A stretch of DNA of 64,000 nt from Candidatus Nitrotoga sp. SPKER (GTDB lineage: Bacteria; Pseudomonadota; Gammaproteobacteria; Burkholderiales; Gallionellaceae): contig QFXG01000014.1 in the NCBI GenBank assembly GCA_003402285.1, forward strand, positions 1-64,000. Reading direction: 5' to 3'. The translations under genes and the position numbers were made by a program. Below are positions 1-64,000 of this stretch, piece by piece (the stretch's first letter is position 1; the number at the start of each line of letters is the position of its first letter). The notes beneath the pieces are model-generated. The model was not told the DNA's origin and did not search any database. It saw nothing but the letters and a program-made list of their open reading frames with translations.

Positions 1-2
1 TC

Positions 3-203
3 CTGCGCCTGATTGGTGAAGTGGGTAAGGCTCGACAGATGGAGTTCCAATTCCAGAGCAACACGCGTCGCTCGCGCCCGGTTCTCTCTGTGATCTCTCT
101 TGCCTTGCAGCTTGTGCAACACGGGATGGCGGCATTCCAGCCACAGGAGTTTAGAGATGCCCTTGCGAGACTGCGTTATGAGCATCATGCGCTGCAACTT
201 TGA
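3..203 (+). CDS. partial hypothetical ORF entering from the left edge
   Basis: A reading frame is open from the window edge and stops at a TGA at 201-203 (about 66 codons visible). The visible part is Arg/Gln/Leu-rich with helical character and no motif I recognise. It could be the tail of a mobile-element protein, because the next kilobase holds a broken phage lysozyme and half of an inverted repeat. It could also be chance coding. No function is proposed. Confidence 0.25.
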   Translation: MRLIGEVGKARQMEFQFQSNTRRSRPVLSVISLALQLVQHGMAAFQPQEFRDALARLRYEHHALQL

Positions 204-305
204 GGGGAGACCTCAGTATCTGACCCTTTTTGATTCCCATCGCTTTTGGCTACCTTGGGTAGCTGAGATACTCACCAATACCCAAAGGAATAGCTGCTTC
301 TCGGA

Positions 306-397
306 CATTGCTGCCGGTGGCATCCAGATGCACCAACGGCCGGAATGGAATCGTCACCGGTCATCAGCGTGGGGATCATCTCGAACGGCCACTTTCT
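306..397 (+). repeat. left copy of a ~93 bp diverged inverted repeat
   Basis: Aligning this stretch with the reverse complement of 5105-5197 by eye gives roughly three-quarters identity over about 92 bases, with an almost unbroken core around GGTGGCATCCA. The two copies face each other and enclose the whole CD-NTase operon. They may be remnants of the ends of an old transposable element or of a repeated IS fragment. The element type is not identified. Confidence 0.6.
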
Positions 398-543
398 CGC
401 AACACGACTGCGTGTTATCGAAAATTTCATGCCATTGGCGCTCGCGACAATCCAATGACCGCTGAGCGCAGCCAAAAGCAGGCATTTTAAATCTCCCAGT
501 AGCACAGATACGGGCATCTTCACGATCCGAAGCACCCGCGCCG

Positions 544-808
544 ATCACCGAGACCGAGATCTATCTGGCCCGCGACCTGGAGGCTGCGCTACTGCCCGGT
601 GCAGACTACCGGACCAGAGGCACGACTCGCTACCATCGTCGACTTTACTTTCAACCTTGGTGCGGGTCGGCTCCAGACATCGACGCTCCGACGGCGGATC
701 AACCAAATGGACTGGTACAACGCCGCGCAAGGGTTGCGCCGGGGGTTCTACGGCGCGGGAAGAGTTCTAACTGGACTCGTGACTCGTCGAGCAGCGGAAG
801 CACTGCTC
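544..808 (+). pseudogene. broken phage-type GH24 lysozyme (endolysin) remnant
   Basis: Two pieces of a GH24 lysozyme lie in different frames. At 544-600 the frame reads ITETEIYLARDLEAALLPG. At about 617-808 another frame reads VDFTFNLGAGRLQTSTLRRR, then an NAAQGLRRG-type stretch and GRVLTGLVTRRAAEALL, the classic C-terminal half of the family. A frameshift lies near 600. The N-terminal catalytic Glu region is missing and the last ~60 bases overlap the 3' end of the convergent gene at 748-1872. This is a prophage relic and cannot make an active enzyme. Confidence 0.7.
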
Positions 809-1872
809 TTCGTTTCTTCGGTTGTCGACTGAGATACCTTGGCAGCTAACAAACGTGACACGGCATCGCTGAGTTCTTCCACTTTCGCTTTCAGTTTTTT
901 ATTTTCTTCCTCGGCTGTGCTGCGCTGGCGATTGCCTTCGCTGATCGACGACAGCAACTCCCCCTGCCACTTGTCATTGGTTATATTGTTTGCCTTGTCT
1001 TGAAAAAAGGCTGCACCTGACAGCACGGCTGCAACCACAACAGATCCGACTGCAATCCAAAGCTGGATACGCGTCACACGGTCTGATCGTTGGTCTCGTT
1101 CGTTTAAGTTTTCGAGAAGTGTGCTGGCGGCTTCAGCCAAGTCCTGAAGCGTTTTCGCCGACTGGGCTGTCATCTGGCCAGTCAAACGAACCATCTCAAG
1201 CTCTTCGGCTCTTTCGCGAGCCAGCCGTGCATGCTGCTCAGCCATATGATTTGTTAATTCGAGATGCTTGGTCTCAAAAACGGGCATTGCAGCAGGCGTT
1301 GAAATTGAACGTGAAAGGCGTTCAAAGTTCGTCAATGTCGAGCCGAGCAATGCACTACTTTTGCGAACCTGATCGAAAATGCCACCTGTAGAGGCCAGCA
1401 TTTTATCGCGTATCTGCCGCATATCATTTGCATGGTCTTCGAGTTGTTTCTTGAGCAACCTGTCAACATAGGAGGTCGCTACTTCGCCGTCGACTCGGGG
1501 AAGAGCACTTCTATCCTCCGAGCCTGACCTGGCCGTCTGCAATGCGGACGATACCGCATATGCTTCGGCCACCAACTCGACGTCCGCGTTGGAAAGTTGC
1601 GCAACGAGTTCCGGAGCCAACGGCTCTCGATCTTTCTCGATCTTAGATGTGGTCGATAAACTGGCAACGCAGGGCAGGACCTCACGGAAACGCGCCATCG
1701 GCTCGTCTGCGACAATCTTTTCGAAACGACTGAAGTCAGAAACGCGCATCGGGTAGAGGTAAATCTTCCCAATTGATGTCTGCACATCCGCAGTCGGGCC
1801 TAAGAAAAGACTGAGACTGAGTTCCTTCTTCTTTGGCTCGGGCTGATCACCGCTGACAGTCCGGTCGCTCAT
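748..1872 (-). CDS. coiled-coil single-TM protein, last gene of the CD-NTase operon
   Basis: The 374-residue product has no family I can name. The N-terminus is charged and soluble, with a short KIYLYPMRVSDFSRFEKIV motif near residues 38-56. It is followed by long helical, Glu/Arg-rich stretches, one clear membrane helix (WIAVGSVVVAAVLSGAAFF, about residues 270-290), and then a second coiled coil (NKKLKAKVEELSDAVSRLL). It starts 79 bp after the SLATT gene on the same strand, so it is probably the distal gene of that operon. The last ~20 codons are written on the antisense strand of the lysozyme remnant, so the native C-terminus has probably been replaced. It could be an extra effector or a membrane scaffold for the SLATT protein; this is inference. 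Confidence 0.7.
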   Translation of the reverse strand: MSDRTVSGDQPEPKKKELSLSLFLGPTADVQTSIGKIYLYPMRVSDFSRFEKIVADEPMARFREVLPCVASLSTTSKIEKDREPLAPELVAQLSNADVELVAEAYAVSSALQTARSGSEDRSALPRVDGEVATSYVDRLLKKQLEDHANDMRQIRDKMLASTGGIFDQVRKSSALLGSTLTNFERLSRSISTPAAMPVFETKHLELTNHMAEQHARLARERAEELEMVRLTGQMTAQSAKTLQDLAEAASTLLENLNERDQRSDRVTRIQLWIAVGSVVVAAVLSGAAFFQDKANNITNDKWQGELLSSISEGNRQRSTAEEENKKLKAKVEELSDAVSRLLAAKVSQSTTEETKSSASAARRVTSPVRTLPAP

Positions 1873-1951
1873 GGGATCGTATCTTTAAATTCGTTCAAGT
1901 TGCTACACAATCAACTCATATCTAGTGAGGTTCGTGCAAGGCAGTATTCGG

Positions 1952-2464
1952 TTATTGTTTTTGGCTGGTGGAATCAATACTGAAGTCGTAATGGCCATCT
2001 ATTATTTTCTGCCGAGCCTTCTTGAAAAAGCACTCCGGCGGCGTCAGGCTTGCTGCACGTGCGGCATCCATTCCTGCCATCAGTGCTTGGAATTCTTTTA
2101 TAAACTCATCCTGACCGCCCAGCGCACTCACACGCCACGCCTGACGAAATCGATCCTGCAGGATTTTGTATTGGTGCGCGTGTTTGGCGACGACATCGAG
2201 GCTGACATCAAGGTTCAAGGCTTTGTAGATCGCGGGTGTAATGCCAGCGAGCAAAGCGCATAGGCCGGTGAGCCATTCGTATCCAGGCTGCTGCTTGAAT
2301 ATCGGCCAAGTGGCAATGCCGCCTAAAATGATAGGAGCTACTACAAACAGCACCCGATAGCGGCGCATGGACTTTAGCCACTCAAACAAGGTGGTCGAGG
2401 TATATAGACAGGATTCTTCCTGCCGTTTGCACTCTTCAATTAGATTTTGTGTACGCGCATCCAT
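1952..2464 (-). CDS. SLATT-domain two-TM effector-like protein
   Basis: The 170-residue protein has an N-terminal amphipathic helix, two hydrophobic segments (VLFVVAPIILGGIATWPIF, then WLTGLCALLAGITPAIY) and a C-terminal helical domain. This matches SLATT proteins (SMODS and SLOG-associating 2TM effectors), which are predicted pore formers activated by nucleotide second messengers. I chose the ATG at 2464: it lies two bases after the CD-NTase stop and has GAGGACGG in the right place. A longer frame to 2509 would overlap the upstream gene. Pairing with a CD-NTase fits a membrane-disrupting abortive-infection role. Confidence 0.8.
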   Translation of the reverse strand: MDARTQNLIEECKRQEESCLYTSTTLFEWLKSMRRYRVLFVVAPIILGGIATWPIFKQQPGYEWLTGLCALLAGITPAIYKALNLDVSLDVVAKHAHQYKILQDRFRQAWRVSALGGQDEFIKEFQALMAGMDAARAASLTPPECFFKKARQKIIDGHYDFSIDSTSQKQ

Positions 2465-2466
2465 TA

Positions 2467-3453
2467 TTACACCGTCCTCGGAACTTGTTGTCCAAAAATT
2501 TTCTGCCATTCCTCGCCTGCTGCGAGTAAATGGTTGTCCCGCTCATAATCGCAGGCCTTTGCCGCACGGACGTAGGCAGTTTCAACCCGGCTTTGCCATG
2601 CATTACCTAATGAAATCAGTTCCGACGTACCCGGCACCGTGACACTGAAATTGGCTCGGTAATACATGTAGGCAAACAGGTCGCGAATGAGCCAATCAAA
2701 CCAGAAAAAATCCTTGAAACGCCACGGAGACTGAGCAATAAAATCTGCAGCAAGCAACTCAAGCTGAAACGACTTGATCGGAACTGAGCAGTTCGCTTGC
2801 CATGCTTTCAGCATTCGAATAAGAGGGCGAAGGTTGTTGCCATTCCCCTGATCTACAGCGTCAATGTGCCGAATCTCGGCCCAAGGATCTGTTTGCTTAT
2901 AGCTGCCACCATTGTGGGTGTCGCAAATCCAGTACTGGCCGCTTTGCAGAAGAAACGCCGGAACGACCTCTACGGCGTAGCTTCCGAAACGGACCACAAC
3001 GACTTGCCCATCGCCACTCATATCCGTATCGGGATATGTCATAGCAAGAGCAGCTTTCACCTCTTGCAGCATTGCGGACTGCCGGTTCCACTGATAGCTC
3101 TGAAGGCGGTGGTATACCGATGTCGGCAAAACGAAATACAAATCCACGTCACGCGGCGGACGGATGGCAGTGCTTTTCCCCCAGGAGCCGACTAGGAAAC
3201 TGTTATCGGATGGAGATGATGTACCGTAGTAGCTGCGATTTAGGCACGCAACGACATCGGCGCGCTTCGTTACGCCGTCTTGGTATTGAAGCTCGGTGAG
3301 CGCAAGATTCCGATGAAACTGTTCAAACCGCTGCCGCACACCTATCCATTGTGGGACTGCCTGCGCGACAGAAAGAAGACCAAGGCCAGCAGGCGCAAAA
3401 TAGGCTGGCTGTGCGTTCATCAGACCTCGCAATGTCGGGGACGTAACATTCAC
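2467..3453 (-). CDS. CD-NTase (SMODS-type cyclic oligonucleotide synthase)
   Basis: The 328-residue protein is a DNA polymerase beta-like nucleotidyltransferase of the cGAS/DncV superfamily. The nucleotide-binding GS motif is at residues 89-90 (LVGSWGKST) and the metal-binding pair D102/D104 in DVDLYFVLP. The third acid appears as Glu152 in AVEVVPAF, where many relatives have Asp. Start is GTG at 3453, overlapping the PIN stop as GTGA, with GAGG upstream. In CBASS this enzyme makes a cyclic di- or trinucleotide on infection that activates the effector. No Cap2/Cap3 (E1/JAB) or HORMA/TRIP13 genes are nearby, so it would be a minimal type I arrangement. The product nucleotide cannot be read from sequence. 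Confidence 0.88.
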   Translation of the reverse strand: MNVTSPTLRGLMNAQPAYFAPAGLGLLSVAQAVPQWIGVRQRFEQFHRNLALTELQYQDGVTKRADVVACLNRSYYGTSSPSDNSFLVGSWGKSTAIRPPRDVDLYFVLPTSVYHRLQSYQWNRQSAMLQEVKAALAMTYPDTDMSGDGQVVVVRFGSYAVEVVPAFLLQSGQYWICDTHNGGSYKQTDPWAEIRHIDAVDQGNGNNLRPLIRMLKAWQANCSVPIKSFQLELLAADFIAQSPWRFKDFFWFDWLIRDLFAYMYYRANFSVTVPGTSELISLGNAWQSRVETAYVRAAKACDYERDNHLLAAGEEWQKIFGQQVPRTV

Positions 3454-3944
3454 AGGACACCTCGTTCAAAATTTGCCAGCATTTGTTCCGCGCTTTCCCA
3501 CGGCAAGCGCCGCCCGTTTATGCGCATTTTGTGGAGTGCCGCTCTGGCCACCGCGACGGTGATGCGCTGCTCGCGCACCATTTCGCCAATCAGCCAGATC
3601 GTGCCTTTGACTTCAACCTGCTCAGTTTCTGCCGCCAGCCTGAGTGCGGCATCGCCGGTCAGCAATGGGCACTTTTCTAGCTCTGCCAGCACCAGTGCGA
3701 ACAAATCGATCCGCCCCGGCCTCACGTAGGTTTGACTGAGCGACTGGACGCGCTCGACATTTTTCGCCGACAAGCTGCGCGTCTGCAAGCCCATATCAAG
3801 CAGGTGGGCGTGCTGCTCTTCCAATTCCTCGTAATAAAGAATATCGGGAACCGCAAACTGGTAGCCAAGGCTGAACATGGGCGCTACGAGATCGCCCACT
3901 TCGACATCCACCAAGATGTTCGCATCACTGATTAACAGCAGCAT
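3450..3944 (-). CDS. PIN-domain protein
   Basis: The 164-residue product has the PIN-fold layout: an N-terminal LISDANILVDVEVGD strand with the first Asp, a Glu in the EELEEQ region, and RIDLFALVLAE followed by LLTGDAALR carrying the last acidic residues. PIN proteins are Mg-dependent RNases or nucleases. It overlaps the XRE-ImmA gene by 20 bp and the CD-NTase by 4 bp, so all three are translationally coupled. XRE-ImmA/PIN pairs occur in toxin-antitoxin-like loci. Here it may be a second effector or part of the regulatory module. Confidence 0.75.
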   Translation of the reverse strand: MLLLISDANILVDVEVGDLVAPMFSLGYQFAVPDILYYEELEEQHAHLLDMGLQTRSLSAKNVERVQSLSQTYVRPGRIDLFALVLAELEKCPLLTGDAALRLAAETEQVEVKGTIWLIGEMVREQRITVAVARAALHKMRINGRRLPWESAEQMLANFERGVL

Positions 3945-4992
3945 CGCCGCCTTCCATCGAGCGGACGCGCCGAAACTGTTGCAGTGGCATGTTCATGAGC
4001 TCGGCAGCCTTCGACTCGCCGATGTACTCCTCGGCCAGCGCGTGAAACACCAGCTGCTCGAAAATGTGCGCCTTCTCGGTGGGGTAGTCACTTCCCGGCT
4101 CTTTCCGATACCAACCCTTGAAGCGGAACAACCTGGCCTGCTCTTCGCGGTAGGCAGGCGAGATGATGCCAAGGTCTCGGGCGCGATACAGAATTCCGGC
4201 CATCGACAGGCCAAACTCTTCTTTCAGTAGCCCCAGCTCCTTGAGTTCGATGGCGTTGCGATGTCGTCCGAGTAATTGCAGCACCGATGCGCGCGGAAAC
4301 AGGAATGTTCCAGCGAAGCGGTTGCACGCCATCTCCTCGTCCAGATCATCCGCAAGGCGACCTTCGAGCATGAGGTGGCCCAGCTCGTGCGCCAGCGTGA
4401 AGCGCTGACGATCCCCCGGCCAGTGGCGACCAACGACCACGATGGGCATACCACTGACGCGAGCCGCGAGACCATCGAATTTGTTCTCGGCGTCCGCTTC
4501 AATCATGAAGACACGGATGCCGTTGGTTTCCAGTACATCGATCAGATCGGGGATTGGGTCAAAGCCCAGATCCCATGCTTCGCGGACGCGCTCGGCAGCC
4601 TCTTCGATCTGGTCCATCACTGTGATGGACGAGGCCAGCTCGTCGACTGTGGCGAACGCCTTGACGGGCGATTGCGGGAAGAGGTTTTCCAGTTCGATGC
4701 GACGCTCAATCAGGTCGATCACTTCGTGCGTGATTGAGTCCAGTCGCTTTTTAGGCAAAGAGCTGCGCTTGCGGTACTCGATCCCCTCCAGAGCAACTGG
4801 CTGTGGACGAAAGAAATACTCGGTACGTACATTGAGCGTGCGCGACAGCCCGAGCAAGATGTCGCTTGAAGGCATGGCAATGCCATCTTCATACTTCTTT
4901 ATTGCCGCGTGGGACACCCCAACGCGTTCGCCGAGATCGCGTAGAGATAGTCCTGCCGCCTTACGAGCTCGGTGGAGTCGAATGCTAAACAT
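3925..4992 (-). CDS. XRE HTH - ImmA/IrrE metallopeptidase fusion regulator
   Basis: Residues ~5-60 form a Cro/CI-type helix-turn-helix (ARKAAGLSLRDLGERVGVS followed by an IKKYEDG recognition end). Residues ~200-245 carry the zinc-peptidase motif LAHELGHLML and a downstream acidic helix (EEMACNRFAG), typical of ImmA/IrrE. Start at ATG 4992 is preferred over 5013 because GAGAGG lies seven bases upstream. Such fusions sense DNA damage or infection and cleave or release repressors. Separate CapH/CapP pairs with the same two activities are reported to control CBASS, so this fusion is a plausible one-protein version heading the operon. Confidence 0.85.
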   Translation of the reverse strand: MFSIRLHRARKAAGLSLRDLGERVGVSHAAIKKYEDGIAMPSSDILLGLSRTLNVRTEYFFRPQPVALEGIEYRKRSSLPKKRLDSITHEVIDLIERRIELENLFPQSPVKAFATVDELASSITVMDQIEEAAERVREAWDLGFDPIPDLIDVLETNGIRVFMIEADAENKFDGLAARVSGMPIVVVGRHWPGDRQRFTLAHELGHLMLEGRLADDLDEEMACNRFAGTFLFPRASVLQLLGRHRNAIELKELGLLKEEFGLSMAGILYRARDLGIISPAYREEQARLFRFKGWYRKEPGSDYPTEKAHIFEQLVFHALAEEYIGESKAAELMNMPLQQFRRVRSMEGGDAAVNQ

Positions 4993-5104
4993 GGCTGTCC
5001 TCTCGTACCCCAAATAGGGTGGTTGCAGCGGTTACCAAAAATATCTTTATAAATATAAATTGTAAACCACATTCGCCATAAGTTCAAGATGCAAAATAGG
5101 ATCG

Positions 5105-5197
5105 TGTGAGAAATCGGCCACTCAGGATGAGTCCCGCGTCTATGGCCGGTGATGATTTCATACCGGTCGTTGATACATATGGATGCCACCGACAGCA
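5105..5197 (-). repeat. right copy of the ~93 bp diverged inverted repeat
   Basis: On the minus strand this matches 306-397 with about three-quarters identity, including the core GGTGGCATCCA and a CACCGG block. It lies just upstream of the XRE-ImmA gene and marks the other edge of the accessory block. Confidence 0.6.
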
Positions 5198-5207
5198 AAG
5201 GCCGAAT

Positions 5208-5229
5208 AGCTGACTATCATTAGTCAGCT
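5208..5229. repeat. perfect inverted repeat AGCTGACT-N6-AGTCAGCT
   Basis: Eight-base arms flank ATCATT. It is adjacent to the right repeat copy and about 215 bp upstream of the XRE-ImmA start. It has no T-run, so it is more likely an operator or an element end than a terminator. Confidence 0.45.
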
Positions 5230-5408
5230 GTTTCCATTTACATCATAGTAGACGGCACATAGACTGGAAATAGGTGATTAAAGGCCTGCGCCTCGGGGGC
5301 TGTCATCCTATGGAGCAGGAATTCTTCACGACATGCTGCGAGATTACCCCACGCTGATTGATCTGGTAGTCGATCCGTTGGCGTTGCAGAATGAATAACT
5401 CATACGCA

Positions 5409-5750
5409 TTATGCAGCTCGTGTTTCCGCATCTCGCATAATGCGTATGCCGACGCGCGCCAGATCGCCTAATGCACCAGGTTTTTCGATGCAGATTACGA
5501 CCCGGCTGCAATGCCAGTCAGTTAACATGCGCTGGGCGACGTGTTCTGCCAAAGCTTCCAGCAATCGATAACGACAGGGTGCAAGCCATCCGGCAAGCTG
5601 CTGCTCGATGAGAGTACGTGTCAGGCCAAGGGGGTGTACGCTTTCTAGTCGTAAATCGAAAACGAGCGGACGTGAAGCCGCCCGTTCCCATTCATAGACG
5701 CCGATAATGGTATACAACGTAATTCCATCATGTGCGAGCGTGTGCGCCAT
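5409..5750 (-). CDS. folB: FolB-like dihydroneopterin aldolase family protein
   Basis: The 113-residue length and pattern fit the small FolB fold: an N-terminal strand leading to IIGVYEWER, a central RYRLLEALAEHVAQ helix with the conserved Glu, and a C-terminal VVICIEKPGAL strand. FolB converts dihydroneopterin to 6-hydroxymethyl-dihydropterin and glycolaldehyde in folate synthesis. Its ATG overlaps the metE stop (ATGA), so translation is coupled to the methionine synthase. Some residues between the first strand and the central helix are unusual for FolB, so it may be a second, specialised copy. Confidence 0.72.
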   Translation of the reverse strand: MAHTLAHDGITLYTIIGVYEWERAASRPLVFDLRLESVHPLGLTRTLIEQQLAGWLAPCRYRLLEALAEHVAQRMLTDWHCSRVVICIEKPGALGDLARVGIRIMRDAETRAA

Positions 5751-8017
5751 CAGGCTGCGATGTTGCGCAGTGTATGCGCTACGGCAACCATGTTGCGTAG
5801 CGCTGCTTCCACTTCCGGCCAGCCGCGCGTTTTCAATCCGCAGTCCGGGTTAACCCACAAGCGCTCGCGCGGAATAACAGCACATGCCTTTTTCATGAGA
5901 CGCTGCATTTCTTCCTGACTTGGCACACGCGGTGAATGGATGTCGTACACGCCTGGACCTATGTCGTTCGGATAATGGAAGGCACGGAAGGCTTCCAGCA
6001 GTTCCATATCCGAGCGCGATGTTTCTATCGTAATCACATCAGCATCCATCGCGGCGATGGCAGGCAGAATGTCGTTGAATTCTGAATAGCACATGTGCGT
6101 GTGAATTTGCGTAGTGTCTCGCACGCCGCTGGTGCTGATGCGGAAAGCGCGCACTGCCCAGTCGAGGTAATGCGCCCAGTCTTGTCGTTTGATCGGCAAA
6201 CCTTCGCGTAAGGCGGCTTCGTCAATCTGAATGATGCTAATGCCTGCCTGCTCCAAATCCTGTACTTCGGCGCGAATCGCCAATGCGATTTGCAGGGCGG
6301 TGGCAGCGCGAGGAATATCGTTGCGCACGAATGACCATTGCAGAATGGTGATGGGTCCGGTGAGCATTCCTTTCATCGGTTTGTCGGTCAGGCTTTGCGC
6401 GTAGCAACTCCATTCGACGGTCATTGGGTGCGGGCGTGAAATGTCGCCATAGATGATGGGTGGTTTTACGCAGCGCGAGCCGTAGCTTTGAACCCAGCCA
6501 TATTGTGTAAAAGCGAAGCCTTTCAGTTGTTCGCCGAAATATTCCACCATGTCGTTGCGTTCGGCTTCACCATGCACCAGCACGTCGATCCCCAGTTCTT
6601 CCTGCTTGGCCACTACATGGTGGATTTCTGCCTGCATTGCCTTGCGATATTGTTCTTCGCTTAGTTTTCCTTGCTTGTAGCTGGCGCGGGCACTGCGGAT
6701 GGCTGCGGTTTGGGGGAAAGAACCGATGGTCGTAGTCGGGAAAGCAGGCAGCTTGAATTGTGCTTGCTGTGCAGCGATGCGCTGGGCAAACGGTGTAGAG
6801 CGTTTTTCATCGGCAGGTTTCAGGGCTGCAATACGCTGATGTACTTCACGATCATGTCGTAGCGGAGAGTACACTCGGCTTTCTAATACAGCATTGGTTT
6901 TTGCCAATTGCGGAGCGATGGCTTCTTTACCGTGCGCTACACCGTGTGCCAAGGTGACAGTTTCCGCGAGTTTTTGCGTGGCGAATGCCATCCAGCTTTT
7001 GACGGTTTTATCCAGCCCGGTTTCTTGCGATAAATCCACCGGTACATGCAACAGAGAACAACTGGGTGCAATCCATAGTCGATCCCCCAATGTTGTGTGC
7101 AATTCATCGAGGAGTGATAACGAAGCAGGTAGGTTGTTGAGCCAGATATTACGGCCATCTACGATACCTGCAGAAAGAATTTTATCCGCCGGGAAATCGC
7201 GGATAAAGATATCAGCCTGCTGTGGAGCGCGCACCAAGTCGATATGCAGACCAGCAACCGGCAAGGCTTTTAACGCTTCGGCATGGTCTTCCACGCTGTC
7301 GAAATAGGTGGCGAGCAGAATTTTGGGGGCGTCCTTCGCCAGCCTGGCGTAGGTGTGAGCGAGTGCGGCTACCCATTCCTGCGGTAAATCGAGTGCCAGC
7401 GCGGGTTCGTCAATTTGCACCCACTCCACGCCTTGCGCTTTCAGTCGCTCCAGAATTTGCTGGTACACTGGAATTAGCTTGGGTAATAAATTCAGGCGGT
7501 TCAGACCGGCGTGTTTTTCTTTACCGAGATACAGGTAGGTGAGCGGACCAATTAATACCGGCTTGGCATTGATCCCCAGTGCCTGCGCTTCCCCTACTTC
7601 ATCGAATAGCCATGAGCTATTCAAGTTGAATTCGGTGGAATTCAGGAATTCCGGGACAAGATAGTGGTAGTTGGTGTCGAACCACTTGGTCATTTCCATG
7701 GCGGGCTGCTGTGCATTGCCGCGCGCAAGCTGGAAATACTGCTCAAGTGTTGATGAGCCTTTGAAACCGAATCGTTCGGGCGCTGCATCCAAGAGGACGG
7801 TCATGTTCAACATTTGGTCGTACCATGCGAAATCCCCTACCGGAATCAGAGCAATGCCCGCATCGCGCTGCACCGACCAGTGCCGTGCTCGCAATGCTTT
7901 GCCGGTGTCAAGCAGGGATGTTTCGTCCAGTTGGCCATTCCAATACGATTCCAAAGCCCTTTTGAGTTCGCGTTGCGCGCCGATGCGCGGAAAGCCGAGA
8001 TTGTGTGTAGTCGCCAT
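5750..8017 (-). CDS. metE: cobalamin-independent methionine synthase MetE
   Basis: The 755-residue protein transfers the methyl group of 5-methyltetrahydrofolate to homocysteine. Both TIM-barrel halves are present. The zinc ligands are visible in [13 protein letters not shown] (His/Cys) and [11 protein letters not shown] (Cys). The conserved [14 protein letters not shown] and [12 protein letters not shown] segments are intact. I chose ATG 8017, preceded by GGAGG; a longer frame to 8062 would run into the divergent promoter. The divergent metR suggests MetR/homocysteine control. The next gene, folB, overlaps its stop. Confidence 0.97.
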
Positions 8018-8110
8018 GATAATCCTCCGTTGGAAAGGATGGTATCTTCGGCAAATTCCCATTATTATGCAAAATCATTATTTTCGTATTCATCATTAAA
8101 TTATTTAATA
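8018..8110. promoter_or_regulatory. metE-metR divergent control region
   Basis: These 93 AT-rich bases separate the two starts and must hold both promoters and any MetR operator. I do not see a perfect TGAA-N5-TTCA MetR box; only AT-rich half-site-like stretches are present around 8080-8100. Confidence 0.55.
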
Positions 8111-9043
8111 ATGCTATCCATTCTTGAATTGCGCCATTTACGCATGTTGGAAGCCTTGGTCGGAAGCGGCAATCTGTCGCGTGCCGCGCAACGCCTACAC
8201 CTGACGCAATCGGCAATTTCGCATCAGGTCAAACAGATGGAAGATCATTACGGCGTTCCGTTGTTTGAACGCAAGACCCAGCCTTTACGGCTGACGGCTG
8301 CCGGACATCGGCTGCATGCCTTGACGGGAGCGGTGCTTGCGCAGGTGGCAGAAGCCGAGCGCGATATTGCTCGCATCGTAGAAGGACAGGCCGGGCGCTT
8401 GCGTGTAGCGGTGGAATGCCATACTTGCTTCGAGTGGCTAATGCCCGCGATGGATGTTTTCCGTGAACATTGGCCAGAGGTTGAGTTGGATTTGGTATCC
8501 GGTTTTCATGTTGATCCGCTGGCACTGCTGCGCGAAGACCGCGCCGACCTTGCCGTGGTATCTGAGTACCGCAAAAACGGATTGATTTATCACCCTTTGT
8601 TCGGGTTCGAGATTGTTGGCATCGTTTCTTGTTTACACAAATTGGCGCAAAAGGAATATCTCACTGCAAGTGATTTTGCCGACGAGACGCTAGTGACCTA
8701 CCCGGTACCGGAAGAGATGCTGGACGTTATACGCAATTTTTTGAAGCCGCACGACGTTGAGCCGAAACGACGAACCGCCGAACTGACCGTTGCGATTTTA
8801 CAGCTGGTTGCCAGCCGCCGAGGTATCTCCGCCATGCCGAATTGGGCGGTGCAAAGCTATTTGAAAACCGGCTACGTGCATAGCATGCGTCTCGGCAAAG
8901 AGGGATTGTTCGGTGAGCTGTACGCCGTCACACATATTGAGGCTGCACAGGCTGTTTATATGCAGGATTTTCTGGAAACCGTGCGAACGGTTAGCTTTAA
9001 TCGTTTGCCGGGGCTAATACCATTATCGATTCGTGAAGAATGA
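8111..9043 (+). CDS. metR: LysR-type regulator MetR
   Basis: The 310-residue LysR protein has an N-terminal winged HTH (residues ~3-62; NLSRAAQRLHLTQSAISHQV) and a periplasmic-binding-like effector domain. The position divergent from metE and the HTH sequence fit MetR, which uses homocysteine as co-effector to activate metE. The ATG at 8111 is used; an upstream extension to 7814 is antisense to metE and is not real. Confidence 0.92.
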   Translation: MLSILELRHLRMLEALVGSGNLSRAAQRLHLTQSAISHQVKQMEDHYGVPLFERKTQPLRLTAAGHRLHALTGAVLAQVAEAERDIARIVEGQAGRLRVAVECHTCFEWLMPAMDVFREHWPEVELDLVSGFHVDPLALLREDRADLAVVSEYRKNGLIYHPLFGFEIVGIVSCLHKLAQKEYLTASDFADETLVTYPVPEEMLDVIRNFLKPHDVEPKRRTAELTVAILQLVASRRGISAMPNWAVQSYLKTGYVHSMRLGKEGLFGELYAVTHIEAAQAVYMQDFLETVRTVSFNRLPGLIPLSIREE

Positions 9044-9127
9044 GTTTTAAGTTTCTCCGTGTTTAAGTACAACATCATCGTCAGCCATTAGTTTTGTTTG
9101 TTGTTAGACGAAGTACCTTATTTAAGA

Positions 9128-9475
9128 TCACATCGAGCGTCCGTCGAAGTTGTGTATGGGCACAGTCGCCAGGTCAACATCTTCAAGACAGCGAATATTG
9201 ATGGCGGCCATCGGATTACCTTTTGGATCGACGCCTTCTCCATAGGGAAGGATGCCACAGACTGGGCAGAAGCGATGCTTGATAAGGTGTTTATTGAAAG
9301 TGTAGGTGCTAGCCGCATCTTCGGCGCTAAGCAGGCGAAGATTGGAGCGGGGCACAAACCACAAAAGCGATCCTCTACGTGAACAAATTGAGCAATTGCA
9401 GGAGATCGCCTGGTTTAATTCACCTTCAACTTCTAGCTTAATTTTTCCACAATGACAGCTGCCTTTGTAAATCAT
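9128..9475 (-). CDS. GFA/CENP-V family zinc protein
   Basis: The 115-residue protein has the cysteine pattern of the glutathione-dependent formaldehyde-activating (GFA) fold: GSCHCGKIKLEVEG, CNCSICSRRG and HRFCPVCGILPYGEG. GGAGAT precedes the ATG. True Gfa enzymes bind glutathione-formaldehyde adducts, but most family members of this size have no known substrate. It is monocistronic here. Confidence 0.88.
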   Translation of the reverse strand: MIYKGSCHCGKIKLEVEGELNQAISCNCSICSRRGSLLWFVPRSNLRLLSAEDAASTYTFNKHLIKHRFCPVCGILPYGEGVDPKGNPMAAINIRCLEDVDLATVPIHNFDGRSM

Positions 9476-9658
9476 GAAATATCTCCATATTTGTTAAATT
9501 CAACGTGTCTTGAACAATGCACAACGCTACTTTGGGACGCCCAACGGGACAGGGTCCATACACTGTTTAAGATATGACCTGTCCTGATGGCCGTTCTGAA
9601 GGCAGTAGATCGAGTGTAATTGAGTTAACGAAACACCCCAAGGAAATGGTAATGGGTC

Positions 9659-10126
9659 TTAGCAGCCCATCTTGGCCATTTCCAGCTGCATTTCTTCCGG
9701 AGTCACATCACGCGTATGAGTCGCGATCGACCAGCGATGGCCAAATGGGTCTTCCACTTGACCGTACCGATCACCCCAAAATGCATCCGCAATAGGCATG
9801 ATAATTTTTGCACCCGCTGCTGCGGCTTGCGCCATAGTTTCATCCGCGTTTTCAACTTGCAAATGAATCGTGATCGATGAGCCTTTCAATGTTTTTGGTC
9901 CGAATGCGCCCCATTTCGGGTTTTCTTCAGCGAGCATCAATTGTGAGTCGCCAATCTGAATACAAGCGTGCATGAGTTTGTCGTCTGGGCCTGGAAGACG
10001 CATTACCTCTATCGCATTGAATGCTTTTTTGTAAAACTCAATAGCTTCTGACGCGCCTGCGCAGATGATGTGTGGAGTGATTGAATGCATTCCATCAGGG
10101 ATGGCCTTAACTTTTAAATTGCTCAT
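9659..10126 (-). CDS. VOC-family (glyoxalase/PhnB-like) protein
   Basis: The 155-residue protein has the paired beta-alpha-beta-beta-beta modules of the vicinal oxygen chelate fold: HIICAGASEAIEFYKKAFNA at the start and a C-terminal half with DRYGQVEDPFGHRWSIATH. This resembles PhnB-like proteins often found with AHSA1/SRPBCC genes. It is the last gene of the ArsR-led operon. The substrate is unknown. Confidence 0.85.
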   Translation of the reverse strand: MSNLKVKAIPDGMHSITPHIICAGASEAIEFYKKAFNAIEVMRLPGPDDKLMHACIQIGDSQLMLAEENPKWGAFGPKTLKGSSITIHLQVENADETMAQAAAAGAKIIMPIADAFWGDRYGQVEDPFGHRWSIATHTRDVTPEEMQLEMAKMGC

Positions 10127-10196
10127 GGTTATTTCTCCTGGATTGTTGATAAATATTGAAATTACCTAATGTGCGTATTACCTACTGACAAGCTGC

Positions 10197-10667
10197 TTAA
10201 TTCGCGTCATAAGCTCGCTGTATATCTGCAATTATGATCTTCGACATAGTCATCATTGCTTGCATCACACGTCCTGCTTTCACAGGGTCGGGGTCACTTA
10301 TCAAGTGTATAAGTTGCTTGGGAACAATCTGCCATGACACACCGTATTTATCGTCCAGCCACGAGCATTGGCTGGGCTTGCCACCGACGACCAATGCATC
10401 CCAGTAGTAATCTACTTCTTCCTGAGTTTCACAATGTACGACGAAAGAGGTTGCAGGTGAAAATTTGTACATCGGTCCGTTGAGCGCCATAAATTGACGT
10501 CCCTCCAGCTCAAAATTTGCGGTCATCACGGTGCCCTCTGGCATGGGCGCGCCTTTGCCGTAATGAGTCACGCTCAATATTTTTGAATTTTTAAAAATAG
10601 AGACGTAATAATTCATCGCTTCCTCGGCTTGTCCGGCGAACAATAAACATGTGGTGATTTTTTGCAT
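10197..10667 (-). CDS. PhnB-like VOC protein
   Basis: This 156-residue protein is a second VOC protein (TCLLFAGQAEEAMNYYVSIF at residues ~6-25, then DDKYGVSWQIVPK). Such proteins have often been mis-annotated as 3-demethylubiquinone methyltransferases; there is no methyltransferase motif. It is about 20 bp downstream of the tandem SRPBCC gene on the same strand. Confidence 0.87.
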   Translation of the reverse strand: MQKITTCLLFAGQAEEAMNYYVSIFKNSKILSVTHYGKGAPMPEGTVMTANFELEGRQFMALNGPMYKFSPATSFVVHCETQEEVDYYWDALVVGGKPSQCSWLDDKYGVSWQIVPKQLIHLISDPDPVKAGRVMQAMMTMSKIIIADIQRAYDAN

Positions 10668-10688
10668 GGTTTTTTTATCCTATTTGGA

Positions 10689-11618
10689 TTAAATATGATT
10701 AAGTCGCTGTGCCAGATAGTCTGCCAAACGGTCAAAGGTGCTGTTCCATCCTTCGTTATGCCCCTCTTGCTCAGATAATGACTGGAATGGTGTTTGCCTT
10801 AGTACCATGGTCGTTTTTTCGTGATTTTCGGTAAAGGTGATAGTGATTAAATTTTCTATGCCTCGTTCGCCTGTTTCTTCCCATGCAAAGGTAAATGCCA
10901 GTAATTCAGGTTCGACTACCTCACGAAATTCGCCACCGTGCCATAACAAATCGCCGGTTTCAACAGAACGTAAACAATTACGCCAACGAGCGCCCAACCG
11001 TGTATCCCACATCACATTGACGGCGGGATGGTGGCTAGGCCCCCACCAATTCAGCGCGTGCTTGGGATCAGTCCAAGCCTTCCACACTAACGCTCTTGGC
11101 GCATCGAATGTGCGAGTGATGACGAGTTCATTGGGTTTTCCGATGGTTGTTAAATAGGCATCGAGCCGCGCCAGTGTTTGCTGGCCACCCTCAATCGCAC
11201 CAAATTCAGCCATAGCTTTGCGTTGCGCTGCTGATTCCAGAATCACTCGCAGTGTGACCTGGGTTTGCTCGCCCAAGTCTTGCAGCGTGATGGTGGTGTT
11301 AAATTCGGCATGGTCAGGGTCATCACCGCCGTGTTCGTAAGCCATAAAAGTTGGTTCGGTGAGTGTGGTGTAGCGAATCCAGTTGTTGTAATTCGTGCCT
11401 GGGCTACCGTCTGCGTTGGTGGGTGCATGCATGATGTAGCGCCACAGTCCGCCCACACGCACATCCATCTCAAAAATCGTATTGGTAAAACCATTTGGCC
11501 CCCACCAATGCTGGATGTGCTCGGGCCGGGTGAACATTTGCCAGACGCGCTGGATGGGTGCGTTTACGGTGCGGGTGATGACAATTTCGTTGGATTTTTC
11601 AGGAGCTAAGGCGGACAT
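10689..11618 (-). CDS. tandem SRPBCC (AHSA1-like) protein
   Basis: The 309-residue protein contains two START/SRPBCC domains in a row. Each begins with the same kind of motif (IVITRTVNAPIQRVWQMFT near residue 12; LVITRTFDAPRALVWKAWT near residue 165) followed by HxxNWWGP-like segments. AHSA1-like proteins bind hydrophobic ligands or Hsp90-type partners. The ATG is two bases after the stop of the upstream SRPBCC gene. The duplication inside one ORF suggests a pseudo-dimeric pocket. Confidence 0.9.
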   Translation of the reverse strand: MSALAPEKSNEIVITRTVNAPIQRVWQMFTRPEHIQHWWGPNGFTNTIFEMDVRVGGLWRYIMHAPTNADGSPGTNYNNWIRYTTLTEPTFMAYEHGGDDPDHAEFNTTITLQDLGEQTQVTLRVILESAAQRKAMAEFGAIEGGQQTLARLDAYLTTIGKPNELVITRTFDAPRALVWKAWTDPKHALNWWGPSHHPAVNVMWDTRLGARWRNCLRSVETGDLLWHGGEFREVVEPELLAFTFAWEETGERGIENLITITFTENHEKTTMVLRQTPFQSLSEQEGHNEGWNSTFDRLADYLAQRLNHI

Positions 11619-11620
11619 GG

Positions 11621-12139
11621 TCAGATGCCTTTCTTGACCATCGCGACTAATTGATCAAGCGCTGTACCCCAGCCGTTTTCAAAACCCATTGCAGCGTGTT
11701 GCTTGCAACCTGTTTCATCTGCGTGGATTACTGTGGCGGTGTAGCGTGTGCCGCTGGAGTGGTCTGACAGCTCGATTATGGCAGTGAACTTGAAATCAAC
11801 CTGTTCGTCTCCGCAAGTTGGGCTGGGTGTGCTGGGTCGAAAGCCTGGCAACAAGGCATTCGTCCAGACAAGTTTTTTGTTGGGGATGACTTCCAGGTAG
11901 CAACCGGTATTGGGAAAGTCCTTACCTTCAGGTGACTGCATGGTGGTGCGGAACATGCCGCCAGGGCGTAGATCAATTTCAGCGTCTATCGTTTTCCACG
12001 GCAGCGGGCAAAACCATGGTTTGAGCAGTGCGGGTTCAGTCCAAGCACGCCAAACAAGTTCTTTGGGGACATCGATAATGCGCTCAAAAGTGAGGTCAAG
12101 TTGGGGATTGAATTGGCTAGATGTTCCATTGGTCTTCAC
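11621..12139 (-). CDS. SRPBCC (AHSA1-like) protein, GTG start
   Basis: This 172-residue single SRPBCC domain opens with [19 protein letters not shown] and ends with a helix [16 protein letters not shown] typical of AHSA1 proteins. The start is GTG at 12139, overlapping the ArsR stop (GTGA) with AAAGGAAAA upstream. Longer frames into the ArsR gene are rejected. It is tightly coupled to the regulator. Confidence 0.88.
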
Positions 12140-12525
12140 TTTAATTTTCCTTTTTTGGGGTTGATATCGGGGTCTGGATTTTGTTGCAGCGTGAGTAAAT
12201 AGGTATCCAGGCGGTCCAGCCGCTCTTCCCAAAACTGTTTGTATTGACCGATCCAGTCCATCGCCACTTTGAGCTGTTCAGTGTCAATTCGGCAGGGTCG
12301 CCATTGAGCGTCACGGCCTTTAGTAACCAGCCCAGCTTTTTCCAGCACTTTGATGTGCTTTGATACGGCAGGCAGGCTCATTGCAAATGGCGCAGCAAGC
12401 TCGTTAACCGATGCTTCACCTTTGGCCAGACGCGCTAGCATCGCCCGCCGTGTGGGATCGGCCAAGGCGGAGAAGGTTGCGCTGAGGCGGTCTGATGTGA
12501 CATTTGGGGACATATGTGTATCCAT
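12136..12525 (-). CDS. ArsR-family winged-helix repressor
   Basis: The 129-residue protein has an ArsR-type [19 protein letters not shown], the recognition helix in [20 protein letters not shown], and a wing. It lacks the CxC metal site of ArsR/SmtB, as is usual for the subgroup linked to SRPBCC/AHSA1 genes. It heads a five-gene operon (ArsR, SRPBCC, SRPBCC2, VOC, VOC). The inducer is unknown. Confidence 0.92.
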
Positions 12526-12891
12526 CCAGTTGGATAATTAACTAATTGGTTTATTATTGGCCGGAATTTCGAAGTTGTCAATCGTATGGAAATGCTCAGT
12601 TGATCCCGAACGTGATTTGATAGACCGTGTCAATAGTCGGCTGAATGACTGGCGGAGTATTAAAATTGAAATTTGCTGAAGTAGCTACGCGATTCCCACA
12701 AATGATTTTTTGCCTGCTTAAAGTGATATTGTTCGCCCTGAGTTTGTCGAAGGGTGCATGTTCGGACATAAGACTTCTACAAGCTCACCGTAGATGGTAA
12801 CGGGTTTGCTGAAACCTAATACTACGTGCGTCAAAGAGATATCCATTTTCAGGATTGTTAGAGGTTACCCTGAGAACAAGAAGGGACGGTA
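12526..12891. other. intergenic region with REP-like motif
   Basis: No gene is seen. At 12731-12756 there is GTTCGCCCTGAGTTTGTCGA followed by AGGG, a short interspersed motif common in many proteobacterial genomes. The rest should carry the promoter of the fatty-acid cluster (after 12780) and the ArsR-operon promoter (12526-12600). Confidence 0.45.
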
Positions 12892-15339
12892 ATGATTATA
12901 TTGACTTTGCTAGTAATGCTGGGCGTCATGGCTTTGTTGGCGTTCTTTCGATCCTCCATCTGGGGGTGGTTGTTGGCGATGGTAGTCTTTGTTTTCATCG
13001 CTGCTATCCAAAGTAAACTTTCTGCTGATCTGTTTCAAGTTGCGATTATCGTGCTGGCCGTGGTTGTTGCGGTGCTGGGCGTTCCTTCGTTGCGTCGGCG
13101 ATTGGTGACCAGTCAAATTTTAAAAATTTTTCGCAGGACACTTCCACATATTTCGCAAACGGAGCAGGAGGCGCTCGATGCGGGTACGGTTTGGTGGGAC
13201 GGCGATCTTTTTAGTGGCCATCCTGACTGGCGCAAGTTGTTGAATTACCCTAAGCCGGCGTTCAGTGCAGCAGAGCAATCCTTTCTCGATAATGAAACCG
13301 AAACGTTGTGTGCCATGCTGGATGACTGGGATATTACTCATGTGCGCCAGGATTTGCCGTCTCAGGTATGGGAGTACATCAAAGACAACCGGTTCTTCGG
13401 CATGATTATTCCCAAGGAATACGGCGGGCTGGAATTTTCTGCTTTTGCACATTCTGCTGTGGTGGCCAAGCTTGCTTCACGTAGCATTACTGCTTCTATA
13501 ACTGTGATGGTACCGAATTCTTTGGGGCCGGCAGAGTTGCTTGTGCGCTATGGTACGTCGAAGCAGAAAGAGAAATATTTGCATCGATTGGTACAAGGTA
13601 AAGAGATCCCCTGTTTTGCGTTGACCGGTCCATTCGCCGGCTCCGATGCAGGATCGATTCCTGATTATGGCATCGTGTGTTACGGCGAATTCAACGGGCA
13701 ATCCAATGTACTCGGCATGCGGGTAACGTGGGAAAAACGTTATATCACACTGGCACCGGTAGCGACGTTGCTTGGCCTCGCTTTTAAGTTGTACGATCCA
13801 GACCATCTGCTTGGGGAACAAACCAAACGCGGTATTACCCTTGCGCTGATTCCTACTGATACCCCTGGCGTGCAGATTGGGCGTCGTCATTTTCCACTTA
13901 ATTCGGCATTTCAGAATGGCCCCACTTCGGGCCATGGAGTGTTCATCCCGATGGAATATATTATTGGTGGCATGGATCGTATCGGGCAGGGCTGGCGCAT
14001 GTTGATGGAATGTTTGGCAGCGGGGCGATCAATTTCGCTGCCGGCTGGATCCATTGGCGGGGTGAAACTGGCGGTGCGTACATGTGGCGCATATAGCCGG
14101 GTGCGCAAGCAGTTCAAGTTGCCGATCGGTAAATTTGAAGGCGTGGAAGAGGCGCTCGCACGAATAGGCGGGAATGCTTATTTGATGGATGCGGCACGCA
14201 CGCTAACAGCGGTGGCAGTGGACATGGGCGAGAAGCCATCTGTGATTTCTGCCATCGTTAAATATCATTGCACCGAGCGTGCGCGCATGGTGGTCAATGA
14301 TGCAATGGATGTGCATGGCGGCAAAGGGATATGCCTGGGGCCGAGCAATTATTTGGGGCGTTCCCACCAGCAGAATCCCATTGCCATTACCGTGGAAGGC
14401 GCGAATATCCTGACACGCAGTCTACTCATTTTTGGGCAGGGTGCGATCCGTTCTCATCCTTATGTGCTCAAGGAAATCGAGGCAGCGCAAGATAGTGACC
14501 AGCAACGTGCATTACGAAATTTTGATGCCGCTCTGCTTGGCCACATCAGTTTAAGTCTGAGCAATGCGCTACGCGCGTGCTTCTTTGGTCTTACCGGTGG
14601 ATGGGGTCTTTCGGTGCCGGCAGGTGAGGAAACAAAGCGTTATTACCAGCAATTGACGCGCTGTTCCGCTGCATTCGCATTGGCGGCAGATATGTCCATG
14701 CTGATACTGGGTGGAAATCTCAAACGGAGGGAAAAAATTTCTGCCCGGCTGGGCGATGTATTGAGCCAGTTGTATCTGTGCTCGGCTACGCTCAAACGCT
14801 TTGAGGATGATGGCCGTCCCGCTGAAGATCTGCCGTTGCTGCACTGGGCAATACAAGATGCGCTGTACAGGATTCAGATGGCGTTTGACGGTGTGCTGCA
14901 AAATTTCCCCTGCCGTGTTTCTGCTCTGTTGTTGCGCGTACTTATTTTTCCGAGAGGAAAATATCTGGCACCTCCATCGGATGAGCTGAGCCATCAAGTC
15001 TCAATGTTGTTGATGCAACCGGGTATTGCGCGTGACCGACTGACAACCGGTATGTATTTGCCGGATGACGAAAGTGAGGCGGTTGGTGCACTGGAAGCTG
15101 CGTTACACAGCACGTTGGAGTGCGAACCCTTGCAAACAAAAGTCAATGCAGCGTACAAGGCGGGACAGCTCACAGTTATGAGCGAATTGATGCGCATTGC
15201 AGAAGCCCATCGCAAAGGATACCTCAATGCCGAAGAAGCCCATCTGCTAGAGCGTGACTATGAGCTGCAACGCAAGGTCATCATGGTGGATGATTTTGCG
15301 CCAGAACAATTGGGGCAGAGTCGAGCACTATTTGAATGA
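12892..15339 (+). CDS. fadE: acyl-CoA dehydrogenase FadE
   Basis: The 815-residue protein has the long FadE architecture: two N-terminal membrane helices (residues ~1-60), then an acyl-CoA dehydrogenase core (GMIIPKEYGGLEFS; ALTGPFAGSDAGSIPD binding FAD/substrate; VHGGKGICLGPSNYLGR) and the FadE-specific C-terminal domain. It performs the first step of beta-oxidation. It starts the cluster, and the ligase gene follows after 15 bp. Confidence 0.95.
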   Translation: MIILTLLVMLGVMALLAFFRSSIWGWLLAMVVFVFIAAIQSKLSADLFQVAIIVLAVVVAVLGVPSLRRRLVTSQILKIFRRTLPHISQTEQEALDAGTVWWDGDLFSGHPDWRKLLNYPKPAFSAAEQSFLDNETETLCAMLDDWDITHVRQDLPSQVWEYIKDNRFFGMIIPKEYGGLEFSAFAHSAVVAKLASRSITASITVMVPNSLGPAELLVRYGTSKQKEKYLHRLVQGKEIPCFALTGPFAGSDAGSIPDYGIVCYGEFNGQSNVLGMRVTWEKRYITLAPVATLLGLAFKLYDPDHLLGEQTKRGITLALIPTDTPGVQIGRRHFPLNSAFQNGPTSGHGVFIPMEYIIGGMDRIGQGWRMLMECLAAGRSISLPAGSIGGVKLAVRTCGAYSRVRKQFKLPIGKFEGVEEALARIGGNAYLMDAARTLTAVAVDMGEKPSVISAIVKYHCTERARMVVNDAMDVHGGKGICLGPSNYLGRSHQQNPIAITVEGANILTRSLLIFGQGAIRSHPYVLKEIEAAQDSDQQRALRNFDAALLGHISLSLSNALRACFFGLTGGWGLSVPAGEETKRYYQQLTRCSAAFALAADMSMLILGGNLKRREKISARLGDVLSQLYLCSATLKRFEDDGRPAEDLPLLHWAIQDALYRIQMAFDGVLQNFPCRVSALLLRVLIFPRGKYLAPPSDELSHQVSMLLMQPGIARDRLTTGMYLPDDESEAVGALEAALHSTLECEPLQTKVNAAYKAGQLTVMSELMRIAEAHRKGYLNAEEAHLLERDYELQRKVIMVDDFAPEQLGQSRALFE

Positions 15340-15354
15340 GTGTGAGGAGTAATC

Positions 15355-17160
15355 ATGACGGATAACCAAGACCACATTATTACGCCGGAACAGGCTGTAA
15401 CTTTACATGGGTTGTTTGTCGAGCGTGTGCAATGCACACCTGATGCTATTGCTTATCGTTATTTCGATACGATCGCTAATACCTGGCTGTCAATGACATG
15501 GGCTCAGACGCGTGATCAAACGGCGCGCTGGCAAACGGCGCTGATGCGTGAAGGATTAGTAGCGGGTGACCGAGTCGGCATCATGTTGCGCAACTGTCCG
15601 CAATGGGTATTGTTTGATCAGGCGGCTTTATCACTCGGGCTTGTGGTGGTGCCGCTATACACTGAGGACAGGCAGGATAGCGTGGCTTATATCATTAACC
15701 ATGCGGGCGTGAAGGTGCTGTTGTTCGAGAACGCAGAACAATGGCAAGCGTTGCGCAGTGTGTGTGCACAGCTTCCCTGCATACAACGCATGATCAGTCT
15801 GGACAGGATAGCCGGACATGATGAAGCACGGTTGTTATGTGCAGAGGAATGGTTGCCCACACATGCAGTTTTGATTGCCGAACGCGTGCGCGAGCGCGAT
15901 GCGCTGGCCACGATCATGTACACCTCGGGTACTACGGGTCGCCCCAAGGGCGTGATGCTGTCGCACCGAAATATTTTGTTTGATGCTCATGCCGCCTTAC
16001 AGACCTGTCCAATTTCCGGAACGGATACCATGCTGTCTTTTTTACCGCTTTCTCATGCCTTCGAGCGTACGGTGGGTTATTACATTTGCGTGATGGCTGG
16101 TGTCACGGTTGCCTATGCGCGTTCTATTCCCTTGTTGTCGGAAGATTTACAAATCATTCGCCCAACTATTCTGGTTTCTGTGCCTCGTATCTTTGAGCGT
16201 GTGTACGGGGCAATTAACGCCAAGCTGGAGGAGGCATCGCCGTTGCGACGTAAACTATTCGCTTTGGCGGTTAATGTAGGTTGGTGCCGCTTTGAACATG
16301 AACAGGGGCGTGCTGGCTGGAGTGTGTCTTTATTGCTATGGCCGCTGCTTAAACACTTGGTAGCAAGCAAGGTAATGGCGCGTTTAGGGGGACGGCTTCG
16401 CCTGACTCTGTGTGGGGGAGCGGCTTTGCAACCGGAAATCTCACGCGTATTTATTGCATTTGGCTTACCTATTTTGCAAGGTTATGGCTTGACCGAGACC
16501 AGCCCAATTGTTTGCGCTAATCGTTTGAATAGCAATGTTCCGTCCAGTATCGGGCTTCCTCTGCCGGGTGTGGAGGTGCGTATCGACAAGCAGGGTGCGT
16601 TACTGGTGAAAGGACAGAATGTGATGTTGGGTTATTGGAATAATGCCGAGGCGACCCGCGCCATGATAGATGCCGATGGCTGGCTGAACAGTGGCGATAT
16701 TGCTTCCATTAGTGAGTCCGGACATATCACCATCACGGGGCGTCTGAAGGAAATTATTGTGCTGTCCAACGGTGAGAAAATTTCTCCAGCAGACATGGAA
16801 CAGGCCATTCTGCGCGACCGTTTGTTCGATCTGGTGATGGTGTATGGCGAGGGACGTCCCTATCTGACTGTGCTGGCAGTAATAAACGCGGCAGGCTGGG
16901 CACACTTGGCGCAAGAATTTGGAGTGCGTGCAGACATTTCGGAGTCGCTGCATGATCCCCGTGTTGAGCAACAGGTATTGCAGCGTATTGCGGACCAGAT
17001 AAAAGCGTTCCCGGGTTATGCCAAAGTACGCCGGGTATTACTGTTGACTGAGCCGTGGAGTGTTGATAACGGACTATTGACGCCCACGCTGAAGGTTAAA
17101 CGTGGATCTGTTGTGGCGCACTTTGCAAATGAAATCGAACAACTTTATAAAGGACACTGA
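15355..17160 (+). CDS. long-chain acyl-CoA synthetase (AMP-binding)
   Basis: The 601-residue ANL-family ligase has the P-loop TIMYTSGTTGRPKGVMLSH at about residues 188-206, the GYGLTETSPIV motif, and the hinge LNSGDIASISESGHITITGR, with the catalytic Lys near the end (TPTLKVKRG). It activates fatty acids with ATP and CoA. It is of the AMP-dependent long-chain type, similar to FadD15-like or plant-like enzymes rather than E. coli FadD. It is coupled to fadE and the thioesterase gene. Confidence 0.93.
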   Translation: MTDNQDHIITPEQAVTLHGLFVERVQCTPDAIAYRYFDTIANTWLSMTWAQTRDQTARWQTALMREGLVAGDRVGIMLRNCPQWVLFDQAALSLGLVVVPLYTEDRQDSVAYIINHAGVKVLLFENAEQWQALRSVCAQLPCIQRMISLDRIAGHDEARLLCAEEWLPTHAVLIAERVRERDALATIMYTSGTTGRPKGVMLSHRNILFDAHAALQTCPISGTDTMLSFLPLSHAFERTVGYYICVMAGVTVAYARSIPLLSEDLQIIRPTILVSVPRIFERVYGAINAKLEEASPLRRKLFALAVNVGWCRFEHEQGRAGWSVSLLLWPLLKHLVASKVMARLGGRLRLTLCGGAALQPEISRVFIAFGLPILQGYGLTETSPIVCANRLNSNVPSSIGLPLPGVEVRIDKQGALLVKGQNVMLGYWNNAEATRAMIDADGWLNSGDIASISESGHITITGRLKEIIVLSNGEKISPADMEQAILRDRLFDLVMVYGEGRPYLTVLAVINAAGWAHLAQEFGVRADISESLHDPRVEQQVLQRIADQIKAFPGYAKVRRVLLLTEPWSVDNGLLTPTLKVKRGSVVAHFANEIEQLYKGH

Positions 17161-17162
17161 AT

Positions 17163-17564
17163 ATGGATGAGCCAGCCATAACTTTTTTGCCGCAACGTGA
17201 ACCCACACTGCGTATGTTGGCCATGCCATCTGATAGTAATTTCACTGGTGACGTTTTTGGTGGTTGGGTAATGGCGCAGGTTGATATTGCCGGAAGCATT
17301 CCCGCTCTCATTCGTGCACGCGGACGCGTGGTGACGGTGGCGGTGAATTCATTTGTGTTCAAGCAGCCTTTGTTCACGGGCGATGTAGTGAGCTTTTATG
17401 CTGAGCTTGTAAAGGTAGGGCGTACCTCCCTCACAGTCAAGGTTGAAGTGTATGTGCAGCGCGATCCGGTTAAACTGATTTGTGTCAAAGTAACCGAGGC
17501 CACCTTGACTTACGTGGCGGTGGGAGAGGATCGTAGGCCGCGTGTTGTGCCACCTGAAGAATAA
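17163..17564 (+). CDS. YciA-type acyl-CoA thioesterase (hotdog fold)
   Basis: The 133-residue hotdog protein has SNFTGDVFGGWVMAQVDIAG, with the catalytic Asp at the start of the central helix, and FKQPLFTGDVVSFYAEL. YciA-like enzymes hydrolyse acyl-CoAs and may relieve CoA trapping. It begins 2 bp after the ligase stop. Confidence 0.9.
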   Translation: MDEPAITFLPQREPTLRMLAMPSDSNFTGDVFGGWVMAQVDIAGSIPALIRARGRVVTVAVNSFVFKQPLFTGDVVSFYAELVKVGRTSLTVKVEVYVQRDPVKLICVKVTEATLTYVAVGEDRRPRVVPPEE

Positions 17565-17641
17565 GTACGTTATTTTGCTGCAAAGGAAGTTGGTTGGATT
17601 TGTTTTTACATGATCCATTCAAATAACGGAGGGTTAAAATA

Positions 17642-18946
17642 ATGCATAGGAAAAACAAACATACTAGTCAAAAAACAACACTGATTTGGTTTACTAGTCT
17701 TGTCCTCGCAGGATTATCTGGAAGTGTAGCGGCGTCGGGTTTTGCACTGATTGAACAAAATACGAGCGGTTTGGGTAACGCCTATGCGGGCGGTGCAGCT
17801 GTAGCCGAAGATGCCAGCACTATATTTTTCAATCCGGCGGGTATGAGCCGTTTGTCGGGTAAGCAGATTGTGTTTGCAGCACACGCAATTCAACCTTCCG
17901 CAAAATTTATCGATTCTGCCTCTGTTCCCGCGTCTCCTGCAGCTATCCATCCGACACTATCGATGGCTGGTGATGCTGGCAGTTGGCAGTTTGTACCTAA
18001 TGGTTATTTCATCATGGAAATTAATCCTCAAATGAGATTTGGTCTTGGGGTGAGTGCACCATTCGGATTGAAGACAGAATATCCAGCGGGTTGGGTCGGA
18101 CGCTTTCAAGCGCTCACGTCAAGCATGAAGACTGTTAACGTGAATCCTTCGTTATCTTATCGGGTGAATGAAAATTTTTCCATGGGCGTTGGAGTGAATT
18201 ATCAACGTATTACTGCTGATCTTTCCAATGCCGTGAATTTAGGGGCGGCCGAAGGAATGACAACCGTTTCCGGAAAAGATTCGGCTTGGGGTTACAACTT
18301 GGGTGGCCTGTATGAAATAAACAACAGCACGCGCATTGGTGTGGCCTACCGTTCTTCACTTAAATATCAACTCAATGGAACTGCGCTGGTTACCAATGCT
18401 GCCGGGGCGGCATTGCCTACTTATCCAACCGGTGTGACGGCTGATCTTAAGACACCTGATACCCTATCTATCAGTCTCTTCAGTAAGCTTGACGCACATT
18501 GGGATGTGATGGCTGATGTCAGTCGTACCGGCTGGAATAAATTTTCCGAGTTACGTATTATCAAAAATACGGGAGCCTTGTTGGGTGTTACTCCACAGAA
18601 CTGGAGTAACACCTGGCGTACTGCGGTAGGCGGAAATTATCATTTCAATGAACGCTGGACCGCTCGCGGTGGTGTTGCACACGATCAATCGCCTGTATCG
18701 GATGCGTTCCGCACAGCACGCATTCCTGACAACAGCCGTACTTGGCTGTCAGCGGGCGGACAATACAAACCCAGCAAAGATGTTGCATTCGATTTTGGTT
18801 ATGCACACTTGTTTGTGAATAACGCTCGTATCAGCAACAATACGGGAGCAGCCGGTACGCCGTCCATTGCGACTGTGGGTAATCTGGTTGGCGTATACAA
18901 TAACCGTGTAAACATTCTGAGCGTGCAATATACACAGAGCTTTTAA
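17642..18946 (+). CDS. fadL: FadL-family outer-membrane fatty-acid transporter
   Basis: The 434-residue protein has a signal peptide (ending near LSGSVAASG) followed by the FadL hatch signature ALIEQNTSGLGNAYAGGAA and NPAGMSRLSG. It continues as repeated amphipathic strands and ends in an aromatic C-terminus (QYTQSF). FadL moves long-chain fatty acids or other hydrophobic molecules through the outer membrane. Its location between the acyl-CoA ligase and FadB genes makes fatty acids the likely cargo. Confidence 0.94.
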   Translation: MHRKNKHTSQKTTLIWFTSLVLAGLSGSVAASGFALIEQNTSGLGNAYAGGAAVAEDASTIFFNPAGMSRLSGKQIVFAAHAIQPSAKFIDSASVPASPAAIHPTLSMAGDAGSWQFVPNGYFIMEINPQMRFGLGVSAPFGLKTEYPAGWVGRFQALTSSMKTVNVNPSLSYRVNENFSMGVGVNYQRITADLSNAVNLGAAEGMTTVSGKDSAWGYNLGGLYEINNSTRIGVAYRSSLKYQLNGTALVTNAAGAALPTYPTGVTADLKTPDTLSISLFSKLDAHWDVMADVSRTGWNKFSELRIIKNTGALLGVTPQNWSNTWRTAVGGNYHFNERWTARGGVAHDQSPVSDAFRTARIPDNSRTWLSAGGQYKPSKDVAFDFGYAHLFVNNARISNNTGAAGTPSIATVGNLVGVYNNRVNILSVQYTQSF

Positions 18947-19015
18947 AGGGTACCTTTAAAGCGCGAGCAGGAATGGGAAGACTCATGCCTTCTTTTATTG
19001 TTTTGGAAAGAGGAT

Positions 19016-21502
19016 ATGCCTAAGAATTTTATGATACGTAAGGTTGCTGTGTTGGGCGCAGGGGTAATGGGCGCGCAGATCGCTGCGCATTTAATTAACG
19101 CCAATGTGGAAACGCTGTTATTCGAGTTGCCTGCTAAAGAAGGTGATCCTAATGGCAACGTAACTAAAGCACTGGACGGCTTGAAGAAGCTCGCGCCCAG
19201 TCCCTTGGCATCCCCTGCCAAACTGGCCTATATTCAACCTGCAAATTATGAGCAGCATCTTGAATTGCTGCGCGGTTGTGATCTTGTGATTGAGGCGATT
19301 GCCGAGCGCATCGACTGGAAGTCAGATCTTTACCGTAAAGTTGCCCCCCATCTGGGCGCAGACAGTATTTTCGCCAGTAATACTTCCGGGCTGTCTATTA
19401 ACGAGCTGGGTCAAGCATTTCCAGAAGCGCAACGCCATCGCTTCTGCGGGATTCACTTCTTTAACCCACCGCGCTACATGCATCTGGTCGAACTGATTCC
19501 CTGTGTCGGCACTGATATTGCGCTATTGGATAGACTAGAAGAATTCCTTGTTTCCACTTTGGGCAAGGGCGTGGTGCGCGCCAAGGATACGCCTAATTTT
19601 ATCGCCAACCGCATTGGCGTGTTTTCTATGTTGGCTACGCTGCATCATGCGACCCGGCTGGGGCTGAATTTTGATACCGTGGATGCTTTAACCGGCCGTT
19701 ATTTGGGGCGCCCCAAGAGCGCTACTTTCCGCACGCTGGACGTGGTTGGGCTGGATGTATTCGCACGCGTGGTCGACACCATGCGCAATAATCTGACAGA
19801 CGATCTCTGGCATACATATTTTGCGCTGCCAGACTGGTTGGACAAGCTGATAGCGGATGGCGCGCTGGGGCAAAAAAACAAACGCGGCGTATATCAAAAA
19901 GTCGGTAATAAAATTCATGTTTTCGATCTGGGTTTGCAGACTTATCGCCTGTCGGAAGACAAATTGGATGATGCGGTAAAGGACATACTACGCGAACGCG
20001 ATTGGGCGAAAAAGCTTGCCGCCCTGCATAGCAGCACGCGTCCACAAGCGCAATTTCTGTGGTCGACGTTTTGTGATTTATTTCACTATTGTGCGGTACA
20101 GCTGGAAGGCATTGCCAACAATGCGCGCGATCTGGATTTTGCTGTGCGCTGGGGTTTCGGCTGGGACAATGGGCCGTTCGAAATCTGGCAAATGGCAGGC
20201 TGGCAAAACGTAGTCGGTTGGATTAACGACGATATTGCAGTGGGCAAGACAATGTCGTCGGCACCTCTGCCAGACTGGGTGACTGATGCAACGCGAACGG
20301 AGGTGCATCGTGCGCAGGGTTCATACTCGCCGGGTAGTAATCAGTATCAAGCACGCTCGACATTACCGGTATACGGACGACAGGCGTTTCCAGAGCGATT
20401 ATTGGGCGAGGCAATGCAATATGGCGAAACGATTTTCGAGACCGAAGCGGTACGCATGTGGCACACCGATAACGATATCGCTATCCTGAGTTTCAAAACC
20501 AAGATGCATATCATAAGCAGTGAATTGCTGGATGGCATTTTGCGCGCGCTGGATGAAGCCGAGGAAAACTGGCTTGCGCTCATTATTTGGCAGACCGAAC
20601 CGCCTTTCTCAGCAGGTGCCAATTTGTTGCAATTGATGCAAGGGGTGCAGCAAGTTGATGAAGAACAATCGGGTGGATTTTTTGGTAAGTTTAAAGGTGC
20701 GGTGCAACGCGTTAAATATACCGTGGCAGGCGGCGGTGGACTAGGGGAGATTGTCAATGCGGCAACCGGCAATGTACCGCGGGTAGAAGACGTAATCGTC
20801 AAATTCCAGCAGGTGTCACAGCGCCTGAAATATGCGCAGGTACCTACTGTTGCAGCGGTAGATGGCCTCGCACTGGGTGGCGGCTGCGAACTTTCGATTC
20901 ATTGCACGCGCATTGTTGCGGTGCTGGAAAGTTATATCGGGCTGGTAGAAACGGGCGTCGGCTTGCTGCCTTCTGGAGGCGGCTGTAAGGAAATGACGCA
21001 GCGCGCGGCGGCGGAAGCAAAAGGCGGCGATATTTTTCCGTTCTTACGCCGCTATTTTCAGAACATTGCCATGGGTGAAGTATCCAAGAGCGCAGAGCAG
21101 GCGCGTGAGATGGGCTATTTGCGCACCTCGGATCGCATCGTGATGAACCACTTCGAATTGCTGCATGTGGCCAGACAGGAAGCGTTGGCGCTGGTAGCCA
21201 CGGCGTATCGCCCACCCCTGATACAGCGTCAGATTCCGGTAGCGGGCAGAACGGGCATTGCCTCCTTCAAGGCGTCTATGGTGAACATGCTGGAAGGGGA
21301 TTTTATCTCGGAGCATGATTACGCTATTGGCTGCCGCGTGGCCGAGGTAATGTGTGGTGGTGATGTGGAAGTTGGCAGTATGGTCGATGAGCAATGGCTT
21401 CTTGATCTGGAGCGGCGCAATTTTCTTGAGTTGCTGGCGATGGACAAGACTCAGGAACGCATTGAATACATGCTGAGACATAGCAAACCATTGCGGAATT
21501 AA
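19016..21502 (+). CDS. 3-hydroxyacyl-CoA dehydrogenase / enoyl-CoA hydratase fusion
   Basis: The 828-residue protein has the dehydrogenase first: the NAD fold VAVLGAGVMGAQIAAHLI at residues ~9-26 and NTSGLSINEL/HFFNPPRYMHLVE. The enoyl-CoA hydratase/crotonase part comes last (FSAGANLLQL; AAVDGLALGGGCELSIHCTR). This order is the reverse of E. coli FadB and resembles FadN-type proteins. Start ATG 19016 has AGAGGA upstream. It should work with the thiolase that follows. Confidence 0.94.
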   Translation: MPKNFMIRKVAVLGAGVMGAQIAAHLINANVETLLFELPAKEGDPNGNVTKALDGLKKLAPSPLASPAKLAYIQPANYEQHLELLRGCDLVIEAIAERIDWKSDLYRKVAPHLGADSIFASNTSGLSINELGQAFPEAQRHRFCGIHFFNPPRYMHLVELIPCVGTDIALLDRLEEFLVSTLGKGVVRAKDTPNFIANRIGVFSMLATLHHATRLGLNFDTVDALTGRYLGRPKSATFRTLDVVGLDVFARVVDTMRNNLTDDLWHTYFALPDWLDKLIADGALGQKNKRGVYQKVGNKIHVFDLGLQTYRLSEDKLDDAVKDILRERDWAKKLAALHSSTRPQAQFLWSTFCDLFHYCAVQLEGIANNARDLDFAVRWGFGWDNGPFEIWQMAGWQNVVGWINDDIAVGKTMSSAPLPDWVTDATRTEVHRAQGSYSPGSNQYQARSTLPVYGRQAFPERLLGEAMQYGETIFETEAVRMWHTDNDIAILSFKTKMHIISSELLDGILRALDEAEENWLALIIWQTEPPFSAGANLLQLMQGVQQVDEEQSGGFFGKFKGAVQRVKYTVAGGGGLGEIVNAATGNVPRVEDVIVKFQQVSQRLKYAQVPTVAAVDGLALGGGCELSIHCTRIVAVLESYIGLVETGVGLLPSGGGCKEMTQRAAAEAKGGDIFPFLRRYFQNIAMGEVSKSAEQAREMGYLRTSDRIVMNHFELLHVARQEALALVATAYRPPLIQRQIPVAGRTGIASFKASMVNMLEGDFISEHDYAIGCRVAEVMCGGDVEVGSMVDEQWLLDLERRNFLELLAMDKTQERIEYMLRHSKPLRN

Positions 21503-21582
21503 AGGGCGCCCTAAAATATCCTGCCCTTTATCGGGCATCCCCTTGAAATCAGGACAGAGTCGGTCTTCAAAAGGTGTAATTC

Positions 21583-22782
21583 ATGTCTAAACAAATTCAG
21601 GAAGCTTATATCGTTGCAGCCACTCGCACTCCGGTGGGTAAGGCGCCACGTGGCATGTTCCGCAACACTCGGCCAGACGATCTGCTGGCGCATGTGTTGA
21701 AAAGTGTGATGGGACAATGTCCCTCACTTGACCCTGCCGTAGTGGGCGATGTCATCGCTGGCTGTGCCATGCCGGAAGCTGAACAGGGCATGAATGTGGC
21801 ACGAATTGCATTGTTGCTGGCGGGTTTGCCGAATTCTGTGCCTGGTATGACTATTAACCGTTTTTGTTCTTCCGGGTTGCAGGCGGTGGCTCTTGCGGCA
21901 GACCGAATTCGTCTAGGCGAAGCGGACGTGATGATTGCAGCGGGTACCGAGAGTATGAGTATGGTGCCGATGATGGGAAATAAAATTGCGATGAATCCAG
22001 AAATTTTCGTGCGCGATGAGAATATCGCTATCGCTTATGGCATGGGGCTGACTGCGGAGAAAGTGGCAGAACGCTGGCAAATTAGCCGCGAAGCGCAGGA
22101 TGCCTTCGCCTATGAGAGTCACCGACGCGCCCTGCAAGCTATTACGAATAATGAATTCAAGGAAGAAATTACGCCCTATCAAATTCAGAGCCATGTTCCG
22201 GATTTATTAAGTCGCGAAGTGAGCGTGCATACACGCATGGCGGAGCAGGACGAAGGTCCCCGTGCAGACACCTCGATGGAAGCGCTGGCTAAACTTAAAA
22301 CCGTGTTTGCGCAGAATGGTTCGGTTACCGCTGGCAATAGTTCGCAGATGTCGGATGGTGCGGGTGCGGTGCTACTGGTCAGCGAGACTGCGTTGAAGCG
22401 CTACAACCTGACGCCCATAGGAAAGTTTCTCGGTTTTTCGGTGGCGGGCGTGCCGCCGGAGATTATGGGCATCGGCCCGAAAGAAGCCATTCCACGTGTG
22501 CTGCGTCAAGTCGGTTTGCAATTGGATGACATCGACTGGATTGAGCTCAACGAAGCTTTTGCCGCGCAATCGCTGGCGGTAATAAAGGAGGTCACCCTGG
22601 ACCCCGCCAAAGTAAATCCACTGGGTGGGGCGATAGCCTTGGGTCATCCGTTGGGTGCCACCGGCGCGATCCGCACTGCTACCTTGCTGCATGGGTTGCG
22701 CAGGCGCAAACAAAAATATGGCATGGTCACCATGTGCATCGGTACCGGCATGGGTGCTGCGGGAATTTTCGAGGTGTTTTAG
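21583..22782 (+). CDS. fadA: acetyl-CoA C-acyltransferase (3-ketoacyl-CoA thiolase)
   Basis: The 399-residue thiolase has the acylation Cys in [17 protein letters not shown] (about residue 90), the [16 protein letters not shown] His motif and the final [10 protein letters not shown] Cys. It cleaves 3-ketoacyl-CoA to complete the beta-oxidation spiral and is the last gene of the cluster. Confidence 0.95.
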
Positions 22783-22991
22783 CCCTAGGTTTCTATTTGA
22801 TCATTTAATTGTATGTATGAATGTTGGATCTGATACTTGATGTTCGATATCTGATGAGTTTCTAAAAATTGTCAATTTGTTTTATATTCACGAGACTAAT
22901 CAGTTTATTACATAACTAGAACATGATTATGCGACATTGGCGATAGATTATTGGAGACGCTATGTCGTATATATCACGTTAGGTGTCACAC

Positions 22992-23453
22992 ATGAACTCC
23001 TCTGACCTGCTTGTGCTGCTGAATGTAAACGACCTGACCTATGAAGCAACGGCGCTCGTTGCATGGGAGATTGGTGCGGTCTCCGATATGGATTCTGTTG
23101 CCCAATTTCTGTACAAGGGCGGACCATGGCCACCCCAAGCATCTGTGCATCCTCCCCGTCACATCAAGCTGTCCGAGGATGACCCGCGCCCGGACAAAAA
23201 ATATTGGGATCTGGTGAAGGAAGAACTGACAGCCTTCCTCTGCACCGACGATAAGAAATACAAGGTACTCTGGACCAGGATCAATGCATTGGAGAAAAAG
23301 GGCACCAGTGGCGTCGTGCTAGTCGTGTCCGCGTACCTGGGTGAGAAGTACGGAATGCACGCTTCCGTTCTCGCAGGCTTTGTAGCTGTCTTTCTATATG
23401 GGGTGCTCAAGGTAGGCAAAGAAGCCTACTGCCGTTTGGCGGTTGCGAAGTGA
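22992..23453 (+). CDS. hypothetical protein with hydrophobic C-terminus
   Basis: This unrecognised protein is about 153 residues. It is soluble and Pro/Asp-rich in the first two thirds (GGPWPPQASVHPPRHIKLSE), then has a C-terminal hydrophobic stretch (ASVLAGFVAVFLYGVLKVGK) that may be one membrane helix. ATG 22992 is chosen; a GTG three codons earlier is possible. It is monocistronic between the beta-oxidation cluster and REP debris. Confidence 0.6.
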   Translation: MNSSDLLVLLNVNDLTYEATALVAWEIGAVSDMDSVAQFLYKGGPWPPQASVHPPRHIKLSEDDPRPDKKYWDLVKEELTAFLCTDDKKYKVLWTRINALEKKGTSGVVLVVSAYLGEKYGMHASVLAGFVAVFLYGVLKVGKEAYCRLAVAK

Positions 23454-23522
23454 CGCCTAACTATTCGCCGTTACGGTATGCGGCTAAAGGCCCTCTATTT
23501 CTAATTCAATAAAACGCGGTAA

Positions 23523-23563
23523 GTTGGGCTTCGTAGGTTGGCGCTGAGCTTGCGAAGCCCAAC
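23523..23563. repeat. REP palindrome, 11-bp arms
   Basis: GTTGGGCTTCG at 23523-23533 pairs with CGAAGCCCAAC at 23553-23563 around a 19-nt loop. The inner 26 bases recur exactly at 30300-30325. It lies just upstream of the RAYT remnant, as REPs usually flank their transposase. Confidence 0.8.
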
Positions 23564-23582
23564 ATCACGGAGGGATGAATAC

Positions 23583-23707
23583 ATGCGTTACCGGTGTGCT
23601 GAGGCAGCAGAAAGCGCATATTTCTTCACTGTTAATCTGGCTGAACGGCGCTCCGATTTATTGGTGCGGCATATCGACGACTTGCGTGCGGCCATGAAAG
23701 CGGTGAA
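23583..23707 (+). pseudogene. truncated RAYT (REP-associated tyrosine transposase)
   Basis: The first ~42 codons read MRYRCAEAAESAYFFTVNLA and continue with a DLLVRHIDDLRAAMKAVK stretch. This is the conserved N-terminus of RAYT/TnpA-REP proteins. The gene then breaks into a REP palindrome, and the HUH and catalytic Tyr region is gone. An internal deletion between the gene and its 3' REP is the simplest explanation. The 95-codon frame to 23825 reads through the REP and is not a native protein. Confidence 0.8.
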
Positions 23708-23709
23708 AT

Positions 23710-23736
23710 GTTGGGTTTCATTTCATTCAACCCAAC
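23710..23736. repeat. REP palindrome GTTGGGTT-N11-AACCCAAC
   Basis: Eight-base perfect arms immediately follow the point where the RAYT frame breaks. This is the 3' flanking REP of the same unit. Confidence 0.75.
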
Positions 23737-23880
23737 TTACCGGGCTTTACATAAGGTTGAGAAATATTCTCTACCCAGATATTAATAACAATACAGTTCA
23801 TTCGAAAATTTTCCCTATCGGTTAGAATTCTGCGCAATCGAACTTTTGAAACATCCGGTCTGGAAAAGTGAAATCATTCC

Positions 23881-25122
23881 GTGAATATTGAAGCTGCCAA
23901 AGAACTAAATAACGATTGTCATTCGGCCATTGTTGATCGTAGCGCGCTGGAACGCACCCTGCATGAGCAGGGCGAGGTTTGGCACCAGCGTGTCAATGAG
24001 CGTTGTCCCCACCTATTTGCTGCGGCTCCCTTGTTTATTTCCAATGCAGAAATGGAGCAAATGCACGCAGTGATCGAGGCCGTCCAACAGGTTGTGGAGC
24101 TATCTGCATGGCGCGATGCTGTGTTGCAATACGCACCCGCCGTCGCTCGATATGAACCTCGTACTAAAGGTGTGTTTTTCGGCTATGACTTTCATCTTAA
24201 TGCCGAAGGTGCGCATCTTATTGAGATCAACACTAATGCAGGCGGTGCGCTGTTCAATGCCTTACAACTGCATAGTCAGCGTGACGTAGTTGCGCCTGGC
24301 AGGCCAGCGGCGATTGATAATTTGGAGCAGGTTTTCCTAGACATGTTTTGCAATGAATGGCGTTTGGAACGGGGCGATGCGCCGCTGCAAACCATCGTCA
24401 TCGTGGATGAACAGCCAAGCGAACAATATTTTTATCCAGAGTTTGTATTGATGCAGCAATTGTTTGAACGCGCGGGCATTGCAGCGTTCATCGCCGATCC
24501 GGCCGAATTGGAAGCGCGTACGGACGGCCTGTATCTCCGTGAACGCAAGGTCGATCTGATTTACAACCGTCTGACCGACTTTTCCTTGCAGCAATATAGT
24601 GCCATAAACGCTGCTTATCAGAGTAATCAAGTGGTGCTCACCCCTCATCCATATGTATATGCGTTGTATGCTGATAAACGTAATCTTGCTCTGCTCACTG
24701 CTCCCGACAGTCTGCGAGCGATGGGGGTGGCAGAGACAACCATAGCCACTTTAATGATGGGCATACCTCAGACCAGATTAGTGGAGGCGCAAGAGCACGA
24801 ACATTGGCGGCAGCAACGCAAGCAGTGGTTCTTTAAACCTGCTACCGGTTATGGTGGTAAGGGTACCTATCGTGGCGCTAATATTACCAACCGGGTATTT
24901 GCTGAGATTATGCAGGGCGGTTATATAGCGCAGCGCATGGCCCCTCCCGGCGAACGCATGGTATGTCTGGAAGGTGCGGAGGCCGTTGCGTTTAAATCGG
25001 ATGTGCGTTGCTATGTTTATGACGGCCAGGTGCAGCTTATCGCCGCGCGCTTGTATCAAGGGCAAACCACTAATTTTCGCACGGCTGGCGGCGGTTTTGC
25101 GCCAGTCCGTGTCGTCGCTTAG
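23881..25122 (+). CDS. ATP-grasp-like protein of unknown substrate
   Basis: The 413-residue protein has a GTG start. It shows ATP-grasp features: HLIEINTNAGGALFNA in the middle and FFKPATGYGGKGTYRGANI near residues 320-338 for the nucleotide-binding lysine and glycine loop, then SDVRCYVYDGQVQLIAARLY. The ligand amino acid or polyamine is not apparent; it is distantly reminiscent of glutathionylspermidine-synthase-like or circularly arranged ATP-grasp ligases. It ends 9 bp before crcB, so the two may be co-transcribed. Confidence 0.75.
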   Translation: MNIEAAKELNNDCHSAIVDRSALERTLHEQGEVWHQRVNERCPHLFAAAPLFISNAEMEQMHAVIEAVQQVVELSAWRDAVLQYAPAVARYEPRTKGVFFGYDFHLNAEGAHLIEINTNAGGALFNALQLHSQRDVVAPGRPAAIDNLEQVFLDMFCNEWRLERGDAPLQTIVIVDEQPSEQYFYPEFVLMQQLFERAGIAAFIADPAELEARTDGLYLRERKVDLIYNRLTDFSLQQYSAINAAYQSNQVVLTPHPYVYALYADKRNLALLTAPDSLRAMGVAETTIATLMMGIPQTRLVEAQEHEHWRQQRKQWFFKPATGYGGKGTYRGANITNRVFAEIMQGGYIAQRMAPPGERMVCLEGAEAVAFKSDVRCYVYDGQVQLIAARLYQGQTTNFRTAGGGFAPVRVVA

Positions 25123-25131
25123 AATACGAGC

Positions 25132-25515
25132 ATGACACTCTATGCTTTTATTGCAGTTGGCCTGGGCGGCGCCATCGGCTCATGGTTGCGCTGGGGGCTA
25201 GGTTCGTGGCTTAACCCCACGCTACCACAACTCGCACTGGGCACACTTTGTGCGAATCTGATCGGAGGGTACATCATTGGCCTTGCTGTGGCCTTTTTCA
25301 TGCAGCAACCGGAGCTATCGCCCGAATGGCGCTTGTTCATTATCACCGGCTTTCTGGGTGGGCTAACAACCTTTTCCACCTTCTCTGCCGAAACCATCAC
25401 TTTGCTGGTACGCGGGCAATATGCCTGGAGTGTTGCAATTATTGCCGCCCATCTTTGTGGCTCACTGCTGATGACTGTGCTGGGAATGCAGACCTTTAAG
25501 TGGTTGCATCAATAA
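25132..25515 (+). CDS. crcB: fluoride channel CrcB/Fluc
   Basis: The 127-residue protein has four membrane helices and the Fluc signatures GGAIGSWLRWGLG, GTLCANLIGGYIIGL, and TGFLGGLTTFSTFSAET. It is a dual-topology dimer that exports fluoride. No fluoride riboswitch is visible upstream; it seems to depend on the upstream gene's promoter. Confidence 0.95.
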   Translation: MTLYAFIAVGLGGAIGSWLRWGLGSWLNPTLPQLALGTLCANLIGGYIIGLAVAFFMQQPELSPEWRLFIITGFLGGLTTFSTFSAETITLLVRGQYAWSVAIIAAHLCGSLLMTVLGMQTFKWLHQ

Positions 25516-25677
25516 GCGGCAAACTTCCCTATCCCGCTATCTCGTAACAACAACTCAGTCGGTTTTTCCTCCGAAACCACTCGTCAGTATAAGTCGACCA
25601 TTCGTTCCGTATAAATGGATAGCGCAGCATTGAAAGTGCACAATGCATTTTTCCACGTAACGGCTACATTCAACCCT

Positions 25678-28600
25678 ATGAACTGCTACCGCCTGTTTTT
25701 CTTGTCCCTTATTTTGAGTACCAATATCATGTTTACCAGCGCGTTCGCGGCAGATCGAAACCCTGAGCTATCGTATTCCGGCTATCAAACTGCGCTAGAG
25801 CTAAAGATGGCCATATACTCGACATGGATAGCCCAATTTGGGCTGGTTGGCTGCGGCTTTGAATCATGGAGCTGGATCGAAACACCAACGTATATAACGG
25901 GGGTGCCGGAAACAAGCGCCATATGTGGGGGGGCGCATGGTTATAATTATTTTTATATAACCAAGGTGTGCGCTGCCGGCTATGTTGCTGATAACCTTAG
26001 CTCGCCTACTTCCTGCTCGCTTCCAGATGGCGTGGTTGACTTAACCAAAGAAAAAGGGGCGCCTGATGATCAGTCCTGTTCTAAGCAAGCGGGAAACCCG
26101 ATTAATATTGCTGTTGGCAATAAATATCAGGAAGAATTTGATTATATTGGAACGGGCGCTACCCCGTTAACTTTCTTCAGGATATACAACGGCCAAGATG
26201 GGGTTTGGCGACATAACTTTTCGGCCAAACTAAGAGTTGCATCCGACAATATTATTTTGGTTGGGGCAGATGGGCGCGAGTCCTATTTTTCGATAAGCAA
26301 TGGCATTGCAACACCAGAACTGAATGAACGCGGAAAATTAACCAGGAAAAATGGATTATGGGTTTACACTTCTCCCAGACAATCGACCTCCACTTTTGAC
26401 GATGCTGGACGCCTGATCCGGCTGGAAAATCCTTCCGGGGAATATTATGTGCTTATCTATGAAGCCGATCTCAGTGTACGGGTTACCGATAATTTCGGAA
26501 ACTTTCTCAAACTCTCTGTTAACGCGACGGCGCAAGGGCAACCGTTAAAACTAATCGTAGGCGATGCTCAAATAAACTACGTCTACGACCTTCAAAAACG
26601 CCTGATTAAACGCAGCGTTATTCGTAGTGGAATCACTGAATCGCGCACATACATCTATGACGACAGCCGCAATTTAAAATGGCTTACCGGCATCATTGAT
26701 GAACGTGGGGTGCGTTATGCCAGTTGGACTTACGACAACCAAGGCCGCGCTATTTCAAGTTCGCATGCCAATGGTGCTGAGCTGACGACCATCAGCTATA
26801 ACACCGATGGCTCATCCACAGTCACTAACGCGCTGGGCAAACAGGCAACCTATCAATTTCAAATCATTCAGGGCGTGAAGCACATTACCGCCATTCGGGG
26901 AGAGCCGTCTCCCGGATGCCCGATGAGTAACTCCACTGTCACCTATGACGAACATGGATTGGTCAAAACAAAGACCGACAACACGGGCATGATCACTGTG
27001 TATGATTACGACGATGGTGGCTTGGAAATCAGCCGTACTGAAGCCGCAGGGACACCTCAAACCCGCACGACAGCCACTACTTGGCACACTGAATTTTTCT
27101 TGCCGTTAACAATAACTGAACCCGGCCGCACCACTACCTACACTTACGACGACCACGGGCGGTTACTAAGCCAATCCACTGTCGGCGCAAATGTCTCAGT
27201 CGAGCGTACCTGGGCCTACACCTACACAGCGCAAGGCCTGCTCGAAACCTCCGACGGCCCGCGCACTGACGTATCGGATATCACCCGTTACACCTACGAC
27301 ACCCGAGGCCGCTTGACCAGCGTCACTAACGCCCTTGGCCAGCGTACCCTACTGAGCAATTTTGATACATCCGGCCATCCGCAAACGCTGCTCGATGCCA
27401 ACAACGTCAGCAGCACCCTGACCTACGCCCCGCAGGGCTGGCTAGCCTCAATCAGCACGGCAGGTAGCACCACCCGGTTTGACTACAGCGCAGTGGGCGA
27501 CATCACCCAGACCACCCAGGGAGATGGCAGCGCGCTAACCTACACCTGGGATGACGCACGTCGCCTGACCGCCATCACCAACAACCTGGGCGAAAAAATC
27601 GAATACAGCCTCGATGCTATGGGCAATCGTACTGCCCAACGTCTTAAAGATATCAACGGCAGCTTGACCAAACAAAACACCTGGGTTTACGACGAACTGG
27701 GTCGCTTGCTCAAAAGTATTGGCGCGAGTAACCAAATCCGCCAGCAAACCTATGATCTCAACGGCAATCCGGTACTCATCATCGACCCACTCAGCAATAC
27801 AAACAACCAGGCCTACGACCCACTTAATCGCCTGATACAAAATACCGATCCACACAATGGCATTACCCAATTTGACCATGACTCCCAGGGTAATCTGGTC
27901 CAAGTCAAAGACCCGCGCGGCGTTACGACACGATACCAATACGACGGCCTCGGCAACCTGACTCAACTAATCAGCCCGGACACCGGCACCAGCACCTATC
28001 TGCACGACGCTGCCGGCAACATTACGCAACAGACTGACGCTCGTGGTGTCGTCACCTTCTACCAGTACGACGCTCTCAATCGAGTCACTAACAAGACTTT
28101 CCCGGCAAACCCTGCGCTGAATACCATTTATGTCTATGACATGACCACCAGTGGTAACATCGGCATTGGTAGGCTGACGGCCCTGCAGGACGCTGGTGGT
28201 CTGATTGGCTACAAATACGATGCACGCGGCAACGTGAGCGAACAACTCCGCTTCCTGACAGTGGCAGGGATAGAGCAGGACGAAAGCCTCAAATACACCT
28301 ACGACAACGCCAATCAACTAGCCAGCATCAGCTACCCGGAAGGCTTTAGCATAAGCTATGCGCGCAATAATATCGGCCAAATTACGGGCATCAACCTGAC
28401 AATAGGCACACAGCCCCCCACCGTATTAGCCAGCAACATCAGCTACCTGCCCTTTGGCCCACTCAAAAACCTGACCTGGGGCAACGGCATCCAACTAAAC
28501 CGGCAATACGACCAAGACTACCAGCTGACCACACAAACTATTGGCACTTGGCAAAGCGCCCTCAGTTACGATGCCAACGGCAACATTAAAATCCGCAACC

Positions 28601-29793
28601 ACAGCCTGTTTGGCAACCTAAACTACAGCTACGACGCCCTAGGCCACCTCACCGAAGAAAAAAATTCCGTCCTGCGTAAAACCTACAGTTACGACGCCAC
28701 CGGCAACCGTAAACAACGCAGCACTTACGACACCGTCAATGGAATAGAACAGCGGACCGCTATACAAACATTGACCACCGCTGCCGACAGCAACAGAATG
28801 CTACAAAACGACAGTTGGGCAATGACACTGAGTGACGCCGCAGGCAACACCCTGCAGCAATCTAAAAACCTGGTTTATGCTTACGACGACCAAGGCCGTC
28901 TGAACGAAGTACGCAATCCAACCAACCTCTATGCTAATTACAGCTACAACGCCCTGGGTCAAAGAACCCTCAAACGGATCTTCAGCGCCGCCAAAGCGGC
29001 CACCGCCACCTACAGCTACCTATATGGAGCTGATGGCCAACTGCTTGGACAAAAGACTTACAATTCCGCTGGTAAACCTAGCAAAGCGCAATACTGGGTT
29101 TGGCTCGACGGCCAGCCGATTGCCGGAATAGAATTGGAATATACTGGCAAAGGCGCGGTTAGCAAAACCAGTCAGTACTACCTGCACAGTGACCACCTGA
29201 ACACCCCCCGCATGGCCACCAATCAAAACAAAACCCTGTTGTGGAGCTGGAACAGCGACGCCTTTGGAACTGGCGGTATTAATGGAGACGCGCATGGCAA
29301 TAAAACATCCCTCGACATGCCCCTACGCTTTCCTGGACAGCTCTATGATGCTCATACAGCCATGAACTACAATTACTTCAGGGACTACGATCCCAACACC
29401 GGGCGGTATATCCAAAGTGATCCGATTGGGTTGAAGGGTGGCGTAAATACTTATAACTATGTAGGGGGAAATCCGATAACAAGAAAAGACCCAATGGGGT
29501 TGGATTGGTTTAGACCGGCAGATCACCCTTACGTTGTTGGACGAAAGGATTCGATTGTCGAGCCTGGCAAAGGGCTTGGAAAGTTTATTGATGATTATGT
29601 GCCTGCAGGCCACACTTTTGGATCACTGCATGATCCCGCGATAGATGCCTATTTGAAGGAAGGATATCCGGACTGGCTCGTAAATATTCCAACAATGCCC
29701 AGCTATTACTGGGAGGCTGTCGTGAATGAGACCGCGGACAGCATCTTAAAGCTCTTTGGTAAGAAGCCCAGGAGCGATTCATGTCCCAAGTAA
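25678..29793 (+). CDS. RHS/YD-repeat polymorphic toxin
   Basis: The ~1371-residue protein starts with a signal peptide (MNCYRLFFLSLILSTNIMF, cleavage after SAFA), then a DUF6531-like segment (NPINIAVGNKYQEEFDY), and a long array of YD repeats (YDxxGRL/xxG). The RHS core end is GRYIQSDPIGLKGGVNTYNY followed by NPITRKDPMGL. After this conserved cut site a ~100-residue tip (from DWFRPADHPYVV, with HTFGSLHDPAIDAYL) is unlike the core and is the expected toxin. The tip's activity is unknown. An in-frame start 63 bp upstream is possible, but the signal peptide favours 25678. Confidence 0.9.
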   Translation: MNCYRLFFLSLILSTNIMFTSAFAADRNPELSYSGYQTALELKMAIYSTWIAQFGLVGCGFESWSWIETPTYITGVPETSAICGGAHGYNYFYITKVCAAGYVADNLSSPTSCSLPDGVVDLTKEKGAPDDQSCSKQAGNPINIAVGNKYQEEFDYIGTGATPLTFFRIYNGQDGVWRHNFSAKLRVASDNIILVGADGRESYFSISNGIATPELNERGKLTRKNGLWVYTSPRQSTSTFDDAGRLIRLENPSGEYYVLIYEADLSVRVTDNFGNFLKLSVNATAQGQPLKLIVGDAQINYVYDLQKRLIKRSVIRSGITESRTYIYDDSRNLKWLTGIIDERGVRYASWTYDNQGRAISSSHANGAELTTISYNTDGSSTVTNALGKQATYQFQIIQGVKHITAIRGEPSPGCPMSNSTVTYDEHGLVKTKTDNTGMITVYDYDDGGLEISRTEAAGTPQTRTTATTWHTEFFLPLTITEPGRTTTYTYDDHGRLLSQSTVGANVSVERTWAYTYTAQGLLETSDGPRTDVSDITRYTYDTRGRLTSVTNALGQRTLLSNFDTSGHPQTLLDANNVSSTLTYAPQGWLASISTAGSTTRFDYSAVGDITQTTQGDGSALTYTWDDARRLTAITNNLGEKIEYSLDAMGNRTAQRLKDINGSLTKQNTWVYDELGRLLKSIGASNQIRQQTYDLNGNPVLIIDPLSNTNNQAYDPLNRLIQNTDPHNGITQFDHDSQGNLVQVKDPRGVTTRYQYDGLGNLTQLISPDTGTSTYLHDAAGNITQQTDARGVVTFYQYDALNRVTNKTFPANPALNTIYVYDMTTSGNIGIGRLTALQDAGGLIGYKYDARGNVSEQLRFLTVAGIEQDESLKYTYDNANQLASISYPEGFSISYARNNIGQITGINLTIGTQPPTVLASNISYLPFGPLKNLTWGNGIQLNRQYDQDYQLTTQTIGTWQSALSYDANGNIKIRNHSLFGNLNYSYDALGHLTEEKNSVLRKTYSYDATGNRKQRSTYDTVNGIEQRTAIQTLTTAADSNRMLQNDSWAMTLSDAAGNTLQQSKNLVYAYDDQGRLNEVRNPTNLYANYSYNALGQRTLKRIFSAAKAATATYSYLYGADGQLLGQKTYNSAGKPSKAQYWVWLDGQPIAGIELEYTGKGAVSKTSQYYLHSDHLNTPRMATNQNKTLLWSWNSDAFGTGGINGDAHGNKTSLDMPLRFPGQLYDAHTAMNYNYFRDYDPNTGRYIQSDPIGLKGGVNTYNYVGGNPITRKDPMGLDWFRPADHPYVVGRKDSIVEPGKGLGKFIDDYVPAGHTFGSLHDPAIDAYLKEGYPDWLVNIPTMPSYYWEAVVNETADSILKLFGKKPRSDSCPK

Positions 29794-30278
29794 CATTGCA
29801 ACTTGCTGAACCAAAAGCCTTATCGTTTTTGCCTTGGAACACGTTCACTGTGCTTCTTGCTTTTGTGACAATGATACCCTTGGCCGCTTGCGCTGATCGA
29901 CGCGAAGAAGTTACTCACCTGAAGCCATACAGCAAGATGGTAGGCACTAAGTATCGCATTGTAAGCAATGTAGCAGCATACGGAATTTATAGGTATCCGC
30001 AACGAGACAAGATACTCTATGCAGCGATCATCCCAGAGCCTGGTATTGCTGGGCCAGAGGTCGCCTATCGAGTTCAGATTCCCGTAGGTTCCATCTTGTC
30101 TATACAGAAAATAATGAAAAGCCATGCGCTGTTGAGTTCGACGATTGAATATTCTGTTGTCATTACCAGTGCCAGTGAACAGATTTCCAAAGACGTTGAG
30201 TTACGACTTGAGTTAAGTCGAGGCAATGAAGGGGATAGATTATTCTTAAATCCAAAATTCTATGAGCGTACCAATTAG
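29781..30278 (+). CDS. candidate RHS partner/immunity lipoprotein
   Basis: The 165-residue product overlaps the RHS gene by 13 bp. A hydrophobic segment (FTVLLAFVTMIPLAACADRR) ends in a lipobox-like LAAC near residue 37, suggesting a lipoprotein or membrane-anchored periplasmic protein. The mature part is mixed alpha/beta with no recognised fold. Immunity genes normally follow RHS toxin tips directly, so that role is likely, but it is an inference from position only. Confidence 0.6.
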   Translation: MSQVTLQLAEPKALSFLPWNTFTVLLAFVTMIPLAACADRREEVTHLKPYSKMVGTKYRIVSNVAAYGIYRYPQRDKILYAAIIPEPGIAGPEVAYRVQIPVGSILSIQKIMKSHALLSSTIEYSVVITSASEQISKDVELRLELSRGNEGDRLFLNPKFYERTN

Positions 30279-30299
30279 CAAGCGTAGCTTGGGCTAGCA

Positions 30300-30325
30300 T
30301 AGGTTGGCGCTGAGCTTGCGAAGCC
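30300..30325. repeat. second copy of the 26-bp REP core
   Basis: These 26 bases are identical to 23534-23559, after an imperfect GGGCTAGC left arm. It is a solo, degraded REP just downstream of the RHS partner gene. Confidence 0.7.
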
Positions 30326-30431
30326 AAAAATCAAGTAAAACATAGGTTCTAGCTAAATAGCATAATCCCTCTTGTTATTCTTCAATAAATAATGAATTCG
30401 AGATGTGGTGTTAATGCGAATAGCAATCTTC

Positions 30432-31307
30432 TAAGAACTCAACGAGGAAGTGAAGCCGAAGATCGACGCCGAGGTCAACGAATTAACCGAGGAGGACTCC
30501 AAGGCCGACCAGGAGCGCTTCAAGAAAAAGTGGTCAACGGTCAAATCCCTGGTTGGCAGCGACAAACGTCTTGCACTGGTGGCCAAGAACATGGTCGCCC
30601 ACTTCGAGGATCGCGTAGCAGCCCTCGACGGCAAGGCGATAGTGGTGTGTATGAGCCGCCGCATCTGCGTCAAGCTCTACGATGAGATCGTTAAGCTGCG
30701 TCCGGACTGGCACGGCACCGATGACAACGCGGGTGCGGTCAAGATCGTGATGACGGGGGCTGCAAGCGACCCGCAAGAATGGCAACAACACATTGGCAAC
30801 AAGGCTCGGCGTGATCTGCTGGCCAAGCGTGCCCGCGATCCCAAAGACCCGCTCAAGCTGGTGATCGTGCGGGATATGTGGCTGACCGGCTTTGATGCAC
30901 CGTGTATGCACACGATGTAGGTTGACAAGCCGATGCAGGGTCACGGACTGATGCAGGCGATTGCGCGCGTGAACCGCGTGTTCCGCGACAAGCCTGCAGG
31001 GCTCATCGTCGATTACATCGGCATCGCACAAAACCTGAAGTCGGCACTGCAGCAGTACTCGAAGAACGATCAGGAAAACACCAGCGTCGATGAAGCACAG
31101 GCCATCACGGTGATGAACGACGGCATCCGCTCCCGCAGCAAGGCCAACGTCGTGCAGACCAAGGCCTTTTCGGAGCGGCTGAAAGATGCAGTGGCGCGCT
31201 ACCACGCAAATGCGATCACTACTGCGGTGGTATTACAGGAGCTGATCCAGCTAGCCGAGGACATCCGTGCAGCCCGACAGCGCGGCGAAGAGTCCGTGTT
31301 ATCGTAA
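30432..31307 (+). pseudogene. type I restriction enzyme HsdR fragment, with internal stop
   Basis: The frame encodes the helicase-motor and following helical part of HsdR ([54 protein letters not shown]). A TAG at 30918-30920 stands where relatives have Tyr in MHTMYVDKP, and the same frame continues after it. The N-terminal nuclease and early motor motifs and the C-terminus are absent. It is dead and has no hsdM/hsdS nearby. Confidence 0.85.
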
Positions 31308-31357
31308 GCCACGTTGTAGGGCGGATCGGTGAGCAGCAGGTCAATTTCTGCCTCCAT

Positions 31358-31433
31358 GTGTACTAGCTCAGACCTGATCTGACAGACACCCTAAAAATTC
31401 GGTAACTGTCAGATCAGGTCTGAGCTAGTACAC
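31358..31433. repeat. 28-bp perfect inverted repeat
   Basis: GTGTACTAGCTCAGACCTGA continues with TCTGACAG (31358-31385), and its exact reverse complement is at 31406-31433 with a 20-nt spacer. The right arm supplies the stop codon of the minus-strand replication gene. It looks like fused ends of a mobile element, or a very strong hairpin. Confidence 0.85.
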
Positions 31434-32273
31434 TTTAGGATACAGCCCGCGTAAATCCTCCCCATCTTTCCATAATTTATATACTGCGATTAGTCTAGCT
31501 GGCAAACCATCTAGAATTGCTGGTGTAAGACTGAACTGTTCGGCCATATCTAAACTTTCAATGTAAGTCATCAGGCGTTCAATCGGAGTATTTTCAGTCC
31601 AATTGTTGGCGCGGTCTAATTCCAGTTCTTTAAGCTGAATGCTACGAAACGTCAATTCACCACGGAGCTTATTATCAGCCCACTTCATTAAGTTGTCACG
31701 GTGAAGAATCTCGTTCGGCAACTTGTGGCCTTTTCCGGGGGCATCAAGCTCATCACCTTTAGAATAAAACTTGATTGACCATCGCCGCGAATGCTGACCA
31801 AAGTAAAGCGTGCCACCTCTAGTAACAGGACGTCCATGACGGCTTTTTGATTGGAATTCAGCTGCACGTAACCATGAACGTACATCTGCTCTTATTGGCA
31901 AATCCCACATTGCAGTACTGTCCACGCGTTTAAGATCATAACTGCCAGTCTTCCAATCATTGAGATCACTTACGGTGGGCAAGAGTCCCAAAATGGGAAT
32001 CAGGCGGTACATAACATGTTCCACGAGGCCAATAAGGCTATTCGAACCAAACAAGTTATGGCCTTGCAGCCATTTGGCGGGATTACCGTCAAAATATAAA
32101 TGGCTTGCACCATTAGATTTAATATTTAAATTTGATTCGTGAGAGCCGGAAACCTGATGATTTTTTTCTACTTGCCATTCAATTTCACCATCCGGTGAAA
32201 TACATGCAATTCTCCCTCCAGTTATTGCTTCGGAGTGATAACAGGGAATTACAGCGGTCACCCAGTCAATCAT
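31425..32273 (-). CDS. filamentous-phage gpII/X-type replication initiator, 3'-truncated
   Basis: The ~282-residue product matches phage/plasmid replication proteins of the II/X family: MIDWVTAVIPCYHSEAITGG at the start, an HQVSGSHESNLNIKSNGASH stretch, LYFDGNPAKWLQGHNLFGS, and the C-terminal VYKLWKDGEDLRGLYPK. These proteins nick the origin of ssDNA phages. The stop comes directly after YPKVY inside the palindrome, where relatives continue with a TFYRYR-like tail, so the gene is probably truncated. ATG 32273 is chosen over 32318. Confidence 0.8.
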   Translation of the reverse strand: MIDWVTAVIPCYHSEAITGGRIACISPDGEIEWQVEKNHQVSGSHESNLNIKSNGASHLYFDGNPAKWLQGHNLFGSNSLIGLVEHVMYRLIPILGLLPTVSDLNDWKTGSYDLKRVDSTAMWDLPIRADVRSWLRAAEFQSKSRHGRPVTRGGTLYFGQHSRRWSIKFYSKGDELDAPGKGHKLPNEILHRDNLMKWADNKLRGELTFRSIQLKELELDRANNWTENTPIERLMTYIESLDMAEQFSLTPAILDGLPARLIAVYKLWKDGEDLRGLYPKVY

Positions 32274-32337
32274 ATGATGTGACCAAACGGTGACCATCCA
32301 TAGCCAAAAACAGGCCATTCAAGACTAATCTGCAGAT

Positions 32338-32376
32338 TAAAAAAGAAACAGCCAAACCACAGAAATGGCTTGGCTG
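32338..32376 (-). terminator. ssrA rho-independent terminator
   Basis: On the minus strand CAGCCAAGCCA pairs with TGGTTTGGCTG and is followed by TTTCTTTTTT. It lies 36 bases past the tmRNA 3' end. Confidence 0.85.
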
Positions 32377-32411
32377 CATTGGTCTCCGAGGGTTTCTGAA
32401 GACCTTTAGAT

Positions 32412-32780
32412 TGGTGGAGGCGGCGGGAATTGAACCCGCGTCCGCAAGCACTCTACAGGCAGTTCTACATACTTAGTCAAGTTCTTTAATTTTATCCGGC
32501 AGACGCCAACCGACAGGCTGCTACCGAACGAGTTACCTAAATTTAATGCCATACAAAGTAACCCTGCATGACACGATTCCGTGTATATGACCTCACTCAT
32601 CGCGGCCTTGCGGCCTTGAGCCCCTCCACGGACAGCAGGGTGTGAGGTCTAGCAGGTTAAGCTGCTAAAGCGTACTTTTCGTCGTTTGCGACTATTGGTT
32701 TTCCAGCTGATTTACGAGGTTGCGGGTCCTCGGTATGCCCTACACTGCTTTGCAACCCACGTCGAAGCCAAGTCGCCCCC
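32412..32780 (-). ncRNA. ssrA: tmRNA (transfer-messenger RNA)
   Basis: The minus-strand RNA begins GGGGGCGACTTGGCTTCGAC and ends in a tRNA-like TTCAATTCCCGCCGCCTCCACCA-type 3' end; the 7-bp acceptor stem closes. The tag frame at 32689-32657 reads ANDEKYALAA then TAA. It rescues stalled ribosomes with SmpB. It is one-piece. The 3' end is a known favourite integration target and faces the phage and restriction scar. Confidence 0.96.
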
Positions 32781-33068
32781 GGTTTCGATATGATCTGCTA
32801 CAAAACTTGGCAGATTGTAGCAGCTCTGAGTGGCAAAAGTAGAAGAAGTTCCGTATAGATTAATAATCTATAACCGACCACGGGAGCAGGTCTACCTTGG
32901 TTACCTGCCACTCGTTACCTTCATGCAGTGAAGCTATGTAAATCAATTCGCTGCTTGACCCGTCGGACTCAACTATACTATTGCCAGCTGGCCTCAGTAC
33001 GATGATTCGCCCCCCTATTTTAAATCGCAGTAATAAAGGTTTTAGAGCCCGCTGAATCCGTTTTAACA

Positions 33069-34994
33069 ATGATAGATAAAAAAATCGCATTCCTTTTTTC
33101 GCCTGATGGTGCGCTAGCCGAGCACATCCCCAATTTTCGCGCGCGCCCACAGCAAGTTGAAATGGCGCAAGCCATCGCCCAGGCAATTACCGCGAATGGA
33201 CAGCTGATCGCAGAGGCAGGCACAGGAACAGGCAAAACTTTCGCCTATCTCGTCCCTGCCCTGCTCGCAGGCGGCAAGGTCATTATTTCCACCGGCACAA
33301 AAAATTTGCAGGACCAACTGTTTCAACGCGATTTACCCACAGTACGTGATGCACTTAAAGTGCCAGTTTCGATAGCCTTGCTCAAAGGCCGTTCCAACTA
33401 TGTATGCCACTATCACCTCGAACGCACACAATCTGATGGCCGCTTTACTACGCGCGAGGATGCGCGGCATCTAGCCAAAATTGTAAAGTACGCGAAAATG
33501 ACTGAGTCCGGCGACAAAAGTGGCATAAGCGATGTGCCAGAAAATGCGCTGATCTGGATGCAGGTAACTTCAACACGCGATAACTGCTTGGGACAGGAGT
33601 GCCCGCACCATAAAGATTGCTTTGTACTTAAGGCGCGCAAAGAAGCGATGCGAGCCGATGTGGTGGTGGTGAACCATCATTTGTTTTTTGCCGATTTGAT
33701 GCTGCGCGACGAAGGTCTGGCAGAGCTGCTGCCCGCCTGCAATACGGTTATTTTCGACGAAGCCCATCAATTGCCTGAGACCGCCAGCTTATTTTTTGGC
33801 GAGAGTATTTCGACTTCACAAATCATCGAATTGGCACGAGACGTGCGATTGGAGGCGGCAATTTCTGCTAAAGATTTTGCCGCACTACCTACCGCCACCG
33901 ATTCACTGGATAAAGCCGCGCGGGACTTGCGCCTGATCTTCAAACAAAGCGAGGGACGCATGACTGCCATCGCCATGGAAGATTTATCCGACTGGACAGA
34001 TGCCATGGCCGAGTTAAGTGATAAGCTCAAGCAGGTTAACAGTCTTCTGGAAAAGCAAGCAGAGCGCAGCGAAGGGCTGGAGAATTGCTGGCAACGAGGA
34101 CAGGAGATGGCGCAAAAAATTTTGCAATGGCAGGACAAAAAGCAAGTAGACAGAGTGCGCTGGCTGGAAATTTTTCACCAATCCGTGCAACTCAACACTA
34201 CGCCATTGTCCATCGCAGAAATATTCGCCAAACAAATTAATGGCCACCCGCGTGCATGGATTTTCACCTCTGCCACCATTACAGTGAAGCAGGATTTCTC
34301 GCACTATCAGTCCGAAATGGGGTTACTTGAGGCGCAAACTGCCTGCTGGGACAGCCCTTTCAATTACCCTGAACAGGCGTTGCTCTATGTACCCCAACAT
34401 ATGCTCGATCCGAATAATCCAGGTTATACCGAAGCGGTGGTGCTGGCAGCTCTTCCGTTGATCGAGGCCAGCAAGGGACGGGCATTTTTGCTATTCACCA
34501 GCCTACGCGCCATGCAACGCGCACATGAGATTTTAACGACTGAGTTCGAACGCAAGAAACTCAACTATCCATTGATGTTGCAAGGCGAAGGTTCACGTAA
34601 TGAGCTGCTGAGCCGCTTCCGCGAACACGGCAACGCCATATTGTTAGGCAGTCAGTCGTTTTGGGAAGGCGTGGATGTACGCGGCGAAGCGCTTTCGCTA
34701 GTGGTAATAGATAAACTGCCGTTCGCTCCGCCGGATGACCCAGTGCTGGCGGCGCGCCTTGCACAGATCACCAGTCAGGGACGTAACGCCTTCATGGAAT
34801 ATCAGTTGCCCCGCACGGTTATTAATCTAAAGCAAGGTGCGGGACGCTTGATCCGGGATGAGACTGATCGTGGCGTACTGATGATCTGTGACCCGCGTTT
34901 GATAGCAAAATCCTACGGCAAACGAATATGGCAGAGTTTACCGCCATTCAAGCGCACGCGGGATTTAAGTGTAGCGGTAGATTTTTTTGCGTAG
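33069..34994 (+). CDS. DinG/YoaA-family Fe-S DNA helicase
   Basis: The 641-residue XPD-like helicase has Walker A LIAEAGTGTGKTFAYLVPAL (~residue 45), DEAH in VIFDEAHQLPETA, four cysteines around residues 117-190 (NYVCHYHL; NCLGQECPHHKDCF) for a 4Fe-4S cluster, and motif VI in NLKQGAGRLIRDETDRG. It lacks a DinG exonuclease domain and is of YoaA type. It likely resolves damaged or stalled DNA structures. Confidence 0.92.
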   Translation: MIDKKIAFLFSPDGALAEHIPNFRARPQQVEMAQAIAQAITANGQLIAEAGTGTGKTFAYLVPALLAGGKVIISTGTKNLQDQLFQRDLPTVRDALKVPVSIALLKGRSNYVCHYHLERTQSDGRFTTREDARHLAKIVKYAKMTESGDKSGISDVPENALIWMQVTSTRDNCLGQECPHHKDCFVLKARKEAMRADVVVVNHHLFFADLMLRDEGLAELLPACNTVIFDEAHQLPETASLFFGESISTSQIIELARDVRLEAAISAKDFAALPTATDSLDKAARDLRLIFKQSEGRMTAIAMEDLSDWTDAMAELSDKLKQVNSLLEKQAERSEGLENCWQRGQEMAQKILQWQDKKQVDRVRWLEIFHQSVQLNTTPLSIAEIFAKQINGHPRAWIFTSATITVKQDFSHYQSEMGLLEAQTACWDSPFNYPEQALLYVPQHMLDPNNPGYTEAVVLAALPLIEASKGRAFLLFTSLRAMQRAHEILTTEFERKKLNYPLMLQGEGSRNELLSRFREHGNAILLGSQSFWEGVDVRGEALSLVVIDKLPFAPPDDPVLAARLAQITSQGRNAFMEYQLPRTVINLKQGAGRLIRDETDRGVLMICDPRLIAKSYGKRIWQSLPPFKRTRDLSVAVDFFA

Positions 34995-35116
34995 TGCATG
35001 GAATTATTAATTCTGTACCTGGATAGGATTGCTCCATCATTTTTTCCTAGTCGTTTAAGGACACTAGTTAGCCAGAGGTCAGCTCCCTTGAATTAAACAA
35101 ATCCCTGACTTTTAAG

Positions 35117-35707
35117 TTATATAGGCTCAGTCGCTATTTCGTTGGCAATGCGTAGAATTTCTTCTGAAGTATCCGAAAACTTATTTATAAAATCGACATT
35201 TTTTGCAGGTGCAACTAAATCGAGAAATTGTTGATGAAGTAGAGCAATTCGATCTGGACTTATACCCGTGAGTACCGGTGGCACGCTAATTAAAGCGGCC
35301 ATTGTTGCACCGTCATGTTGGGTGAATGCGTCAGCAAGTATCTTTGTTTTCCCTGCATCATCAAGAGAGCGGTAAATTAAGCGAATCTCTGCGGCATACT
35401 CATTGGGCACCAAATTTGCCGATTTAAGTTGTTCAGCTTTTACGTTCTCACGAAATTGGGTAATTTTAGAACAGAAAAGATCACGCACTGCGCTGACGGT
35501 CACTTTAAGTTTCTCTTGCGCGGTTGCAACGTCCTGAGCGATGGCAACTGCCGATCTCATAGGGTCTGGATGTTCCCTCAATTCTGTCGCCACGAAAGCA
35601 TCTTTTTCGATGCGTTGCATCAGCTCCCGAAGTTCAGTCCCAAGCTGCCCATCTTCAGGTATACGAGTGATTAAATGTTTGATTGATGCAAATTTGGGTG
35701 ATTTCAT
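35117..35707 (-). CDS. hypothetical soluble helical protein
   Basis: The 196-residue product is mostly helical with no signal peptide, membrane helix or motif I know. Candidate landmarks are NEYAAEIRLIYRSLDDAGKT and ISPDRIALLHQQFLDL. It stands alone in an AT-richer region of small genes, possibly acquired. Confidence 0.6.
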   Translation of the reverse strand: MKSPKFASIKHLITRIPEDGQLGTELRELMQRIEKDAFVATELREHPDPMRSAVAIAQDVATAQEKLKVTVSAVRDLFCSKITQFRENVKAEQLKSANLVPNEYAAEIRLIYRSLDDAGKTKILADAFTQHDGATMAALISVPPVLTGISPDRIALLHQQFLDLVAPAKNVDFINKFSDTSEEILRIANEIATEPI

Positions 35708-35871
35708 TTCTTCTCCATTTCAATTCTGTGCCATGCCGCTTTTTTACAATTTATGAATATTGCAAATACGCTAACCAATATCAACAAGATACAAGTCAGT
35801 ACTTTACCAACTTCATTTTACCGCTCCTGTTAATAAGCAGCTTCCTACTCACTCCTGAACTTTGTCTATAA

Positions 35872-36111
35872 CTAATAAACATCCTTTGCCATCAAGCAAA
35901 GGTTAATTAGCTCTTCTTCTCGCAGTTCAGCGTTCGTAGTACTCAAGGGAGTGCTACCTGATTTAGCAGTTCTAGCCATTTCTTTTTCAACATCTTGTTT
36001 GCAAACTGCCAAATCCTTTTTATATTGCTCACTTTTTGTAGATGGTTCTTTGTCAGATTTCGGAGCACAGCCCATAAGTAAGATTAATATAATTAATACG
36101 ATAATTTTCAT
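35872..36111 (-). CDS. small lipoprotein
   Basis: The 79-residue protein has a short signal and lipobox (MKIIVLIILILLMGC, Cys15), then a charged helical body with CKQDVEKEMARTAKSG. The function is unknown. Codon usage is AT-rich like its neighbours. Confidence 0.75.
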   Translation of the reverse strand: MKIIVLIILILLMGCAPKSDKEPSTKSEQYKKDLAVCKQDVEKEMARTAKSGSTPLSTTNAELREEELINLCLMAKDVY

Positions 36112-36318
36112 TTTTTTACCTCGTTTTATATAGCTACCAACATAACTAACAGTTCAATTATTTTCTCTGCTTCAAGGCATTATTTAATTCTTTAAGTTTA
36201 TTTGTTGGAATTTCATTCGAGATTTTCTTTAATTTTACTGATGATTGCGATCCCGAATAGTTCAATACTGTACTATCAAGTTAACTGTCAAGAAAAATAC
36301 GAAAGAGGATATTCGGGA

Positions 36319-36381
36319 ATGAAGCTATCCCGCATGTTGTTTGAGATGTTAAAAGAAGCGTTTAGAGGAAGAAAGCAATGA
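36319..36381 (+). CDS. possible 20-residue leader peptide
   Basis: MKLSRMLFEMLKEAFRGRKQ ends in a TGA that overlaps the ATG of the next frame (ATGA), with GAGGA upstream. It may be a translationally coupled leader or a fragment of a mobile-element protein. Confidence 0.35.
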   Translation: MKLSRMLFEMLKEAFRGRKQ

Positions 36382-37574
36382 AAAAATTCATGCATTTTCT
36401 AAAACTTGCATCATTTATTCTCGGCCTAATAGCTACATCCACAAATATTTTTGCGGCTACCGTCATCGAGTTTTATAACATCAATTTGGACAATTATTTT
36501 ATCACTGCTGATGCAGGCGAAGCGGCGGCCATCGATAGGGGTGATGCGGGTCACCGCCGATTCTTGATGCGCAGGTTGTCACATCACCAACGCCCCCTTC
36601 AATGCCATACCGAACAATGGTTTGAATGACCATGCGGCCATCCAGACCGCCATCGATTCTACCGCGCCGGGCGGCGCAAATGCAGGCAAGTCCGTATTCG
36701 TCCCGCCAGGAACGTACGACCTCTCCGGGCCCGTCATCCTTAAGGCTCACACGCACCTTTTTGGCATCCCCTACGATCAATCAAAATTCCACGCCATGGA
36801 TGCCGGGACCAACGGTTTGAGTTCGAAGGCATGGGTGATGGAGACAGTAGACGATGCGACAGCAACGACCAGCGTCAAGTATGTCTGGCCAACCTGGAAG
36901 GAACTTTTTAAGAGTCCCAGCCCTTGGATGAGCACGATGCGCTGGGCGGCGGGTAAAATTCGGTAATGCGCGGCGTGCGTGGCCAGAAAACTGGCCCTCG
37001 TTGCGAGGACAAGCGGCGCCAGATGTGGCGCGTGGAAGGTAACGACGGCGGTCGGTGGTACACCTGGATGGGGGAGCCTGCCCAATCTGCGGGTTGCAAT
37101 ACAAATACATCTGGCGAAATGGATCCAGATTTTCGCAAGCTCTACATCACCGGGACAACGCAGTCACTCACCATCTATGGGCCGAATCCGGAACACGGCG
37201 GAGTCACCACGGTAGGCAGGCCAGCCAATCCGTTCATCGAGATCATGGACTCCGCCAACATCCGTTTCTTAGACTTGAAATCAAAAACCAATGGCATGAT
37301 GCTTGTGATCAACAACTTCAACAACCTCTTCTTTTCGGGAGTAAATGCGCTCAAGTTCGAGGATTACGGTCAACCCTATATCCAAATCAATAACAGTACC
37401 AATCTTGAGCTGGCCCTCGTAGCGGCCTGGGGTTCAGATGCCTTTCCGCTGCTGGTGGAAACAGGAATGGGCACAAGCGATGCCTTCAACCACGATACAG
37501 AAATCGGGATCTACCGCAGAAGAACGATCAACTGGTCAGCCTGGCCCCGCTCTTTTTCTAACAACAGCCAATAA
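36378..37574 (+). pseudogene. chimeric, frameshifted secreted beta-helix (pectate-lyase-like) protein
   Basis: The frame opens with a good signal peptide and VIEFYNINLDNYFITADAGE, a repeat seen in secreted proteins. It is then joined out of context to a right-handed beta-helix segment whose frame reads NAPFNAIPNNGLNDHAAIQT, then AIDSTAPGGANAGKSVFVPP and GTYDLSGPVIL. The helix part shifts frame near 36570-36620 and again near 36930-36965 (a stop at 36964-36966), and resumes as GQKTGPRCEDKRRQMWRVEG to 37574. It is not translated as one product. Confidence 0.7.
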
Positions 37575-37600
37575 ATGCTGAATTTTTCAGTAAGTCGACT

Positions 37601-38866
37601 ATGACCCATCCTTATCGTCAGCATCGCCGCATACTTGTCGCAAGCCTGGTTGGAACCGCTGTTGAGTTTTACGATTTTTACGTTTATGCAACGGCGGCGG
37701 CATTGGTGTTCGGCCCCCTATTCTTTCCGGCCAGTTCACCCGCCGCGCAATTGATGCTGTCATTCCTAAGCTTTGGTCTCGCATTCATCGCACGTCCGTT
37801 TGGTGCGGTATTGTTCGGTCATTTTGGTGATCGAATCGGGAGAAAATCGACACTGGTCGCATCGCTGATGCTGATGGGAGTATCGACCCTGCTGATTGCG
37901 TTCTTGCCGACTTATGCAATGGTCGGTTGGATTGCGCCACTATTGTTGTGCATCCTACGCTTCGGCCAGGGACTTGGCCTGGGCGGAGAGTGGGGTGGCG
38001 CAGCATTACTGGCGGTTGAAAATGCCCCTCATGGTTGGCGGGCACGATTCGGTATGATCCCGCAACTGGGCGCGCCGGTTGGGTTCCTTGCTGCCAATGG
38101 GCTGTTTCTGTTAATCGGTATGAGATTGAGCGAAGCAGAATTCGCGTCATGGGGCTGGCGTATACCGTTTCTGGCCAGTGCCATCCTGGTTGGCCTCGGT
38201 CTGTGGGTGCGCCTGAAAATCAAGGAAACACCTGAATTTGCTGAAGCGCTGGCAAAGGATCCTCCGATTCCAGTTCCCATTGGTGAGTTGATCCGCAACC
38301 ATGCACTTGCCACATTTGCCGGGGCTTTCGCAGTAGTAGCCTGTTTTGCGATTTTTTATCTTTCAACCGCTTTTGCGCTTGCCCATGGTACAACCGCCCT
38401 TGGATATAATCGTGAAGTTTTTCTGGCTGTTCAGCTTGCTGCAATTCTGTTTCTCGTTATCGGCATTATCATCTCAGGGATATGTGCCGATGCATTTAAC
38501 GCGGCACGGGTGCTGACATGGGGATGTGCAGCAACCATCGGCTTAGGATTGATATTCGGGCCGCTTTTGGGTTCGGGATCACTTTGGCTGGTATGGGCAG
38601 CATTGTCGCTCGCACTCTTCATCATGGGCTTTGTCTATGGTCCACTCGGCGCATGGCTGCCGTCTCTATTTCCACCACGGGTGCGCTATACCGGAACGTC
38701 GATAGCGTTCAATGCGGGCGGCATCCTGGGTGGAGCTGTTGCCCCGATTGCCGCGCAGGCGCTTAGCGAAATAGGGGGCACGTCACTTGTGGGTCTTTAC
38801 TTGACGGTTGCAGGGGTGCTTAGTTTTGCGGGGCTGATGCTGGCTCGGCGACGTAATGTAAGGTAA
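37601..38866 (+). CDS. MFS transporter, metabolite:H+ symporter (MHS) type
   Basis: The 421-residue protein has 12 predicted membrane helices. MHS marks include GTAVEFYDFYVYATAAALVF at the start, GHFGDRIGRKSTLV in loop 2-3, and RFGQGLGLGGEWGGAALLAVE in helix 4. The family (ProP, ShiA, KgtP) carries osmolytes, shikimate or dicarboxylates; the substrate here is unknown. Its stop codon lies inside a GGTAA tandem repeat. Confidence 0.92.
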   Translation: MTHPYRQHRRILVASLVGTAVEFYDFYVYATAAALVFGPLFFPASSPAAQLMLSFLSFGLAFIARPFGAVLFGHFGDRIGRKSTLVASLMLMGVSTLLIAFLPTYAMVGWIAPLLLCILRFGQGLGLGGEWGGAALLAVENAPHGWRARFGMIPQLGAPVGFLAANGLFLLIGMRLSEAEFASWGWRIPFLASAILVGLGLWVRLKIKETPEFAEALAKDPPIPVPIGELIRNHALATFAGAFAVVACFAIFYLSTAFALAHGTTALGYNREVFLAVQLAAILFLVIGIIISGICADAFNAARVLTWGCAATIGLGLIFGPLLGSGSLWLVWAALSLALFIMGFVYGPLGAWLPSLFPPRVRYTGTSIAFNAGGILGGAVAPIAAQALSEIGGTSLVGLYLTVAGVLSFAGLMLARRRNVR

Positions 38867-38881
38867 GGTAAGGTAAGGTAA
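38860..38881. repeat. pentanucleotide tandem repeat (GTAAG)n
   Basis: About four and a half copies of the five-base unit run through the end of the MFS gene and include its TAA stop. Gain or loss of a unit would not change the stop greatly, because each unit carries a TAA in one frame. Confidence 0.75.
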
Positions 38882-39225
38882 GACAAGGCTTGCCTACAAT
38901 ACGCTCGACATTCGTACCATGAATCCGAAATATTGTTTCTAGTCCGAAAATATCTATTATAAGGATAAAGCTGAAGCTGCCTATGCACGTGGCACATTAT
39001 TCGATAAGCGTCGACGATTGATGAATGATTGGGCTGCGTTTTGTGCCATCGCTGCTGTTAAGGGTGGCACTGTTGTGCAATTACACGGTGGTCAATAAAT
39101 ACAAGCTTAACAAAATAACCATATTGAATATTTGCTAAGCTGGATAGCGTACATACTATTTATCAAAACTCCATTATTTTGATTAACCGTAACAACTACG
39201 ATTAATTTTATATTTAGAGGATATT
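38867..39225. other. gap holding an integrase relic and the promoter of the OMP gene
   Basis: Apart from the integrase tail at 38952-39098 there is no gene. The AT-rich part 39100-39215 should contain the promoter of the barrel protein gene, and TTTAGAGGAT provides its ribosome-binding site. Confidence 0.5.
38952..39098 (+). pseudogene. C-terminal relic of a P4-type tyrosine integrase
   Basis: An open frame reads KAEAAYARGTLFDKRRRLMN followed by DWAAFC and ends at a TAA. This is the typical end of tyrosine integrases (AYxRGDLFEKRRxLMxxWAxYC), carrying the catalytic Tyr. Nothing of the rest remains. It is a scar of an excised or decayed element. Confidence 0.75.
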
Positions 39226-39834
39226 ATGAAAAAAATTGCCTGTGCAATAGTCAAAATTGGTAGTGGAACATTATTAGTCATCTCGACAGCAACAGCCGCA
39301 TTTGGGCAACCAGCGTATTACCTTGGAGGTAGTGTCGGTCAGTCAAAATATAAAGATATTCCGCAAGGTTTGAGAAATGTCGATGATACGGATACTGGGT
39401 ACAAGGTATATGGTGGTTATCAAATCAACCCAAACTGGGGAGTAGAAGCCACCTATTTTGATTTGGGCAAATTTACTGGTAATGACACTGCATTTAATGG
39501 TAGTTCCGTTGTGCCTGTTAATGCATCAGCTAAGGTTCAAGCTTGGGGCTTGGCAGGTGTTTTTACCGCACCAATTACTAGTGGATTTTCTGTATTTGGC
39601 AAACTTGGGTTTACTAGAAGTGAACTAAAAACAAATGCTTCCGGCCTGAATTTTACAGCTCATCAAAAAGAATCCCGTACCGGTGCCAACTATGGAGTTG
39701 GAGCGAAATATGATTTCACTCCAAATTTCGCCGTTCGTGCAGAGTGGGAGCGCTTAAATAAAGTAGGTGAAGATGCGACCACTGGTGAGACAGACATGGA
39801 TTTCCTTTCAGCAGGTCTGACATTCAAATTCTAA
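39226..39834 (+). CDS. outer-membrane beta-barrel protein (OmpA/opacity-like)
   Basis: The 202-residue protein has a signal peptide (cleavage near ATAAFGQ) and then an eight-strand barrel pattern: YYLGGSVGQSKYKD, GYKVYGGYQINPNWGVEATY, FSVFGKLGFTRSE, and the final Phe in FLSAGLTFKF. There is no periplasmic OmpA domain. The role is structural or unknown. A terminator follows. Confidence 0.88.
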   Translation: MKKIACAIVKIGSGTLLVISTATAAFGQPAYYLGGSVGQSKYKDIPQGLRNVDDTDTGYKVYGGYQINPNWGVEATYFDLGKFTGNDTAFNGSSVVPVNASAKVQAWGLAGVFTAPITSGFSVFGKLGFTRSELKTNASGLNFTAHQKESRTGANYGVGAKYDFTPNFAVRAEWERLNKVGEDATTGETDMDFLSAGLTFKF

Positions 39835-39844
39835 ACCTGATGCG

Positions 39845-39868
39845 GCCTTCATAATTTTGAAGGCTTTT
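39845..39868 (+). terminator. terminator of the barrel gene
   Basis: GCCTTCA-TAATTT-TGAAGGC is followed by TTTT, 11 bases after the stop. Confidence 0.75.
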
Positions 39869-39964
39869 GATTAGTTCATGGGCAGGACTTAAGGTTTAAT
39901 CCCGATATGAGAACATGTCGGAATTAAGTTTGTGTTTGGAACAAGGCAAGGTAAGTTTAAATTT

Positions 39965-39986
39965 GAAACCCGCCGAAGCGGGTTTC
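39965..39986. terminator. 9-bp GC-rich hairpin
   Basis: GAAACCCGC-CGAA-GCGGGTTTC is a perfect stem. It sits between convergent genes and may terminate either one, though the T-run is weak. Confidence 0.5.
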
Positions 39987-40039
39987 TATTGAGCCAGTCA
40001 AACTCTCTGAATGACAGATTTCCAAAAGGATTTCATTTG

Positions 40040-40528
40040 TTAATCATCGTCATCATTCTCATCTTCCATCTTGTTGTTTTGAGTATCATTCATCTTCTTA
40101 CCTTGGGAGCCACTCATTTTATTGCTTGATTTATTAGCACTGGAATTTGGTGACCAACAGCATGAGTTGTCCGAACTATCAGTAACTTTAGTTTCGCTCT
40201 TGGGATTGCCGTCGTCCTTTTTTGATCGTGTCTGATTGGAATCCATATTCCTATTACTCATTTTATTACTCTCACCGCTCCTCATCTTCTTGTACGCGGC
40301 CTTCATTTCCTCGGAGCTAAGTTGGCCATCACCATTAGCATCCATTTTTTGGAACGCCTTTTCGCCAAAATTTTTAGACTCTTCTTTGGTAATCATGCCA
40401 TCAGAATTGGTATCCATAGCTTTGAACATATCTTCCTGCATTTTTCCTTTTGATGAATCGGCCTGAGCTATAGCCGGACTTAAAACAAAACATGATGTGA
40501 TAACAAGGGATATAAAAGTTTTTTTCAT
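40040..40528 (-). CDS. secreted EF-hand calcium-binding protein
   Basis: The ~162-residue protein has a signal peptide (cleavage after PAIAQA) and two EF-hands: DTNSDGMITKEE and DANGDGQLSSEE. A low-complexity Ser/Asn/Lys tail with DSSDNSCCW ends in a run of Asp (DENDDDD). Start ATG 40528 has GGAG upstream. It is probably a periplasmic or extracellular Ca2+-binding protein of unknown role. Confidence 0.88.
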   Translation of the reverse strand: MKKTFISLVITSCFVLSPAIAQADSSKGKMQEDMFKAMDTNSDGMITKEESKNFGEKAFQKMDANGDGQLSSEEMKAAYKKMRSGESNKMSNRNMDSNQTRSKKDDGNPKSETKVTDSSDNSCCWSPNSSANKSSNKMSGSQGKKMNDTQNNKMEDENDDDD

Positions 40529-40540
40529 TTGAATCTCCAT

Positions 40541-41052
40541 TTTAAGGTTTTACGGAAGATTTCTAAATCGACGTAGGGTTATGCCGCGCCGAAGAGTTGT
40601 ACCCAAAATAGTTATTGGAAAACTCAGAATTAAGCTTAGCAAAGGATATTAGGTATGGTCTGTGCGTTAGGGCACTTGTAGTGTGGATATAAAACCGTGC
40701 TTTACCGCACAGACTGTCTGCTGCTAATCATCTATTGTGAAATCATTCTCTGCTTAATGTTATCGAGTGTTAATAGCTTAAGTTCCTATAAGCACCCGAG
40801 TCTCCCCCTTGACGCGCATTTAGCAGTGAATATGTAATCTCCTCTTCCGCTCTCTTCCCTCTAGAACAGAGCGGTTTTTTATTGCTCAAAGCGAGACATC
40901 GAACAGAACAGCTTCTTAAATTCAATTATTTTATTTATGCTCTCTGTTTAATGTTAGTAAAGGCAAATAATTTTTCATTATTATTTGTACTTATTCCTCC
41001 TCTGGCGTGCATTAAACAGCGTGCACTATATAACTCTACGCCAGGAAGAATA
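40541..41052. other. 512-base region without a clear gene
   Basis: It contains the promoter side of the EF-hand gene and the candidate small RNA at 40809-40880. A frame running 40882-41052 is only the upstream extension of the small membrane gene. Nothing else is convincing. Confidence 0.4.
40809..40880 (+). ncRNA. candidate short RNA with own promoter and terminator
   Basis: TTGACG (40809-40814), 16 bases, then TATGTA (40831-40836) make a good sigma-70 promoter. A CU-rich stretch CTCCTCTTCCGCTCTCTTCC follows, ending in the hairpin CCGCTCT/AGAGCGG and TTTTTT at 40880. No ORF explains the terminator. The RNA would be about 40 nt and could carry an anti-Shine-Dalgarno seed. Confidence 0.4.
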
Positions 41053-41205
41053 ATGTCTGAACCTATCAACAATAGTTTTAAAGAAGAAAAATTCCAAGAT
41101 CCACTTAAAACCTTTCAAAGAGAATTTTTGGCATTAGCAATAGCAGTTTTAGTTGCGATAGTTATCATTACTGCTGTAACTCCTCAATTATTGCTTATAT
41201 TATAA
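41053..41205 (+). CDS. 50-residue single-TM protein
   Basis: The ATG at 41053 has AGGAAGA upstream. The peptide has a charged N-terminus and one membrane helix (LALAIAVLVAIVIITAVTPQ). A longer frame from 40882 is unlikely because it lacks a ribosome-binding site. The function is unknown. Confidence 0.6.
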   Translation: MSEPINNSFKEEKFQDPLKTFQREFLALAIAVLVAIVIITAVTPQLLLIL

Positions 41206-41237
41206 ATTACTCCCCCCTCTCCAATTAAGGGGCTACT

Positions 41238-41564
41238 ATGAATCACTGGACCTTGCTTTTTTTGCTGCCAATTTTAACAACTGGTTGCGCCACTGTACCA
41301 AAGCCGCTTGCAGCCGGTGCATTTGTCAACGTGACACCCAACGCCGCAAAAAATGGTAATTTCGTTGATCAGCATGTCCGCTGGGGAGGCAGTATTGCAA
41401 AAGCGGAGCCAGGTAAAGATGAGACATGTTTTGAGGTAGTGAGTTACCCCTTGGATAGCAGTACAAGACCTATTGCAACGGATATGACTGAAGGGCGATT
41501 CATTACCTGCGCACCCGATTTTTATGAGCTGTGTCAGTCGAAAAGTAACGCGCATAGCGCATGA
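41238..41564 (+). CDS. Slp-family outer-membrane lipoprotein, C-terminally truncated
   Basis: The 108-residue product has lipobox LTTGC and Slp signatures (QHVRWGGSIAKAEPG; FEVVSYPLDSSTRPIATD; TEGRFITCAPDFYEL). Slp proteins are usually about 170-190 residues, so the last third is lost. The break lies at the left edge of the integrative element, at a copy of AAGTAACGC. The codons after FYEL are foreign. Confidence 0.75.
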   Translation: MNHWTLLFLLPILTTGCATVPKPLAAGAFVNVTPNAAKNGNFVDQHVRWGGSIAKAEPGKDETCFEVVSYPLDSSTRPIATDMTEGRFITCAPDFYELCQSKSNAHSA

Positions 41565-41595
41565 ATGCTGGAGAGTAAAAAAATAAACTTTATAA

Positions 41596-41615
41596 ATGCC
41601 CCCAGTTATGCCCCC
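41596..41615. repeat. left-end integrase arm-type repeats (ATGCCCCC x2)
   Basis: Two direct copies of ATGCCCCC start at 41596 and 41608. The same motif occurs three times, in both orientations, next to the integrase gene at the other end (47911-47958). They are likely arm-binding sites for the integrase N-terminal domain. Confidence 0.65.
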
Positions 41616-41641
41616 TAGCATTCACGACTACAGACAAATTA

Positions 41642-41884
41642 TCATTCCACGAAAGTAACGCTAAGAGACTGCTGCCAAGCTATCACGTCGGATTGTCTCC
41701 ATCGCACTGACCCCGTACCGATCGATAGCGGGCGTGGAAATTTACCTACTTTAATGAGGCGGTAAATCGTTGCTCTGCTGAGACCTGACAATTTTTCAAC
41801 GGTTTTGCGGGGGATGAGACAGTCAACTAATTGAGGTTGTTCAGCACGGGGTGGGCTATTTTGTAGTAAATTTGATTTCATCAT
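41642..41884 (-). CDS. AlpA-family regulator (excisionase-like HTH)
   Basis: The 80-residue protein has the MerR-like winged HTH of AlpA: IPRKTVEKLSGLSRATIYRL, then GKFPRPLSIG and VRWRQSDVIAWQQS. AlpA proteins regulate integrase expression and excision in P4-like satellites and islands. It is the last gene in the element's minus-strand run. Confidence 0.9.
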   Translation of the reverse strand: MMKSNLLQNSPPRAEQPQLVDCLIPRKTVEKLSGLSRATIYRLIKVGKFPRPLSIGTGSVRWRQSDVIAWQQSLSVTFVE

Positions 41885-41915
41885 TTTATTCCTGAAAAGT
41901 GAGCTGCAAACGATG

Positions 41916-42851
41916 TTATTTCCAAGAACATGCCCAGCCAGCTAGCATGCCTTCCCCATCCCACACAAAACCAACTGAACCGCCCGACGCCTCTTTCAGC
42001 TTGTCGAGGGCAACATCCATCACACGGCGCTCTGAGCGTAGCGAGAGGGTAAAACACTCCATAGGCACCTGAATGTTGCGCGACGAGCGGAAACGATGCT
42101 TGTTGAGCTTCCTATCGCCTGTTGCAAACGCTTTGACCAGATACTTGCCGAGGTATTGAACCAGATAGAGCCGCTGATCTTTACGAGTGCCTTTGGGAGC
42201 GCTCACGTCGATATTTCCTTCACCTATAATTTCGCGCCACAATCTACGAAGCAGCACCACATCTTGGCGACCACGAACTGCTAGGTGCCAATGCCATGCG
42301 CCCCGTTCCTGTTGTTCAGCAACGGCGACATACAACCAATCGGGCAAATTGAATTTCACTTTTCGGACAAAGCGATTCAGATCGTCTGATGCACGTTTGA
42401 AATCTGTGATGTTTTCGCGGTAAGTGAGGGTAAGCAAGTGCGTGAGGTTTGCTCCCAAGATTAACTGACGCAGGCGGGATTTTGCGCGGCGAATTGCGCG
42501 ATCCTCATTATGGGTGCGTTGAATTGACGAACCACGAGCAGCTTTGTGAGTTGAACTTAAACCAACAAAAGACCACCCCACCTCTGCAAGCCCTTTGCCA
42601 TAGTTGCGTAAGGTAATGCGATTTTTAGCGGTGCTGGGTGTGTTGGAATATGTCCTCTTTTCAAGTCTAGGGGCGGCTGCGCCGCCCAAACCCGAGGACG
42701 CTCCCACGGACAGCGCGTGCGGAACGGGCGCTATTGCCACCTCGCCGCATTCCCTAAATTCGGTACGTGGCGCGCTAGCGCGCACCTCCGTCCCAAATTT
42801 TGGAAACGCGGCTACGGCGGCCCCAGTAAAACCTTCAAATTTCTGTTTCAT
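41916..42851 (-). CDS. HUH-type rolling-circle Rep
   Basis: The 311-residue replication initiator has motif II H187-W-H189 in RGAWHWHLAVRG, upstream LTLTYRENITDFKRA (motif I), and candidate nicking tyrosines Y233 and Y237 (LVQYLGKYLVK). An AGGAG lies before the ATG. The first ~90 residues are Ala/Pro/Gly-rich and coincide with GC-rich palindromes, so a replication origin may be embedded there. It likely replicates the excised element as ssDNA. Confidence 0.85.
   Translation of the reverse strand: MKQKFEGFTGAAVAAFPKFGTEVRASAPRTEFRECGEVAIAPVPHALSVGASSGLGGAAAPRLEKRTYSNTPSTAKNRITLRNYGKGLAEVGWSFVGLSSTHKAARGSSIQRTHNEDRAIRRAKSRLRQLILGANLTHLLTLTYRENITDFKRASDDLNRFVRKVKFNLPDWLYVAVAEQQERGAWHWHLAVRGRQDVVLLRRLWREIIGEGNIDVSAPKGTRKDQRLYLVQYLGKYLVKAFATGDRKLNKHRFRSSRNIQVPMECFTLSLRSERRVMDVALDKLKEASGGSVGFVWDGEGMLAGWACSWK
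42671..42783. repeat. GC-rich palindromes inside the Rep N-terminal codons
   Basis: GGGCGGC-TGC-GCCGCCC at 42671-42687 and the perfect 14-mer GCGCGCTAGCGCGC at 42770-42783 are found in an otherwise AT-rich element. They are candidates for a nick-site stem-loop (double-strand origin). Confidence 0.5.
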
Positions 42852-42958
42852 GTTGTGCTCCTATTGAGTTAACGGAGCACGAATCATCTTGCAGATAACA
42901 GGACATAAAAATTCCCGCCAAGTAGAAAAATGATATTTCTATAAATAGACGGGAGTTT

Positions 42959-43648
42959 TTAAACCGCGTTGGTATTGAGTTTCTTGCTTTTAGGCCTACC
43001 AGGTTTGCGAACACTATCTGGTGCAACTTCACTCAACCAATTGCGGAGGGTGTTTTTTCCCGTGTAAAGTTTGCCACCGCCATATTCCAAAATAGCTGTA
43101 TGCTCTGACATAGCAGTGATGGTCATTGTTGGATATACATCCCAAAGAGTTTTAGCAACTGCTTGGCAGACAAGTTTATCTATCTGCGAAGGGCGTAAAG
43201 ATTGTGATTGAAGCTGAATTTGAGCGGGTGCTAAATCATTGGGATCTTCATTTGCTGTACGAGAATTCTCTTGAATTAATGGCCACCAAAAGGATGGGTA
43301 GTCGCATTGCTGTTCCATGCAATATTGGAGCAGTCCATCGCATCCAATATAATATGTATCGAGTGCACTCTTGTCGTATTTTCGTGATAGGCAATTTGCC
43401 AATTCGACAGGAAATTCGTTTACATAGTAGTTTCTAATTTCTGAGCGAAATCCCGAGCGCCTGCTATCTTCAGGCAACTCTGACGCTATCACGTGACAAA
43501 GAGTAATACCATCATCTAATACACCACGACAGATAAATCTGATTGAGTCTTGCACATTCAGAGGGAGATCACAAGGATCAGTTTTATCTGGATTAATATC
43601 ATGCCATCGGTGAGCGATTTCCCAAATTGAAAGGTAGTGGTCAATCAT
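42959..43648 (-). CDS. hypothetical protein with C-terminal HTH-like segment
   Basis: The 229-residue protein is not recognised. The C-terminus (LYTGKNTLRNWLSEVAPDSV, then RKPGRPKSKK) looks like a recognition helix followed by an AT-hook-like basic tail. It sits between Rep and the cargo pair on the same strand, so a regulatory or replication-accessory role in the element is plausible. Confidence 0.6.
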   Translation of the reverse strand: MIDHYLSIWEIAHRWHDINPDKTDPCDLPLNVQDSIRFICRGVLDDGITLCHVIASELPEDSRRSGFRSEIRNYYVNEFPVELANCLSRKYDKSALDTYYIGCDGLLQYCMEQQCDYPSFWWPLIQENSRTANEDPNDLAPAQIQLQSQSLRPSQIDKLVCQAVAKTLWDVYPTMTITAMSEHTAILEYGGGKLYTGKNTLRNWLSEVAPDSVRKPGRPKSKKLNTNAV

Positions 43649-43712
43649 CGCGTTTTTAATTTCTTAAATTTTAATTAAAAATTACGATAGAAGGTTTTTA
43701 CGTCAACCGTAT

Positions 43713-45332
43713 TTATTTATGTACAAGATGTGATTTCTTAATCGTTATAATATTCTGAGCCAAATCGAAAGAGAAATTACTGTGCATTGAAGATTGAGTT
43801 AATGCGGGTGGATCATCTGTTGCCAAATTCATTTTAATGGAAGCTAATATTTTTTGACCTGCTTTTGAATTTGATTTTTTTACCATATCAAACGCTTCAT
43901 TTATAAGTTCCTGTGCATTTGGAGTTTTCATAATAAACGCTTCACGTGCCATAAAAGACAATGCGATACTTTTTGCCTCGCCAGATTTATTGTCAAACCA
44001 CTCAAGTGCCTTGCGATAGTATTCTTCCGCTTCTTGAAACTTTCCTGTTCTGTAATGAATCATGCCTAGATTAGCTAATGTATGTCCACTAATTGCATTA
44101 GATTTACGATACTCTAACAAACAAACTTTATGAAGATGAATAATAGATTCCTCAATTTTATTTTGAAAGGCAAGAGCGCATACTAAGTTGTTTCTTAATT
44201 CAGTATCCTCTGGATCCAATAGCAAAGCGTCAAGCGCGTATTGCTCAGATAATTCCGCATCGCCAAGAATTAATAAAACAAATGTAGCTGCCCGGAGAGG
44301 GCGGGGTGAAAATGGTTCATCAAAAAACCATGAAATTGCTGCATCCTTGGCTTTTTCAAAATCACCTTCAATGTGTTTCTGATAATAAAGAGCTTCCGAT
44401 GAAAATGGGCCATTAAACCAATCTTCACGTATATTAATGTTTATCCCATATTTCTGGGAAACCCATATAGCTTGAGCAATAACATTATCATTAGGATTGA
44501 CTAATGCTCGGTTAAATATTTTTTTGGATTGTTTTATATCACCACTAGCTATCATGATAGAAGCTATAGCACCTCTTAACTCACCTAATTGGTATGGTGA
44601 AATCCGATCGGATTCACTCATAGCGCGTGCTGTATTAAACTGTTTGTGTTGCCTTCCAAGTAACTCCTCAATAGATAACTTTGATGCCAATAACCAAGGA
44701 TCGTGAAGTGTTCTAGGTGAATTATTAATAAATCGTAAGGCAAGTTCAGCTTCATCAATTTGTATAAAAAACCTTGCGGCAGAGCGAAGTGCAAATGTGT
44801 GATTAGGGAATAAATTTATAGCAGTGAGTATCGCTTTTTTAGCCTTCTCATTCTGGCCGAGTGCTGAATATATTCGCGCTAAATCAACTAATGCAACAGC
44901 ATTTTTAGGATTAATTTGTATATTTTTTTTTAATTGTGACGCTTCTTGATAATATAAATCTCTTGGACGCAAAACGGTTTTTATTCTCGAGTTTTCCTCA
45001 GAAAGTTTCTCTGCATTTAGGATACCTCGAGAGATTTCTTTAATAATTTTGGAGGTGGGTTCATTTAATGAAGCTACATATTCAGCTGGCTCCATGAGAA
45101 ATGGTATTGCAGATGGAATATGAGAAAAATTAAGTAGATCCGCAGCTCCACCTACAGATTTATGCTTGCGCCATTCATTGAGTGTTTCAATTAAATTTTC
45201 TTGATTAAATTCTTTAACGAATCGCTGAGTATCGCTTGAGCTTAACGTTGGAGAGGCCGTCATTGTTTCAGAGATTGATGAGTCCCTCCATCTTGGAATA
45301 ATCCTTCTCTCCCATTTATATATCACTAACAT
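43713..45332 (-). CDS. TPR-repeat protein, partner of the kinase
   Basis: The ~539-residue protein consists mostly of tetratricopeptide-like helical pairs (for example NPKNAVALVDLARIYSALGQ, HTLANLGMIHYRTGKFQEAE and EYYRKALEWF). The annotated start overlaps the kinase stop by 17 bp; a GTG at 45326 or an ATG at 45263 are alternatives. It has no membrane helix. TPR proteins beside kinases commonly serve as sensors, substrates or scaffolds. AT-rich, unlike the host genes. Confidence 0.8.
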   Translation of the reverse strand: MLVIYKWERRIIPRWRDSSISETMTASPTLSSSDTQRFVKEFNQENLIETLNEWRKHKSVGGAADLLNFSHIPSAIPFLMEPAEYVASLNEPTSKIIKEISRGILNAEKLSEENSRIKTVLRPRDLYYQEASQLKKNIQINPKNAVALVDLARIYSALGQNEKAKKAILTAINLFPNHTFALRSAARFFIQIDEAELALRFINNSPRTLHDPWLLASKLSIEELLGRQHKQFNTARAMSESDRISPYQLGELRGAIASIMIASGDIKQSKKIFNRALVNPNDNVIAQAIWVSQKYGININIREDWFNGPFSSEALYYQKHIEGDFEKAKDAAISWFFDEPFSPRPLRAATFVLLILGDAELSEQYALDALLLDPEDTELRNNLVCALAFQNKIEESIIHLHKVCLLEYRKSNAISGHTLANLGMIHYRTGKFQEAEEYYRKALEWFDNKSGEAKSIALSFMAREAFIMKTPNAQELINEAFDMVKKSNSKAGQKILASIKMNLATDDPPALTQSSMHSNFSFDLAQNIITIKKSHLVHK

Positions 45333-46383
45333 AACTCCGATTACGATCTTGAATTATCAGCCTTTTTGCAATGGCATCCAATCGAGAAATGTAACGATCT
45401 AAACCCAATTTTCTTCCAATCTGTGATCGTGTGGTCGGATGACCTCTAATTTGAGGGTTAGGATGACACAAGTGAAAATACATTAATGCCATTTCTTCTT
45501 TATACTGATATGGCAAATAAGGAGCGAGTGACTTAGTTGCTTTGGAATGCGCGTCAATTAAGAATGGTAACAACTCTTCATAATTACCTTCCCATGTTTC
45601 ATTCTTGTATTGTTGGGGTAATTGGGAAAATGTTAAATTTATTGCTCCAATACCACAAAACAAAAAGGAAATCATGCTACCTAGTAGGTAGGCATCACTT
45701 CCATAACGACGATCCTGGTGATCACTTGGGATATGATGATAATAATATTCAGGAGGTGCATAAGAAAGATCTCCAGGGAATGCATATATATCAGTAGGAG
45801 CAAGATGATGTTTTGAATTTGACCTCCCTAAATCAGAAAGTTTATATTTTTTATCAGTTTTGAATGATAGAACATTTGATGGTTTTAAATCTTGGTGAGC
45901 TATGTCATTCTTATGCAATTGCGTCAATGCAACAGCTACTTGGTGGAGAACAAAACATTTCCAAGAATCAGTTTTGTCACCATCAAATGAAATTTCTCTT
46001 CGAATATCTCCACCATCTGCCAATTCAAAAATCAAGTAATAAACAGTATTAAATTCTGCATTTATCCCTGTTGGCAATTGATCAACTTGATATTCACCAT
46101 CATCGATTAATGTAACAATATGAGAGAGCCGTTTATCGCGGCATAAATTATTTAGTTCACGCTCAAAATTAAATTGCCTAGTGGTCTCTTCGACCTTTTT
46201 AATACCTGTTTTCAACGCATCATGTAAGTCTAAAGCTTTGAGAAAGGCTTGTTTGTTGTCTTTAGTGACAATATATCCATTAGAAAATACCCCTCCAGTT
46301 TGGCCTTTAAATGTTGGTACAGGCTCTTTTACATACCATCCATTTATAACATGACCACACAGTAACGATGAAGGAGTACTCAT
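45316..46383 (-). CDS. Hanks-type serine/threonine protein kinase
   Basis: The 355-residue protein has the catalytic core: Lys49 (AFLKALDL), Glu in FERELNNL, H163-Q-D165 in IAHQDLKPSN (HRD variant), D184-L-G186 in KLSDLGRSN (DFG variant), and Pro-Pro-Glu at 210-212. The glycine loop is degenerate (GQTGGVFSNGY). There is no membrane anchor or PASTA domain. It heads the cargo pair of the integrative element. Kinases in this setting often trigger abortive infection. Confidence 0.88.
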   Translation of the reverse strand: MSTPSSLLCGHVINGWYVKEPVPTFKGQTGGVFSNGYIVTKDNKQAFLKALDLHDALKTGIKKVEETTRQFNFERELNNLCRDKRLSHIVTLIDDGEYQVDQLPTGINAEFNTVYYLIFELADGGDIRREISFDGDKTDSWKCFVLHQVAVALTQLHKNDIAHQDLKPSNVLSFKTDKKYKLSDLGRSNSKHHLAPTDIYAFPGDLSYAPPEYYYHHIPSDHQDRRYGSDAYLLGSMISFLFCGIGAINLTFSQLPQQYKNETWEGNYEELLPFLIDAHSKATKSLAPYLPYQYKEEMALMYFHLCHPNPQIRGHPTTRSQIGRKLGLDRYISRLDAIAKRLIIQDRNRSYVSDI

Positions 46384-46651
46384 TGAATCCTTTCTTGAAT
46401 TTACTTAAAGATATTACTGAAACAGTGAAAATTCAAAGTATATCATTTCATATGATCATCAGTTTACTAGTCCCAGTGACCTCAATAAAAAGTGGGATTT
46501 AGGTAGATAATTAGCGTAGCTAAATCGTAACTTGATGACACTTTTTAGCATGTTTTGAGGCTTTACGTAACTGTAGATAAAATGGGCTGGTGTTACAGGC
46601 TATTGATTATAAAATAATTAAATTAGCATGTAGCTTCTACGAACCAAAGGG

Positions 46652-47896
46652 TCAAGCGCGCATTGGTATCACTTCCGCACCCATTTCTATTTTGTCGAGA
46701 TGATCCGCCCACTTTTGCATAATGTCGCGTCGCTCTTCAAAATATGAAGTACGCACGTATGCTGCCGCTGTCTGGTTAATTAGTGCATGAGAAAGCATCG
46801 CCTCTAACGCCTCCCATCGATATCCCATTTCACCAAGTATTGAGCGAGCAAGACTTCGAAATCCATGCCCTGTCATTTTGCCTTTGTAGCCGATCGTCTC
46901 TATTATTTTCAACACTGTATTTTCGCTAATAACTCGTCCAGTGGTGTTACGGTTCGGAAATACAAATTCATTTTGTCCTGTAATTGGATATAGATCGTGT
47001 AGTATTTTGACGGCTTGAGAGCATAGCGGCACCGCATGATCCTTGCGCTTGTCACCCTTCCCCTTGCGTCCTGTTTGTTCTGCCGGAATAATCCAACTTC
47101 CCGCTTCTAGGTCAAAGTCCGCCCACTTAGAAAACCGTACTTCACTGGTCCTCGTAGCCGTTAGCATCAAAAGGCGAAACGCAGATATAGCAATCGGCGA
47201 AACTTTATCCATGTTTTGATAGGCGGTTACTTCGCGAAGGAATACGGGTAATTCTTCAGGAGAGATGCAAGCAAAGTTTTCTACTTTTGGACGCTCCGCT
47301 AGAGCAATCCGAATTTCAGCCGGATTTAATTTTGCCCGTCCTGTTGCTATTGCATATTTGAATACTGAATTGATAGTTTGAAGCAAGCGATCACGTGTTT
47401 CATGGATACCTAATTCCTCCATCTCACGCATGATCTTCATAATGTCCATTGGCTCGATATCGGTAATCGATCGATCTCCAATAGTCTGCAAAGCGTATTT
47501 TTCTAAATTGACCATCCACTGCTGTGCGTGCTTTACCGTCCACATCGGCGATTTCACTTTGTGGAATTCAAGAGCAAGTTTCTTGAAGGTGTTAGAAACA
47601 ACATCATTTGTTTGGTGCATTGCCTGTTTTGCCGCTTGTTTGATTGCACTTGGGTCTGCACCGTTCGCAAGTATCTTGCGTGCCTGCTCGCGACGATCCC
47701 GAGCTTCCACTAGGCGCACTTCAGGATATACGCCTAGAGCTAGTCGCTTTTCTTTACCACCGAAACGATACTTGAGCCGCCAATACTTTGAGCCGTTCGG
47801 CATCACCTCCAGATACATGCCCCCACCGTCTGCCATTTTGTAGGATTTGGCTTCAGGCTTTGCCTTCTTTATTGCCACGTCGGTTAGCTTGCTCAT
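46652..47896 (-). CDS. P4-type tyrosine integrase
   Basis: The 414-residue protein has an N-terminal DUF4102 arm-binding domain (MYLEVMPNGSKYWRLKYRFG) and a catalytic domain with TRTSEVRFSKW (first Arg), GHGFRSLARSIL (His-x-x-Arg), and AAAYVRTSYFEERR (Tyr). It appears intact. It lies 178 bp from the 3' end of tRNA-Ser, and the GGGGGCAT repeats are next to its start. Confidence 0.95.
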   Translation of the reverse strand: MSKLTDVAIKKAKPEAKSYKMADGGGMYLEVMPNGSKYWRLKYRFGGKEKRLALGVYPEVRLVEARDRREQARKILANGADPSAIKQAAKQAMHQTNDVVSNTFKKLALEFHKVKSPMWTVKHAQQWMVNLEKYALQTIGDRSITDIEPMDIMKIMREMEELGIHETRDRLLQTINSVFKYAIATGRAKLNPAEIRIALAERPKVENFACISPEELPVFLREVTAYQNMDKVSPIAISAFRLLMLTATRTSEVRFSKWADFDLEAGSWIIPAEQTGRKGKGDKRKDHAVPLCSQAVKILHDLYPITGQNEFVFPNRNTTGRVISENTVLKIIETIGYKGKMTGHGFRSLARSILGEMGYRWEALEAMLSHALINQTAAAYVRTSYFEERRDIMQKWADHLDKIEMGAEVIPMRA

Positions 47897-47910
47897 ATTC
47901 TCACCTCACT

Positions 47911-47967
47911 GGGGGCATCGAATTTGTTTATGGGGGCACAAGCGTATATTATGCCCCCAAGTAACGC
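47911..47967. repeat. right-end arm-type repeats and possible core site
   Basis: GGGGGCAT (47911), GGGGGCAC (47932) and ATGCCCCC (47951) lie here, followed by AAGTAACGC (47959-47967). The last 9-mer also occurs at 41543-41551, at the truncated Slp gene, and at 41653-41661. The 41543 and 47959 copies are tentative attachment-core copies. Confidence 0.5.
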
Positions 47968-48005
47968 AAGCTTGCTTGAGATCGGTTGCTACACCACGGA
48001 CGTTA

Positions 48006-48040
48006 AAAAACCCGCCAATGCTATAAGCAGTGCGGGTTTG
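48006..48040 (-). terminator. terminator of tRNA-Ser
   Basis: On the minus strand AAACCCGC pairs with GCGGGTTT and is followed by TTTAAC, 34 bases past the tRNA 3' end. Confidence 0.7.
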
Positions 48041-48073
48041 CGAGATTATTTGAGACTGGTTAATAACGAGTTC

Positions 48074-48161
48074 TGGCGGAAGCTGTGAGATTCGAACTCA
48101 CGGAACATTGCTGTTCGGCAGTTTTCAAGACTGCTGGTTTAAACCACTCACCCAAGCTTCC
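48074..48161 (-). tRNA. tRNA-Ser (anticodon UGA)
   Basis: The 88-nt tRNA has GGAAGCT/AGCTTCC acceptor arms, anticodon TGA at 48127-48125 in a CTTGAAA loop, a long variable arm as in class II tRNAs, the TTCGAAT T-loop, and encoded CCA. It is next to the integrase of the island. Confidence 0.95.
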
Positions 48162-48348
48162 CAATTTGAATACATCACTGACATGCAATTGTGTTGCAGC
48201 TGCGAAGTGGGCGCATGATACCCGAAATCCTCTACTAATTTAAAGTCACTTTTCAACTATTACACATTAATCAACACAACCATTGCAACTTTTCCTCTGC
48301 TTCGATACTCTTACGTACGTTGTTAATACACCTTCTGGAGAAAATACC

Positions 48349-49032
48349 ATGCAATACCAAACCATTTCGCAACCAGGCGCGCTAGGGCTGGAACAAAATA
48401 AAGTCCTACGCAATACCTACATGATGCTGGCTCTCACCATGGCGCCTACCATCATGGGAGCCTTTATTGGTGCATCCACTAACTTCTCGTTCATGGCACA
48501 GAATCCCATCATGGCTCCGCTACTGATGTTTGCTGTAATGATGGGTATGCTATTCGCTGTCTCTGCGTTGCGTAACAGCGTATGGGGCATCGCCATGCTG
48601 CTGGGCTTCACTTTTGTCGCGGGTATTTTCCTTGGACCAATTCTGCAACATGCACTTCATCTGCGAAATGGCGCGCAACTTGTGGGCATGGCTGCTGGTG
48701 GGACCGGACTGATTTTCTTTAGCTTGGCGACCATCGCTTCTGTTACCAAAAAAGATTTCAGCTTTATGGGAAAATTTCTGTTCATTGGCTTAGTTCTGCT
48801 TGTTGTTGCGTCACTGGCCAATATCTTTTTTGCCATTCCCGCATTATCGCTAACCATCTCAGCTATTGCTGTGATGCTTTTCTCGGCTTACATTCTTTAC
48901 GATATCAGCCAGATCATACATGGCGGCGAGACTAACTATGTCATGGCAACCATGTCGCTGTACTTGAATATTTATAATATTTTCGTCAACCTGCTAAGTT
49001 TGCTGATGGCCTTTAGTGGTGAACGTGATTAA
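48349..49032 (+). CDS. Bax inhibitor-1/YccA family membrane protein
   Basis: The ~228-residue protein has seven hydrophobic helices and the family end ILYDISQIIHGGETNYVMAT. ATG 48349 is chosen with TGGAGA upstream. Relatives (YccA, YbhL) modulate FtsH or leak Ca2+. It ends in a strong terminator. Confidence 0.93.
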   Translation: MQYQTISQPGALGLEQNKVLRNTYMMLALTMAPTIMGAFIGASTNFSFMAQNPIMAPLLMFAVMMGMLFAVSALRNSVWGIAMLLGFTFVAGIFLGPILQHALHLRNGAQLVGMAAGGTGLIFFSLATIASVTKKDFSFMGKFLFIGLVLLVVASLANIFFAIPALSLTISAIAVMLFSAYILYDISQIIHGGETNYVMATMSLYLNIYNIFVNLLSLLMAFSGERD

Positions 49033-49051
49033 AGACTAATGACCTTAATTT

Positions 49052-49079
49052 AAAAAAAGCGGCGCAAGCCGCTTTTTTT
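49052..49079 (+). terminator. rho-independent terminator
   Basis: AAAAAAAGCGGC-GCAA-GCCGCTTTTTTT is a near-ideal hairpin and T-run, working in both directions. Confidence 0.92.
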
Positions 49080-49262
49080 ATGCACCCACAGAACTGCACA
49101 AGTATTTTAAGATAAAACTCTCTGCAACTTTTCTGAAGGAACCAGATACCATGACACCATGTTTTATAGCTTATTTATCATGCCAGAAGCATTTGTAGCT
49201 TGGGTTGTATTCTTATTTTAGGTTAGAATTCACTCCATTTTGTAATCTAGGTATAGGAATCC

Positions 49263-50495
49263 GTGGCCTTAATTGTTCAGAAATATGGCGGCACTTCGGT
49301 AGGTAGTCCGGAACGTATTAAAAACGTCGTACGTCGTGTAGCAAAATACAAAGCACTCGGACATCAATTGGTCGTTGTGGTTTCGGCCATGAGTGGTGAG
49401 ACCAATCGACTTATCGGATTAGCCAAAGAGATGCAAGCTCAGCCTGATCCACGTGAGCTTGATATGGTCGTTTCTACCGGCGAGCAAGTGACTGTCGGAT
49501 TAGTGTCAATGGGGCTGATTCAGGAAGGGCTGAAAGCTAAAAGCTATACGGGTGCACAAGTCAAGATTACCACCGACAGCGCCTTCACCAAGGCACGTAT
49601 TCTTAGTATAGATGAGCAAAATATTCGCGCTGATTTAGATAACGGATACGTGGTTGTAGTGGCTGGATTTCAAGGTATAGACAAAGATGGGAACATTACC
49701 ACCTTGGGACGGGGTGGCTCCGATACTACTGGGGTGGCGATTGCCGCAGCGCTTCACGCCGACGAATGCCAGATTTATACCGATGTAGATGGCGTATATA
49801 CGACCGACCCTCGCGTGGTGCCAGAAGCGCGCCGTCTCAAGACCATTACCTTCGAGGAAATGCTGGAAATGGCCAGCCTCGGCTCCAAGGTATTACAAAT
49901 CCGCGCAGTTGAATTTGCCGGAAAATACAGGGTTAAATTGCGCGTGCTATCAAGCTTCGAGGAAGAAGGCGATGGTACGTTAATTACTTTTGAGGAAGAC
50001 GATAAGATGGAACAGGCGATTATTTCAGGTATAGCCTTCAACCGTGACGAAGCCAAAATCACCGTACGTGGTGTACCGGATAAACCGGGCATTGCTTACC
50101 AGATACTAGGGCCGGTAAGCGAAGCCAATGTTGACGTGGACATGATCATTCAGAACGTGGGGGTAGATGATTCCACCGATTTTTCCTTTACCGTGCATCG
50201 CAATGAATTCGATAAGGCGATGGATATTCTGAAAAACAAGGTACAGCATCACATCGGTGCACGAAATGTAGTAGGTGACAATAAGACTGCTAAAGTATCG
50301 GTAGTGGGAGTCGGAATGCGCTCGCACGTCGGCATCGCCAGCAAAATGTTTCGCACCTTAGCAGAAGAGGGAATTAATATTCAGATGATTTCCACTTCGG
50401 AAATTAAAATCTCCGTTGTTATCGATGAAAAATATCTGGAGCTGGCTGTGCGCGTACTGCATAAAGCATTCGATTTGGATCTGGAGCCAGCATAA
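49263..50495 (+). CDS. lysC: aspartate kinase (LysC-type)
   Basis: The 410-residue protein has a GTG start. The kinase core carries IVQKYGGTSVGSPERIK, VVVSAMSGETNRLI, and GRGGSDTTGVAIAAAL. Two ACT domains follow (ISGIAFNRDEAKITVRGVP; VSVVGVGMRSHVGIASKMF), for feedback by lysine and/or threonine. It makes aspartyl phosphate for Lys, Thr, Met and diaminopimelate synthesis. Confidence 0.97.
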   Translation: MALIVQKYGGTSVGSPERIKNVVRRVAKYKALGHQLVVVVSAMSGETNRLIGLAKEMQAQPDPRELDMVVSTGEQVTVGLVSMGLIQEGLKAKSYTGAQVKITTDSAFTKARILSIDEQNIRADLDNGYVVVVAGFQGIDKDGNITTLGRGGSDTTGVAIAAALHADECQIYTDVDGVYTTDPRVVPEARRLKTITFEEMLEMASLGSKVLQIRAVEFAGKYRVKLRVLSSFEEEGDGTLITFEEDDKMEQAIISGIAFNRDEAKITVRGVPDKPGIAYQILGPVSEANVDVDMIIQNVGVDDSTDFSFTVHRNEFDKAMDILKNKVQHHIGARNVVGDNKTAKVSVVGVGMRSHVGIASKMFRTLAEEGINIQMISTSEIKISVVIDEKYLELAVRVLHKAFDLDLEPA

Positions 50496-50591
50496 CAAGG
50501 GGACGCCTGTTACAATGAACATACCACTTCCTGATACCGGGCATTGCGTCAACAAGCATAGGCGATACTCGCGAGAACAGCACTGCTTAGA

Positions 50592-50945
50592 TTAGTAGCG
50601 AATATATGACCGGAATAAACGAATTATTGCGGGCACAACCAACATTTTAACCTTACTGATTAACATATTTTTAGTACAGGCAAGGTTCTTCTTTAGAACA
50701 TTTCTCAATGACCCACGCGATACTGCCAGCGCTGCAATTAATACAACGCCAATAAGATAGGGATGCTGCGTTAAAAGTTTAAAAGTATGGCTTCGTGGAA
50801 ATGCGCCCGAATTACCAGATACAGCTGTTGAAATTTCAGTACTAGAAAATTGCTGGATAAAATTATTTCGATAGTTACGCCGACTTTCCTCCATCCGATC
50901 CAGGAGAATTTTTCTTTGCTCTTCGAGAGAAGATGACATTGTCAT
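50592..50945 (-). CDS. YqjK-like hypothetical protein
   Basis: The 117-residue protein has a helical, basic N-terminus (QRKILLDRMEESRRNYRNNF) and a central hydrophobic stretch (YLIGVVLIAALAVS). It is third in the YqjD-YqjE-YqjK-like set and overlaps its neighbour by 4 bp (ATGA). Confidence 0.65.
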   Translation of the reverse strand: MTMSSSLEEQRKILLDRMEESRRNYRNNFIQQFSSTEISTAVSGNSGAFPRSHTFKLLTQHPYLIGVVLIAALAVSRGSLRNVLKKNLACTKNMLISKVKMLVVPAIIRLFRSYIRY

Positions 50946-51310
50946 ATCGTATCCTTTACCAGCTGTGCATCTTTCTCTAATTCAATGCGTAACGTTTCAA
51001 ATGGAGATATGGGACGCGTTCTATTCTGACTCGCCAGAAAAACCCCACCAGCTGACAATGCATATAAAGCCACAACACTCCATGCAGATGCCACACGGTA
51101 TGGGGTCTCCCAGTAACTAACGATAATCGCCACACCTAAAAAAATCAGACTTAACAAAGCCAGCAGAAAAAAAACAATATAGCTAATTATCTGGGCACTA
51201 AAATAATGCCATTGGATCTTCATTAAGATTGGCACCAATTCCATATAATCGCCCATACGATGACGCGCAATTATGCCAAGTTGTTTAGCTTTTTTGATTT
51301 TTTCAAACAT
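50942..51310 (-). CDS. YqjE/phage-holin-family (DUF1469) membrane protein
   Basis: The 122-residue protein has two membrane helices (YIVFFLLALLSLIFLGVAII and VVALYALSAGGVFLA) with cytosolic ends, as in YqjE. It is coupled to the genes on each side. It is probably inner-membrane and linked to stationary-phase ribosome or membrane proteins. Confidence 0.8.
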   Translation of the reverse strand: MFEKIKKAKQLGIIARHRMGDYMELVPILMKIQWHYFSAQIISYIVFFLLALLSLIFLGVAIIVSYWETPYRVASAWSVVALYALSAGGVFLASQNRTRPISPFETLRIELEKDAQLVKDTI

Positions 51311-51358
51311 AACATTTATCTCGACTTAAAAAATTTAAGTGCTCTGCAATAAATAAAA

Positions 51359-51769
51359 TTAGCGCCTTGAAATTAACAGACCCAATAAAAAACCAATTGC
51401 AGCTGCATATCCCACTGCTTGCAGAGGGTTTTCTTTTACATACCCTCTAGAGCAATCGACTCCATCATTGAAATGCTTGCGCGCATCGGCCGCCATTATT
51501 TTTGCAACTTCCTTGGCAGACGCCATTTTTGTCATCAGTTTTTCCTTGGCTTCTTCCAAGTCAGTATCAGATAAACTCGGTATACGAGAAATCAAATCGT
51601 CTAAATCGGCCCGCAAATTAGATATTTCGCTACTTGCGGCGGCTTCTATTTGTCTCCCAGCAGATTTTGTGGCGTCCACAACATTCCCTACAGCCGTTCC
51701 AGTCCGTTGAGCCATATTTTCTGCGGCTGCCACTGCACCTTCTACTTTATTTGAAATTGTATTCGGCAT
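51359..51769 (-). CDS. ElaB/YqjD (DUF883) family protein
   Basis: The 136-residue protein has a coiled-coil body (DLDDLISRIPSLSDTDLEEA) and the family tail GYVKENPLQAVGYAAAIGFL followed by LGLLISRR. YqjD/ElaB tether ribosomes to the membrane in stationary phase. It is first gene of the set. Confidence 0.9.
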   Translation of the reverse strand: MPNTISNKVEGAVAAAENMAQRTGTAVGNVVDATKSAGRQIEAAASSEISNLRADLDDLISRIPSLSDTDLEEAKEKLMTKMASAKEVAKIMAADARKHFNDGVDCSRGYVKENPLQAVGYAAAIGFLLGLLISRR

Positions 51770-51918
51770 AGCTAACTCCTTATATTTTATAAGTAATGAA
51801 ATTTACGATAAAAACCAGGTAGCATTATCTTACATTCATTGATTTTGGTTTGTTCGCTGGCACACACATCTTTCATATTTAATGCGCTTATCGCCTATAT
51901 TCTAAATACGTACATGAA

Positions 51919-52698
51919 CTATTTATACTTAGCGACTTCTTCCAGTCGAACTCTACGCTCAGACAAATCCTGTAATAATTGCTCCGCCAAATCGCCCATG
52001 GGATTGCCACCTCTCAGCTCAGCTCTTTCAATCGTGATTTTAAGTTTATAAATATCCGATTGTTTTTTTTCTTGTAATTCTTGTTGAATTTCATCCATGC
52101 GGCGGCGTAACTGTCCAGTACGACGGATGATTTTCAATATTTTTAATTCCACGCCCTGATCAGCAATTAACTCGGGATCTTCAATTTCTTCCTGTATCGC
52201 AGGATCCTGAATAAATTCCAGCACCAATTTTTCAATGGCCTGCTGGTCACCGCGCTCGTAAGCAAGGTTCACCTTGATCATTAATCCATGGCGACGCAGG
52301 CGCTCGGGCTCCGTGGTAGCGCGATCTGGGTGCATCATCATGGCAGCTCGCCGGAATGCCTGTTTAAGTTGCGGCGTAATAACCAATGGAGGTGGAGGTT
52401 GAGCCTCTATCAACCCGGCTTCTTCGGCTGATTTTCTAGCTTGCTCTTGCGCTGCTTGTGCATGAACTTGAGCAGCTGCATCATCAGGGGATAGCCCCGC
52501 CTGTGCGTTAGCAATTTGCGCATCCAGTTCATCTAGCTGAGCATAAAATCTCCCAACCATTTCATAATAACGGCGCTGGAACTGGGCTGTTTCTGTTTTA
52601 GCTGTTTCCAGTTCCAATTCAGCCGAAATAACCTGCTCTGCAAGCTTAGCCTGATCGCTCACCAAACGGGTAAGCTCTTGGTCTAACGTAGGCTTCAT
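51919..52698 (-). CDS. J-domain coiled-coil protein
   Basis: The 259-residue protein has long coiled coils (residues ~1-85 and ~190-259) around a short J-like domain with HPD (FRRAAMMMHPDRATTEPER). A DnaK partner role is expected. The ATG overlaps the stop of the Sel1 gene, so the two are made together. Confidence 0.8.
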   Translation of the reverse strand: MKPTLDQELTRLVSDQAKLAEQVISAELELETAKTETAQFQRRYYEMVGRFYAQLDELDAQIANAQAGLSPDDAAAQVHAQAAQEQARKSAEEAGLIEAQPPPPLVITPQLKQAFRRAAMMMHPDRATTEPERLRRHGLMIKVNLAYERGDQQAIEKLVLEFIQDPAIQEEIEDPELIADQGVELKILKIIRRTGQLRRRMDEIQQELQEKKQSDIYKLKITIERAELRGGNPMGDLAEQLLQDLSERRVRLEEVAKYK

Positions 52699-54413
52699 TC
52701 AGGTGTTTTCCAACTCAGTGTAAATTCGTTAAGTTGCGCCCACGCGGCGCGATCGATTTGCTCTTTATGACCGATTCCTAATACTTTCAATTGCTCCAAC
52801 GCTCTGGTCTCACCTTGCTGTCCGGCCTTGCGATACCAGGACACGGCCTGCTGCTCATCTCGTGCCACACCCTGACCGTTGCTGTACATCAGTCCCAGAT
52901 TAAATTGTGCTTCTGCATGTCCTTGCTCTGCAGCTTTGCCGTACCACAATACCGCCTGCTGATCGTCCTGTATAACGCCCTGGCCATTGCCATACATAAT
53001 ACCCAGCGTGTATTGGGCTCGCATATCGCCCTGCTCTGCAGCCTTTAGAAACCAAAGTGCCGCCTGCTGGTCGTCTTGGGTAACCCCCAATCCATTGTTG
53101 TACAAGAATCCCAGATTTAATTGAGCCGTAACATGCTTCTGTTCTGCGGCTTTGCCATACCAGAATGCGGCCTGTTGATAATCCTGTGTAACGCCTTGAC
53201 CTTTTTCATACAAAAATCCTAGATTGAATTGTGCCTCCGCATGCCCCTGTTCTGCAGCTTTGCCATACCAGAATGCGGCTTGTTGATAATCCTGAAGCAC
53301 GCCCCGCCCTTTATTAAACGTGGCTCCCATTGCATATTGGGCTCGAACATGCCCCTGCTTTGCGGCCTTGAGACACCAAAACGCGGCCTGCTGATAATCC
53401 TGTATAACGCCTTGACCTTTGCTGTACATAGTGCCTAGTTCATATTGCGCACGTGCATGTCCCTGCTCTGCCGCCTTCATATACCAAAACTTAGCCAGCT
53501 TATGATCTTGTTCAGCTAACTGACCGCTGTTGTACATCGCTGCCAAATTGAATTGCGCTTGCGCATGTCCCTGTTCTGCGGCTTTACGATACCAGGACAA
53601 AGCAAACTCATAGTTCTCTGTGACACCTTGACCTTTCTCGTACATATATCCGAGAGATTGCTGCGCCCATGCATTTCCTTGCTCTGCACCCATGCGGTAC
53701 CAAAACATGGCCTGCTCATAGTCCTGTATAACCCCTTGCCCGTTGTAGTACATCGTACCTAGAGCATATTGTGCTCGCGTATGTCCTTGTTCTGAGGCCT
53801 TGATATACCACGATCTTGCCTGCTGGTAATCCTGTATCACGCCCTGCCCGTTGTAATACATTGTTCCCAGATTATATTGCGCCTGCTCAAACCCTCTTTC
53901 CGCCGCCTTTTGATACCAATAGAACGCTTGCTCGTAGTCTGTACTGACCACTTCACCAAGCCAATATAGCCTACCCAAATCATTCCATATTTCAGGATCA
54001 TCCTGATTTTGGTTAGCTCTACACCAATCGAAGGCCAGTCTTGCGTAATGCTGGGCGTGTTCCTTGTGCACCGGGAAGCTCCGCCCACCATTATGGAGAA
54101 GCGATAAGGGAAAATAGGCTTTGCCATATTGTTTATCCGCCAATTGCTTGAAGGCATCTAAAGCATCTTTTAGATCGTCTAAATCACTGCGTGTCCAGAC
54201 GATACCAAAGCCTGATTTATCGCCAAGTTCTATAATACGGTTATAGGCATTCCGTGCTTGGCGGTAAAGCGCATCGAGGTCTTCTGCCAGTAATGGATCT
54301 GTACTACTCATAACTGCCGCCATCCCGCGCGCAACAAGACTGCCACGTTGTTCCCCATGTACAACAACTTCCTGAGTCGCTACTTTGGCGGGAAAGTTTT
54401 TTTGTTCAGTCAT
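52695..54413 (-). CDS. Sel1-like repeat protein, about 11 repeats
   Basis: The ~572-residue protein has 11 near-identical 36-residue Sel1 units (pattern AQYxLGTMYYNGQGVIQDYQ, QAxFWYxKAAEQGHA). It has no signal peptide, so it is likely cytosolic. The ATG at 54413 is used rather than the TTG upstream. Sel1 arrays are protein-interaction scaffolds. Overlap with the J-domain gene implies a joint chaperone-adaptor function. Confidence 0.88.
   Translation of the reverse strand: MTEQKNFPAKVATQEVVVHGEQRGSLVARGMAAVMSSTDPLLAEDLDALYRQARNAYNRIIELGDKSGFGIVWTRSDLDDLKDALDAFKQLADKQYGKAYFPLSLLHNGGRSFPVHKEHAQHYARLAFDWCRANQNQDDPEIWNDLGRLYWLGEVVSTDYEQAFYWYQKAAERGFEQAQYNLGTMYYNGQGVIQDYQQARSWYIKASEQGHTRAQYALGTMYYNGQGVIQDYEQAMFWYRMGAEQGNAWAQQSLGYMYEKGQGVTENYEFALSWYRKAAEQGHAQAQFNLAAMYNSGQLAEQDHKLAKFWYMKAAEQGHARAQYELGTMYSKGQGVIQDYQQAAFWCLKAAKQGHVRAQYAMGATFNKGRGVLQDYQQAAFWYGKAAEQGHAEAQFNLGFLYEKGQGVTQDYQQAAFWYGKAAEQKHVTAQLNLGFLYNNGLGVTQDDQQAALWFLKAAEQGDMRAQYTLGIMYGNGQGVIQDDQQAVLWYGKAAEQGHAEAQFNLGLMYSNGQGVARDEQQAVSWYRKAGQQGETRALEQLKVLGIGHKEQIDRAAWAQLNEFTLSWKTPE
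52770..53940. repeat. 108-bp tandem repeat array (Sel1 units)
   Basis: At DNA level the units repeat every 108 bases with high similarity (for example CTGATAATCCTGTATAACGC and its variants). Such arrays recombine easily and repeat number may vary between strains. Confidence 0.7.
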
Positions 54414-54640
54414 AAGCAATTATTTGTCTAGTATGTACATTTTTAATGAGTGGATTAATTACTTTCCATTTCGCTGTGTGCTATGCAATCAGCCCATGAA
54501 TAATTATTCTTAAAATATGGCTTCCGACCAGAATGAACTGATAAAAACCCTAAAATTTATATTCATCAACAAGAGTCACTTGCGATCATTATTGATATAA
54601 ACCACAAATGTAATATTCATTTTGAATGGCTATATTATGA

Positions 54641-55264
54641 TCATTGATAAAACTCAATTTTTCCTGTTTGAGTGTCATACATGCCGCCCACAATTGCTAT
54701 CTGATATTTCTCCAGCATCTCTCGTAAAACTTCACTCCGGTGTTTAATGTTGGCAATTGTCAAAAATACATTAGCCATGGCAACATTCTCTACAAATTCT
54801 GAGTTTTGAGAATTGCGATTGGCTATTGGCTCGCGAACACGTGCCACTGCTAACTTAATTTTATTAACTAAAACAGTAAAGCTACCAAACTTGACATCGT
54901 CGCATGCGGCCATAATCGCGCCGCATCCGCTATGTCCTAACACAACGATTATTTTCGCTCCAGCAACTTTGCAAGCAAACTCCATGCTGCCCAGGATATC
55001 TTCGTTCACTATATTGCCTGCGATCCGAATACTGAAAAGATCCCCCAAGCCTTGATCAAAAACAAGTTCAGCCGATGTCCTGGAATCTATACAACTCAAA
55101 ACAACTGCAAAAGGGAACTGCCCATCTGAAGCATCTTTTAACTGCCCCAATAAATCGCGGTTGATAGTGCGATTTTCTGCAAAACGCTCATTTCCCTCTT
55201 TAAGAATTTGAAATGCCATCTCCGGCGTAAGTAATGCTTGAGTTTCTTTGGTATGCGTTCTCAT
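54641..55264 (-). CDS. beta-class carbonic anhydrase
   Basis: The 207-residue protein has the zinc-site pattern: VLSCIDSRTSAELVFD (Cys, Asp-Arg dyad) and VVLGHSGCGAIMAA (His, Cys). It interconverts CO2 and bicarbonate and may supply carboxylation reactions. It is monocistronic. Confidence 0.95.
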   Translation of the reverse strand: MRTHTKETQALLTPEMAFQILKEGNERFAENRTINRDLLGQLKDASDGQFPFAVVLSCIDSRTSAELVFDQGLGDLFSIRIAGNIVNEDILGSMEFACKVAGAKIIVVLGHSGCGAIMAACDDVKFGSFTVLVNKIKLAVARVREPIANRNSQNSEFVENVAMANVFLTIANIKHRSEVLREMLEKYQIAIVGGMYDTQTGKIEFYQ

Positions 55265-55453
55265 TTTGATTCCCTTTAAATAAACACCCGGCTGAATTTT
55301 TACTTGATGAAAACATGCTAGATTACAGTGCGTGGCGTGTTAATTCAATTTTTAACTATTTCATCCGACTTTAGTACACCTAAAGTAACGACAACATGAC
55401 GTATCAGTCAACGAAGAGTAAAATACACCTTTGAGATAGATGGTTGAGTACGA

Positions 55454-56365
55454 ATGTCCATTCAGTGGTTTCCCGGTCACATGGTTTCGGCGCGCAAAAA
55501 AGCAGCCGAGACCATGGAGCGCATCGATATGATAATAGAAGTGCTGGATGCGCGCGTGCCGGCAGCAGGCAGCAATCCTGTCATTACGGAACTGCGTTTG
55601 CATCGACAAAGGCCCTGCCTGAAAATTCTTAATAAAGCCGATCTGGCGGATCCTGCTGTCACGACAGCCTGGCTGAACTTCTACAATGAGCAGAAAAGAA
55701 TTAAGGCAGTAGCGCTATCCTGCAAAAAACCAGGCGATGTCGCAAAAATTCCGGGTTTGTGCGAGATGCTTGCCCCCCACCGTGATAACAGACTTAAACC
55801 ATTACGCATGATGATCATGGGCATCCCTAATGTAGGGAAATCCACGCTGATAAATGCATTGCTGAAGCGTCGGGTAGCAGCTGTAGGCGACGAACCAGCC
55901 GTCACCAAAAACCAGCAGGGATTCGATCTGAATGAACGGATGATGCTAATCGATACGCCGGGGCTGATGTGGCCCAAAATTGAGTATGACAGCGACGGCC
56001 TCATGCTGGCCGCAAGCCACGCGGTAGGACGAAATGCCATCATAGACGAAGAGGTCGCTAGTTTTCTGGGCGACATCTTACTGGTACACTATCCTAATCT
56101 CCTTGAAACCCGTTACGGTTTCTCCGTTGAAGGTCTGGATGGAGTAGGCATAATCGGAGCAGTCGCAAAGCGGCGCGGTTATCTGCTCAAAGGCGGTGTT
56201 CCAGACCTGGAGAAAGCCGCACTCATGCTGCTTCAAGATTACCGCACTGGGGCACTTGGGCGCATCAGCCTGGAAACACCACAAAGCCGCCATATAATGT
56301 TAACCGAACACGCTTTTATTAAAGCAAGGGAACAAGCTTCAAATATAATCAGTTCTTGCGAATAG
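55454..56365 (+). CDS. ylqF: YlqF/RbgA-family ribosome biogenesis GTPase
   Basis: The 303-residue circularly permuted GTPase has G4 LNKADLAD before G1 MMIMGIPNVGKSTLINALL and G3 DTPGLMWP. It starts with IQWFPGHMVSARKKA. RbgA-type proteins act in late 50S assembly. Confidence 0.95.
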   Translation: MSIQWFPGHMVSARKKAAETMERIDMIIEVLDARVPAAGSNPVITELRLHRQRPCLKILNKADLADPAVTTAWLNFYNEQKRIKAVALSCKKPGDVAKIPGLCEMLAPHRDNRLKPLRMMIMGIPNVGKSTLINALLKRRVAAVGDEPAVTKNQQGFDLNERMMLIDTPGLMWPKIEYDSDGLMLAASHAVGRNAIIDEEVASFLGDILLVHYPNLLETRYGFSVEGLDGVGIIGAVAKRRGYLLKGGVPDLEKAALMLLQDYRTGALGRISLETPQSRHIMLTEHAFIKAREQASNIISSCE

Positions 56366-56482
56366 CAATCCCAAAATTCCCTTGCCCCGTGATGCTGCCG
56401 TGGAAAGCTGATCCAACCAATCATTAAGCTTTTTTCACCCGCGACTACATCAATGTAATTTGATTTCTATAGGCCACCACCA

Positions 56483-57940
56483 GTGCAGTTAAACAAACTT
56501 TGCTTGTTCTTATTTTCCGTTTGCATTGCGCTTACCGCAATGTCTACAGTTCATGCGGAAGAGAAAGTTTTTTTGAATAGCACCCTCGATGCCTTGCCAG
56601 CAGATTCCATACCACAACCGCCCACGGCTTCCGCTGACCCCGATCTCATACTTACTGTCGACCCGAACCTTAGCCTTCCACAAAGCGATTTATGGCAACG
56701 CATCCGTAATGGTTACGCGTTGCGCCAATTGAATAGCCCGCTGGTGTCGAACCACGAACAATGGTACGCAAAACGTCCAGACTATATGCAACGAATGACC
56801 GAGCGCGGACAGCGCTATCTCCACTTTATTGTAGAAGAAGTTGAGCGGCGCGGAATGCCATCGGAAATCGCACTGCTACCCATGATCGAAAGCGCATTTA
56901 ATCCAGGAGGTTATTCCACCGCCAGCGCCTCTGGCATCTGGCAGTTCATCCCATCTACGGGTAAGCATTTTGGTATGCAGCAAAATTGGTGGTATGACGG
57001 ACGGCGCAATATCATCAGCGCCACCCTCGGCGCGCTCGACTACCTGCAAAAGCTGCATGGCATGTTCGGTGATTGGGAATTGGCACTTGCCGCTTACAAC
57101 TGGGGCGAAGGCGCAGTACAACGCGCGCTCGCACATAACCGCAAACTTGGTTTGCCGACGAATTACGCTAACCTGAAAATGCCTTCCGAAACACGCAACT
57201 ATGTACCCAAACTGCAAGCAATCAAGAATATTGTCAGTGATCCAGCTAGCTTCGGTCTGGCTCTACATCCCGTTCCGAATCAACCTTATTTCGTTGCCGT
57301 CAGCACGGCAAAAAATATTGACATGGAACTTGCCGCAGGATTGGCAGACGTTACGCTGGATGAATTTCGCGCGCTAAATCCCGCCCACAACCGTCCGGTT
57401 ATCTTGCAAGAGAATTCCGAAGTGTTATTGCTGCCAGTAGATAAGGTAGAAACTTTTCGCGCCAATCTGGCAAATAACAACTTACCACTCGTATCCTGGC
57501 AGGCTTACAAGAGTAAAAAAGGCGAGCGCTTAAACGGACTCGCAACACGCTTCGGCCTGTCACCCGAAACACTTCGATCCATCAACGGCTTGTCAACAAA
57601 AATCAAGGTGAGTACTGGGCAGATGCTATTGGTACCCCTTAATGGTAAAAATACAGACAATAAATTCGAGGCTTTTAATACAAACCCTGTGCTTGCCAAC
57701 CAATTGCTTAAAAATACGATTAGATACACGGTGCGCAAAGGCGATACTTTGAGCGCTATTTCTCGCCTCTACAAGGTAAGTGTGGAAAAGCTGCAAGACT
57801 GGAATAACAACATAAAAACACTCAATCCAGGTCAACACATCTTCATTGTAAAACTCGACAAAACGCCTCATATATCCCGTACCGACAAGAACCGCGGCAA
57901 ACTTGGCATGACCAGCAAAAAAACGAAAAATTTTATGTAG
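56483..57940 (+). CDS. mltD: MltD-like membrane-bound lytic transglycosylase with LysM
   Basis: The 485-residue protein has a GTG start and signal peptide (ending STVHAEE), an SLT domain (MPSEIALLPMIESAFNPGGY with the catalytic Glu; SASGIWQFIPSTGKHFGMQQ), and at least one LysM (YTVRKGDTLSAISRLYKVSV) near residue 420. It cleaves peptidoglycan glycan strands. Confidence 0.93.
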   Translation: MQLNKLCLFLFSVCIALTAMSTVHAEEKVFLNSTLDALPADSIPQPPTASADPDLILTVDPNLSLPQSDLWQRIRNGYALRQLNSPLVSNHEQWYAKRPDYMQRMTERGQRYLHFIVEEVERRGMPSEIALLPMIESAFNPGGYSTASASGIWQFIPSTGKHFGMQQNWWYDGRRNIISATLGALDYLQKLHGMFGDWELALAAYNWGEGAVQRALAHNRKLGLPTNYANLKMPSETRNYVPKLQAIKNIVSDPASFGLALHPVPNQPYFVAVSTAKNIDMELAAGLADVTLDEFRALNPAHNRPVILQENSEVLLLPVDKVETFRANLANNNLPLVSWQAYKSKKGERLNGLATRFGLSPETLRSINGLSTKIKVSTGQMLLVPLNGKNTDNKFEAFNTNPVLANQLLKNTIRYTVRKGDTLSAISRLYKVSVEKLQDWNNNIKTLNPGQHIFIVKLDKTPHISRTDKNRGKLGMTSKKTKNFM

Positions 57941-57965
57941 AAGACGGAACGCATTGCTCAATATC

Positions 57966-58116
57966 CTTAAGGGCGCCTCTAAAAATTCAAGTTTCTAAGC
58001 AAGACAAGGCACGAGTAAAAAATTTGAGTGCGGCATATTATTTATATGTAAGCGATAATTTTTTTCGAGTAACGCCGTATTGTGACGAAAATTGGATTTT
58101 TAGAGGTGCCCTTAAG
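57966..58116. mobile_element. 151-bp MITE-like element with 22-bp terminal inverted repeats
   Basis: The ends CTTAAGGGCGCCTCTAAAAA and CTTAAGGGCACCTCTAAAAA (right end read in reverse) are inverted and nearly identical. The inside has no ORF. It lies between convergent mltD and the ABC genes. Confidence 0.75.
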
Positions 58117-58199
58117 CTTTTCTTACTTTACGCTTTACCTCTATTTGCTGACAATTCAGTGTGAGCACCCTGCTTGTGATAGTGCAAATTACCTAATTT

Positions 58200-60272
58200 T
58201 TACTTCGCCGCAAGATAACAATGCACGCGGTGCGTGGCGCTAATAATGGTCTCACTTGGATAAACTTCGCGACATTCCGCCATGGCTTGTGCACAGCGTG
58301 TATGAAAGTGGCAGCCCTGCGGCGGATGGGAGGGAGAAGGTGTTTCCCCAGGCAGACGAATAATTTTCATACCCTGACCGTCTATTCTCGGCACTGCCGA
58401 CAGCAAGGCCTGAGTATAGGGATGCCTAGGGGCATGCAATACTTCCTGCACCGTACCACGCTCGACGATACGTCCCAAATACATAACGTACACCTCGTGC
58501 GCGAGATATTCCACTACCGCCAGATTGTGCGAAATAAACAGGTAGCTTAATTTTAATTGCTGCTGCAATGATTTCAGCAAATTTAAAATTTGCGCTTGCA
58601 CCGAAACATCGAGCGCGCTGGTCGGTTCGTCGCAAATCAGCAGATTCGGATTAACTGCCAGCACCCGTGCGATAGCAATACGCTGCCGCTGCCCGCCGGA
58701 AAACTCATGCGGATACCGCCACTTAGAGGCTTTCTCCAACCCAACCTGTTCCAACAATTCATCTATGCGGCGTTGCCGCTCATCACTATTTTTAGCAATA
58801 GACAGTGCATCCATTCCCTCCTGTAAAATCTCTGCTACACGCATTTTGGGGTTTAAAGATGCATAGGGATCCTGGAATATCATCTGCATCCCGGCACGAT
58901 GTTTTCGCAATTGCTTCGCGCTCATGCCCATGAGCTCATACCCCGCAAAACGCACACTGCCTGCGGTAGGGGTAATCAGTTGTAGCAGCGCCTTGCCTAC
59001 CGTAGTTTTACCGCAGCCGGATTCACCGACCAGCGCCAGCGTACGCCCCTCTGGAATGTTTATTGACACCCCGTCCACCGCTTTAACGTGACCAACCGTG
59101 CGCTGCAATATGCCTTTGCGGATGGGAAAGTGAACTTGCAGATTTTCAACTTGTAAAAGTGCAGCGCCCTTCCCCTCTTCCCCTACCCCATTTGCAGTAG
59201 ATGAATCGAAGAAACGGGATGTTTCCAAGTTTAATTTCTCACTCCCCTTCTGCGATGTGTACAAATGACATCTCACCCCCTGCCCATTTTCCAGCTGCGT
59301 CCACTCCGGCACCTGCTCGTGACATAGCGCCCACGCTTTATCGCAGCGCGGCGCGAATCTGCAAGCTATACGCGGCGCACCCAATGGCGGTACATTGCCC
59401 GGAATGGCTGCTAAGGGTTGGCCACTGCGTCCCGCATCCGGCAATGCGGCAAATAATTTTTGCGTATAGGGATGAGCAGGGCGTGCGAACAATTGGTCAC
59501 GGGACGCCTGCTCAATAATCTGTCCGGCATACATCACCCCGACTTGATGTGCCATTTGCGCGACTACGCCCAGATCATGGGTTATCAGCAACAACGCCAT
59601 ACCGGTTTTCTGCTGCGTATCGCGCAACAGTTTAAGCACCTGCGCTTGTATGGTCACGTCGAGAGCGGTCGTGGGCTCGTCTGCGATCAACAACTTGGGT
59701 TGTCCGGCCATTGCCATGGCAATCATCACGCGTTGTTTCATACCCCCGGAAAGTTGGAATGGATATTCAGACGCACGGCGAGGAGCATCGGAAATACCCA
59801 CCTGCTCTAGCAATTCAATACAACGCAGATGAACTTCTTTGCTACGCATTGGCTGATGTAATGTCAATACCTCGGCAATCTGATCGCCGACCGTCATCAC
59901 GGGGTTCAAACTCAACCCCGGCTCCTGAAAAATCATTGCCATCTGGCCACCACGTATTTTGCGCATGGCATATTCTGGCAGCGCCAAAATATCTTCTTCT
60001 TCAAGTTTAATATCACCGCTGGCAACACGTATTCCATCTGGCAGCAAACGCATTAGTGATAATGCCGTCATGGATTTACCACAGCCGGATTCACCCAGCA
60101 GCGCAAAGGTCTCGCCCTGTTTAATCCTGAACGATATGTCGTCCACAATGCGCGCACCATTGTTCAGGCACGTTACCAAACCGTCTACATTCAATATAAA
60201 TTCCCCTCTTTCAATTTCTGAAGGGGAGCTGGTCAAGGAAGAAAGTTGGTTAAGAGACGAATCCGATTTCAT
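58200..60272 (-). CDS. yejF: YejF-like peptide ABC transporter, double ATPase
   Basis: The 690-residue protein is a fusion of two nucleotide-binding domains: Walker A GESGCGKSMTALSLM (first) and GESGCGKTTVGKALL (second), signature FQLSGGMKQRVMIA and FSGGQRQRIAIARVL, and Walker B in each. Each half has the Opp/Dpp C-terminal Cys motif (CRFAPRCDKAW; CHFHTRCAQAM). It powers uptake by the permeases that precede it. Confidence 0.95.
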   Translation of the reverse strand: MKSDSSLNQLSSLTSSPSEIERGEFILNVDGLVTCLNNGARIVDDISFRIKQGETFALLGESGCGKSMTALSLMRLLPDGIRVASGDIKLEEEDILALPEYAMRKIRGGQMAMIFQEPGLSLNPVMTVGDQIAEVLTLHQPMRSKEVHLRCIELLEQVGISDAPRRASEYPFQLSGGMKQRVMIAMAMAGQPKLLIADEPTTALDVTIQAQVLKLLRDTQQKTGMALLLITHDLGVVAQMAHQVGVMYAGQIIEQASRDQLFARPAHPYTQKLFAALPDAGRSGQPLAAIPGNVPPLGAPRIACRFAPRCDKAWALCHEQVPEWTQLENGQGVRCHLYTSQKGSEKLNLETSRFFDSSTANGVGEEGKGAALLQVENLQVHFPIRKGILQRTVGHVKAVDGVSINIPEGRTLALVGESGCGKTTVGKALLQLITPTAGSVRFAGYELMGMSAKQLRKHRAGMQMIFQDPYASLNPKMRVAEILQEGMDALSIAKNSDERQRRIDELLEQVGLEKASKWRYPHEFSGGQRQRIAIARVLAVNPNLLICDEPTSALDVSVQAQILNLLKSLQQQLKLSYLFISHNLAVVEYLAHEVYVMYLGRIVERGTVQEVLHAPRHPYTQALLSAVPRIDGQGMKIIRLPGETPSPSHPPQGCHFHTRCAQAMAECREVYPSETIISATHRVHCYLAAK

Positions 60273-60280
60273 GCAACCAC

Positions 60281-61714
60281 CTACGCCCGGTTTAAACGCG
60301 GATCAAACGCATCGCGTACCGCATCAGCAAATAAATTAGCGGCCAACACCAGCACCAGCATGAATCCAAACGCGGCTGCCAAAGTCCACCACACCATCGG
60401 CTCGCGCCCCATCTCCAGGCGGGCGGAGTTTATCAACGTGCCAAAGCTCATCGTACTCGGATCGACCCCCACACCAACATAAGACAGCACCGCCTCGGCG
60501 AGTACCAGACTGCTGAAATCCATCACCACCGCAATCAGTACGATGTGCATCACATTCGGCACAATATGACGAGTAAGGATGCGAGAAGATGAAACACCAA
60601 ATGCCTGCGCTGCCTGAATGTATTCCAACTCTCGCAATTTAAGTGTCTCGCCACGTAACAGGCGGCATAGTCCGGTCCAACTGGTTACACCGAGAATCAG
60701 GCACAAAAACAATAAACGTAAGTCTGCCCGTGCAGCAGAAGTTTCGAACCACTCGGGATGCATTTCAATATAAACCTGCATCATTAACACTGCGGCCGCA
60801 ATCAACAATACGCTGGGAATAGAGCTTAATACGGTATACAGATACTGAATCGCATCATCCACCCAACCACGCAAATATCCTGCTGCTATCCCAAACAGCA
60901 ATGCAAACGGCAACATCACCAGCGTGGTGACAGTGCCAATCACAAGCCCGGTGCGTATACTTTTCAGGGCGAGATACAGTACATCTTGCCCTACTTTATC
61001 AGTACCCAGCACATGGTAAACCGCGGCCAGATTGACAGTTATGCCAAGCAGCATGGCTATTAACAAAGCCGTTATCAACAATGCTCTCAAAGGCTTGTTT
61101 TTCATCGCTCTCGTAAAGGTGGATATCCAATTATCTTTACTGATTTCCAGTCCTGTCGATGACCAAACTGCCCTCAATTTAACAAAAAAATGAAATAACA
61201 TATTACTGACTACAATCAATAACACGCCAATTAACAACCCTTCTAAAGCACCGATCCCTGTGCGTTTCAGCACATCGCCCAGAAGTTCTCGCTGTGGATC
61301 AGCCAGATGGGCACCGCCGTAACGCAAGCGCGGATAATCTCGACGTATTTTGCCTTCCAACGTTTCCATACTTTCCTTGGCATACAGATAGGCTGCCAGT
61401 GGCGCAGAATAGGTTTTTTCGGTACGGCTTTTTATACCTTGGGCAAATGCATCAAAGACACTCAGCACCTCCACCGAATAAACTGTCTGGCCATTGCTCT
61501 TCTCCGGCAACGCCACGCGATAGTGCATGGTATCGATCAAGCCCACTAACACAAATAACGACAACAACAACAACGACACCATGCCGACGCTGCTTTTTGC
61601 TACACGTTGCCAAGGTAAGGCCAGATGAGGACGCTTTCGTATCCATAAAGCCGCAGCAACAACCGTTGCCAGCAGCAGGTAAATCATCGCATCTGTCCAA
61701 AGAATAACGGGCAT
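60281..61714 (-). CDS. yejE: YejE-like ABC permease
   Basis: The 477-residue OppC-type permease is longer than usual (about 340) because of an extra N-terminal segment with two hydrophobic helices. The EAA loop is ELEYIQAAQAFGVSSSRILT. It begins upstream of the ATPase gene by 8 bp. Confidence 0.92.
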   Translation of the reverse strand: MPVILWTDAMIYLLLATVVAAALWIRKRPHLALPWQRVAKSSVGMVSLLLLSLFVLVGLIDTMHYRVALPEKSNGQTVYSVEVLSVFDAFAQGIKSRTEKTYSAPLAAYLYAKESMETLEGKIRRDYPRLRYGGAHLADPQRELLGDVLKRTGIGALEGLLIGVLLIVVSNMLFHFFVKLRAVWSSTGLEISKDNWISTFTRAMKNKPLRALLITALLIAMLLGITVNLAAVYHVLGTDKVGQDVLYLALKSIRTGLVIGTVTTLVMLPFALLFGIAAGYLRGWVDDAIQYLYTVLSSIPSVLLIAAAVLMMQVYIEMHPEWFETSAARADLRLLFLCLILGVTSWTGLCRLLRGETLKLRELEYIQAAQAFGVSSSRILTRHIVPNVMHIVLIAVVMDFSSLVLAEAVLSYVGVGVDPSTMSFGTLINSARLEMGREPMVWWTLAAAFGFMLVLVLAANLFADAVRDAFDPRLNRA

Positions 61715-61791
61715 ATTACTTACCCCGACATTGAATTCTAAAAATCGCTCGTTCTAAGCATAGAATAAAATTTAAACATGGGTAGCTTGCT

Positions 61792-61826
61792 TCACTCGAT
61801 AAGCTCGATTTGAGCTTATCGAGTGA
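61792..61826. repeat. 15-bp perfect hairpin between the two permease genes
   Basis: TCACTCGATAAGCTC-N5-GAGCTTATCGAGTGA. It has no T-run, so it may stabilise or process the mRNA rather than terminate it. Confidence 0.7.
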
Positions 61827-61861
61827 CTCATCGCGAACCCAAAATATGTTTATAAAGGCGC

Positions 61862-62839
61862 TCATTGCAACCTTACTCGTGGATCAACAATGGTATACGA
61901 GATATCTGTCAAAACTAAACCAGCGATATACAACACCGAACCTAGAAATACCATGGCACGTACCACACCGAAGTCCTGCGCATTGATTGCGTCTATTGTG
62001 TAACTCCCCAGACCGGGGATACCAAAGAATGATTCGGTCAGCAAGCTACCCATGAACAGCAGAGGTATGACCACCACGACCCCGGTTAAAATCGGGATCA
62101 TTGCATTCTTAAGCACGTGACGGAATAACACGCGCAATTCCGACAACCCCTTGGCGCGAGCGGTCCGTACATAATCCTTGCCAATTTCTTCCAAAAAAAT
62201 CGTTCGATACCAACGGCTACTGGCACCAATACTACCCATTACACCAATCAAAACAGGTAACAGCACAAACTTAATACTGTCCATACCGCTCGCATAGCCA
62301 GAAATTGGCACCCAGTGCCACAATTTACTCGCCACGAACTGGCCGCCAATAATGTAAAACAGACCGGAGATAGACATCAGCAAAACGCAGAGTGACACCC
62401 CCAGCATATCCAGCGCCGTCGCTCTGAATAATGTCATTAACAGCGCAAAAGTAATGTAAATGAGCAGGCCAATCAGAAAAGTAGGGAGGGCAATAGCGAG
62501 ACTAGGCATCATGCGGGTCTGAATTTCACGCGCAACATTACGCCCGTCGTTGGATGAACCAAAATCAAATGCAAACATTCTGGCCGATTTCTGGAAAAAA
62601 ATCGTATCGCTGATTTTTCTTACGCCCTCTGCGTGGGCATTAAATAGCAACGGTTTATCATAACCATGTTGCTGCTTCCATTTTTCGATGGCTTCAGGCG
62701 TAACACGCTTCATGCCCAATTGCATCCGCGCCATATCGTCTGCTGTATTCACCACGAAAAAAAGAGAAAAGGTGAGCAGATTCACACCGATCAAAATCGG
62801 GATAGCATATAAAATGCGGCGAATCAGATAGGCGATCAT
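61862..62839 (-). CDS. yejB: YejB-like ABC permease
   Basis: The 325-residue OppB-type permease has six membrane helices. N-terminal YLIRRILYAIPILIGVNLLT and the EAA region RTARAKGLSELRVLFRHVLK are intact. It forms the channel with the YejE-like protein. Confidence 0.95.
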   Translation of the reverse strand: MIAYLIRRILYAIPILIGVNLLTFSLFFVVNTADDMARMQLGMKRVTPEAIEKWKQQHGYDKPLLFNAHAEGVRKISDTIFFQKSARMFAFDFGSSNDGRNVAREIQTRMMPSLAIALPTFLIGLLIYITFALLMTLFRATALDMLGVSLCVLLMSISGLFYIIGGQFVASKLWHWVPISGYASGMDSIKFVLLPVLIGVMGSIGASSRWYRTIFLEEIGKDYVRTARAKGLSELRVLFRHVLKNAMIPILTGVVVVIPLLFMGSLLTESFFGIPGLGSYTIDAINAQDFGVVRAMVFLGSVLYIAGLVLTDISYTIVDPRVRLQ

Positions 62840-63154
62840 TTAGAGAGAGCTGTAAGGGACACTTACCCACCATAATGAATGAGAGACGATACATAAACGT
62901 ATCTATGTTCGCCAGTGAAAATGAGTTGTATATTTAAATTAACAACTTGCTGTTTTTTAATATAAGCAAGCTGTTATTCACATTCCCATCATCCTAAAAG
63001 GCCCGAGAGGCTTAACCTATTTTTTTCAAGCACTTTAATTTAAGGCTTTTTTAAATACAGGTTACCGTCTTGATCATCTGCCTCTGTTCCAATCAAACTG
63101 GTTTGCCCGCTTTGATGTGCAGTGCTAGTTCAGTTCGGCTTCCGTTTTTTATTC
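62840..63154. other. 315-base gap without a gene
   Basis: AT-rich, with no ORF of note; it may hold a promoter for yejB. I see no strong hairpin or repeat. Confidence 0.4.
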
Positions 63155-63469
63155 CTAATTAGCTTTAGCGGGAACATCATGCTCCAACAACAATTTTTGC
63201 CTTGCTACATCACGCGGGATGCATACCATTTCCGAACCAATTTTCTGTTCAATTCCCTTCACTCTGGCACAAACCATTATAGGACCTGATGGAGTTGCTT
63301 TCGGGCCACGACACCAGCCATCAGAAGGCGTAGTTTTAAAATCTATCCACACGCCTTCAGCTGCTTTGCATTCTTCAGGATCGGCAGGATATGCGTGACT
63401 AATTACGGGCACAATTGCCAACGTTGCAATCGACACGACTCTAAATATTGTTTTTCCAAAATGACTCAA
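63155..63469 (-). CDS. small secreted protein, TTG start
   Basis: About 104 residues. The signal peptide runs MSHFGKTIFRVVSIATLAIV to SHA, then a mature domain carries four Cys (ECKAAEGVWIDF, GWCRGPKAT, MVCARVKG, EMVCIPRD). Start TTG 63469 has AAGGAA upstream; the longer frame to 63535 is less likely. Unknown function; it interrupts the transporter genes. Confidence 0.65.
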   Translation of the reverse strand: MSHFGKTIFRVVSIATLAIVPVISHAYPADPEECKAAEGVWIDFKTTPSDGWCRGPKATPSGPIMVCARVKGIEQKIGSEMVCIPRDVARQKLLLEHDVPAKAN

Positions 63470-63646
63470 AATTATTCCTTTCTTTAAAAATTGCGGCAAA
63501 AAAGGTGTTGCCGCACACCTGCATGATACGCTCAAAAAATTTAAAATTTAATCAGGCGTTCTTACAAAATCGTCTTACACTTTAACACTTAATCCGAAAT
63601 TATCTTCGCCAAACCGCGGATTTTATTGTCTCTGCAAAAAATATAA

Positions 63647-64000
63647 TCATCGCGCCTCTTCTCGCTGCCGCAATACACGCCACAGCCACCAGCCCAGTAA
63701 AGCAAACGCGATACCCATCAACCACAATGGCCATAACTTCGGCTGGTTCCAGCTACTACGCAGCTCATCACGCTGTGCTGCGTCTATGCGCAAATATTTA
63801 ACATTGTTATTAGCCATTTTATTAGGCTTGCTGTTATATATCCAAGCATGGCGCAATGCATAATCCTTAGGATGTTGCCCCCATATCCAGGGCGAATCAC
63901 GGCGCAAAATTTCCAGCATTTCATCAATTATTTCCTGACGCGCTGGGCCGTTTTCCATGTTCTTCATCTTCTCAAAGAGGCGGTCATATTCCGGGCTATT
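63647..64000 (-). CDS. yejA: YejA-like peptide-binding protein, C-terminal part
   Basis: The frame continues off the right edge (NSPEYDRLFEKMKNMENGPA). It is the end of a family-5 solute-binding protein with a C-terminal anchor helix (LWPLWLMGIAFALLGWWLW). Typical relatives are about 600-700 residues. The membrane anchor is unusual for a free periplasmic binding protein. Confidence 0.85.
   Translation of the reverse strand, partial: NSPEYDRLFEKMKNMENGPARQEIIDEMLEILRRDSPWIWGQHPKDYALRHAWIYNSKPNKMANNNVKYLRIDAAQRDELRSSWNQPKLWPLWLMGIAFALLGWWLWRVLRQREEAR

Follow-up and report, generated by a model that had tools for sequence, protein, structure and literature searches.

A kinase-TPR gene pair of the defence candidate family PDC-M71 as cargo of a small integrative element at a tRNA-Ser gene in Candidatus Nitrotoga

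In a contig of Candidatus Nitrotoga sp. SPKER (QFXG01000014.1, assembly GCA_003402285.1), a Ser/Thr protein kinase gene and a TPR protein gene lie side by side in a small integrative element next to a tRNA-Ser gene, which raises the question of what such a pair does there and whether it constitutes a defence system of a new kind, as an earlier note on this DNA had proposed. The window referred to below is the whole stretch analysed, i.e., positions 1 to 64,000 of the contig (64,000 nucleotides), and its relevant features are listed in Table 1. The preferred reading, to which a probability of about two in three is given, is that the pair is a member of PDC-M71 and an anti-phage cassette of two genes, one of the exchangeable cargoes of a tRNA-Ser element, and that it acts by the mechanism outlined below. 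The module is probably anti-phage, and it is not of a new kind.

Table 1. Features of the kinase-TPR pair and of the integrative element that carries it (window coordinates).
Feature	Position	Strand	Description
Cut-off second copy of Slp lipoprotein gene, left border	41238..41564	+	Homology to intact copies ends at residue 97
Integrative element, approximate extent	41529..48073		Left: where similarity to L115 (a sister element) and to intact slp genes stops; right: tRNA-Ser
AlpA-family regulator/excisionase	41642..41884	-	80-83% identical to AlpA of sister elements
Rolling-circle replication initiator Rep	41916..42851	-	REP_ORF2-G2P; PHROG 3419, 1.2e-53
ORF229, part of element	42959..43648	-	229 aa; no family match
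TPR alpha-solenoid protein, PDC-M71B	43713..45332	-	539 aa; N-terminal RxxIPRWR signature, residues 9-16
Ser/Thr protein kinase, PDC-M71A	45316..46383	-	355 aa; HQD and DLG; catalytic residues all conserved
Tyrosine integrase adjoining tRNA-Ser	46652..47896	-	Arm-DNA-bind_3, Phage_int_M, Phage_integrase
tRNA-Ser(TGA), recurrent insertion site flanking element	48074..48161	-	tRNA gene

The arrangement described in the earlier note, a kinase with HQD and DLG motifs and a TPR protein encoded by overlapping, AT-rich genes between a replication module and an integrase, is borne out by inspection of the ORFs: the two genes overlap by 17 nt on the same strand, and their GC content is 36-38%, compared with roughly 44-55% over most of the window. 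The kinase ORF matches Pfam Pkinase (5.1e-18), and the TPR ORF matches several Pfam TPR families (TPR_8, 6.6e-17). HQD occupies kinase residues 163-165 and DLG residues 184-186. In an alignment of 76 homologues, K49, E74, H163, D165, K167, N170, D184, and G186 are invariant, including K49 and D165, which the earlier note had named for mutation, a choice that this conservation bears out. The Hanks-type Ser/Thr set, comprised of the catalytic Lys (K49), the alpha-C Glu (E74), the HxD Asp (D165), the Asn (N170), and the DxG Asp (D184), is complete, and because these residues are invariant across the homologues, catalytic activity is predicted. Purifying selection acts on both genes, with dN/dS values of 0.04-0.16 in pairs with measurable dS (0.09 for the kinase and 0.16 for the TPR gene against the Gallionella homologue), and in each of 13 comparisons between close pairs the TPR protein is the faster-evolving partner. 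Sigma-70 promoter matches are no better than those in shuffled sequence, and no terminator-like site was found.

With regard to family identity, the assignment was made with PADLOC-DB v2.0.0 (2023), in which the kinase matches PDC-M71A at 6.5e-108 (residues 5-344 on profile positions 9-347 of 352) and the TPR protein matches PDC-M71B at 2.1e-110 (residues 3-495 on profile positions 4-501 of 515). Both profiles are matched over their full length, and the genes are adjacent, on the same strand and in the same order. Since the database already models the pair as PDC-M71A/B, the pair is not a new system; the statement that no named system has this combination does not hold, and its proposal as a candidate new defence system is not supported. 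PDC stands for phage defence candidate, a label for putative systems still awaiting experimental validation (PMC10855318; PMC12988326). Neither "PDC-M71" nor "PDC-M7" was found in the open-access literature searched, and the family is thus already catalogued, with a candidate status that is apparently untested. As genomic context was also the basis on which PDC-M71 was put forward, belonging to the family does not amount to functional proof. The window pair is 76%/65% identical to its nearest homologue, and the kinase is less than 42% identical to all but its three nearest homologues; the pair is a divergent PDC-M71 member in which nothing differs at the family level.

Kinase-only queries yielded 87 loci (3 plasmids, 80 genome contigs, and 4 viral contigs); single-sequence pattern scans with the window kinase gave no match in viral or genome contigs, and the homologues there were found with a four-sequence alignment query. 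The two families do co-occur, as the earlier note had suggested checking: a TPR gene follows the kinase on the same strand in 83 of the 87 loci, in many phyla and in prophages, plasmids, and defence islands, and the remaining four are situated at a contig edge (L069, L079, and L083) or broken (L078). A TPR query of the plasmid collection returned exactly the three plasmids with full-length kinase matches. The commonest arrangement is a 4-nt overlap of the two genes (39 loci), kinase and TPR distances are correlated (Mantel r 0.70; shuffled maximum 0.19), and any third gene recurs in at most 8 of the 87 loci. The kinase and TPR genes form an obligate, fixed two-gene operon. Given the low dN/dS values and the retention of both genes together across phyla, the association is more than chance.

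The pair is accessory, sporadic, and mobile. The counts are 2 of 369 genomes for the class, 2 of 398 for the phylum (one copy broken), and 5 of 148 for a single Rhizobium genus group; when 60 close relatives of the genome that contains the window were searched with the TPR protein, none had the family, and the kinase family was not found in close relatives either. Orthologues occur in 13 of 5,426 E. coli genomes (2.6e-94 against PDC-M71A and 5.8e-103 against PDC-M71B), where they lie in a region of plasmid-like or conjugative type that also encodes RepL and DotA/TraY. One E. coli pair is WP_048264298.1 with WP_049121198.1, as in strain EC0026B (L192). Among annotated phages, no full-length match to the P2-type kinase (that of locus L087) was found, the matches being weak and confined to the kinase domain. 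Variants of the operon were also observed. In E. coli 0H26 (L190, positions 8537-9785), the last residues of the kinase are replaced through insertion of an IS5 copy at the 3′ end of its gene, which is thereby split from an intact TPR gene; this represents a natural operon variant. In four alphaproteobacterial pairs (L005, L025, L058, and L060), a small MarR/winged-helix-like gene, which may regulate the kinase, is located directly 5′ of the kinase gene.

Several other kinase-based defence systems bear some likeness to the pair. Stk2, a staphylococcal eukaryote-like kinase of abortive infection, is comparable in that a single catalytic Ser/Thr kinase is the presumed effector; however, the window kinase resembles it only in generic kinase-domain similarity (9.6e-9, compared with 6.5e-108 for M71A), and to our knowledge Stk2 has no TPR partner. 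PD-T4-6 is also a Ser/Thr kinase found in prophage and defence contexts, but it is a single-gene system and the similarity is again generic (9.3e-14). Membership of either family was rejected, neither being the best match. KKP (PfkA-PfkB-PfpC) of Pf prophages is likewise a prophage-borne Ser/Thr kinase system (PMC11341870), but it comprises two kinases and a phosphatase with no TPR protein, whereas the M71 pair has no widely recurring third gene; neither a KKP second kinase nor a phosphatase is present between Rep and integrase in the window, and none is recurrent in the 87 loci. HipAB/HipAD (DS-6), a kinase with a second gene, is predicted to act by kinase-based abortive infection (PMC13092281), but its kinase has the HipA fold and its partner is DUF3037/DUF1829 or HipB, while the window has Pkinase (PF00069) and TPR.

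The association of the PDC-M71 pair with defence is strongly supported by the contexts of homologous pairs. In the P2-like prophages L087 and L089, the pair is located between gpA (PHROG 91) and the portal gene gpQ (PHROG 68), followed by the terminase, and this gpA-gpQ slot is a published anti-phage hotspot (Rousset et al. 2022; PMC9122126). The nearest relative, from a Gallionella MAG (L006, kinase 76% identical), adjoins type I methyltransferase and SoFic-like genes, the pair in L077 adjoins Gabija, and that in L072 adjoins a type II restriction-modification (R-M) set with Vsr. Among the PADLOC matches listed for 300 sampled neighbours are CBASS cyclases, PARIS AriA, DISARM DrmA/B/C, and AbiEii, together with type I/II/III R-M, GajB, and several other PDCs (E up to 1e-15), whereas the matches listed for 150 random proteins comprise three generic families, one of them a UvrD helicase. 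The enrichment is to be read as qualitative, since the random control was drawn from genomes of the window's class, was not phylum-matched, and was compared on the best 25 families per set. For some pairs, such as those that follow nrdJ or uvrB, the nearest neighbours include no defence gene.

Overlapping genes, obligate pairing, and residence on integrative elements, plasmids, and prophages are also what would be expected if the kinase were a toxin and the TPR protein its antitoxin, an addiction pair that stabilizes the mobile element and protects against phage only incidentally. KKP, which is both a phosphorylation-based toxin-antitoxin and a defence system (PMC11341870), provides a parallel. 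However, the kinase is the upstream gene, the TPR protein is larger than most antitoxins at 539 aa, the neighbours of the pair are specifically enriched for defence, and many copies are chromosomal and situated in hotspots rather than on elements in need of addiction. An addiction role is therefore considered unlikely, albeit the best surviving of the alternatives.

In the window, the pair is flanked by ORF229, Rep, and AlpA on one side and by the integrase and tRNA-Ser(TGA) on the other. The left limit of the element is placed at about 41529, where homology to L115 begins and that of the truncated slp to intact slp genes ends. An intact relative of the truncated slp exists elsewhere in the same genome (G000:C9:25377-25667), and the point where the slp copy breaks off coincides with the left border. 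The search for att repeats gave none of confidence at the element, whose extent is approximate; it returned a weak 24-nt inverted pair (41583-41606 and 47908-47931), which may represent integrase arm sites. The description of the element as P4-like goes too far. The element does have a tyrosine integrase of P4 type, situated at a tRNA gene, and an AlpA-like regulator, but the replication initiator is a rolling-circle Rep, and none of P4 alpha primase-helicase, psu, sid, or delta was recognised among the element ORFs by Pfam and PHROGs (ORF229 having no match). Because no psu or alpha was recognised, the element is not called P4-like, an identity rejected on gene content; judged by its genes, it would be a different element from P4 satellites with an analogous cargo slot. 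The likeness to P4-like satellites and to the P2 gpA-gpQ hotspot lies in interchangeable defence cassettes and a slot adjoining the integrase, M71 itself being found in the P2 slot.

The tRNA-Ser(TGA) beside a dinG-like helicase gene (window 34997-48073) is an insertion hotspot in the genus, with empty sites in two sister genomes (L113 and L114). There the helicase gene directly abuts tRNA-Ser, while the window has 13 kb of island between the two. Two sister elements at the same tRNA-Ser (L115 and L116) have integrases 73-74% and AlpA proteins 80-83% identical to those of the window, and genes in their replication regions show no similarity to the window Rep. Beside the integrase lies a type II R-M set in L115 (methyltransferase 5.1e-132, restriction endonuclease 2.3e-88, and control protein) and a type II-A retron in L116 (reverse transcriptase 1.3e-112 and effector 2.2e-71). 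Since the sister elements hold R-M or a retron where the window holds the kinase-TPR pair, the slot exchanges defence cassettes. The evidence supports the view that a small integrative element carries the pair as cargo, at a position occupied in the sisters by recognised defence systems, much as the earlier note had anticipated. In L115, the R-M genes at 4973-5668 and 5684-6665 form a type II system with control protein, convergent with its methyltransferase, and a pentapeptide-repeat protein gene is located beside it.

The position of the pair between integrase and Rep would also suit a regulator of the element or prophage, in which the kinase phosphorylates a repressor or a host nucleoid protein and thereby controls whether the element excises, replicates, or transfers, or serves in competition with co-resident elements, and KKP does control Pf lysogeny via MvaU (PMC11341870). 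On the other hand, sister elements with similar integrase and AlpA do without the pair and carry R-M or a retron instead, and the pair also occurs in unrelated elements and chromosomal loci, which makes such a role quite improbable.

It has also been considered that the pair, rather than being an effector itself, controls immune operons next to it in the manner of CapK/CapS, which lie upstream of CBASS. Such pairs of kinase and substrate regulators exist (PMC13373217), and the PDC-M71 pair often adjoins other defence genes. However, no downstream operon or third gene is recurrent, and the pair is the sole recognised cargo in the window element and in the P2 hotspot. Regulation of the CapK/CapS type is set aside as very improbable because CapK belongs to the GHKL type and is paired with a STAS/wHTH protein, differing in both fold and partner.

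A ribonucleotide reductase (RNR) large-subunit gene is located directly upstream of the pair, on the same strand at a distance of 16-461 nt, in 8 of the 84 loci that have an upstream gene. The RNR-linked loci belong to unrelated lineages and mostly contain the B12-dependent nrdJ (L021, L028, L044, L045, L052, L069, L078, and L079). A housekeeping role of the pair in signalling connected with deoxyribonucleotide synthesis, the least credible of the alternatives, was rejected and is largely refuted, since the linked kinases are scattered on the tree rather than forming one clade (at least four changes), 5 of 148 Rhizobium genomes carry the pair, and the gene content after nrdJ is variable. The conserved housekeeping locus that would have spoken against the earlier note is thus not what was found, the pair being sporadic and its RNR linkage scattered. 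In pair-less Rhizobium (L157-L186), different genes follow nrdJ each time, including GajA, SIR2/ThsA-like, and CBASS-type phospholipase effector genes, and because these genes are varied and partly defence-like, the place after nrdJ is itself a variable hotspot, apparently an unreported one for defence. In a Rokubacteria MAG (L078:2401-6585), nrdJ lies upstream of a broken M71 kinase, and this nrdJ appears to contain an intein-like insertion.

Returning to the reading of the pair as an anti-phage cassette, AlphaFold2 models show a complete kinase fold (pLDDT 96.2, pTM 0.94) and a long TPR solenoid (pLDDT 90.5, pTM 0.82). The RxxIPRWR segment of the TPR protein is confidently placed in the model, and its R9, P13, and W15 are conserved at 90% or more. 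PDB, viral fold, and profile searches returned generic relatives only, namely TPR superhelices and CAMK/Aurora kinases. Since no nuclease, membrane, or NAD-consuming protein accompanies the pair, the effector is probably the kinase itself, with the TPR protein probably acting as sensor or scaffold; an abortive-infection module built in this way is the most likely form of the system. Briefly, the TPR solenoid would bind the kinase and serve as infection sensor or scaffold, restraining its partner until the complex is altered, either by a phage product or because a host factor is lost. The freed or assembled kinase would then phosphorylate host (or phage) proteins, and this phosphorylation would halt growth or phage replication, resulting in abortive infection. 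Stk2 is a precedent for kinase-mediated arrest via phosphorylation of host proteins. KKP, in which phosphorylation of host proteins gives phage defence, is a second (PMC11341870).

Complex formation, sensing, toxic phosphorylation, and phage protection are thus suggested by the Stk2 and KKP precedents and by the lack of another effector gene. The foundation observed here is the obligate pairing, the intact kinase site, the conserved TPR protein, the mobility, and the defence-hotspot contexts. A more specific version, which is possible but doubtful, is that the RxxIPRWR segment of the TPR receptor acts as a tethered inhibitor or substrate of the kinase and lets the kinase go when the solenoid binds a phage product, whereupon the kinase executes abortive infection. 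If true, this would be a mechanistically new kind of kinase immunity, operating without a nuclease, membrane, or NAD effector, and would parallel the receptor-scaffold-kinase immune signalling of eukaryotes.

Since E. coli carries orthologues of the pair, the kinase-only effector mechanism is directly testable with standard coliphages. PDC-M71 is a widely spread defence candidate, in which the pair is obligate and the kinase intact, and it is tied independently to three kinds of hotspot, i.e., the slot of the tRNA-Ser element, the P2 gpA-gpQ slot, and the place 3′ of nrdJ.
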